A DNA stretch of 33,397 nucleotides, from NCBI GenBank assembly GCA_903844815.1, contig CAIMVD010000194.1, positions 1-33,397 of the forward strand, in the 5' to 3' direction. The number at the start of each line of letters is the position of its first letter. Positions within the stretch are counted from its first letter, which is position 1. The translations under genes and the position numbers were made by a program. Origin of the DNA: an uncultured Bacteroidota bacterium. Lineage in GTDB: Bacteria; Bacteroidota; Bacteroidia; Bacteroidales; VadinHA17. The notes below the pieces were generated by a model. It did no database searches and was not told the DNA's origin. It was given only the letters and a program-made list of their open reading frames with translations. This document shows, piece by piece, positions 1 through 33,397 of this stretch.

Positions 1-136
1 TCCACTGGTCGTAGAAGAAATGAAGCAATTGATACTAAAACAGATGCTACAAAACAGGAAGCCAAATAGAAAATATGTCAGGCGCACAAAACAGGGAAAA
101 TATCGAAAATATAAATAAACACATTAAGTTAGCGCC
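1..136 (+). mobile_element. Probable end of an insertion sequence (transposase C-terminal tail plus terminal repeat)
   Basis: A reading frame open from the left edge (position 2) ends at a TAA at 116-118. It encodes 38 residues with a very basic tail ending in KYRKYK. About 18 bases later the sequence becomes recognisable prolyl oligopeptidase coding sequence, at about 137-140. The bases just before the junction, ttaagttagcgcc (124-136), match 10 of 13 positions of the terminal repeat of the MITE-like element at 19747-19933, read in the same orientation. A transposase stop codon close to an IS terminus is the usual layout. The transposase family cannot be named from 38 residues. A second short frame (1-69) is also open and cannot be excluded as the real tail. 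Confidence 0.4.
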
Positions 137-1957
137 ATTACCTTCAAAGAGGGTGAATTTACTTACTTCTCAAAAAACAACGGACTGCAGAATCAATATG
201 TAATATATCGCCAGAAGGATAAAGGGGAACCCGAGGTCTTTCTCGATCCAAACACCTTTTCGGCTGACGGTACAACCTCCCTGGGTGAACTGGAATTCAG
301 CCGTGATGGCAGCAAGGTTGCCTATTCAGTTTCTGAAGGAGGCTCCGACTGGCGAAAAGTCATTATTATGGACGCATTAACAAAAGAGATTATCGGAGAC
401 ACACTTAAGGACATCAAATTCAGCGCACTGTCGTGGAAAGAAAATGAAGGCTTTTATTATTCAAGTTACGACAAACCTAAAGGCAGCGGGCTTTCGGCAA
501 AAACTGACCACCACAAACTATATTTTCACAAACTGGGTACCAGTCAGGCTGACGACAGAATTGAATTCGGGGCAGAGATTACCCGCAGGTATGTCGGAGG
601 AGGAGTCACTGAAGACGGAAGGTATCTTGTTGTATCTGCATCAATATCAACTACAGGAAATGAACTGTATATCAAAGACCTCAGCAAGCCTGACAGTAAA
701 TTCAAAACAATTGCCGGCAACTTCGACAATAACCATTATGTTATCGATAATGAAGGTTCAAAGCTTTTTATAGTTACAAACCTCAACGCCCCTAACACCA
801 AAATAATAACAGTGGATGCCGGGAACCCGGGTATTGAGAACTGGACCGATTTCATCCCTGAAACTGAGAATGTACTTGAACCTTCTACCGGGGCAGGATA
901 CATTTTTGCAAATTATATGACCGATGCAGTATCAAATGTCAGGCAATTTGACCTGACCGGAAAAATGATTCGCGAGATTAATCTCCCCGGAAAAGGAAAT
1001 GCCTCCGGTTTCAGTTCAAAAAAGGAAGACCGGGAAGTTTACTTCTCATTTATGAACTATATCACACCTACCACAATTTACAGGCTTGATCCTGTTTCAG
1101 GCAGTACCGAAGTCTTCAAAAAACCTGACGTTGCATTTAACGGGGATGATTATGAATCGGTGCAACAGTTTTACACATCAAAGGACGGAACACGTATCCC
1201 AATCATTGTAACATATAAAAAGGGCACTCAGCTTAACGGCAAAAATCCAACTATACTTTACGGTTACGGAGGGTTTGGGGTAAGTGAAACTCCGGCTTTC
1301 AGTATATCAATTGCCCTTTGGCTTGAAATGGGAGGCGTTTACGCTGTCCCGAATATCAGGGGAGGTGGTGAATATGGTGAAAAATGGCACATTGCAGGTA
1401 CAAAGATGAATAAACAGAATGTCTTTGACGATTTTATCTCTGCCGCTGAATACCTTATCGAACAGAAATATACTTCAACTCCCTATCTTGCCGTAAGAGG
1501 CGGATCTAACGGAGGTTTGCTTATCGGTGCTGTAATGACCCAGAGACCCGACCTGTTCGGAGTTGCACTTCCCGCGGTTGGGGTAATGGATATGCTTCGT
1601 TATCATAAATTCACTGCAGGCGCAGGCTGGGCGTATGATTTCGGAACCTCCGAAGAAAGCAGGGAGATGTTTGAATATATTAAAAAGTATTCACCCGTAA
1701 ATAATGTCAGGGCCGGGACAGAATATCCTGCTACCCTGGTAACTACAGGAGACCACGACGACAGGGTGGTTCCATCACATTCGTTCAAATTTGTGGCTGA
1801 ACTTCAGGCAAAACAGGCAGGTAGTAATCCTGTTCTTATCAGGATAGAGACAATGGCCGGCCACGGAGCAGGAACACCTGTCAGCAAAACTATCGAACAG
1901 TATGCTGATATTTATGGCTTTACGTTATGGAACATGGGAATTAAGAGCCTGAAATAA
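137..1957 (+). CDS. Prolyl oligopeptidase (S9A family), 5'-truncated, likely pseudogene
   Basis: Serine peptidase cleaving after proline in short peptides. Bacteroidota homologues are usually exported and about 680-710 residues long. The catalytic triad is present: Ser380 in GGSNGG, Asp464 in HDDRV and His499 in AGHGAG, numbered from the first ATG at 368. Homology starts well before that ATG: in-frame codons from about 140 read [19 protein letters not shown], a typical beta-propeller entry, so 368 is an internal methionine. In-frame stops lie at 116-118 and 125-127. The signal peptide and N-terminal segment that packs against the catalytic domain, roughly 130-150 residues, are missing and replaced by the probable IS end. 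The protein is probably non-functional, unless an internal start gives a partial product. The YhhN gene follows 8 bases downstream, so loss of the native promoter may affect that gene too. Confidence 0.9.
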
Positions 1958-1965
1958 AACCTGAT

Positions 1966-2637
1966 ATGAAAACCATAATACTAACTGCCGCATACATAAT
2001 TGCTGGTTTGGCCTTTATAATCTCTGATTATTATTCGTCGATCATTCCTCCCTTAGTTCTGAAAGCTCTTCTAATTCCGGTGCTGATGGGTGTTTTGCTT
2101 GTTAATGTGAGGTTTCCCGAAAACAAAATGCACAAACTTATGCTTGCAGGATTGTTCTTTTCATGGGCAGGGGATATTATCCTCGGGATTCCCGGATCAA
2201 ATCCGGGCTTCTTTATTGCCGGGCTGGCTAGCTTCCTTATTGCTCACCTTATGTATCTTACAGTATTCGTCATAACTCCAGGGGAAAATGCTATATCCCG
2301 CCGCAGTCCATATCAGTTGTTTCCGGTGATCGTTGCAGGCATTGCTCTTGTGGCATACCTTTATAAAGATCTGGACGGAATGCGTTTTCCTGTCATAATG
2401 TATGCAACTGTAATACTAACAATGCTTGCCGGTGCAATAAACCGCAGGATGAAAGTAAACACAACAAGTTTCTGGATGGTTCTTGCAGGAGCAATCCTTT
2501 TCATAATTTCCGATTCAACAATAGCCGTAAACAAATTCAGCCATCCGTTCCCATCTTCAGGAATTGTGATAATGGTTACTTATATAACCGCTCAGTATCT
2601 GATTATTACGGGGTATATAAGGCAATTCAAATCATAA
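1966..2637 (+). CDS. YhhN/TMEM86 family membrane protein (putative lysoplasmalogenase)
   Basis: A 223-residue polytopic membrane protein with about eight hydrophobic segments. Sequence marks of the YhhN family are FSWAGDIIL at residues 66-74, a following HLMYL, and ISDS near residue 184, which keep the acidic and histidine residues conserved in this family. Characterised members (TMEM86A/B and a Legionella protein) hydrolyse the vinyl-ether bond of lysoplasmalogen; whether this protein does so is inferred from family only. It starts 8 bases after the oligopeptidase stop and is probably co-transcribed with it. It converges on the minus-strand amidotransferase gene with an 11-base gap and no clear terminator hairpin. 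Confidence 0.82.
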   Translation: MKTIILTAAYIIAGLAFIISDYYSSIIPPLVLKALLIPVLMGVLLVNVRFPENKMHKLMLAGLFFSWAGDIILGIPGSNPGFFIAGLASFLIAHLMYLTVFVITPGENAISRRSPYQLFPVIVAGIALVAYLYKDLDGMRFPVIMYATVILTMLAGAINRRMKVNTTSFWMVLAGAILFIISDSTIAVNKFSHPFPSSGIVIMVTYITAQYLIITGYIRQFKS

Positions 2638-2646
2638 GGATAACTT

Positions 2647-2666
2647 CCTTAGTGTCCTTTGTGTTT
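2647..2666 (-). repeat. Short cacaaagg-type repeat, copy 1 (inverted relative to copy at 5207)
   Basis: Read on the minus strand this is aaacacaaaggacactaagg. It overlaps the last codons and the stop of the sugar amidotransferase gene, so the end of that protein (HKGH) is encoded by the repeat. A related copy in the opposite orientation begins at 5207, on the other side of the three-gene amidotransferase cassette. Confidence 0.6.
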
Positions 2667-3779
2667 AATTGCTTTTTTTAACTGTCTTCCAAATTCGAAG
2701 AGCGACTCATTATTTGGAAAATCCTTATGTGAGGCAGGGGGCAGATTAATAATTTCCCTGAACTCATCTGGTGTCCATCCCAGTTTTTTGGCTACATATT
2801 CAAGATCATAGTTTATTTCCTTTTCGGAGTACAGACTCTGATTCATTTCAACCAGGGCCTCATCACGGGTCATTTGTCCTGACATGATAAGGCTCGAAAG
2901 ATGAGCACGTCGTTTGTCGTACCCGAACTTCACGGGAAGATAATAGCTCTGGAAGAACTTTGTAAATCTCGATTCGAAATGCTTGCCACCATAGTATTGC
3001 CACCCCAGCTCATTCTTCATGATTTCGATTGCAGCTTCCTTTCTGTAATCGATAAAATTAAGAGGATTAATAATGTTCATCCTCTTAATAAATGTATACC
3101 AGATATACCGCTTGAAAAAATTAACATGCGGATAGTCCTTAAGCTTAATCTCGCCAAACCTCCTATGAATGGATTTCAGATGCCTGTAATCCATCGCCTG
3201 GAAACCCCACGACTGTGGTAAGATACTCTCAGTGGCGAAGTTGTAACCGTTAAGTACCCAGGTAATATTGTTTTCCCCGGCAAAATTATAAAGAGCAGCA
3301 AAAATTGCATGATCCTGCGGGATATCCTGGTCAGGAATACTGGCTTTAAAGAATGAACGTTGCAAATCCTTCATCTCCTCCCAGTTAACAACGAAAGTAT
3401 GAAGTTCAATATTCAGCTTTTTTACCACATTTTCTACATTCCTTACTGCCTGTTCTGAATTCCAGCCGCAATCGATATGAACAACCAGGGGACGGAGCCC
3501 TCTGTTGACGGCCAGGTAAGCAAGGTATGAGCTGTCGACTCCTCCGCTTAATCCGAGAATACAGTCAAATTCTTTATTTCTTCCCTCATTCTTTATTCTT
3601 TCAAAGAGAGTATCGAGAACCTTGCTGCCGTTCTCATCAGGAAACCAGGTCTTTTTACCAAGCTCGATTGCAGAATTGCAATGGTTGCAGTTCCCCACGG
3701 AGTCAAAACTGATCTCCGGATCGGTGGTATCCATTATGCACCGGTTACAGATCCGGTAATTGTTATTTATCATTATCAT
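2649..3779 (-). CDS. N-acetyl sugar amidotransferase (WbpG/PseA-like)
   Basis: An ATP-PPi-type amidotransferase of about 376 residues. It is expected to activate an N-acetylated nucleotide sugar and convert the acetamido group to an acetamidino group with ammonia from the neighbouring HisH/HisF-like pair; WbpG of Pseudomonas B-band O-antigen and flagellin-glycan PseA are the known relatives. Near the N-terminus are paired CxxC motifs (CNRC and CNHC), typical of this family and possibly metal-binding. The PP-loop SGGVDSS lies around residues 78-84. The ATG at 3779 shares one base with the HisF-like stop (TGATG), suggesting translational coupling; a TTG at 3782 is an alternative. The C-terminus runs into an intergenic repeat. 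No nucleotide-sugar or glycosyltransferase genes are visible nearby, so the substrate is unknown. Confidence 0.87.
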   Translation of the reverse strand: MIMINNNYRICNRCIMDTTDPEISFDSVGNCNHCNSAIELGKKTWFPDENGSKVLDTLFERIKNEGRNKEFDCILGLSGGVDSSYLAYLAVNRGLRPLVVHIDCGWNSEQAVRNVENVVKKLNIELHTFVVNWEEMKDLQRSFFKASIPDQDIPQDHAIFAALYNFAGENNITWVLNGYNFATESILPQSWGFQAMDYRHLKSIHRRFGEIKLKDYPHVNFFKRYIWYTFIKRMNIINPLNFIDYRKEAAIEIMKNELGWQYYGGKHFESRFTKFFQSYYLPVKFGYDKRRAHLSSLIMSGQMTRDEALVEMNQSLYSEKEINYDLEYVAKKLGWTPDEFREIINLPPASHKDFPNNESLFEFGRQLKKAIKHKGH

Positions 3780-4540
3780 CAATCGAATAATTGTGTGATT
3801 TCCAAATAGGAAGGATAAGTGATCAAAACGGCTCTTCGTTTGCCATGGAAGACAAAAAAGCTCCCGGCGGCCACTGCCGAAGCGCCACCATCCCTGAAAG
3901 CAGTTCCGAAATCGCTCATCTTCCCCGCTCCTCCGCAGGCTATGACTGGCACCCTTACAGCCCCTGAAACACCCTTAACAAGATCCAGATCGTATCCGGC
4001 CATTGTACCATCCCTGTCAATCGAATTTACAAGGATCTCCCCAACGCCCTTATCTTCCATTTCCCTGGCATAGTCAACAGGGTTTTTCCCGGTACTCAGG
4101 GTGCCCCCCTTTATATAAACAATATTGCCCCTGAGGAATTCCCTTTTTACATCGATGGAGACTGCTATGGTTGAACTTCCGAACCGGCTTACAGCTTCTG
4201 CTATCAGGCCCTTTGCCGTGAAAGCGGCGGAATTAATTATTATTTTTTCTGCACCTGACTTAATTATCCTTTCTATCTGAATCAGGGAACTGATGCCTCC
4301 TCCATAAGCGAAAGGCATAAAACATTCACTTGCAATATCCTGGATCAGAACGTAGGGGGGATCTTTTTTCTGAATTGTAGCGTCAATATCAAGGAAAAAA
4401 AGCTCATCGACTTCTTTTTCATTAAAAATCCGGACAGTATTTATCGGGTCACCAACATAGGTTGAATCCCTGAACCTGACAGTCTTTACAAGTCCCCTGT
4501 TCCTCAGAAGCAGAGTTGGTATTATCCTCTTTATCTTCAT
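3779..4540 (-). CDS. HisF-like imidazole glycerol phosphate synthase paralog (ammonia channel of sugar amidotransferase)
   Basis: A 253-residue TIM-barrel protein of the HisF family. I chose the ATG at 4540, which gives the family start MKIKRIIP; the longer frame begins at a TTG inside hisH. In true HisF the residues equivalent to Thermotoga Asp11 and Asp130 are catalytic. Here Asp130 is kept (VSID), but position 11 is leucine (RIIPTLLLRNRG instead of the usual CLDV). This loss, together with its position between a HisH-like glutaminase and a WbpG-like amidotransferase, indicates that it channels ammonia to the sugar enzyme and does not act in histidine biosynthesis. It starts one base after the hisH-like stop and ends overlapping the amidotransferase start, as expected for a tightly coupled complex. 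Confidence 0.88.
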   Translation of the reverse strand: MKIKRIIPTLLLRNRGLVKTVRFRDSTYVGDPINTVRIFNEKEVDELFFLDIDATIQKKDPPYVLIQDIASECFMPFAYGGGISSLIQIERIIKSGAEKIIINSAAFTAKGLIAEAVSRFGSSTIAVSIDVKREFLRGNIVYIKGGTLSTGKNPVDYAREMEDKGVGEILVNSIDRDGTMAGYDLDLVKGVSGAVRVPVIACGGAGKMSDFGTAFRDGGASAVAAGSFFVFHGKRRAVLITYPSYLEITQLFD

Positions 4541-4541
4541 A

Positions 4542-5156
4542 TCAGCAATGTTCCACAAAATTCTTAAGGAGCTTCATGCCAAATTTATGGCTCTTCTCCG
4601 GATGGAACTGAACGCCCATAATATTTCCCTTTTCAACGGAGCAAGTGAATTCATTCTCATATCTTGTAGAAGTCAGAATATCAGCATCGTCATCCGCCTC
4701 AAAATAATAGGAATGTACGAAATAGAACCTTGCGTCGGGATACATTTCAGAAAAGAGCCTTCCCTGCCTGTGCTGAGTGACAAAATTCCATCCCATGTGT
4801 GGTATCTTGTACTCAGCAGTATCAGCGAAAACGAACCGCTTATTTCGTCCCTTTATCCAGCCGAGTCCGGGTAGTGTTCCCTCTTCGCTTCCTTCTCCAA
4901 ACAGCTGCATGCCAAGGCAGATACCCAGTACGGGGATCTTTTCTCCAAGCACTCTCTCGTTCAGGATCTCAATAAGGCCAAGGGATGAAAGATTCTGCAT
5001 TCCGGTATCAAATGCTCCTACCCCTGGCAGAATGAGCTTGGAAGCACAGGCTATCACTTCCCTGTCGGATGTGACAACTGTTTCTTCTCCTATTCGTTTT
5101 AAAATATTCTGAATGGAGCCAAGGTTACCGGTTTTGTAGTCAACAATAGTAATCAT
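4542..5156 (-). CDS. HisH-like glutamine amidotransferase (glutaminase subunit)
   Basis: A 204-residue class I glutamine amidotransferase that hydrolyses glutamine and passes ammonia to the HisF-like partner. The triad is complete: Cys80 in GICLGMQ, His185 and Glu187 in FHPEK. The N-terminal IVDYKTGNLGS strand is typical of HisH. It is the first gene of the three-gene cassette and starts at ATG 5156. No other histidine biosynthesis genes are in the window, which together with the altered HisF partner points to sugar acetamidination. A small perfect hairpin (acaggt-ttctt-acctgt, 5161-5177) lies immediately upstream of the start and could affect initiation. Confidence 0.88.
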   Translation of the reverse strand: MITIVDYKTGNLGSIQNILKRIGEETVVTSDREVIACASKLILPGVGAFDTGMQNLSSLGLIEILNERVLGEKIPVLGICLGMQLFGEGSEEGTLPGLGWIKGRNKRFVFADTAEYKIPHMGWNFVTQHRQGRLFSEMYPDARFYFVHSYYFEADDDADILTSTRYENEFTCSVEKGNIMGVQFHPEKSHKFGMKLLKNFVEHC

Positions 5157-5160
5157 CGAA

Positions 5161-5177
5161 ACAGGTTTCTTACCTGT
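5161..5177 (-). promoter_or_regulatory. Small hairpin just upstream of the hisH-like start
   Basis: A perfect 6-bp inverted repeat, acaggt and acctgt, with a 5-base loop. It ends 4 bases before the ATG at 5156, so if transcribed it would sit over the initiation region. A function is only inferred and a chance hairpin is possible. Confidence 0.3.
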
Positions 5178-5206
5178 GGCCTTCAGTTTATGATGGAGCT
5201 AATTTT

Positions 5207-5249
5207 AAACACAAAGGGCACAAAGGGTTACGTTAAGGACACAAAGGGG
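5207..5249 (+). repeat. Short cacaaagg-type repeat, copy 2 (multiple subunits)
   Basis: The stretch contains three closely related units: acacaaagg, gcacaaagg and, after cgttaagg, acacaaagg. It is the inverted counterpart of 2647-2666; both share aaacacaaagg. It lies in the 151-base gap between the DUF2339 gene and the hisH-like gene. No gene is visible in that gap. Confidence 0.55.
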
Positions 5250-5307
5250 TAACAACCGGCTTTAAGTGACCTGACGGTAAAAATAGCTTTTTTTCGGATC
5301 AAAATTG

Positions 5308-7689
5308 TCAGTCGACTGATTCCCCGGAAATTATATTCCGGTATTTATTATACAAAAATGAGATTATCAAAAGAAGAACTCCGAGAGTCACAAAAACTAT
5401 TGTCTTCGAAATGGTATTTAGATATGAAAGGTCGTAAAAGAACAGTTTGAGGAGGGTTGCGCTGAAAAGAACAAAGGCGCATATCCTGAGATGCATCTTC
5501 TTCTTCCATATACCTGCTGCAATTAATACCAGGGAATAAACACCCCATAAAATACTCAGAACCAGTTTATATGACCCGGGGTACTTCATCAGGGCCATTA
5601 AAGAGATCAATTCACTGCTGATTACCCATACGAGTGCTGCAACAAGCAGAATATCAAATGCGATAAGGAGATCAATCCTTAAAGGCTTAAGGAATTCCTG
5701 CCTGACGTATCTTCCGGTTGACAGAAGCATAATTCCTGCGAAAACAAACGAAATATACCTGATTCCGATATTAAAAGAGGTATGAGTGTAATAATTTGAA
5801 AGCGTGTTTTCAAGCAGGCTGTCGCGAAGCTCACTCAGGACAAATAGTCCCTGTGTGAGGAAAAATAAAATAACTATTCCATTTAATATCAGGTTAATCA
5901 CCCCGAGGCTTCTGTTGCGCAGTATCCTTATGTTAAAAAGGGAAAGCAGCGAAAAGAACAGTAAAGAATAATTCAGAATCCATATTATCTTAAAATTATT
6001 AATATCCTCATTCCAGATTTTCTCAGGAATCAGTTGTCCGTTTTTGCTTATCTCAATCATTGAAGAATTATACAACTGGTCCCAATAAGTCGCAATTTCG
6101 TATCTGAACAAATAATAAAGTGTCAAAAGAAAAACTGCTGCAATTGAATATGATATGATTTTCTGAAGTTCATCACCCGATCTGAAAGGCGTCGGGTAAT
6201 CTGATCCTTCAATAAAACTGATGAATCCGAAGAAGGCAACAGTCAGCAATGACGAGAGGAATTTTGCGTTAAGCAGAGGTAATATCGTTTCCGTTTTTAT
6301 ACCGGAATTAATAATGGACGATAAAGGAGAAAGATCGTGGATGAAACTGAAAAATGCCAGGTAGATAAAGAAATACGAAAGAATTTCATAGAAACCGACT
6401 CTCTTTGTACGTCCAATCCAGAATAGTACCGCGGCCTCACCTGCCCATAACAGGGTAACCCAGCTGCCGTTCAGCTGAACCGGTATTGAGATGGCAATGA
6501 ATGTAAGCGCAAGTCCCGATACGAGGTAGAATAAGTTCCTGTCGGCAAGCTGCCTGCGGTAAATTATCATACTTACAGCGAAATGAAGGATGGCATTGGA
6601 AAAAGTAAAAACACCCGTGTACCGTTCCCAGCCATCGGGAGAATTAATAATCCTGTATCCTATTCCATAAAAAATAAAGGAGTTTAAAAGCATAAGTACA
6701 ACATCGTACACATCGAATTTTTCCTTTTTAAGCAGTTTGAAAGCAAGAAAAATAACATAGAAAGTTGTAAAGAATAATGAAAGAAAAACAACCGAAACAA
6801 CCAGGTTTTCATCAGGCTTAAATTTCGGACCAAACCACATCAGGAACATCATCCAGGTGATTATAAATGAGGTATACCAGAGCGGTTTCCAGTATTTTTT
6901 GAATGAGATTACAAGTATGCCGATGTTAATAATGGAGGTATATGTGAAAAGCACAGTGACATTATCGCTTCCTTTGCTAAGTATAAATGGAACTGCGTAA
7001 GCACCAACAAGACCAATATGTGCGATGACCTGCCTGTCGTACCCGATTGCAGCAGCCACAGTGAACCCGGTGAAGAGGACCATGATTCCAAATGCAGGAA
7101 CCTGCCCTATCAGACCGTAAAAACTGAAAGCTGCATAGGTCATGAAATACATTATTGACATTGAGCCGCTCAGCAACACCGCACTAAAATTTATATAGCC
7201 CTTTTTAAGCCTAAGGGCGAAACCGAGCATAACCATTCCAAAAAGGTAACCTGAAATTATCCGCCATAACGGACTAATAAGCTGATGATCTATTGCGTAT
7301 TTTGCTCCAATGGCAACACCAATGACTGTAATAACTATACCTATTTTGTTTATCAGGTTCTCACCGATGAATTTCTCAATACCTGATGAAGCACCAGGCT
7401 GGTTCTGAGGTTCTGGTTCAATCCTCTTGTAAGGTTTTTTCGGCTGGACTTCATTATCAGGAGAAGATACCGGCGTCTTTATTTCCTCAACACTTTCACC
7501 GATAAAAGAAGGAACCTTTTCTTCCGACCGGAGCACCTCAGTTATTTCAGTTTTCGTTGCCGACCCGGTTCTTGTTCTGTATACCTCCTCGCGCAATTTG
7601 GTGATCTCTTCCGAAAGAATTTCCTGCCTGTTCATCAGATTGTCAAGCTGGAGAATCAGATGATCGGTCTTATCATTGTTTTCCGACAT
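5308..7689 (-). CDS. DUF2339 family polytopic membrane protein
   Basis: About 793 residues. Residues 1-50 are a charged, probably coiled-coil segment, followed by a low-complexity linker rich in Glu, Pro and Ser. From about residue 115 to the end there are some twenty or more hydrophobic segments, the pattern of the DUF2339 (predicted membrane protein) family. The function of the family is unknown to me; no catalytic motif is evident. I prefer ATG 7689; a TTG at 7713 would overlap the stop of the upstream kinase gene by four bases. It is the last gene of the kinase operon, so its product may be controlled by or work with those sensors, but that is inference from position. Confidence 0.8.
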   Translation of the reverse strand: MSENNDKTDHLILQLDNLMNRQEILSEEITKLREEVYRTRTGSATKTEITEVLRSEEKVPSFIGESVEEIKTPVSSPDNEVQPKKPYKRIEPEPQNQPGASSGIEKFIGENLINKIGIVITVIGVAIGAKYAIDHQLISPLWRIISGYLFGMVMLGFALRLKKGYINFSAVLLSGSMSIMYFMTYAAFSFYGLIGQVPAFGIMVLFTGFTVAAAIGYDRQVIAHIGLVGAYAVPFILSKGSDNVTVLFTYTSIINIGILVISFKKYWKPLWYTSFIITWMMFLMWFGPKFKPDENLVVSVVFLSLFFTTFYVIFLAFKLLKKEKFDVYDVVLMLLNSFIFYGIGYRIINSPDGWERYTGVFTFSNAILHFAVSMIIYRRQLADRNLFYLVSGLALTFIAISIPVQLNGSWVTLLWAGEAAVLFWIGRTKRVGFYEILSYFFIYLAFFSFIHDLSPLSSIINSGIKTETILPLLNAKFLSSLLTVAFFGFISFIEGSDYPTPFRSGDELQKIISYSIAAVFLLTLYYLFRYEIATYWDQLYNSSMIEISKNGQLIPEKIWNEDINNFKIIWILNYSLLFFSLLSLFNIRILRNRSLGVINLILNGIVILFFLTQGLFVLSELRDSLLENTLSNYYTHTSFNIGIRYISFVFAGIMLLSTGRYVRQEFLKPLRIDLLIAFDILLVAALVWVISSELISLMALMKYPGSYKLVLSILWGVYSLVLIAAGIWKKKMHLRICAFVLFSATLLKLFFYDLSYLNTISKTIVFVTLGVLLLIISFLYNKYRNIISGESVD

Positions 7690-7709
7690 ATCAGAGGTAT
7701 TAGCCGTAC

Positions 7710-8924
7710 TCAATTTGCTTTTTCTATTTCATGAACCAGAAGGAACTTCAGTTCGACGCTTGCCCCACCTTCAGGCCTGTTCCTGAGTTCTATCTTTCCG
7801 GTATGGGTATCCATTATTAGTTTTGCCAGTGGCAATCCGATTCCCGTAGTATTGTCCTGGCTGTTGTTCCCCCTGGAAAAGAGGTCAAAGCCGCTTTTGA
7901 GGATCTTTTCAGGAATTCCCTTGCCGTTATCTGTGATTGTAATCCAGAGATATTCCCCCTCGGGTCGGGTATTGATTTCAATTGTACCTTCTGCAGGTGA
8001 ATAAGTTACTGCATTGTCGATTACATTTGAAAGACATTTTCTGATTAGTTCAGCATCGCCAGGGATTGTTTCAGGAGCAGAACTTGTCACCACAGACACT
8101 CTTAGCGCTTTTTTACTGATTATTTCCCTGAATGAAGATAAGACGTCAGAGATAGTGTTCGCGATATGAACAGGAATATTCCTTACAATATAGGGTTTAG
8201 TCTTTAGGGTAGTTATCAGTATTGCATTAGTCGAGAAGTTCTCAAGTCGCTTAACGGAGAAATCAAGTACTTCGAGCAAATCGCTTAATTCAGTTGGGTT
8301 CAGGGGATCCTTAAGCAATTCTACAGGCCCGCATATTCCGTTAAGTGGTGTACGGATCTCGTGACTGATGAGGCTGAGGAACTCCGATTTTGCATCATCC
8401 AGTTCAGTAAGCTTCTGATTCATCCCCTCAAGCTTTTCGTTGGCGGTTTTAAGCTCCTTTGTTCTTTCGTCAACCTTTTCTTCGAGGTATTTGTTAACCT
8501 TTTCAAGTTTTTCGAGAGACTCTTTGAGGCTTAAGTGGGTTTTTACCCTTACTATAAGCTCCCTGCTGTCGAAAGGTTTAGTAACATAGTCAGCAGCTCC
8601 CATTTCAAATCCCTTTAGTATGCTCTCCCTGTCGGAGTCGGCGGAAAGGAAGATTACCGGCATCCTGTTGAATTTTTCATCTGCCCTGATTTTCTGGCAA
8701 ACCTCAAATCCATCCATCTCCGGCATATTAATATCTAAAAGTACCAGGTCGAAATGCTGCAGACCCAGCCATTCAAGAGCTGCTTTTCCGTTGGTAGCGA
8801 ATTCAATATCATAGTTTTTTTCTCTCAGAAGACTGCCAAGAACCTGGAGGTTCTGAGGATTATCATCAACTATAAGAATGACGGGATTCTTAAAAGTCGA
8901 CTGAATTGCATTATCAAAGCTCAT
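7710..8924 (-). CDS. Response regulator-histidine kinase (REC-HisKA-HATPase), soluble
   Basis: A 404-residue cytoplasmic two-component protein with receiver first. REC spans about residues 14-130 with phosphoacceptor Asp64 (LLDINMPEMDG) and Lys116 (VTKPF). A coiled-coil linker spans 130-178. The dimerisation/phosphotransfer domain has His188 in SHEIRTPLN, and the HATPase has DNGKGIPE and a TGIGLPLAK G-box near the end. There is no membrane segment, so it is probably activated by phosphotransfer from a partner kinase; the large hybrid kinase 4 bases upstream is the natural candidate. No output DNA-binding domain is present. The start at ATG 8924 is clear. Confidence 0.88.
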   Translation of the reverse strand: MSFDNAIQSTFKNPVILIVDDNPQNLQVLGSLLREKNYDIEFATNGKAALEWLGLQHFDLVLLDINMPEMDGFEVCQKIRADEKFNRMPVIFLSADSDRESILKGFEMGAADYVTKPFDSRELIVRVKTHLSLKESLEKLEKVNKYLEEKVDERTKELKTANEKLEGMNQKLTELDDAKSEFLSLISHEIRTPLNGICGPVELLKDPLNPTELSDLLEVLDFSVKRLENFSTNAILITTLKTKPYIVRNIPVHIANTISDVLSSFREIISKKALRVSVVTSSAPETIPGDAELIRKCLSNVIDNAVTYSPAEGTIEINTRPEGEYLWITITDNGKGIPEKILKSGFDLFSRGNNSQDNTTGIGLPLAKLIMDTHTGKIELRNRPEGGASVELKFLLVHEIEKAN

Positions 8925-8928
8925 AACA

Positions 8929-11900
8929 TTAATTTTTTAGACCTTCAATTTTTTCCTTGTACTGTTTTAGCAGCCGAAGCATGCCTTCGATATTGAAAGA
9001 ATCGGCCGCATCTGCGATATCCTTACCATACTGCCTGATAATCATGCAGGTATGTTTTTCACCGAGGCTTATAAGATCTTTCCCGAAGACCTTAACTTCC
9101 CCTAATGGCTGACGCACTTTGAAAGATTCACATCTTTTCAGATAGTCACCTTCAAGTATTATCATCATTTCCTCATAACCACTTATCTTTTCTGCCGAGG
9201 CACCAATTGCCATGTCCGATTCTTCAAAAGGTTTTTCGATCGAGTGATTGGGAAGAATCTTCATAATTGCTGAGTAAAGTTCTGATACCGAAACAGGTTT
9301 TATCAGAAGCTCTTCAAACTCACAGGAATGAATTCTCTCTTTCTCATCCTTCATAACCGAAGCAGAATAAGCAATTACCGGAATATGACTTAAATTTCCT
9401 GTATTCTTAATCCTGGACAACAGTTCAAAACCATCCATGCCGGGCATTCTGATATCGGTAATAACCAGGTCTGCCTTATTGTTCTCCAAAACCTCAAGAG
9501 CCGAGATCCCGTTTACTGCCTCAAGTATAGTCAGATCTGTCAGCCTGAGAGCATCTTTAAGGTATCTGCGGTTATCAACAATATCGTCGACGATGAGAAC
9601 AGTTGCCTGTTCAAATTTAACATTCTCCGGGTTAATTTCAATCCTGTTATTCATTTTTTCGAAACTTCTCAGGAAGTTCAAATCCGGAAGCCTTACTGTA
9701 AAAGTACTCCCTTCATCGGGTTTTGACCTGACTGTGATGGTTCCGTTCATCAGTTGCACAAGTCTGTGTGTAATAGCAAGACCAAGCCCGGTACCTCCCT
9801 GATTATCCTTACTCTTAACCTGTATAAAGGAGTCGAAAATATCTTTCTGGAACTCTTCGGGTATACCTATCCCTGTATCGGATATTTCAATAACAAGGTC
9901 AATCAGCTCCTCCTGTTTGTTGTTTTTATATTTCTGCATTCTTGGGTTTTCGCATCTCACCCTGATTGCTATGCCTCCCTTCTGTGTGAACTTCACCGAA
10001 TTACCCGTGATGTTCAGGATTATCTGACGAAGTCTTGGCCCGTCAGTATAGAGATAGGCAGGAGTGCTGGAAGTAATTTCAGTCTCGAATTTTATTCCCT
10101 TCTCAGAGGTTTTGAACGCAAATATTCTCGCAAATTCTTTAAAGAATGTTTCAGTTTCCAAATAGTCGAAATCAAGCTCGAGTCTTCCCGCCTCAATCTT
10201 TGACAGGTCAAGGATATCGTTAATAAGTGTAAGAAGCGATCTTCCGCTTGTTTTGATAGAATTCAGAAAATCCTTTTGAGTCGCGTCCCTTACAAGTGAA
10301 CTGAGCAATTCAGAATAACCAAGAATAGCATTCATTGGGGTTCTTATCTCATGACTCATGTTGGCAAGGAATTCGCTCTTTGCCCTGTTAGCATCTAAAG
10401 CTTCCTGCCTTGCCTGCCTCAACTGTTCCTCGGCAAGCTTCCTCTCGGTAATATCGATGGCAACAGTAAGCATGCATCGTTTTTCACCTATAAATATTGT
10501 ATCGCCCGACAACAATACAGTTTTGATGGTGCCGTCGTGTGTCCGGATCTGGATCTCCTTTCTGCGAACAGAAACGTTATTGCTGAGGCTGGTGATTATT
10601 TCCTGTCTCTGACCGGGATCAACAAAAAGTCCGAAAGAACTGCTTGTTCTTCCAATTAGTTGTTCGCGGGAATATCCGGTAATTTCAGAGAATGTATTAT
10701 TAACGTCAACATATTTGCCATCAGAAAAATCAGTTATAGCCATCAGTGCAGAGCCAGTATGGAAGGCAGTGGAAAACTTCTGCTCTGACAGCTGGATTTG
10801 AGAGATGTCCTTGCTCACCCCAAAAAGAGCATCTTTGCCATCCCAGTAACCGGCTTTTACCCTTGTTTCTACCAGAATACTAGTCCCGTCTTTTGTTACT
10901 ATAGGAACCGGGCAATAAGTCGCCTTTCCTGACAGCATCTCCCCAACAACCCGGCCAGCTTCCTCCCTCCTTTTTTCAGGATGAACCATTAGAATGGATT
11001 TGTTTTCAAGCTCTCCGGGAGAGTACCCAAGGCGGTTAGTTACTGTATCATTTACATGAATAATATTCCCCTCACTATCAAGCACCCAGAGGAAATCATC
11101 AATTGTATTGAAAAAAATCCTGAAGTTCTGGCGTGTCTGCTCGAGTAGGATCTCAGAGTGAACATTGTTTATCAGGCTGGTAATCATGCTGATCCATAAT
11201 TTGAGAATATTAACCTCAGCTTCATTATCATTTTTCTTTTCACTGTCGGAAGTGAGCCCTACGAAACTGACAAGCTTGTTATCGGCTATCATCGGGATTA
11301 CCAGGAGTGTCTTTATGCCAAACGACCGTAGCATTTCCTTTTCAGCCTGCCTTGAGGAAGGCAGTTCTTCTGTATTCGGAATTATTATACTCTCCTTATT
11401 TTTCAACGTGTTCCACCACAATGGTAATATCGAAACCTTCTTGTGTTCTTCCTCACTGATGAGTGATTTTATTCCCTCTCTGCACCATTCATAGGTATTA
11501 GAAGTCGTATCTGACTTCTCATCTATTTCAAAGATAAAGGCTCTGTCGGCGTTGAGGAATTTCCCTATCTTCTCAAGTGCCAGATTAATTGCATTATTAA
11601 CATCACTGGCGGGGATTCCGGTTAATTTTGCTGATAGCTGAAGCAGTTCAAATAAAAAGTCCTCTATTCTTTTTCGTTCTGTAATATCGCGAGCCGCGGC
11701 ATAAATCCTGTCACCAACAGGAGTACTTCTCCATTCTATAAAACGATATGAACCGTCTTGTGTCCTGTATCGGTTTGTAAAATTGAATACCGGATTCTGG
11801 GCACTGAGGCTTGCCAATGCATCAACCGTAGGCTGAAAATCATCGGGATGAATAAAATCAAGAAATTTCACATTTTGGAGCGCTTCGGCTGAATAACCAA

Positions 11901-14085
11901 GAATTTTCTCCCAGGACCGGTTCACTTTAATGAAGTTGCCATCCGTGTCTGCAATGCAGAGTAAGTCGAGTGCTACCTCGAAGAAATTCTCAAGCTCTGC
12001 CGATTTTTCCTTAAGCTGCGCAGTCCTCTCTAAAATCCTTCTTTCAAGATTGGCATTTAAATCGCGGATCTCCTTATCCTTCATGTAATCACCGGTAATA
12101 TCAATAAGAACCCCGCTGATAGTTTCAAGCTGATCATCAACATACTGAGGAACGATACTCTCCCTAAACCACCTGATATTTTTTCCGGGAAATATCATCC
12201 GGAAATCAATACTCATACCAAGTTTTTCCTTATTAATTCTCTCATAATGTTTCTCAACGAGATCAACGTCGTCAGGATGAACCATTTTCATAAAGAATTC
12301 ATGCCCCATTGGCCTGACTGAAGGGTCAATGCCAAGGATTGAATAAAGGTTTTTGGACCATAAGCTGTTACCAGTTTTGAAATCATACTCCCAGCTGCCC
12401 ATTTTTACAATTTCCTGGGCGTAATTGAGTTTACCTTCACTTTTAATAAGCGCTACTTCTGCCTGTTTGATATTTGTAATATCCATTGCACTTGCGGAGA
12501 GAAATAATGGTTCATTCTTTTCGTTGCAGACCAATGTCCCATTCATAAGTGTCGGGAAGACAGATCCGTCTCTTCTGACATGCCACACCTCCTCGGCTGT
12601 CATCTTTCCACCTGCAAGCAGTTTACCAATCAGGTGGCCAACATTTGAAAACTGTTCATCGGTATGAAAAATCCTGATGTTTTTCCCAATGAGTTCCCGT
12701 GCTTCATAGCCGTGCATGACTGCAAAGGCTTCGTTCAGATAAAGGAAATCTCCATGAAGGCTGGTGATGGCAGCTCCATAACCTGCTTCTTCAATTATTG
12801 TCCTGAATTTTCTTATTTCATCCCCGGCAAGTTTTCGCGCAGTAATATCGCTGTCGGCGCCCCGGTAACCTGTAATTTCCTGCTTTTCATTAAGAATGGG
12901 AGTGGCATTTGTTGATACCCATATCAGGTTATTATCCGGGGTCAGAATAGGATTGTCAAAATTTACCAGATCCGTGCCTTGGGCAAAAGCCTTCAATCCT
13001 GTCTCTTTAAACCTTTCCCTCACATCTTCGGGGTGAAGATCGTAGAAGTACTTTTTGCCAATTAATTCTTCGGCGGAGTATCCATATACTTTTTCTGCAA
13101 TTTCACTTACATAGGTATAAAGCCCCTGCATATCAATTTCCCAAATAACTGTATGGCTGTGCTCAGCAATCTGACGGTGCCGTTTCTCACTGATTAAAAG
13201 TTCTTCCTGTATCCGCTTTATTTCAGTTATATCTTTCCAGGTTACAAACAGGGCAGGCTTTCCTCCGTATTCTATAGCTGCAGCATTCACAAGGGCAAGG
13301 AAATCAACTCCATCTAACTTTCTGTGCATCCATTCGAATGAAATACTTCCCTTTTCAAAGGCTTCCTTTATCCTGTCAGCGGCAACATCCGAAGATCTCC
13401 TTCCATCAGGCTGGAAGTCGGGTGACAGAATTTCAGGTCCCCTTCCTACTATCAGGGAACGGTCGCCATTTGCCAGGATCTCAGTTGCCTTGTTGCATTC
13501 AATTATAATTCCGTCACGTATTATAAGGTAAGCATCCGGGGAGTTCTGAAACAAGGCCCTGTATTTTTGCTCGCTCTGCGAAACTAATACTTCTGCAACC
13601 TTCGAATCGGTAATATTCGTAGAATACATAAGTGCAGCATAAGGCTTCCCTGATTCATTCCTTACAGGCTGGACACTGGTCCTGAACCATTTGTCCTCAC
13701 CGGCAATATTAGCCATTGCTTCGATGACCATTCCTGAATTAGTGGTAAGAACCTTTTTAATATTTGACATTACTTCTTCAGCGAGCTCAGGTGAAAAGAG
13801 GTTATGAACCTTCATACCCTTCATTTCTTCAGGAGCCATCCCATAAGGAGCTGATGCAATTGCATTCAAAAAAAGATAGTACCCTTCATGATCAACCATA
13901 GTTATTGCCGCATCAGAGCTGTCGATAAGGCTCCTGTACTTCTCCTCACTTGAACGAAGAGAATCTTCAGCCTGCTGAAGGTGACTTATATGCTCCTGAA
14001 AATTACCCTTTAAGGAATCAAGCTCCTTCCTGAGAACTTCCAGCTCAGTTATCAGCTCTTCCCTTGACTTATCGTGGTAATCCAT
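8929..14085 (-). CDS. Giant soluble multi-PAS/GAF hybrid histidine kinase
   Basis: 1718 residues with no membrane segment. Order by inspection: coiled coil 5-45; PAS 1 about 46-165; PAS 2 172-290; PAS 3 298-415; PAS 4 425-540; PAS 5 550-670; coiled coil; PAS 6 695-805; GAF 812-970; PAS 7 985-1100; PAS 8 1100-1225; HisKA with His1245 in SHEIRTPMN; HATPase about 1360-1480 (DTGIGIPE, GGTGLGLAI); REC about 1493-1610 with Asp1544 in TDIRMPGMDG; and a final 80-residue helical module resembling the second half of an HPt domain. Most PAS units end in a DIT-like tail (DITERK, DITEIK) typical of PAS-PAC repeats. It lies 21 bases after the CHASE3 kinase stop and 4 bases before the next kinase. The kinase core closely resembles that of the upstream gene, suggesting duplication. 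Ligands are unknown. Confidence 0.9.
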   Translation of the reverse strand: MDYHDKSREELITELEVLRKELDSLKGNFQEHISHLQQAEDSLRSSEEKYRSLIDSSDAAITMVDHEGYYLFLNAIASAPYGMAPEEMKGMKVHNLFSPELAEEVMSNIKKVLTTNSGMVIEAMANIAGEDKWFRTSVQPVRNESGKPYAALMYSTNITDSKVAEVLVSQSEQKYRALFQNSPDAYLIIRDGIIIECNKATEILANGDRSLIVGRGPEILSPDFQPDGRRSSDVAADRIKEAFEKGSISFEWMHRKLDGVDFLALVNAAAIEYGGKPALFVTWKDITEIKRIQEELLISEKRHRQIAEHSHTVIWEIDMQGLYTYVSEIAEKVYGYSAEELIGKKYFYDLHPEDVRERFKETGLKAFAQGTDLVNFDNPILTPDNNLIWVSTNATPILNEKQEITGYRGADSDITARKLAGDEIRKFRTIIEEAGYGAAITSLHGDFLYLNEAFAVMHGYEARELIGKNIRIFHTDEQFSNVGHLIGKLLAGGKMTAEEVWHVRRDGSVFPTLMNGTLVCNEKNEPLFLSASAMDITNIKQAEVALIKSEGKLNYAQEIVKMGSWEYDFKTGNSLWSKNLYSILGIDPSVRPMGHEFFMKMVHPDDVDLVEKHYERINKEKLGMSIDFRMIFPGKNIRWFRESIVPQYVDDQLETISGVLIDITGDYMKDKEIRDLNANLERRILERTAQLKEKSAELENFFEVALDLLCIADTDGNFIKVNRSWEKILGYSAEALQNVKFLDFIHPDDFQPTVDALASLSAQNPVFNFTNRYRTQDGSYRFIEWRSTPVGDRIYAAARDITERKRIEDFLFELLQLSAKLTGIPASDVNNAINLALEKIGKFLNADRAFIFEIDEKSDTTSNTYEWCREGIKSLISEEEHKKVSILPLWWNTLKNKESIIIPNTEELPSSRQAEKEMLRSFGIKTLLVIPMIADNKLVSFVGLTSDSEKKNDNEAEVNILKLWISMITSLINNVHSEILLEQTRQNFRIFFNTIDDFLWVLDSEGNIIHVNDTVTNRLGYSPGELENKSILMVHPEKRREEAGRVVGEMLSGKATYCPVPIVTKDGTSILVETRVKAGYWDGKDALFGVSKDISQIQLSEQKFSTAFHTGSALMAITDFSDGKYVDVNNTFSEITGYSREQLIGRTSSSFGLFVDPGQRQEIITSLSNNVSVRRKEIQIRTHDGTIKTVLLSGDTIFIGEKRCMLTVAIDITERKLAEEQLRQARQEALDANRAKSEFLANMSHEIRTPMNAILGYSELLSSLVRDATQKDFLNSIKTSGRSLLTLINDILDLSKIEAGRLELDFDYLETETFFKEFARIFAFKTSEKGIKFETEITSSTPAYLYTDGPRLRQIILNITGNSVKFTQKGGIAIRVRCENPRMQKYKNNKQEELIDLVIEISDTGIGIPEEFQKDIFDSFIQVKSKDNQGGTGLGLAITHRLVQLMNGTITVRSKPDEGSTFTVRLPDLNFLRSFEKMNNRIEINPENVKFEQATVLIVDDIVDNRRYLKDALRLTDLTILEAVNGISALEVLENNKADLVITDIRMPGMDGFELLSRIKNTGNLSHIPVIAYSASVMKDEKERIHSCEFEELLIKPVSVSELYSAIMKILPNHSIEKPFEESDMAIGASAEKISGYEEMMIILEGDYLKRCESFKVRQPLGEVKVFGKDLISLGEKHTCMIIRQYGKDIADAADSFNIEGMLRLLKQYKEKIEGLKN

Positions 14086-14106
14086 TATCTTTAGAATTTA
14101 GAAGTT

Positions 14107-16527
14107 TCAATCATACTGATTATCGTTCAATACCAGCCCCGCTTTAACCGATTCTACTTTATCCGTATAATTCCGAATCAGTTTTAGCATTACATCGATA
14201 TTAAAATTATCAGCTGCAGACTCAAGTTCCTTACCATAACTGGCAATAAAATGGCAGTTATGCTGTTTGCCAAGATCAGCAAGGTTTTTACCGAAATCCC
14301 TTACCTCTCCTATCGGCTGACGCAACTCAAATGACATGCATTTAGTATAGAATTCTCCTTCAAGAGCCCTGATAAGACCATCGGCATCCCTTAAGTCTTC
14401 ATTAAATACCACTTCATCATTTGTATTTAATGGCAAATCCGCAGACTCCGTACTGAAAGCCACATTCTTCATATGGCTATCATTGCTTTTCTGATATTCA
14501 ACATCAGGGATCCTGACAGTGAATTTACTTCCTTTTTCCGGTATTGATTCAACAGAAATTGTTCCTTTCATCAGCTTTACAAGCCGTTGGGTTATAGCAA
14601 GTCCTAATCCGGTACCGCCCTGATTAAGCCGGTTCCGGACCTGTACAAAAGAGTTAAAGATTACCTTTTGAGATCCTTCCGGAATTCCAACTCCGGTGTC
14701 GCTGACCTCAATAATCAGATCGAAAACATCATGTTCGCCATCTTCATCCAATAATTTATGAAGGTTTTCAGAATAAACCTCCAGATGAATTATTCCCTTC
14801 TCTGTAAATTTCACGGCATTATCAAGCAGATTCAATATTACCTGTCTTAACCTGGCTTTGTCGGCATATATAAATCCAATGATATCCGAAGAGGTATCAA
14901 TAATAAAATTGAGCTTCCTTTCGGCAATTTCAGCTGCAAAAATCCTTCTGAATTCCGAAAAGAATTTGTCAGTATTGATAAACTCATACTCCAGGTCCAG
15001 TTTATCAGCTTCAATTTTTGAGAGATCAAGAATATTATTAATCAGAACCATGAGAGCTCTTCCGCTGGTTTTTACCGACTCAATGTAATTTGTTTCAACC
15101 TGCCCTTTAACTAATGATCCGAGCAGTTCGGTGTATCCCAGAATAGCATTCATGGGAGTCCTTATCTCATGGCCCATATTTGCAAGGAACTCGCTCTTGG
15201 CCCTGTTTGCAATTTCAAGCTGCCTTGTTCGTTCCTCAACTCTTTTCTCAAGATAATCATTCATCATATTTATCTCTTCCTCTGCTACTTTCCTGATCGT
15301 AACATCATTGACCAGAACCAGCCTTGATTTTCTTCCTTGAACCTCAATAGGGTGGGAAATCACTTCAACATAAATGACTTTCCCGTTTTTCTTAATGTGC
15401 CTCAACCCCTGAATTTTCGAATAAACCCCATTTGTTTCAGAAAGAAGGGTTTTAAGCTTATCCCTGTCCTCAGGAGGCCTTATTTCAAAAATTGACATAT
15501 TGAGAAATTCCGTTTCAGTGTATCCATAAGTAATCAGGGCAGTATTATTAACTTCAATAAACTTACTGGTCTCTACATCATAAAAGAACATCGGAAGAGG
15601 ATTGTTTTCGAAGAATTTTCTGTATTTCATTTCGCTTTCAGTCAGCTCTGATGTCCTCTTCAATACTTTATCTTCCAGTTCACAATTCAGCTTTCTGAAC
15701 TCGGCAAGCGATTTATTGCGACTTTTGATTCCACCAAGGGCTACTCTCAGAACTACACCCAGCAACATGATCATAATGACGAAATTTATAAGAATAAGCC
15801 ATACAGATTCTGCTTCCATTTTTTTCTCATTGATTCTCTTTTCTTCAATGACATTATGCTGATTAGAGTCGAGCCTTTTGATAATATTCCTGATACTGTC
15901 GGTCAGCATTTTGCCGTATCCTGTATCAAAGAGTCTAAGCGCAGAATCAATTCCTTCAGACTTTTCAGTTTCAATCATCTTATCGGCAAATGAAACCCTT
16001 TCATTTACGTAGGTTCTGAGACGGGTAAAATCACTTGCATCCGAAATGGTTAGCGAAAGCAAACTGTCGAGGGAATGAAGGATTACAGGAATTTGTTCTT
16101 TCGCACTGTAAGCTGGAAGCAGAAATTTATCATCCCTGCTTAACAGATAACCCCTTACTGCTGTCTGAACATCAAGTGTTTTTGACATGAGCTCATTAAG
16201 GCCATGCTGTGTTTCGAGCGAATTTTCAACCTCGTTCTGCACCTCATTCTGAAAATTCATCTGTTTATAAAAATGCAGAGTAACCATAATGACAAGAAAT
16301 GCAGCCACTGCGATTTCAAGATAAAGGCTCTTTTCAATACTCATTTTAAAATAGGCACTTTTATGTGCAAAAAGAGCAATAGCAACAGCCAGTAACATAA
16401 AAACCAGGTAGGGCATGCTTAACATCAAGCCGGCAATCACTATCAATCCAATGACTAAAATGATGAACCCGGTAAACGGAATAAATAATCTTTGAGGCCG
16501 GAAAAATCTGGAATCTTTTTGGTCCAT
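14107..16527 (-). CDS. Membrane CHASE3-PAS sensor histidine kinase with C-terminal HPt-like module
   Basis: About 806 residues from ATG 16527 (a TTG at 16545 is the alternative). Hydrophobic segments lie at about 14-36, 38-54 and 66-86. An extracytoplasmic helical region 95-235 has the CHASE3 hallmark TAVRGYLLSRD, followed by a membrane segment about 238-262. A coiled coil, one PAS domain (about 305-420), HisKA with His453 in GHEIRTPMN, and HATPase (DNAVKFTEKG, DTGVGIPE, GGTGLGLAI) complete the core. There is no receiver domain. The last 85 residues match the C-terminal module of the downstream hybrid kinase (shared FxxRQPxGEV, LGxxH, AADxFNI), which there follows a REC, so this protein may have lost its REC. 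It is the first gene of a four-gene minus-strand operon. Confidence 0.88.
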   Translation of the reverse strand: MDQKDSRFFRPQRLFIPFTGFIILVIGLIVIAGLMLSMPYLVFMLLAVAIALFAHKSAYFKMSIEKSLYLEIAVAAFLVIMVTLHFYKQMNFQNEVQNEVENSLETQHGLNELMSKTLDVQTAVRGYLLSRDDKFLLPAYSAKEQIPVILHSLDSLLSLTISDASDFTRLRTYVNERVSFADKMIETEKSEGIDSALRLFDTGYGKMLTDSIRNIIKRLDSNQHNVIEEKRINEKKMEAESVWLILINFVIMIMLLGVVLRVALGGIKSRNKSLAEFRKLNCELEDKVLKRTSELTESEMKYRKFFENNPLPMFFYDVETSKFIEVNNTALITYGYTETEFLNMSIFEIRPPEDRDKLKTLLSETNGVYSKIQGLRHIKKNGKVIYVEVISHPIEVQGRKSRLVLVNDVTIRKVAEEEINMMNDYLEKRVEERTRQLEIANRAKSEFLANMGHEIRTPMNAILGYTELLGSLVKGQVETNYIESVKTSGRALMVLINNILDLSKIEADKLDLEYEFINTDKFFSEFRRIFAAEIAERKLNFIIDTSSDIIGFIYADKARLRQVILNLLDNAVKFTEKGIIHLEVYSENLHKLLDEDGEHDVFDLIIEVSDTGVGIPEGSQKVIFNSFVQVRNRLNQGGTGLGLAITQRLVKLMKGTISVESIPEKGSKFTVRIPDVEYQKSNDSHMKNVAFSTESADLPLNTNDEVVFNEDLRDADGLIRALEGEFYTKCMSFELRQPIGEVRDFGKNLADLGKQHNCHFIASYGKELESAADNFNIDVMLKLIRNYTDKVESVKAGLVLNDNQYD

Positions 16528-16632
16528 TAATTGACTATTTGACAAGTTTATGTCTGTTCTGATAATTTATAAATGTAATATAATGTTAAAGGATTAAAAC
16601 TGTTTTAAATTTATTACATTTCCTTGAGCCCC

Positions 16633-16770
16633 CTCCGAAAAAGATAATAAATGCAATTGCCACGAAGACACGAAGACGCTAAGTCTCACAAATAACTTAT
16701 TATTAATTAATTACCTTGTATCAACTTCGTGCCTTTGCGCCTTCGTGGCAAAAAAAAAGACTTTTCGGAG
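16633..16770. repeat. Long imperfect palindromic element (MITE/REP-like)
   Basis: Outer arms ctccgaaaaag (16633-16643) and cttttcggag (16761-16770) are inverted. Inner arms gccacgaagacacgaag (from 16659) and cttcgtgcctttgcgcc plus ttcgtggc (16725-16749) are imperfectly inverted. The centre is AT-rich. The element lies upstream of the CHASE3 kinase and downstream of clpB, which read in the same direction. The cacgaag/cttcgtg words are typical of intergenic repeats in Bacteroidota. It could act as a transcript-end hairpin for clpB. Confidence 0.6.
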
Positions 16771-17017
16771 TAGGTTCTTCCTTTAAATTTCAGACATTTT
16801 TAAAAATCTAACTCTTTTTACCTCTAATACTTAAAAGGAACAGACAGATTTTGCTCCCTTCACCTTAAACGCAACAAACCTGTATTTCAGCTATATCCCT
16901 TTAGTCTGGAAAAGAAAGCTGAAAACCGGAATAATTGGAGTGGGCTCAAGGTTAAAAATACAAAATATAAATGAAATACTAAGTGAAGACTAATTTATTT
17001 CCTTGCTGCTAGTCAAG
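16771..17017. other. Intergenic stretch, no gene seen
   Basis: AT-rich sequence between the palindromic element and the end of clpB. I see no open frame with coding character. The one structure noted is a perfect 8-bp inverted repeat, tttcagct (16885-16892) and agctgaaa (16917-16924), with a 24-base loop, of unknown meaning. Confidence 0.5.
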
Positions 17018-19624
17018 TTAGCCAATTTCCCCTTTTAAATTCTGAAAAGCAATCGCATCATCCTTTAAGCTGACACAAATCTTATCTTCTCTCAGGATCT
17101 GTCCGGCAATTATTGCTCTTGAAAGCTCATTTACTATCTCCTTTTGAATCAGCCTCTTCACCGGACGGGCTCCGAGCTGTGGGTCGAAGCCTCTTTCCGC
17201 AAGCCAGTCAATCACTCCTGCATCGATCAATAACCCGATTCCTCGTGAATCCAGCAAGCTGGTCAGCCCCTTCACCTGTATTTCTGCTATCTCTCTGATC
17301 TGACTGACCGTTAATGGCTTGAACATTACAATCTCATCGATCCTGTTAAGGAATTCGGGATGCATGGTGCTGCGAAGCATCAGAAGGATCTGATCCTTGA
17401 GCTTTTCTTCTTCTTCTACAGGCAAAATATTATCGTATTCGTCCATTTTTTCCCTGATTATCTCCGACCCGAGATTAGAAGTCATTATGATAATGACATT
17501 CCTGAAATTAATCGTACGTCCCTTGTTATCGGTGAGCCTGCCCTCGTCGAGCACCTGAAGGAGCAGATTGAAAACATCGGGATGTGCTTTCTCTATCTCG
17601 TCGAGAAGTACTACCGAATATGGCTTGTGCCGTACTGCTTCAGTCAGCTGGCCTCCTTCATCATAGCCTATATATCCGGGAGGAGCACCTATAAGGCGTG
17701 AAACAGAGTGGCGTTCCTGGTACTCCGACATATCTATCCGGGTAAGTAGATTTTCGTTATTAAAGAGGAACTCTGCCAGAGCCCTTGCGAGCTCGGTTTT
17801 TCCAACTCCCGTTGTCCCAAAGAAGATGAATGATCCGACGGGCTTTTTCTCATCGCTCAGCCCTGCTCTCGACCTTCTCACGGCATCTGCCACAGCCCTG
17901 ATGGCTTCATCCTGGCCAACCACCCGTTTATGCAGTACCTCCTCGAGCTTCAGGAGCTTTTCTTTTTCGCTTTCAAGCATTCGTGCCACCGGAATTCCAG
18001 TCCACTTCGACACCACGTCAGCGATGTCTTCAGCCCTTACATCTTCCCTGATCAAAGCCCCTCCCGAACGCTTGCTGTCAATTTCATCCTTCAATGCAGC
18101 TATCTCTTTTTCGAGACCGGCGATTGTACCATACCTGAGTTCGGCAACCTTTCCATAGTCTCCGGAACGCTCTGCCTGATCAGCCTCAAGCCTGTACGAT
18201 TCTACAAGCTCCTTCTTCTCCTGCATCTTTTCTATCATATTCTTTTCAGTCACCCATGCAGCCTTTATCCCGTTTCGCTTATCGACAAGTGTCGAGATCT
18301 CACGCGCAAGGACTTGTTCTTTTTCGGTATCGCCATCGCGTCGGAGGGCTTCCCGTTCAATTTCATAGCGTGCAATAGTTCTTTCAAGCTCATCAAGCTC
18401 TTCAGGAACTGAGTTCATCTGAAGCCTGAGATGCGATGCTGCTTCATCCATTAAGTCGATGGCCTTATCCGGCAGAAACCTGTCGGTAATATACCTGTAC
18501 GACAAGTCAACTGCGGCGATTATTGCCTCATCCCTGATAATAACCTTATGATGGGTCTCATATCTTTCTCTCAATCCCCGGAGTATCGATACTGAATCGG
18601 TCCTGTCTGGTTCCTCAACCATAACAACCTGAAATCTTCTTTCAAGTGCTTTATCCTTCTCGAAGTACTTTTGGTATTCGTTAAGGGTTGTGGCGCCAAT
18701 GGCTCTGAGCTCTCCCCTGGCAAGCGCCGGTTTAAGGATGTTGGCAGCATCCATAGCCCCTTCCGATTTCCCGGCGCCGACAAGTGTATGGATCTCATCG
18801 ATAAACAGAACTATCTCGCCATTGGATGTTACTACTTCATTTATCACCGACTTGAGCCGTTCCTCGAACTCGCCCTTGTATTTGGCACCGGCAATAAGGG
18901 CTCCCATGTCGAGGGAGAATATCACCTTCGATCTGAGGTCTTCCGGAACGTCTCCCCTGACGATACGATGAGCAAGACCTTCGGCAATTGCCGTTTTACC
19001 GACACCCGGTTCACCAATGAGCAGTGGGTTATTCTTCGACCGCCGGGTGAGTATCTGCAGCAGTCTCCTTATCTCGTCATCGCGTCCGATAACAGGATCG
19101 AGCTTTCCCGACCTGGCCATCTCATTAAGGTTCATGGCATACCGCTCAAGCGAATTATAGGTGTCTTCAGCACTCTGTGAATTAATTGTTGAGCCCTTCC
19201 TGATATCGGCAATTGCTGCTTTAAGGTCTTTTATGGTAATGCCCCTGTCCTTCATAAGGGTTGAAACCTGATCACCGGTATCGAGAATGCCAAGAAGAAT
19301 ATGTTCGACAGAGACAAACTTATCGTTCATGCCGGATGCCTGGACAGCTGCTTTCCTGAGAGCTTCTGAGGCTTTAGCCGAGAAGTATGATTCTGAACCG
19401 GAAACTTTAGGAAAAGTCCCTAAAATATTATCTATGGATTTTGTGAATGATGCAAGGTCAACACCCATCTTTCCAAAGAGGAAGCTCACAATGTTGTCCG
19501 ATTCGCTGATAATACCCTTGATAAGGTGTGCAGGCTCAACAGCCTGATGACCTCCGGCAGATGCGATGTTCAATGCCTGATTAACTGATTCCTGTGCCTT
19601 AACAGTAAAATTATTCAGATTCAT
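17018..19624 (-). CDS. clpB: ClpB protein disaggregase (Hsp100 AAA+ ATPase)
   Basis: 868 residues, the usual ClpB length. ClpB threads proteins out of aggregates with the DnaK system. A Clp N-terminal repeat domain occupies residues 1-145. AAA1 has Walker A GEPGVGKT (204-211) and Walker B LFIDEIH. The coiled-coil middle domain spans about 400-530. AAA2 has Walker A GTTGVGKT (about 602-609) and Walker B VVLLDEIEKAHPD. A C-terminal small domain has LGARPVKRLIQ. I chose ATG 19624, which gives the family start MNLNNFTVKAQE; the longer frame begins at TTG 19672 with an ill-fitting extension. No CIRCE-like operator was recognised upstream. The gene is monocistronic, flanked on both sides by repeat-bearing intergenic DNA. 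Confidence 0.96.
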   Translation of the reverse strand: MNLNNFTVKAQESVNQALNIASAGGHQAVEPAHLIKGIISESDNIVSFLFGKMGVDLASFTKSIDNILGTFPKVSGSESYFSAKASEALRKAAVQASGMNDKFVSVEHILLGILDTGDQVSTLMKDRGITIKDLKAAIADIRKGSTINSQSAEDTYNSLERYAMNLNEMARSGKLDPVIGRDDEIRRLLQILTRRSKNNPLLIGEPGVGKTAIAEGLAHRIVRGDVPEDLRSKVIFSLDMGALIAGAKYKGEFEERLKSVINEVVTSNGEIVLFIDEIHTLVGAGKSEGAMDAANILKPALARGELRAIGATTLNEYQKYFEKDKALERRFQVVMVEEPDRTDSVSILRGLRERYETHHKVIIRDEAIIAAVDLSYRYITDRFLPDKAIDLMDEAASHLRLQMNSVPEELDELERTIARYEIEREALRRDGDTEKEQVLAREISTLVDKRNGIKAAWVTEKNMIEKMQEKKELVESYRLEADQAERSGDYGKVAELRYGTIAGLEKEIAALKDEIDSKRSGGALIREDVRAEDIADVVSKWTGIPVARMLESEKEKLLKLEEVLHKRVVGQDEAIRAVADAVRRSRAGLSDEKKPVGSFIFFGTTGVGKTELARALAEFLFNNENLLTRIDMSEYQERHSVSRLIGAPPGYIGYDEGGQLTEAVRHKPYSVVLLDEIEKAHPDVFNLLLQVLDEGRLTDNKGRTINFRNVIIIMTSNLGSEIIREKMDEYDNILPVEEEEKLKDQILLMLRSTMHPEFLNRIDEIVMFKPLTVSQIREIAEIQVKGLTSLLDSRGIGLLIDAGVIDWLAERGFDPQLGARPVKRLIQKEIVNELSRAIIAGQILREDKICVSLKDDAIAFQNLKGEIG

Positions 19625-19731
19625 ATAATTCTGGTTTTGTATCAGGAAGGGCAAATTCCCTGCCATCACCAAAAAACAGAAAGGAATGCAATTTCTGACA
19701 TATCAAAATCACTAATTACTGCAATATTGAC

Positions 19732-19948
19732 ATATAATAATCCATTGGCGTTTAGTTAAGGAATATTATTACCAAACATGAAAAGAATATTTTACCACAG
19801 GGACCACTCTACTATTCTTGTGTTTTTACCCCCCAACCCCCCAAGGGGGGATTTAAGAACACCCCCACTGGGGGGCAGGGGGGTAAAATGTGGGAGTAAG
19901 AAACTGATTACCCGGGCTTAACTAAACGACATTATATAATAATCCATT
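19732..19948. mobile_element. Putative miniature element with terminal inverted repeats and flanking direct repeats
   Basis: A perfect 15-base direct repeat, atataataatccatt, occurs at 19732-19746 and 19934-19948. Just inside are perfect 12-base inverted repeats, cgtttagttaag (19749-19760) and cttaactaaacg (19917-19928). The roughly 187 bases between the direct repeats have no coding capacity, as expected for a non-autonomous (MITE-like) element. A second palindrome is nested at 19824-19888. A 15-base target duplication is long for known IS families, so the direct repeats could have another origin. It sits in the 5' region of clpB. Confidence 0.5.
19824..19888. repeat. C/G-rich palindromic repeat nested in the miniature element
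   Basis: Ends are inverted: ttttacccccc at the left and ggggggtaaaa at the right. Inside are the self-complementary block ccccccaagggggg and a second pair around acccccactggggg. Such runs of C and G in an otherwise AT-rich intergenic region form a strong hairpin if transcribed. The type is common in Bacteroidota intergenic DNA. Confidence 0.6.
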
Positions 19949-20022
19949 AATATAAAAAAAATCCCTGAGAAGGCTGATTCACCTAAATAATAATCACAAC
20001 CCGTTTTAGATCCTGAATTTCA

Positions 20023-20043
20023 ATCATCAGATAACCTGATGAT
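20023..20043. repeat. Perfect hairpin atcatcag/ctgatgat
   Basis: An 8-bp perfect inverted repeat with a 5-base loop (ataac), downstream of the OmpA-like gene stop on the minus strand. It is part of a cluster of palindromes to 20154 and could help end transcription, but no T-run follows. Confidence 0.45.
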
Positions 20044-20057
20044 ATGTAGATTACAAG

Positions 20058-20154
20058 ATATCCGCTGGCGCGGATATGTAATAAAATCTGCTCAGGAAAC
20101 TCCGCGGACCTTTGTGCATCCACGAAGATCCGCAGAGAATCTCTGAATCAGATT
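20058..20154. repeat. Palindromic repeat cluster (ccgcgga/cttcgtg type)
   Basis: The first part is a perfect 8-bp hairpin, atatccgc and gcggatat, with loop tggc (20058-20077). The second part, 20085-20154, is a larger imperfect palindrome: aatctg...cagatt at the ends, and tccgcggacctttgtg paired with cacgaagatccgcaga near the centre. It lies directly after the OmpA-like lipoprotein gene (stop at 20172 on the minus strand) and may serve as its transcript end. Confidence 0.55.
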
Positions 20155-20171
20155 ACTCAGACTAATACAAT

Positions 20172-21098
20172 TTAATTCTTAAGCAGCTGCATAATTTCCT
20201 CAAGTTTGGGCGAAAGGATGATTTCCGTCCTTCTGTTCATTGCCCTACCTTCAGCAGTATCGTTGCCTGCCTTCGGAAAAAACTCACCCTTACCCGAAGC
20301 TGTCATCCTGGTAGGTCCTATCTTGTAATCCGTAGCAAGAATTCTGACAATTGATGTTGCCCTTGCAACACTCAGGTCCCAGTTATCTTTATAAACAGCC
20401 GTCTTTATTGGAACATTATCAGTATGTCCTTCAACAAGGATATCGATATCAGGGTTTTTGTCGAGCACGCCGCCAAGAAGTTTCAGTGCCTCATTTCCCT
20501 TTGTCTCAACAGCAGAGCTGCCCGATTTGAACAGGAGCTTGTCGGACATAGAAACATAGACTTTCCCGTTTTTGATCTCAACTGACAATTCATCAGAATT
20601 AAACCCGAGAAGAGCGTTCCTGAGAATTCCATTAAGCCTGCTCGTTATAGAATCCTGACGTGCAATTACCCTTCGCATTTCAGCTATTGACTTCTCCCTG
20701 TCGGTAAGCATTTTTTCCTTGGCATTAAGCTCTTCCGACTTTGCTGTAAGAGCCTTACTAAGTCTGTCGGTCTGTGACAGGTTCTCATTTACAAGGCTGT
20801 TATATTTCGACTGAAGACCGTTGAATTTTCCATTAAGATCAGTGTTCTGACCCGTCAGGGTGTTGTGTTTGTTTGTGAGATCCGACAATTCGGTTTTCAG
20901 GCTGTCATTCTCCTTTCCCTTAAGGGCAAGGCTGGAACAAAGCAGATCCCGTTCAATTACTACATTTTTGAGGTTCTTGCTCCACAAAGCAGGGGTCTTT
21001 GAAGGTTTCAAATCACCACACATATAAACCGGGGCACAGCTGTTGAAAAACAGCGCCGAAGCAACTACTAATGTTGCAAGGAATATTTTTTTCTTCAT
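20172..21098 (-). CDS. OmpA-family lipoprotein (coiled coil plus OmpA C-terminal domain)
   Basis: 308 residues from ATG 21098 (a GTG at 21101 is immediately upstream). The N-terminus is a lipoprotein signal with lipobox FNSC at about residues 18-21, so the mature protein is probably anchored by its lipidated Cys. Residues about 45-160 are a long heptad-rich coiled coil (repeated DLTNKHN, DLNGKFN and SLVNEN-like units). Residues about 180-300 are an OmpA/MotB-type peptidoglycan-binding domain with VEGHTDNVP and the closing NRRTEI. It most likely tethers the outer membrane to peptidoglycan. It is divergent from the giant peptidase gene, sharing a 323-base intergenic region, and separated from clpB by the repeat cluster. 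Confidence 0.9.
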   Translation of the reverse strand: MKKKIFLATLVVASALFFNSCAPVYMCGDLKPSKTPALWSKNLKNVVIERDLLCSSLALKGKENDSLKTELSDLTNKHNTLTGQNTDLNGKFNGLQSKYNSLVNENLSQTDRLSKALTAKSEELNAKEKMLTDREKSIAEMRRVIARQDSITSRLNGILRNALLGFNSDELSVEIKNGKVYVSMSDKLLFKSGSSAVETKGNEALKLLGGVLDKNPDIDILVEGHTDNVPIKTAVYKDNWDLSVARATSIVRILATDYKIGPTRMTASGKGEFFPKAGNDTAEGRAMNRRTEIILSPKLEEIMQLLKN

Positions 21099-21421
21099 CA
21101 CTTGTGTTTTATTTTATTGTAAAGGTACACGAAATTCCGCTGAACTGATAAAACCGGTAGTAAAATTCCCTGTTCTAAGGATAGCTAAGATAAAATAACT
21201 GCAATTCAAAATATATTCATAATGGGCAAACCTGCCCTCATTCACAACTTCCTTATTAAAAGAGCCAAATTTTCAGAAGACATCCTTTTCGTTTGATGAA
21301 CAAATCACTTTCATTGATGGTTTAATAATGTAAATGACTTATAATGTGAATTTAATTTCATAATTTAGTGCATGTCATATCAATTACTTAGTACTGATTA
21401 GTAACTAATACCTGACCTGAA
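21099..21421. promoter_or_regulatory. Divergent intergenic region between OmpA-like lipoprotein and giant peptidase genes
   Basis: No gene seen. Promoters for both directions should lie here. On the minus strand TACCTTTA (21127-21120), 22 bases before the OmpA-like ATG, resembles the Bacteroidota -7 element TAnnTTTG, but no good -33 TTTG was found at the right distance. Upstream of the plus-strand gene the sequence is AT-rich with a short near-palindrome, ttagt...actaa, near 21390-21410. Confidence 0.35.
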
Positions 21422-24400
21422 ATGAACCCAATTTATCTAAAATCCCCGGGACGGATGAGCTTCGCTATTTCCGTTAAAAGGTTCTTTATACTAGCCCTGT
21501 TCCTTGCCTCGCAGTTTGCTATTGCATCCGCACAAAAACAAAAGGATGTTGAGGTCGTTTTACACTGCATTGAATACATCGGCAACGATAAATTCGTTGC
21601 AAATTTTGGATATAATAACCCTAATAAAACTGAAGTGGATGTCCCCGAAACAAACAGTACAGTTGTTTTAAACGGGGGTGAATCGAAATCCAAAGCCATA
21701 AATAAATTTAAACCAGGACTTCAGTCATATGTCTTTAAAAGAGAATTCACAAGCAAAGACAGGGTAGAATGGAAAGTTATTTTGCCAAACGGGAGTACCA
21801 AGACTATAACAGCAAACATTAAGTCAAATCATTGTTCCAATTCAGGTAATATAGTGCCTTACTATCCACCCCCTGCAAACGGAAAACTCCTGAACTCAAT
21901 AATTGGTCCTGAACTTACGTCGCTCTATACTACTTTTATTGCCACCAACACTGCGGTATCGAACTATATCTTCCAGATCAGGGATTCAAAAGTGCTTATT
22001 GAGATTAAAACAAAAACGGGATATTACAATACCCTGCTGGGAATTCTTACCGGTACTCTTGGGTTTGAACCCGACCCAGCCAGTCAATATGTTGATCCCG
22101 CAAACAACCTGATAACCGGTTGGATTCCAATTGTCAATCTTTTAACTATTAACACTTATCCCACCTATGCTGAATTTGCCAGGCCGGTATTTCCCTCGGT
22201 GCTTAATAACAGCGGACTTGCACTTGATAAAGGGGATTATTCAATGCATTCCGATTTTGTAAGAAAGGGATATGATTTAAGTGGAAATGGTGTTAAAATA
22301 GGGGTCTTATCTGATAGTTACAACTCCAAAGGGAAAGCCGATATTGACGTTCTGAACGGGGATCTTCCCGGGAAAGATGACCCTGGCCGCATGGTCCAGG
22401 TAGTAAAAGACTATCCATATTCCTTTGCCCAGTTATCGGACGAGGGAAGAGGAATGCTTCAGATTGTTCATGATATTGCCCCGGGTGCCAATCTTGCTTT
22501 CCGCACCGGATATATCTCACCCGTCGACATGGCTGCAGGCATTGTTGAACTTGCCGACAACGGATGCAATATTATTGTTGACGATATCAATTATATTACA
22601 GAGCCATTCTTCAGCGACGGAACAATTTCAAATGCCGTTGATAAAGTCGTAGCCAGGGGTGTGACATACTTCTCAGCAGCAGGCAACTTTGGAAAAAAAT
22701 CCTATTCCGCCACATTCAAGCCTTCAGCAGTTCAGGGTCCTGCCGGACTTACCGGCGCTTTTCATGATTTTGGAACCGGAGATATTTATCAGAAGATAAG
22801 CCTTGCAGAAGGCAATTACGTAATTGTCATGCAATGGGCCGATGCTTCCAATGCTCTTAATGATTATGATATTTACCTTGCAAGTGACAATAGAACAACG
22901 CTTTTCGGTTTTAACCGCAATAATACCGGCACAGCCCCTATAGAAATATTACCATTCACGGTAAAGCCAGGCGGAGCCAGTACAAACATTTTAATAACCA
23001 GGGCATCAGGTACTCAGAATCTGCAGGTAAAGTATGTCGTTTTCAGGGGCGACCTTGCCATACTTGAATATAATACAGGAACTTCAACAATCGTGGGACA
23101 GGCAAATGCACTGGGAGCAATTACTGTAGGGGCGGTATTATACAGCAATACTCCATATTACGGAGTCAATCCTCCGACAATTGCCTCTTTTTCATCTGCC
23201 GGAGGAACTCCTGTTAACGGAATAGTAAGGTCAAAACCTGACCTTACCGCTCCTAACGGGGTAAATACAACTGTTCCCCTGAGTACTTTTGATCTGGATG
23301 GTGACGGTAATTTTGAATTCTATGGCACTTCTGCCGCTGCTCCACATGCAGCAGCCGTTGCAGCACTGTTAACAGAAGCAAAAAAGAAATATGAGAACAC
23401 TGTATTGGCACCGGATGCAGCAAGACAACTATTGAGAACGACTTCGCTCAACATGGATGCGGCCGGTTTTGATTATAATACCGGTTACGGATTCATCCAG
23501 GCCGATGCCGCAATTCAGACATTTGCATCTCCGAAACCCGAAATCACAGAATTAATAGTGCCTGTTAACATAACGCCAGGATCTATTCCCTTCACAGTCA
23601 CCGTAAAGGGAAACTATCTTACAAAAGACACCAAAATAACGTTGAATAAGCAGGTATTGACCACAACGATAGTGAGCTCTACTGAAGCCCAGGCTCAGGT
23701 TACTGCTTTTCCCGGAAATCCTGCAGTTCAGGCTTATACCCCGCCAAAATCAAGCAGCAATCTTGACGGAGGATATTCTGATCCTTTCTATTTCTTCAAC
23801 GTTATTAAAAAGAAAATCACAATAACCGCCGGCAGTTTTACCAGGAAATTCGGAACACCTTTTCCCGGTTTCACTTACACAATGAAACTTGACGGAGTTC
23901 CAATAACTGCTGCTGACCTGCCTGCCGAAGAAAGGTCAAGAATAACCAGTGTGCTTTTCGACCCTGCCTCCCTCCCTTCCTCTGCAAAAGTGGGTACTTA
24001 CCTCATCACTCCCTATCATAATCCGGCAATCGGGTCAATTACCAACCAAACAGACCCTCAATACGCACTTGATAATTCACTTTCAATCAAATACAACTTT
24101 GAGTATATAAGCGGTACGGTGGCAACAGATAAAATATCCATCAAAATAACTCCGGATAATATAATCAAGCCTTACGGGAGTAACCTTTCTGCTTCAGATC
24201 TTAGTTTCAAATATGAGGCTGACGTGACAGGATTAACTATTACAGCGCAGGAAAAAGCTGCGATAGAACAGCTTGCGATGACCGAACATACCCAGGCATT
24301 GACTGACGGTATTCTCCTCATTAACGGAACAACCGTTTTTAACGGCATACCTGTAATAAACGGAATTCCTGTTATTGACGGACTTCCTCTGATCGATGGT

Positions 24401-26614
24401 ACTGCAACCGTAAATGGCATTGATGTAAAAGTAATAAACGGGATTACATATATAAATAACGTGCAGGTTCCGAATGGGATTCCTGTGATTAACGGCATTC
24501 CTGTGATTAACGGAATACCGGTGATAAACGGATCGAATATAATTTCCGGTTCAGCACTCTTCAATGGAGTTACAATAGGGATAGTTAACGGATATGTAGT
24601 TAAAGTAGGCGATCAGCCCTTGCCTTCAGGCATACATCTCACTGACGGAATACCGGTGATTAATGGAACTGCAACTGTAAATAATGTAGTTGTGACGGTA
24701 AACTCAGGAAAGACCTATATTAACGGAACGGCTGTAACTGATTTGAATACCGTTGTCAGCGGAATACCTGTTATAAATGGATTTCCACTAGTGAGCTCAG
24801 CAAATATCGGACAAGGCACAGGAGTCTTTAACAGCGCCGAAGTCTCGTTCAGTAACGGGATTCCCGTAATTAACGGGATCCCTGTTATAAACGGAATTCC
24901 GGTAATCAACGGAATAGGCCTTATAAATTCAAACAATCAGGTTGAGTTTGTAGACCTCGATAACAGGACCATGCTTGCCAGTTCAACGGCCCTCTCCAAC
25001 TCACTGTCGTCAATAAACGGATCTCCCCTTTCAAGCGGAATTCCTGTAATTAACGGGATCCAGGGAAACATTCCCGACCAATCACTCCTGGTAGTGGCAA
25101 ATCATCAGCAGCAGGATGGCAGTATCCTGGATTATCAGGGAAATGTTGTTGCAAACGGCATTCCTGTAATTAACGGAGTTGCACTTTCAAATGGGATCCC
25201 TGTAATCAACGGGTTGAATACCGTAATAAACGGAATTCCTGTCATTAACGGAATTCCAGTAATAAATGGGATTCCTGTTATTAACGGCATACCTGTAATA
25301 AACAGCAGTACAATTAACGGATCAAGCAACAGCGGTTCAATACTAATCTACGATAACGGTGACTTTGTAGCAGGTCATAACATCAGTTTTAATCCCATTT
25401 GCTTTGTAACAGGAACGTCAGCCGGCACACACTGGATCATACCGGGCGCATTTCTTTCTGAGAATTTCAATGTATCATACGGTCTTGGAATACTTACTGT
25501 TGAGCCTGCACCTTTAAAAATTAAAATTGAAAATTCGTCGAAGGTTTATGGGTCGGCTGATCCTGAATTCAAATACACTATTGTTGAAGGCCGGCTCTTT
25601 GGTACCGATGCAATAACAGGCAAAGCCCTAAGGAAGGAAGGTGAACAAACCGGCTCCTATACAATCGGCAAGGGTACCCTTACAGCTGGTTCCTCCTACA
25701 AAACATCGTTTATTGACGGTACTTTTACAATTGAAAAAGCAGCCCTCACTGTAAAAGCAAATGACCAGGTTATTCTTGCCGGCGATCCCCTGCCGAAGAT
25801 AACCTTTACAATTACCGGATTTAAATTCACAGATACCCAGGAAAGTGTATTTGGCATCAATGGCCCCCTTTACCAGATTACCCCCTTATGCTCAGGGAAG
25901 GCAGGCGCTTATCAGATAATACCAACTGTCGTTGTATTAGCAAATTATACTGTCATTCCACAACCGGGGACTCTTTACGTCAATCCTTCGGGCAGCGGTG
26001 CAAAAGCCGTCAGACCAATACTTAAATGTGTTGAATTGCTTACTGTTCCTGTTTCAGGATTTAAATACAAGGCGCACTTCAGGTATGAAAATAAGAATTC
26101 AACAAGCGTGTATATTCCCGTTGGGGTAAATAACCTGATTTCAGGAAAAGGGAAATTCAGCATTTTAAACCAGCCAACGTTGTTCTTACCTTCTGGAGGT
26201 ACTTTTGATGTTCTGTTCGATGGTCTTAAGATTTCATGGATGGTTACAAGTATTGAAAGCGGGAAAAAGACCTCTGTTGGTTCTGACGCAAGTTCAACCT
26301 CAAGCAAGTGTTCAGCCAAACAAACATCAGCCATTTCCTCCGAAATAGTTACTGATAAACCTTCAATTGAGCTGATACCCGTTGTCTATCCGGTACCTGC
26401 AGTCGACAAAGTAACCGTCGAATCTGAAATTATAACGGAAAACTCAAAGATCACCCTTCTCGATATGAAGGGGAGTACTTTCCCTGTAACAATAACAGCT
26501 CAGTATAAGAATCATCTTGAGCTGGATATTAATAATCTGCCGGCCGGGGCCTTTATCGTTGTCGTAAATAATAATAATCAGGTGAAACAGTTCAGAATTT
26601 TAAAGACCAGGTAA
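21422..26614 (+). CDS. Giant secreted S8/S53-like peptidase with MBG domains, NGIPVI hexapeptide array and T9SS sorting domain
   Basis: 1730 residues. By inspection: signal peptide ending near AIASAQ (residue 38); a beta-rich domain with a Cys pair about 42-140; a subtilisin/sedolisin-fold peptidase about 270-700 with Asp298 (VLSDS), Glu341 (DEGR) where subtilisins have His, Asn422 (AAGN) and Ser637 (GTSAAAPH); an IPT-like domain 703-793; an MBG domain 795-902; a second MBG domain 905-1365 split by a hexapeptide array at about 962-1305; MBG domains at 1366-1441 and 1442-1525; a second copy of the N-terminal beta-rich domain at about 1530-1635; and a type A T9SS sorting domain at 1650-1730 (VYPVPAVDKV, then LPAGAFIVVV). 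It is therefore expected to cross the outer membrane by T9SS and be released or attached. Its paralog starts at 29335. The substrate is unknown. Confidence 0.85.
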   Translation: MNPIYLKSPGRMSFAISVKRFFILALFLASQFAIASAQKQKDVEVVLHCIEYIGNDKFVANFGYNNPNKTEVDVPETNSTVVLNGGESKSKAINKFKPGLQSYVFKREFTSKDRVEWKVILPNGSTKTITANIKSNHCSNSGNIVPYYPPPANGKLLNSIIGPELTSLYTTFIATNTAVSNYIFQIRDSKVLIEIKTKTGYYNTLLGILTGTLGFEPDPASQYVDPANNLITGWIPIVNLLTINTYPTYAEFARPVFPSVLNNSGLALDKGDYSMHSDFVRKGYDLSGNGVKIGVLSDSYNSKGKADIDVLNGDLPGKDDPGRMVQVVKDYPYSFAQLSDEGRGMLQIVHDIAPGANLAFRTGYISPVDMAAGIVELADNGCNIIVDDINYITEPFFSDGTISNAVDKVVARGVTYFSAAGNFGKKSYSATFKPSAVQGPAGLTGAFHDFGTGDIYQKISLAEGNYVIVMQWADASNALNDYDIYLASDNRTTLFGFNRNNTGTAPIEILPFTVKPGGASTNILITRASGTQNLQVKYVVFRGDLAILEYNTGTSTIVGQANALGAITVGAVLYSNTPYYGVNPPTIASFSSAGGTPVNGIVRSKPDLTAPNGVNTTVPLSTFDLDGDGNFEFYGTSAAAPHAAAVAALLTEAKKKYENTVLAPDAARQLLRTTSLNMDAAGFDYNTGYGFIQADAAIQTFASPKPEITELIVPVNITPGSIPFTVTVKGNYLTKDTKITLNKQVLTTTIVSSTEAQAQVTAFPGNPAVQAYTPPKSSSNLDGGYSDPFYFFNVIKKKITITAGSFTRKFGTPFPGFTYTMKLDGVPITAADLPAEERSRITSVLFDPASLPSSAKVGTYLITPYHNPAIGSITNQTDPQYALDNSLSIKYNFEYISGTVATDKISIKITPDNIIKPYGSNLSASDLSFKYEADVTGLTITAQEKAAIEQLAMTEHTQALTDGILLINGTTVFNGIPVINGIPVIDGLPLIDGTATVNGIDVKVINGITYINNVQVPNGIPVINGIPVINGIPVINGSNIISGSALFNGVTIGIVNGYVVKVGDQPLPSGIHLTDGIPVINGTATVNNVVVTVNSGKTYINGTAVTDLNTVVSGIPVINGFPLVSSANIGQGTGVFNSAEVSFSNGIPVINGIPVINGIPVINGIGLINSNNQVEFVDLDNRTMLASSTALSNSLSSINGSPLSSGIPVINGIQGNIPDQSLLVVANHQQQDGSILDYQGNVVANGIPVINGVALSNGIPVINGLNTVINGIPVINGIPVINGIPVINGIPVINSSTINGSSNSGSILIYDNGDFVAGHNISFNPICFVTGTSAGTHWIIPGAFLSENFNVSYGLGILTVEPAPLKIKIENSSKVYGSADPEFKYTIVEGRLFGTDAITGKALRKEGEQTGSYTIGKGTLTAGSSYKTSFIDGTFTIEKAALTVKANDQVILAGDPLPKITFTITGFKFTDTQESVFGINGPLYQITPLCSGKAGAYQIIPTVVVLANYTVIPQPGTLYVNPSGSGAKAVRPILKCVELLTVPVSGFKYKAHFRYENKNSTSVYIPVGVNNLISGKGKFSILNQPTLFLPSGGTFDVLFDGLKISWMVTSIESGKKTSVGSDASSTSSKCSAKQTSAISSEIVTDKPSIELIPVVYPVPAVDKVTVESEIITENSKITLLDMKGSTFPVTITAQYKNHLELDINNLPAGAFIVVVNNNNQVKQFRILKTR
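24308..25330 (+). repeat. Coding hexapeptide array N-G-I-P-V-I (first paralog)
   Basis: Runs of one to five 18-base units encode NGIPVI, for example at 24478-24531, 24847-24915 and 25228-25305. Between runs are spacers of other sequence, such as GTATVNG-V-V-NG-TYIN-like segments and the KGNIPD-type segment near 25060. Synonymous codons differ between neighbouring units (ATT, ATA and ATC for Ile; GTA, GTT and GTG for Val), so the protein sequence is conserved more than the DNA. The period of six suggests a beta-solenoid, but I do not recognise a named domain. Confidence 0.9.
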
Positions 26615-26652
26615 GTAAATATAAAATACCGACAATCAGGAAATATTGAAAA

Positions 26653-26809
26653 GGCTGTCTCAAGGGTCAAAAATTACATTTTGATTTTCTCTGTGGACTC
26701 TGTTTTTCTCTGTGTCTCTCTGTGTAACAAGCAATTAAGAGCTTACACAGAGTTCACAGTCCCGAATACTCGGGATCACAGAGGTCCACAGAGGGCTTTT
26801 TAAGACAGC
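26653..26809. repeat. Palindromic intergenic element (gctgtct ends, ctctgtgg arms)
   Basis: The ends are inverted: ggctgtctcaa on the left and ttaagacagc on the right, 9 of 10 matching. Inside, ctctgtggactctgt pairs with acagaggtccacagag, and further in tctgtgtaa pairs with ttacacaga. A small hairpin, cccga-atac-tcggg, lies at 26761-26774. The element fills most of the gap between the first giant peptidase gene and the SpoIIE phosphatase gene and could form the transcript end of the former. No coding sequence is seen. Confidence 0.6.
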
Positions 26810-26910
26810 ATCCTTCTTTTATACCCCACAGCAAACAGTATGTAAATGAAAATATTATATCTAACTTAAGGGTAGTATTTTGAAATAAAATCTTTAAAAC
26901 AACGAATTAC

Positions 26911-29085
26911 ATGCAAAACGCAAAAATACTGTTGTTTATACTTCTGTTTATATCACCGGTCACCGGATATTCACAGAAACATGATGTCGACCAGATGATC
27001 AAAAGTCTTAATGATCTGAAAGATGACACTTTAAAGGTCAATACTCTTATCGAAATCTGCGACAGTCTTTATGTCACAAAACCTGAGGCGACAGTTGGTT
27101 ATGCAGCCAGTGCTCTTGAAATAGCACAAAAGCTGAATTTTGGCAAAGGAGAGGCATTCGCTTTAAAATATATAGGGATGGGGCACTATACCCAGGCAGA
27201 GTATGCAATAGCAATCAATTACTTCCAGCGGGCGCTTGAAATATTTGAAAGACTTGGATTTAAAAAGGGCATCTCAAACATGCTCAATAGTATCGGAGTT
27301 ATCTACAACAATGAAGGCGAAGATGCCAAAGCCCTTGATAACTACATCAGGTCATTAAGGATCTCAGAAGAGATGAATGACTCTGTGCTAATAATGACAA
27401 CACTGATTAACATTGGTCTCATCTACTCAAAAAAAGAGACAACAAGCAATAAGGCTGAGGAGTACTACCTGCAGGCTCTCGGAATAGGAGAAAAAATAGG
27501 TTATAAGAGCGCAACCGGTACAGTTACAATTAACCTCGGTGAGATCCTTTATAATAAGGGTGACTTCGGAGGAGCCCTTAAATATTTTGAAAAAGCACTG
27601 AAGATTTACAGGGAAACAAATGACGGTAACATTCCTTATGCCCTGCTTAGCATAGGCAAGGTATATGCAAAGCGGAACGACTACCAGAATTCTGTCAGAT
27701 ACATGGAAGAGGCACTTAAAACGGCACGGCAGAATAATGCAAAACTTGAGGCAGGAAAGGCAATGTTAGGGTTGGGAATGACCTATCTTCAAAAGGGAGA
27801 AATCCAGCAAGCGCTTGTGTATTTCATTCAGGCTGAACAAATCACCACCGAAATAGGTGCTAAATATGAGCAGAGCGAAACCTATAAATACATGGCCACC
27901 GCCTATTCAGAGACTGGTGATTTCCAGAATGCTTATCACTCACAATTAAAGGAATCGCAACTGAAAGATTCCATCTTCTCTGAAACCCACCAGATGCAGA
28001 TCAATCAGCTCCGTGTAAGGTATGAAATTGAATCGATGCTCAAGGAAAACGAAATCCTTAAACGCGACGCAAAACTGACTGAAGCCAAAAGCAGAAGCCA
28101 GATGATAATCATTTTTTTCCTTATTGCAGGGTTTGTCTCAATATCCATTTTCATGCTTCTTATTGCCAGGGCTAATAACCTGAAAAAGAAGGCTAATGAA
28201 GAATTAAACAGGACCAACAATGACCTGAAAAATGCACTCGACATAGTTAATCATCAGAAAAAACAGATCGAAAAGGCACACGATGAGATTACTGCCAGCA
28301 TAAACTATGCAAAATATATCCAATCATCTGTTTTGCCAAAACCGGAGCAGATTGAAGAGTGCCTCGGCGATCATTTTATCCTTTACAGGCCAAAAGAAAT
28401 AGTAAGCGGCGATTTTTACTGGGTTTCTGAAACAGAGGATAAAACCGTGGTTGTTTCGGCAGACTGCACGGGTCACGGAGTGCCCGGCGCATTTATGAGC
28501 ATGCTTGGGATAACTTTACTTAATGAAATCATCAATAAGGATTCGGTAACAAATCCCGGTATCATTCTCGACCGGCTTAGAAAGGAGGTTACCGATTCGT
28601 TAAAACAAAAAGGAGAAAGATGGGAACAAAAAGACGGAATGGACCTGGCACTGTGCACAATAGACCGGAAAAACATGAAGCTTCAGTTCGCAGGAGCTAT
28701 AAATCCATTGTATTTCATACGGGAATCAGATTCTGAAATAACCGGAATAATTCACAGTGAATCAAACGATTCCGGCAAATTAATTGAAATTAAAGGCGAT
28801 CACATGCCTATTGGAATATTTGATGAAATGGATAGTTTTGCGTATCACGAGATTGACCTCCACAAAGGTGATACTTTTTACATGTTTACAGATGGCTTCC
28901 CTGACCAGTTCGGAGGACCGGATCATAAGAAATTCAGCCACCGCCGTTTCAGGGAGCATTTGGTTAAAACCAAAAGCGAATCAATGTCCGATCAGAAAGT
29001 AAAACTAGAAAACGCGCTGAACGAGTGGATGGGTAAAAACGGACAGACTGATGATATTTCTGTTATTGGATTCAGGATTAATTAA
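26911..29085 (+). CDS. TPR-SpoIIE (PP2C-like) membrane phosphatase
   Basis: 724 residues. Signal peptide about 1-22 (LLFILLFISPVTGYSQ). TPR repeats fill about 40-370, with units such as YFQRALEIFERLG and YFEKALKIYRETN. A transmembrane segment lies at about 396-418, a coiled coil at 420-470, and a SpoIIE/PP2C-type serine phosphatase domain at about 480-724 with SGDFYW, SADCTGHGVPGAFMS, FTDGFPDQFGG and a closing TDDIS. The acidic metal-binding residues are present. The layout puts the TPRs in the periplasm and the phosphatase in the cytoplasm. In Bacteroidota such proteins probably act on anti-sigma-factor antagonists or other phosphoproteins; no partner gene is adjacent. It lies between two giant paralogs, about 296 and 249 bases from them, each with its own upstream region. 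Confidence 0.9.
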   Translation: MQNAKILLFILLFISPVTGYSQKHDVDQMIKSLNDLKDDTLKVNTLIEICDSLYVTKPEATVGYAASALEIAQKLNFGKGEAFALKYIGMGHYTQAEYAIAINYFQRALEIFERLGFKKGISNMLNSIGVIYNNEGEDAKALDNYIRSLRISEEMNDSVLIMTTLINIGLIYSKKETTSNKAEEYYLQALGIGEKIGYKSATGTVTINLGEILYNKGDFGGALKYFEKALKIYRETNDGNIPYALLSIGKVYAKRNDYQNSVRYMEEALKTARQNNAKLEAGKAMLGLGMTYLQKGEIQQALVYFIQAEQITTEIGAKYEQSETYKYMATAYSETGDFQNAYHSQLKESQLKDSIFSETHQMQINQLRVRYEIESMLKENEILKRDAKLTEAKSRSQMIIIFFLIAGFVSISIFMLLIARANNLKKKANEELNRTNNDLKNALDIVNHQKKQIEKAHDEITASINYAKYIQSSVLPKPEQIEECLGDHFILYRPKEIVSGDFYWVSETEDKTVVVSADCTGHGVPGAFMSMLGITLLNEIINKDSVTNPGIILDRLRKEVTDSLKQKGERWEQKDGMDLALCTIDRKNMKLQFAGAINPLYFIRESDSEITGIIHSESNDSGKLIEIKGDHMPIGIFDEMDSFAYHEIDLHKGDTFYMFTDGFPDQFGGPDHKKFSHRRFREHLVKTKSESMSDQKVKLENALNEWMGKNGQTDDISVIGFRIN

Positions 29086-29334
29086 ACTCACTTCTTTTTT
29101 TGCCCGAATTTCATTAATCGTATTTCAGCGTATGCCAAAACTGAAAAACCGTCATCTATTTTGACGTAAATATGATTTATTTTGACAAACATCCATTTTT
29201 TGATGACCATTATGCATATTTTGGTGATATAATTACAAAAACATATTGCATAGCTGATAATTATTTCTATTTTTGAGACGGAGAATTCCTGTATCGAACG
29301 ACACCGGTCTTGTTAAACAAAAATAGGGAGGGAA
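29086..29334 (+). promoter_or_regulatory. Intergenic region with phased TTTTG motifs upstream of the second giant peptidase gene
   Basis: TTTTGA or TTTTGG starts at 29159, 29180, 29198 and 29219, with spacings of 21, 18 and 21 bases, so the copies lie near the same face of the helix. The first two are the exact 9-mer tattttgac. TTTG is also the core of Bacteroidota promoter elements, so one copy may be part of a promoter. A purine-rich stretch, agggaggg (29325-29332), ends two bases before the ATG at 29335, unusually close for a ribosome binding site. Confidence 0.35.
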
Positions 29335-32300
29335 ATGAAATCGACTGTTTTAAAACTCGTTAACGGGAGAGATGTAGCACTTTACCAAAAAGGAATACTT
29401 ATTTCAGCCCTGTTTATAAATATTACAATAGCGACTTCTTTCGGGCAGGTTGAAAAGGAAGTTGAGATTACACTTGAAGGAATTGAATCGATTGGCAATG
29501 GCAAATTTGCTGCAAGTTTCAGCTATTACAATCCTAACATATCAGAAGTAACGGTTTCAGATACAGGAAACTCTGTGACCCATCGCGACCATCACACAAA
29601 AGAAATCAAGTCGAAAAAGAGTAAGCCGTCTACAAGATTCAAGTCGGGAAAGCAGGCTTTTGCCTTCAAACAGGTCTTCTCAGGTGATGATGAAGTTACC
29701 TGGAAAGTTGTTTTACCAAATGGAGTAATAAAAGAAGTTTCGGCAAGTAAATACTCAAAAAAATGTTCTATTCTCCCATCCTATACTCCCCCGGCCAGCG
29801 GCAAACTCGCAACCTCTATCTTAGGTCCTGAACTGACAGCTGTTTATGAAAGCTTTTCAACCGACGGTTCCGTAGGTTATGATAATATTTTCCTGATACG
29901 GGACTCAAAGATTTTTATTGAAATCAAGGCAAGTGCGGGTAACTACGATAAATTACTTGACAAGCTATCTTCCCGGGAAGCAGTTACCAACGACTCATCC
30001 ATTCCCGGCAAAAATCTGATTACGTGCTGGATTCCAATAAGTAATCTTATAAACCTTGAAGGCTATGCAAAATATATTGAATATATCAGACCCGTATTTC
30101 CTTCGATAATAAACAATAGCGGACGTGCACTTGATTTCGGAGATTATGCTGTTCACTCTGATGTCGCCAGGACAGGGTACGGAATAACCGGAAAGGGAAT
30201 TAAAATCGGAGTCCTGTCCGACAGCTACAATTCAAAAGGAGCAGCCTTTGCCGATATAAAGAACGGAGACCTCCCGGGACGAGGAAATATAGACGGTAAC
30301 CTGCAGGAAGTTGAAGTTTTAAAGGAATACCCCTACCCTTCCTCATACTTATCTGACGAAGGACGGGCGATGCTTCAGATCGTCCATGATGTCGCACCAG
30401 GTGCTAACCTCGCGTTCAGAACCGGCTACCTGAGCCCAGCCGATATGGCAGCGGGAATTATTGAAATGGCCGACAAAGGCTGTAATTTAATTGTTGATGA
30501 TATCACACACATAACAGAACCGTTTTTCAGTGATGGTGTAATTTCTCAGGCCGTAAACAGTGTTACAGCCAGGGGTGTAGCTTACTTCTCTTCTGCCGGA
30601 AACTATGGAAAGAAATCCTATTCAGCAACCTTTGCTCCCTCAGACATTGCCTTACCAGCAGGCATTACCGGGTCTGCACACGCTTTCGGAAGCGGCGACA
30701 TATTTCAGAACGTCAGTCTTAAGGATGGAAAATATTTAATCGTCATGCAATGGATAGATGCCGCCAATGCTAAAAATGACTTCGATATATATATTGCTAA
30801 TGAGGATGGGACCAGTCTTATCGGATACAACCGCAATAACATTGGCACCGAACCTATAGAGATATTGCCATTTACAGTTACAAACGGCGGAGCCACGACG
30901 AATATAATGATCAACAGGGCATCGGGCACCGAAAATCCTGAGGTCAAGTATGTAGTTTTCCAGGGAGATATGGTCATTAATGAATATAATACGGGCAATT
31001 CAACAATTGTTGGCCAGGCTAACTCGCTAGGTGCCATCACTGTAGGTGCAGTGAAATACGACAATACTCCACATTTCGGAGTTCCGGTACCGACTATTGC
31101 ATCTTTTTCGTCGATTGGAGGAACCCTGGTTAACGGCGTTGAAAGGAAAAAACCCGACGTAACCGGCCCCAATGGAGTGAACAGTACAGTTAAGTTAAGT
31201 CCGCATGACCTTGATCGGGACGGCAATTTCGAGTTTTACGGAACATCTGCTTCAGCCACACACGTTGCTTCCGTATCAGCCCTGATAATGGAAGCAAAAA
31301 AGAAGTTCGAAAACCAATCTATGAATCCGGAACAGATACGACAACTTCTTCAGTCAACCTCAATTGATATGGATCAGCCGGGATTTGACCCTATCTCCGG
31401 TTCCGGTTTCATTCAAACGGATGCCGCCATATTCACATTTGCATCCCCGTTACCGATGATCTCGGAGCTCATTTTACCATTAGGATCGACTCCCGGAAAA
31501 TCTGCTTTCAGAATTACTGTGAAAGGTAACAACTTTAATACAGAAACGAGTATTGCCCTTAATAAGGAGATTTTGAAAACCACCTTTGTGAACTCTACTG
31601 AAGTTATTGTTACAATACCTGTGTTTTCAGGTGATCCGGCCGTGCAGGCTTTCAATCCTCCAAAATCGGCCAGCCAGCTCGATGGCGGCTATTCCGAGCC
31701 TTTCTACTTCTCCAAACCTTACAAAAACAAGCTTAATATTGCTGCAGGTAATGTAACAAAAAAATACGGAGAAGCTATTCCTGTATTCGCATATACGATT
31801 ACTAATGATGGAGTTCCTGTAAATACAACTGAGCTTACTTCTGCAGAAATTAAAAGGATATCGGGTGTTCGCTTCAAGACTACTGCATCTTCAACATGCA
31901 CAGGCGGAAATTATATTATCAGACCATATTTCGAACCTGCTATAGGATCTGTTACCGACAAAACAAATCCTCTTTATGCTGTCGACAGCCTATTGCTTAG
32001 AAAATTCAAAGTGTTGTTTACTGAAGGATTTCTCTCGGTCGACAAGATCCCAATAAAGATAACTCCCAACAATCTGACAAAAACATATGGTCAAAACCTC
32101 ACGGCCGCAGATGTATCTTACAAATATGAGCCCGACCTTACAGGATTGAAAATCACCGAAGATCAGAAAGACTCAATTATCGTAGCAGTTCAGGCAGAAC
32201 ATATTCAGTCGTTGGATGACGGTGTTCTTCTTATTAAAGGAACTACTTTTTATTCGGGAATACCGATAATAAACGGCATCCCGATTATTAACGGGATAAC

Positions 32301-33397
32301 CATGATCAGTGGAACTGCAATCGTCAATGGCCAGGAAGTCAAAGTTGATGATGGACATACATATATTAATGGGAGCCCGATTACCAGGGGGATTCCTATT
32401 ATAAATGGTATTCCGATAATAAACGGGTTCCCTGTTGTAAGTGGTGCCGACATCGTCTCAGGCAAGGCAATCCTTAACGGAACAGAAATCAGAATAACTA
32501 AAGGGGTTGTTGTTAAAGCTGGTGAGGAAACTTTGGAAAATGGGATTCCCATCATTAATGGTATCCCGATAATAAATGGAACGGCTTTGATCAATAACAC
32601 TCTGGTTAAAGTTGAGAACGGGGTGACTTATATTAATGATGTAGCTATTACTCAACTTAATACTATTATTAACGGAATTCCAATAATTAACGGGATACCT
32701 ATAATTAACTCGCAAAACTTTGTTGATGGCACGGGAATATTCAATGAGCTTGAAGTACACCTTTTGAATGGAATACCGATTATCAACGGAATTCCAATTA
32801 TTAATGGGATACCGATTATTAACGGAATACCGATTATAAATGGATTATCCCTGACAAATCCGGCAAATGAAAATGAAGTTGTCAATCTTGAGAACATTAG
32901 CATAATGGCAAGTGAGACAGCCCTCACGAATTCACTTTCGGCTGTAAACGGAATTCCTATAATAAATGGTATTCCCATAATCAACGGTATGAAGGGAAAT
33001 ATCCCTGACGAATCACTTATCACTGCATTAAACCGTCAGCATCCTGATGGAACCGTCACCGATTATAATGGAAATATTCTTAAGCAAGGCATCCCGATAA
33101 TAAACGGTGTTGCGGTGATCAATGGAATTCCAATAATAAATAGTACTCCTTTAATTAACGGGATTCCAATCATAAACGGGATTCCAATCATAAATGGGAT
33201 TCCAATTATTAATGGGATACCAATTATTAACGGGATAGCCGGAACTAACGGGAAAACGGTTATAAATGGCTTCTCCGCTACAACCGGAATACCAATTATA
33301 AATGGATTCTCCATTACCAACGGAATACCTGTTTTAAATGGATTCTCCATTACCAACGGAATACCAATTACAAATGGATCCTCACTTACCAGCGGAA
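29335..33397 (+). CDS. Second giant S8/S53-like peptidase with NGIPII hexapeptide array (partial, runs off right edge)
   Basis: Open from ATG 29335 to the window end, 1354 codons with no stop. It is a paralog of the gene at 21422 in the same domain order: signal peptide ending near ATSFGQ (about residue 38), beta-rich domain to about 145, peptidase about 270-700 with Asp296 (VLSDS), Glu342 (DEGR), Asn423 (SAGN) and Ser638 (GTSASATH), IPT-like domain, MBG domain, then an MBG domain entered by a hexapeptide array from about residue 963. The preferred unit here is NGIPII, not NGIPVI. The N-terminal beta-rich domain lacks the first of the two cysteines found in the paralog. The array is longer and ends, within the window, in a 12-residue variant repeat. 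The remaining MBG domains and T9SS tail are expected downstream but are not visible. Confidence 0.87.
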   Translation, partial: MKSTVLKLVNGRDVALYQKGILISALFINITIATSFGQVEKEVEITLEGIESIGNGKFAASFSYYNPNISEVTVSDTGNSVTHRDHHTKEIKSKKSKPSTRFKSGKQAFAFKQVFSGDDEVTWKVVLPNGVIKEVSASKYSKKCSILPSYTPPASGKLATSILGPELTAVYESFSTDGSVGYDNIFLIRDSKIFIEIKASAGNYDKLLDKLSSREAVTNDSSIPGKNLITCWIPISNLINLEGYAKYIEYIRPVFPSIINNSGRALDFGDYAVHSDVARTGYGITGKGIKIGVLSDSYNSKGAAFADIKNGDLPGRGNIDGNLQEVEVLKEYPYPSSYLSDEGRAMLQIVHDVAPGANLAFRTGYLSPADMAAGIIEMADKGCNLIVDDITHITEPFFSDGVISQAVNSVTARGVAYFSSAGNYGKKSYSATFAPSDIALPAGITGSAHAFGSGDIFQNVSLKDGKYLIVMQWIDAANAKNDFDIYIANEDGTSLIGYNRNNIGTEPIEILPFTVTNGGATTNIMINRASGTENPEVKYVVFQGDMVINEYNTGNSTIVGQANSLGAITVGAVKYDNTPHFGVPVPTIASFSSIGGTLVNGVERKKPDVTGPNGVNSTVKLSPHDLDRDGNFEFYGTSASATHVASVSALIMEAKKKFENQSMNPEQIRQLLQSTSIDMDQPGFDPISGSGFIQTDAAIFTFASPLPMISELILPLGSTPGKSAFRITVKGNNFNTETSIALNKEILKTTFVNSTEVIVTIPVFSGDPAVQAFNPPKSASQLDGGYSEPFYFSKPYKNKLNIAAGNVTKKYGEAIPVFAYTITNDGVPVNTTELTSAEIKRISGVRFKTTASSTCTGGNYIIRPYFEPAIGSVTDKTNPLYAVDSLLLRKFKVLFTEGFLSVDKIPIKITPNNLTKTYGQNLTAADVSYKYEPDLTGLKITEDQKDSIIVAVQAEHIQSLDDGVLLIKGTTFYSGIPIINGIPIINGITMISGTAIVNGQEVKVDDGHTYINGSPITRGIPIINGIPIINGFPVVSGADIVSGKAILNGTEIRITKGVVVKAGEETLENGIPIINGIPIINGTALINNTLVKVENGVTYINDVAITQLNTIINGIPIINGIPIINSQNFVDGTGIFNELEVHLLNGIPIINGIPIINGIPIINGIPIINGLSLTNPANENEVVNLENISIMASETALTNSLSAVNGIPIINGIPIINGMKGNIPDESLITALNRQHPDGTVTDYNGNILKQGIPIINGVAVINGIPIINSTPLINGIPIINGIPIINGIPIINGIPIINGIAGTNGKTVINGFSATTGIPIINGFSITNGIPVLNGFSITNGIPITNGSSLTSG
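32224..33397 (+). repeat. Coding hexapeptide array N-G-I-P-I-I (second paralog), including recent 18- and 36-base duplications
   Basis: This is the counterpart of 24308-25330. Runs of NGIPII alternate with spacers in the same order as in the first paralog. The longest runs lie at 32768-32843 and 33158-33237. At 33158-33193 two adjacent 18-base units (gggattccaatcataaac type) differ by a single base. At about 33266-33372 a 36-base unit containing ggattctccattaccaac is repeated, encoding NGFSITNGIP(V/I)-type 12-mers. The array continues past the window. Confidence 0.9.

What the first reader, a model, noticed from the sequence alone, without database searches (positions are those of the whole stretch)
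24308..25330. NGIPVI hexapeptide array inserted inside an MBG domain: an apparently undescribed repeat module
About 340 residues of the first giant protein are built on a strict six-residue unit, N-G-I-P-V-I. Before the array the sequence reads like the first half of an MBG domain (ITPDNIIKPYGSNLSASDL, then LTITAQEK). After it comes a normal MBG ending (FNVSYGLGILTVEPA). The array therefore seems to be a large insertion in one loop of an MBG fold. I know of no named family with this unit. A regular hexad with alternating hydrophobic positions fits a beta-solenoid stacked out from the MBG stalk, which could be a binding or adhesion surface carried by an exported peptidase. The sequence pattern is direct; the fold and role are inference.
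Basis: partly seen in the sequence, partly recalled or inferred. Interest (0 to 1): 0.85.

Follow-up and report, generated by a model that had tools for sequence, protein, structure and literature searches.

The report
Repeated peptide code with paired receptor
A large exported bacterial enzyme carries many copies of one six-letter peptide whose spelling is mostly uniform within a protein but differs from lineage to lineage, and the neighbouring gene looks like its receptor, so this may be an undescribed peptide-signalling system in Bacteroidota.

Summary
The repeat is real, but 'strict' overstates it: 14 exact and 5 near NGIPVI copies fill 114 of 320 residues, split by conserved spacers. It sits in a degenerate MBG-like domain of a T9SS-exported S8-type peptidase. 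Orthologues in other families hold, at the same place, a different, mostly uniform unit: NGIPII, NGISLV, SLRGIV, NPRVIT, NGKRSV, even 7-mers (NGSRGIA) and 8-mers (NGKAVTIV). Units are conserved as protein while codons are scrambled. A gene for an extracytoplasmic TPR domain, a transmembrane helix and a cyclase or SpoIIE output is linked to the array gene in 26 of 27 array genomes (one probable, one 1.7 kb off) and to 0 of 8 array-less homologues. Old paralogues in one genome share their unit in 5 of 6 genomes. The sixth has two units, each with its own receptor: sensors 44% identical, outputs 82%. Best reading: a multi-copy peptide signal with a cognate TPR receptor. Partnership is well supported; peptide release is inferred.

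The parts
21422..26614 (+). Array protein W1 (P0001, 1730 aa): export signal-like start, S8-type peptidase with DEGR motif, MBG-like domains, hexad array, T9SS type A sorting tail
22985..23491 (+). Peptidase_S8 match (residues 522-690), with GTSAAAPH serine motif at 23324-23347; a DEGRGM motif lies upstream at 22439-22456
24128..24256 (+). First half of the MBG-like domain that holds the array (DKISIKITP...ITAQEK)
   Evidence: by eye against the next MBG_2 domain; the HMM did not align this half
24341..25300 (+). NGIPVI array: 14 exact and 5 near copies in clusters with conserved spacers
25328..25513 (+). Second half of the MBG-like domain (SGSILIYD...GILTVEPAP)
   Evidence: matches C-terminal MBG_2 profile below cut-off
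25514..25729 (+). Ordinary MBG_2 domain (residues 1365-1436)
26384..26587 (+). T9SS type A sorting tail (residues 1655-1722)
26911..29085 (+). P0003, proposed receptor: signal peptide-like start, TPR superhelix, one transmembrane segment, SpoIIE phosphatase domain
26998..28020 (+). TPR sensor region of P0003 (about residues 30-370)
   Evidence: (pLDDT 88)
28435..29079 (+). SpoIIE output domain of P0003 (residues 509-723)
29335..33397 (+). Array protein W2 (P0002), runs off the window; full length 1797 aa across a 141-base contig overlap
32248..33397 (+). NGIPII array of W2 (cut by the window end)

Best explanation
The array is a multi-copy short peptide ligand, carried in an exported protease-like protein, whose sequence is read by the TPR protein encoded next to it. 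Shown: lineage-specific, mostly uniform units in a conserved scaffold; constraint at the protein level; near-universal linkage to a TPR-TM-output transducer that is absent beside array-less homologues; the same unit in old paralogues of 5 of 6 genomes; two units with two receptors in one genome. Inferred: the units bind the concave TPR groove; short peptides (about one unit) are cut out of the array, perhaps by the protein's own or a co-exported protease during or after T9SS export, reach the periplasmic TPR domain and switch cyclic-nucleotide synthesis or a phosphatase, as a cell-density or self-recognition signal.
For: Units differ between lineages but are mostly uniform within each protein. 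Measured on the unit copies of the first sequence, unit residues are 0.86-1.00 identical in 10 pairs compared (0.98 or more in 6), spacers 0.58-0.87 (3 of the 10 are same-genome A/B paralogues, and W2/C2 are tandem paralogues). G008/G015: 150 of 150 unit residues identical, unit codons the same in 55 of 150, near the 0.33-0.34 expected at random. The neighbour is TPR + SpoIIE (2 of 2 scanned, window genome) or TPR + Guanylate_cyc (6 of 6 scanned elsewhere). It is linked in 26 of 27 array genomes, counting G203 (1.7 kb away) and G954 (probable contig join), and in 0 of 8 array-less homologues. In the window genus the pair stays together although its orientation differs. Six genomes hold old A and B paralogues (AU test rejects same-genome sisterhood in 6 of 6, p 7e-6 to 0.043), yet the true pairing of units ranks 1 of 720; five genomes carry the signal and G881 scores 0. 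G881 has an SGRVVT gene with one receptor and an NPRVIT gene with another, plus an NPRVIT copy with none seen; these receptors are 44% identical in TPR and 82% in output. Among 22 receptors outside the window genus 225 of 231 pairs have TPR less conserved than output. Unit distance follows TPR distance after correcting for output and peptidase (partial r 0.32, p 0.008, 16 receptors). The TPR model (pLDDT 88) resembles peptide-binding LGN, Rap and NprR. Lys86, Asn167 and Asn208 are the same in 26 of 26.
Against: No peptide has been seen and no binding tested. The partial Mantel weakens to p 0.033 without two distant receptors and to p 0.084 with one RGTALV genome only; it left out the 7-/8-mer and window-genus receptors. 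L065 and L068 share NGRPLV although their TPRs are only 39% identical. Concave TPR positions are not more variable than other exposed ones and show no clear charge match to the units. Asn at position 6 is also a general TPR consensus residue (recalled). In G984 the shared unit came by transfer of the whole module between loci (spacers 0.85 against peptidase 0.52), and in G954 and G837 it may have; that leaves G689 and G882 as matches without clearly raised spacers. G812 has an array but no linked TPR gene, and five second copies have none seen. Several genomes hold further, mostly more distant TPR-cyclase or cyclase homologues (7 matches in G881, 13 in G735). Units lie head to tail without an obvious cleavage site. 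Protease activity is doubtful in part: the expected Asp motif reads Asn in at least 6 of 34 sequences.
Confidence: 0.5

Rival explanations
1. The intact array, not a released peptide, is the ligand: the TPR transducer senses its cognate T9SS substrate in the periplasm, for example as an export or crowding sensor.
For: Same linkage and unit/receptor pattern as the best explanation; the TPR sensor should face the periplasm by its signal-like start and transmembrane segment (segment near residue 400 over threshold in 21 of 24); no visible cleavage sites between units.
Against: Many copies of one short unit, conserved at nearly every residue, are more than one docking site needs, though avidity could explain it.
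Confidence: 0.22
2. Structural ladder: the units stack in a beta-solenoid or meander and must match each other to pack; the domain is an adhesin or stalk.
For: Regular strand-plus-NG-turn pattern; the low-confidence model shows EEEE-- repeats; self-matching would also give uniform units that differ between lineages.
Against: Does not explain the linked TPR transducer or its absence beside array-less homologues, nor matching units in separate loci of genomes whose spacers are not clearly raised (G689, G882). Unit length shifts between 6, 7 and 8. In L071, L072 and L075 the RGTALV units are isolated rather than in tandem.
Confidence: 0.17
3. The array is a multi-site substrate or inhibitor of the protein's own protease domain, and the units track protease specificity.
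For: Array and peptidase go together in the window genus: the peptidase was found in 5 of 60 genomes at E 1e-20, the same five that have the array.
Against: A and B paralogues with peptidases only 52-68% identical share units in 5 genomes, and the TPR gene is left unexplained. Homologous peptidases without arrays exist.
Confidence: 0.08
4. Neutral repeat turnover: slippage and gene conversion keep copies alike without function.
For: Array module transfer in G984; adjacent tandem copies share somewhat more codons (0.43-0.47) than the within-gene average (0.36-0.39); 7 of 20 arrays show a modest excess of shared codons (P below 0.05).
Against: Copies are nearly all distinct in DNA (13 of 14, 16 of 17, 25 of 25, 21 of 23, 11 of 11, 25 of 25, 24 of 25). 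Copy number and positions are unchanged (25 of 25) between G008 and G015 while codons are near random. That is selection on the protein, not recent copying.
Confidence: 0.03

Closest known systems
RRNPPA quorum sensing (Rap-Phr, NprR, PlcR, AimR; PMC9765709 passages, PMC11343458 abstract and introduction)
   Same: Adjacent signal and TPR-receptor genes; peptides of 5-10 residues, sometimes 1-4 copies per propeptide; high receptor specificity; TPR superhelix with a peptide groove. The P0003 model matches Rap and NprR structures.
   Different: RRNPPA: Bacillota, propeptides of 50-120 aa, intracellular receptors acting on DNA or protein targets. Here: Bacteroidota, T9SS-tailed proteins with open frames of 1666-5141 aa and about 4 to 25 exact copies, membrane receptors with extracytoplasmic TPR and cyclase or SpoIIE output.
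Yeast alpha-factor and other multi-copy signalling-peptide polyproteins (PMC5850478, abstract)
   Same: Many related or identical peptides in one exported precursor; repeat number and concerted evolution as themes.
   Different: Eukaryotic; Kex2 sites between repeats and a GPCR receptor (both recalled); no protease in the same chain (recalled).
MBG_2 domain (PF18676) and other repeat stalks of T9SS proteins
   Same: Flanking scaffold and neighbouring domains.
   Different: The array itself has no Pfam or NCBIfam model that accounts for it.
Hexapeptide left-handed beta-helix (recalled)
   Same: Six-residue period.
   Different: Its known pattern does not allow 7- and 8-residue units (units; pattern recalled); no hexapeptide family among the Pfam hits.

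Membership tests
RRNPPA quorum-sensing system | Signal gene adjacent to a TPR receptor gene | tested here: met
   26 of 27 array genomes linked (one 1.7 kb away, one by a probable contig join); 0 of 8 array-less homologues
RRNPPA quorum-sensing system | TPR superhelix with peptide-binding groove | tested here: inconclusive
   TPR fold predicted at pLDDT 88 and matches LGN, Rap and NprR; binding not tested
RRNPPA quorum-sensing system | Intracellular receptor acting on DNA or protein targets | tested here: not met
   Transmembrane segment near residue 400 in 21 of 24, signal-like start in P0003, Guanylate_cyc or SpoIIE output in 8 of 8 scanned
RRNPPA quorum-sensing system | Small secreted propeptide (50-120 aa) | tested here: not met
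   Open frames of 1666-5141 aa
RRNPPA quorum-sensing system | Mature peptide released and re-imported | not testable with these tools
   needs peptidomics
MBG_2 (PF18676) | 72-position profile matched above gathering score by the array-holding domain | tested here: not met
   Joined halves score 14.7 and 20.2 bits against a cut-off of 25; the next domain at 1365-1436 does match in full
T9SS cargo | Type A C-terminal sorting domain | tested here: met
   PF18962 33.7 bits (cut-off 27), TIGR04183 28.5 bits (cut-off 23) in P0001
S8 subtilase | Peptidase_S8 profile match | tested here: met
   PF00082 58.2 bits (cut-off 21.8) in P0001, over profile positions 144-288 only
S8 subtilase | Complete Asp-His-Ser triad | tested here: inconclusive
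   Regex GTSA..H found in 29 of 34; regex [IV]S[DN][SA]Y found in 16 of 34, with Asn in 6 of these; DEGR stands where the HG motif is expected (recalled alignment)
Beta-solenoid repeat | Confident solenoid fold | tested here: inconclusive
   pLDDT 44

The most novel reading that the evidence does not exclude
A previously undescribed bacterial language: giant T9SS-exported polyproteins that carry their own protease domain and many copies of a lineage-specific 6-8 residue pheromone, read by membrane TPR receptors with interchangeable second-messenger outputs, whose code switches in step in precursor and receptor while the DNA copies are kept scrambled.
Probability: 0.35. Interest if true: 0.95.

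Novelty: categorically new. Interest (0 to 1): 0.85.

Why it matters
Peptide quorum sensing with TPR receptors is known from Bacillota; I found none described for Bacteroidota with this architecture (searches, of a library without preprints and most subscription papers). If right, each genome's peptide can be read directly from its array, so ligand and receptor can be synthesised and tested pair by pair. Even without the signalling reading, a repeat whose residues change together across up to 25 scattered copies, in length too, while codons are randomised, is a clean natural case for studying how repeated protein code evolves.

Tried and rejected
Named repeat family: Pfam and NCBIfam gave only sub-threshold or summed weak hits for the array. 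Pam3_gp18 exceeds its cut-off for P0002 and for the array segments, but no stretch passes alone; rejected as a repetition artefact.

Chance or assembly artefact: rejected, because the array is found in other genomes at the aligned place.

DNA-level homogenisation as the whole cause: rejected for the window arrays from codon diversity; accepted for the module transfer in G984.

Faster synonymous turnover in units than elsewhere: seen in G008/G015 (0.37 against 0.48-0.53 expected) and W2/C2 (0.37 against 0.45-0.47), but not in C2/G085, L062/L063 or L072/L075; not claimed.

Hypervariable concave TPR surface: not found (entropy 1.96 concave, 2.02 other exposed). Charge complementarity: not found. 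Array structure: AlphaFold uninformative. Plasmids: two distant peptidase hits only. Exact (NGIP[VIM]I)x2 in genome contigs: one record, which appears to be G085 of the window genus; that tool may leave out records very near the window genome.

The A/B split is only moderately supported in the tree with outgroups (95/64, drawn open). I rely on the AU tests; these were run on pairs named after the tree was seen, which the tool warns about. Rows left out: G013 and L077 (fragments) and the L121 copy were not in the trees; the two array-less rows were dropped.

Full report
1. What is there. P0001 (21422-26614, +, 1730 aa) has an export signal-like start, an S8-type peptidase match, MBG_2 and a T9SS type A tail. 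NGIPVI occurs 14 times exactly and 5 times nearly between 24341 and 25300, in exact clusters of 2, 3, 3, 1, 1 and 4; these copies fill 114 of 320 residues, and 2000 shuffles of the segment never gave a 6-mer more than 4 times. The rest are spacers that align with orthologues. The second array protein, cut by the window end, continues on contig C2 through a 141-base overlap (1797 aa) and is followed there by a third, 1801 aa. W1 has NGIPVI; W2 and the C2 protein have NGIPII.

2. Distribution. In the window genus 5 of 62 genomes have the array, and the peptidase part was found in 5 of 60 genomes searched, the same five. Two exact adjacent NGIP[VIM]I units occur in one record of the public genome set, which appears to be G085 of that genus. 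Searching with the peptidase part found matches in 17 of 395 genomes of the phylum at E 1e-30, many of them without arrays, 5 of 201 of one family at 1e-60 and 19 of 395 of the class at 1e-90.

3. The unit changes, the scaffold stays. Orthologues carry a mostly uniform but different unit at the same place: NGISLV (G008, G015), NGIP[IL]V (G013), NGIPLV, NGLSVI, SLRGIV, NA[KR][AQ]L[IV], NARAII, N[GA]RAIV, NGR[PA]LV, N[GA][KR]GLV, NQKGLV, N[AG]KAIV, N[AG]R[VA]LV, NAKVVT, SGRVVT, NPRVIT, NGKRSV, NGHPLA, RGTALV in mostly isolated copies, the 7-mer NGSRGIA and the 8-mers NGRAVSIV, NGRAV[AP]IV and NGKAVTIV. With units masked, the spacers of the families outside the window genus align as one scaffold. 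Arrays are not always perfect: G013 and L051 mix related units, and L051 has no exact 6-mer three times.

4. Selection acts on the protein. Copies within a gene are nearly all different in DNA (13 of 14, 16 of 17, 25 of 25, 21 of 23, 11 of 11, 25 of 25, 24 of 25). Within-gene codon identity is close to random draws of the gene's own codons, with an excess (P below 0.05) in 7 of 20 arrays. Between G008 and G015 all 25 units sit at the same positions with 150 of 150 residues identical, against 0.73-0.74 in spacers and 0.76-0.79 in the peptidase, while unit codons agree in 55 of 150. In the other pairs unit identity is 0.86-1.00 and spacer identity 0.58-0.87.

5. The neighbour. P0003 (26911-29085) has a signal-like start, TPRs, a transmembrane segment near residue 400 and a SpoIIE domain. 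A homologue is linked to the array gene in all 5 genus genomes, downstream in three and divergent in two. Of 20 regions from other families, 17 have it adjacent, one (G203) 1.7 kb away, one (G954) ends at a contig end, and one (G812) lacks it. G984 and G937 have it, a second locus of G881 has it, and G954 has it on contig C86 after what looks like the tail of the array gene (the join is unproven). Total: 26 of 27 genomes with a visible array. One more (G824) could not be judged, its contig being too short. Five second copies have none in the stretch seen: L105 (upstream side not covered), L106, L107 and L108 (contig ends near), L109. Eight homologous peptidases without arrays have none (0 of 8, array absence checked; L117 is a 6.7 kb contig). 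Six of six neighbours scanned outside the genus have a Guanylate_cyc output; the other receptors were judged by blastp, reading and a motif only, and that of G203 has no verified output.

6. Units follow the genome more than the gene tree. The peptidase tree separates an A group (8 rows) from the rest (95/64, open). Six genomes have an A and a B copy; same-genome sisterhood is rejected in 6 of 6 (p 7e-6, 1e-4, 0.003, 0.006, 0.023, 0.043). Yet the true pairing of units ranks 1 of 720. Five genomes carry this; the sixth, G881 (SGRVVT and NPRVIT, alike only in RV[VI]T), scores 0 in that measure. Module transfer explains G984 (spacers 0.85, peptidase 0.52) and possibly G954 and G837 (0.68, 0.62). 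Spacers are 0.47 in G882 and 0.51 in G689, against a mean of 0.44 (0.33-0.62) in 82 other A-B pairs, so in these two the unit matches without a clear sign of recent module transfer.

7. Two codes, two receptors. G881 has SGRVVT with a receptor on C7, NPRVIT with a receptor on C58, and another NPRVIT copy on C121 with none seen. The C58 peptidase is 83% identical to that of C121 and 51-65% to the 12 other copies compared. The two receptors are 44% identical in the TPR part and 82% in the output. G881 holds five further, weaker or partial matches to the receptor query (7 in all); two of these were read (L126, L127) and have no array gene beside them, three were not read. G008 and G015, with the same unit, have TPR 82% and output 75%. 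In G954 and G984, where both copies carry the same unit, only one receptor homologue matched across its TPR part. G882, whose two copies differ at unit position 2, has two close receptors, the second at a contig end with no array gene in view. Over 22 receptors outside the window genus TPR identity averages 0.42 and output 0.58, with TPR lower in 225 of 231 pairs. The partial Mantel of unit on TPR distance given output and peptidase is 0.32 (p 0.008) for 16 hexad receptors, 0.26 (p 0.033) without two distant ones, and 0.25 (p 0.084) with one RGTALV genome only.

8. Receptor structure. AlphaFold on P0003 with the L023 neighbour gave pLDDT 88 and a TPR superhelix. The best PDB matches are LGN complexes; Rap with its pheromones and NprR follow, and sequence search gives designed TPRs, LGN, kinesin light chain and RapH, RapI and RapJ. 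Lys86, Asn167 and Asn208 are conserved in 26 of 26 and Asn123 in 24 of 26, though Asn at position 6 is common in TPRs in general (recalled). Glu211 is Ser in exactly the three 8-mer genomes, which are close relatives, so perhaps one event. Concave positions were not more variable than other exposed ones and showed no charge match.

9. Reading. The linkage, the lineage-specific unit, its sharing between loci and the sensor/output divergence fit a ligand-receptor pair with the unit as the code. That the unit is released as a peptide is inference. It works like RRNPPA signalling, whose propeptides can hold several pheromone copies (PMC11343458, abstract and introduction; PMC9765709, passages), but it fails that family's tested features (receptor location, output, propeptide size). 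I saw no report of it: (search listings) and passages of PMC10352776. The library lacks most subscription papers and all preprints.

10. Limits. Nearly all genomes compared are unnamed here, so species cannot be given; L023 is an uncultured Bacteroidetes MAG. Protease activity, export, cleavage and binding are untested. The Asp motif expected in the protease reads Asn in at least 6 of 34 sequences, so some copies may be inactive.

Noticed in passing
window 26911-29085; L085-L104: The TPR transducers keep their sensor but differ in output (SpoIIE phosphatase in the window genome, Guanylate_cyc in 6 of 6 scanned elsewhere), an apparent output swap.
   Followed up: partly
L074 and L084 (G984): The array module looks recently transferred between two old paralogues: spacers 85% identical, peptidases 52%.
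   Followed up: yes
window 24341-25300; L021 4743-6110: The antisense strand of the hexad DNA stays open and reads IIGIPL-like repeats, probably because the unit DNA is nearly palindromic (GGAATTCC).
   Followed up: no
window 23531-23746 (P0001 residues 704-775): NCBIfam NF058597 'choice-of-anchor Z repeating domain' matches above its cut-off just after the peptidase.
   Followed up: no
window 2649-5156, minus strand: Three genes that look by eye like HisF, HisH and an N-acetyl sugar amidotransferase, a pattern of surface-sugar synthesis; not searched.
   Followed up: no
window 7710-16545, minus strand: Three sensor kinase-type genes in a row next to a ClpB-like gene (17018-19672), judged by eye only.
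   Followed up: no
G882:C220:32157-33635 (L122): A second close TPR-cyclase receptor cut by the contig end; an array partner would be expected just beyond.
   Followed up: partly
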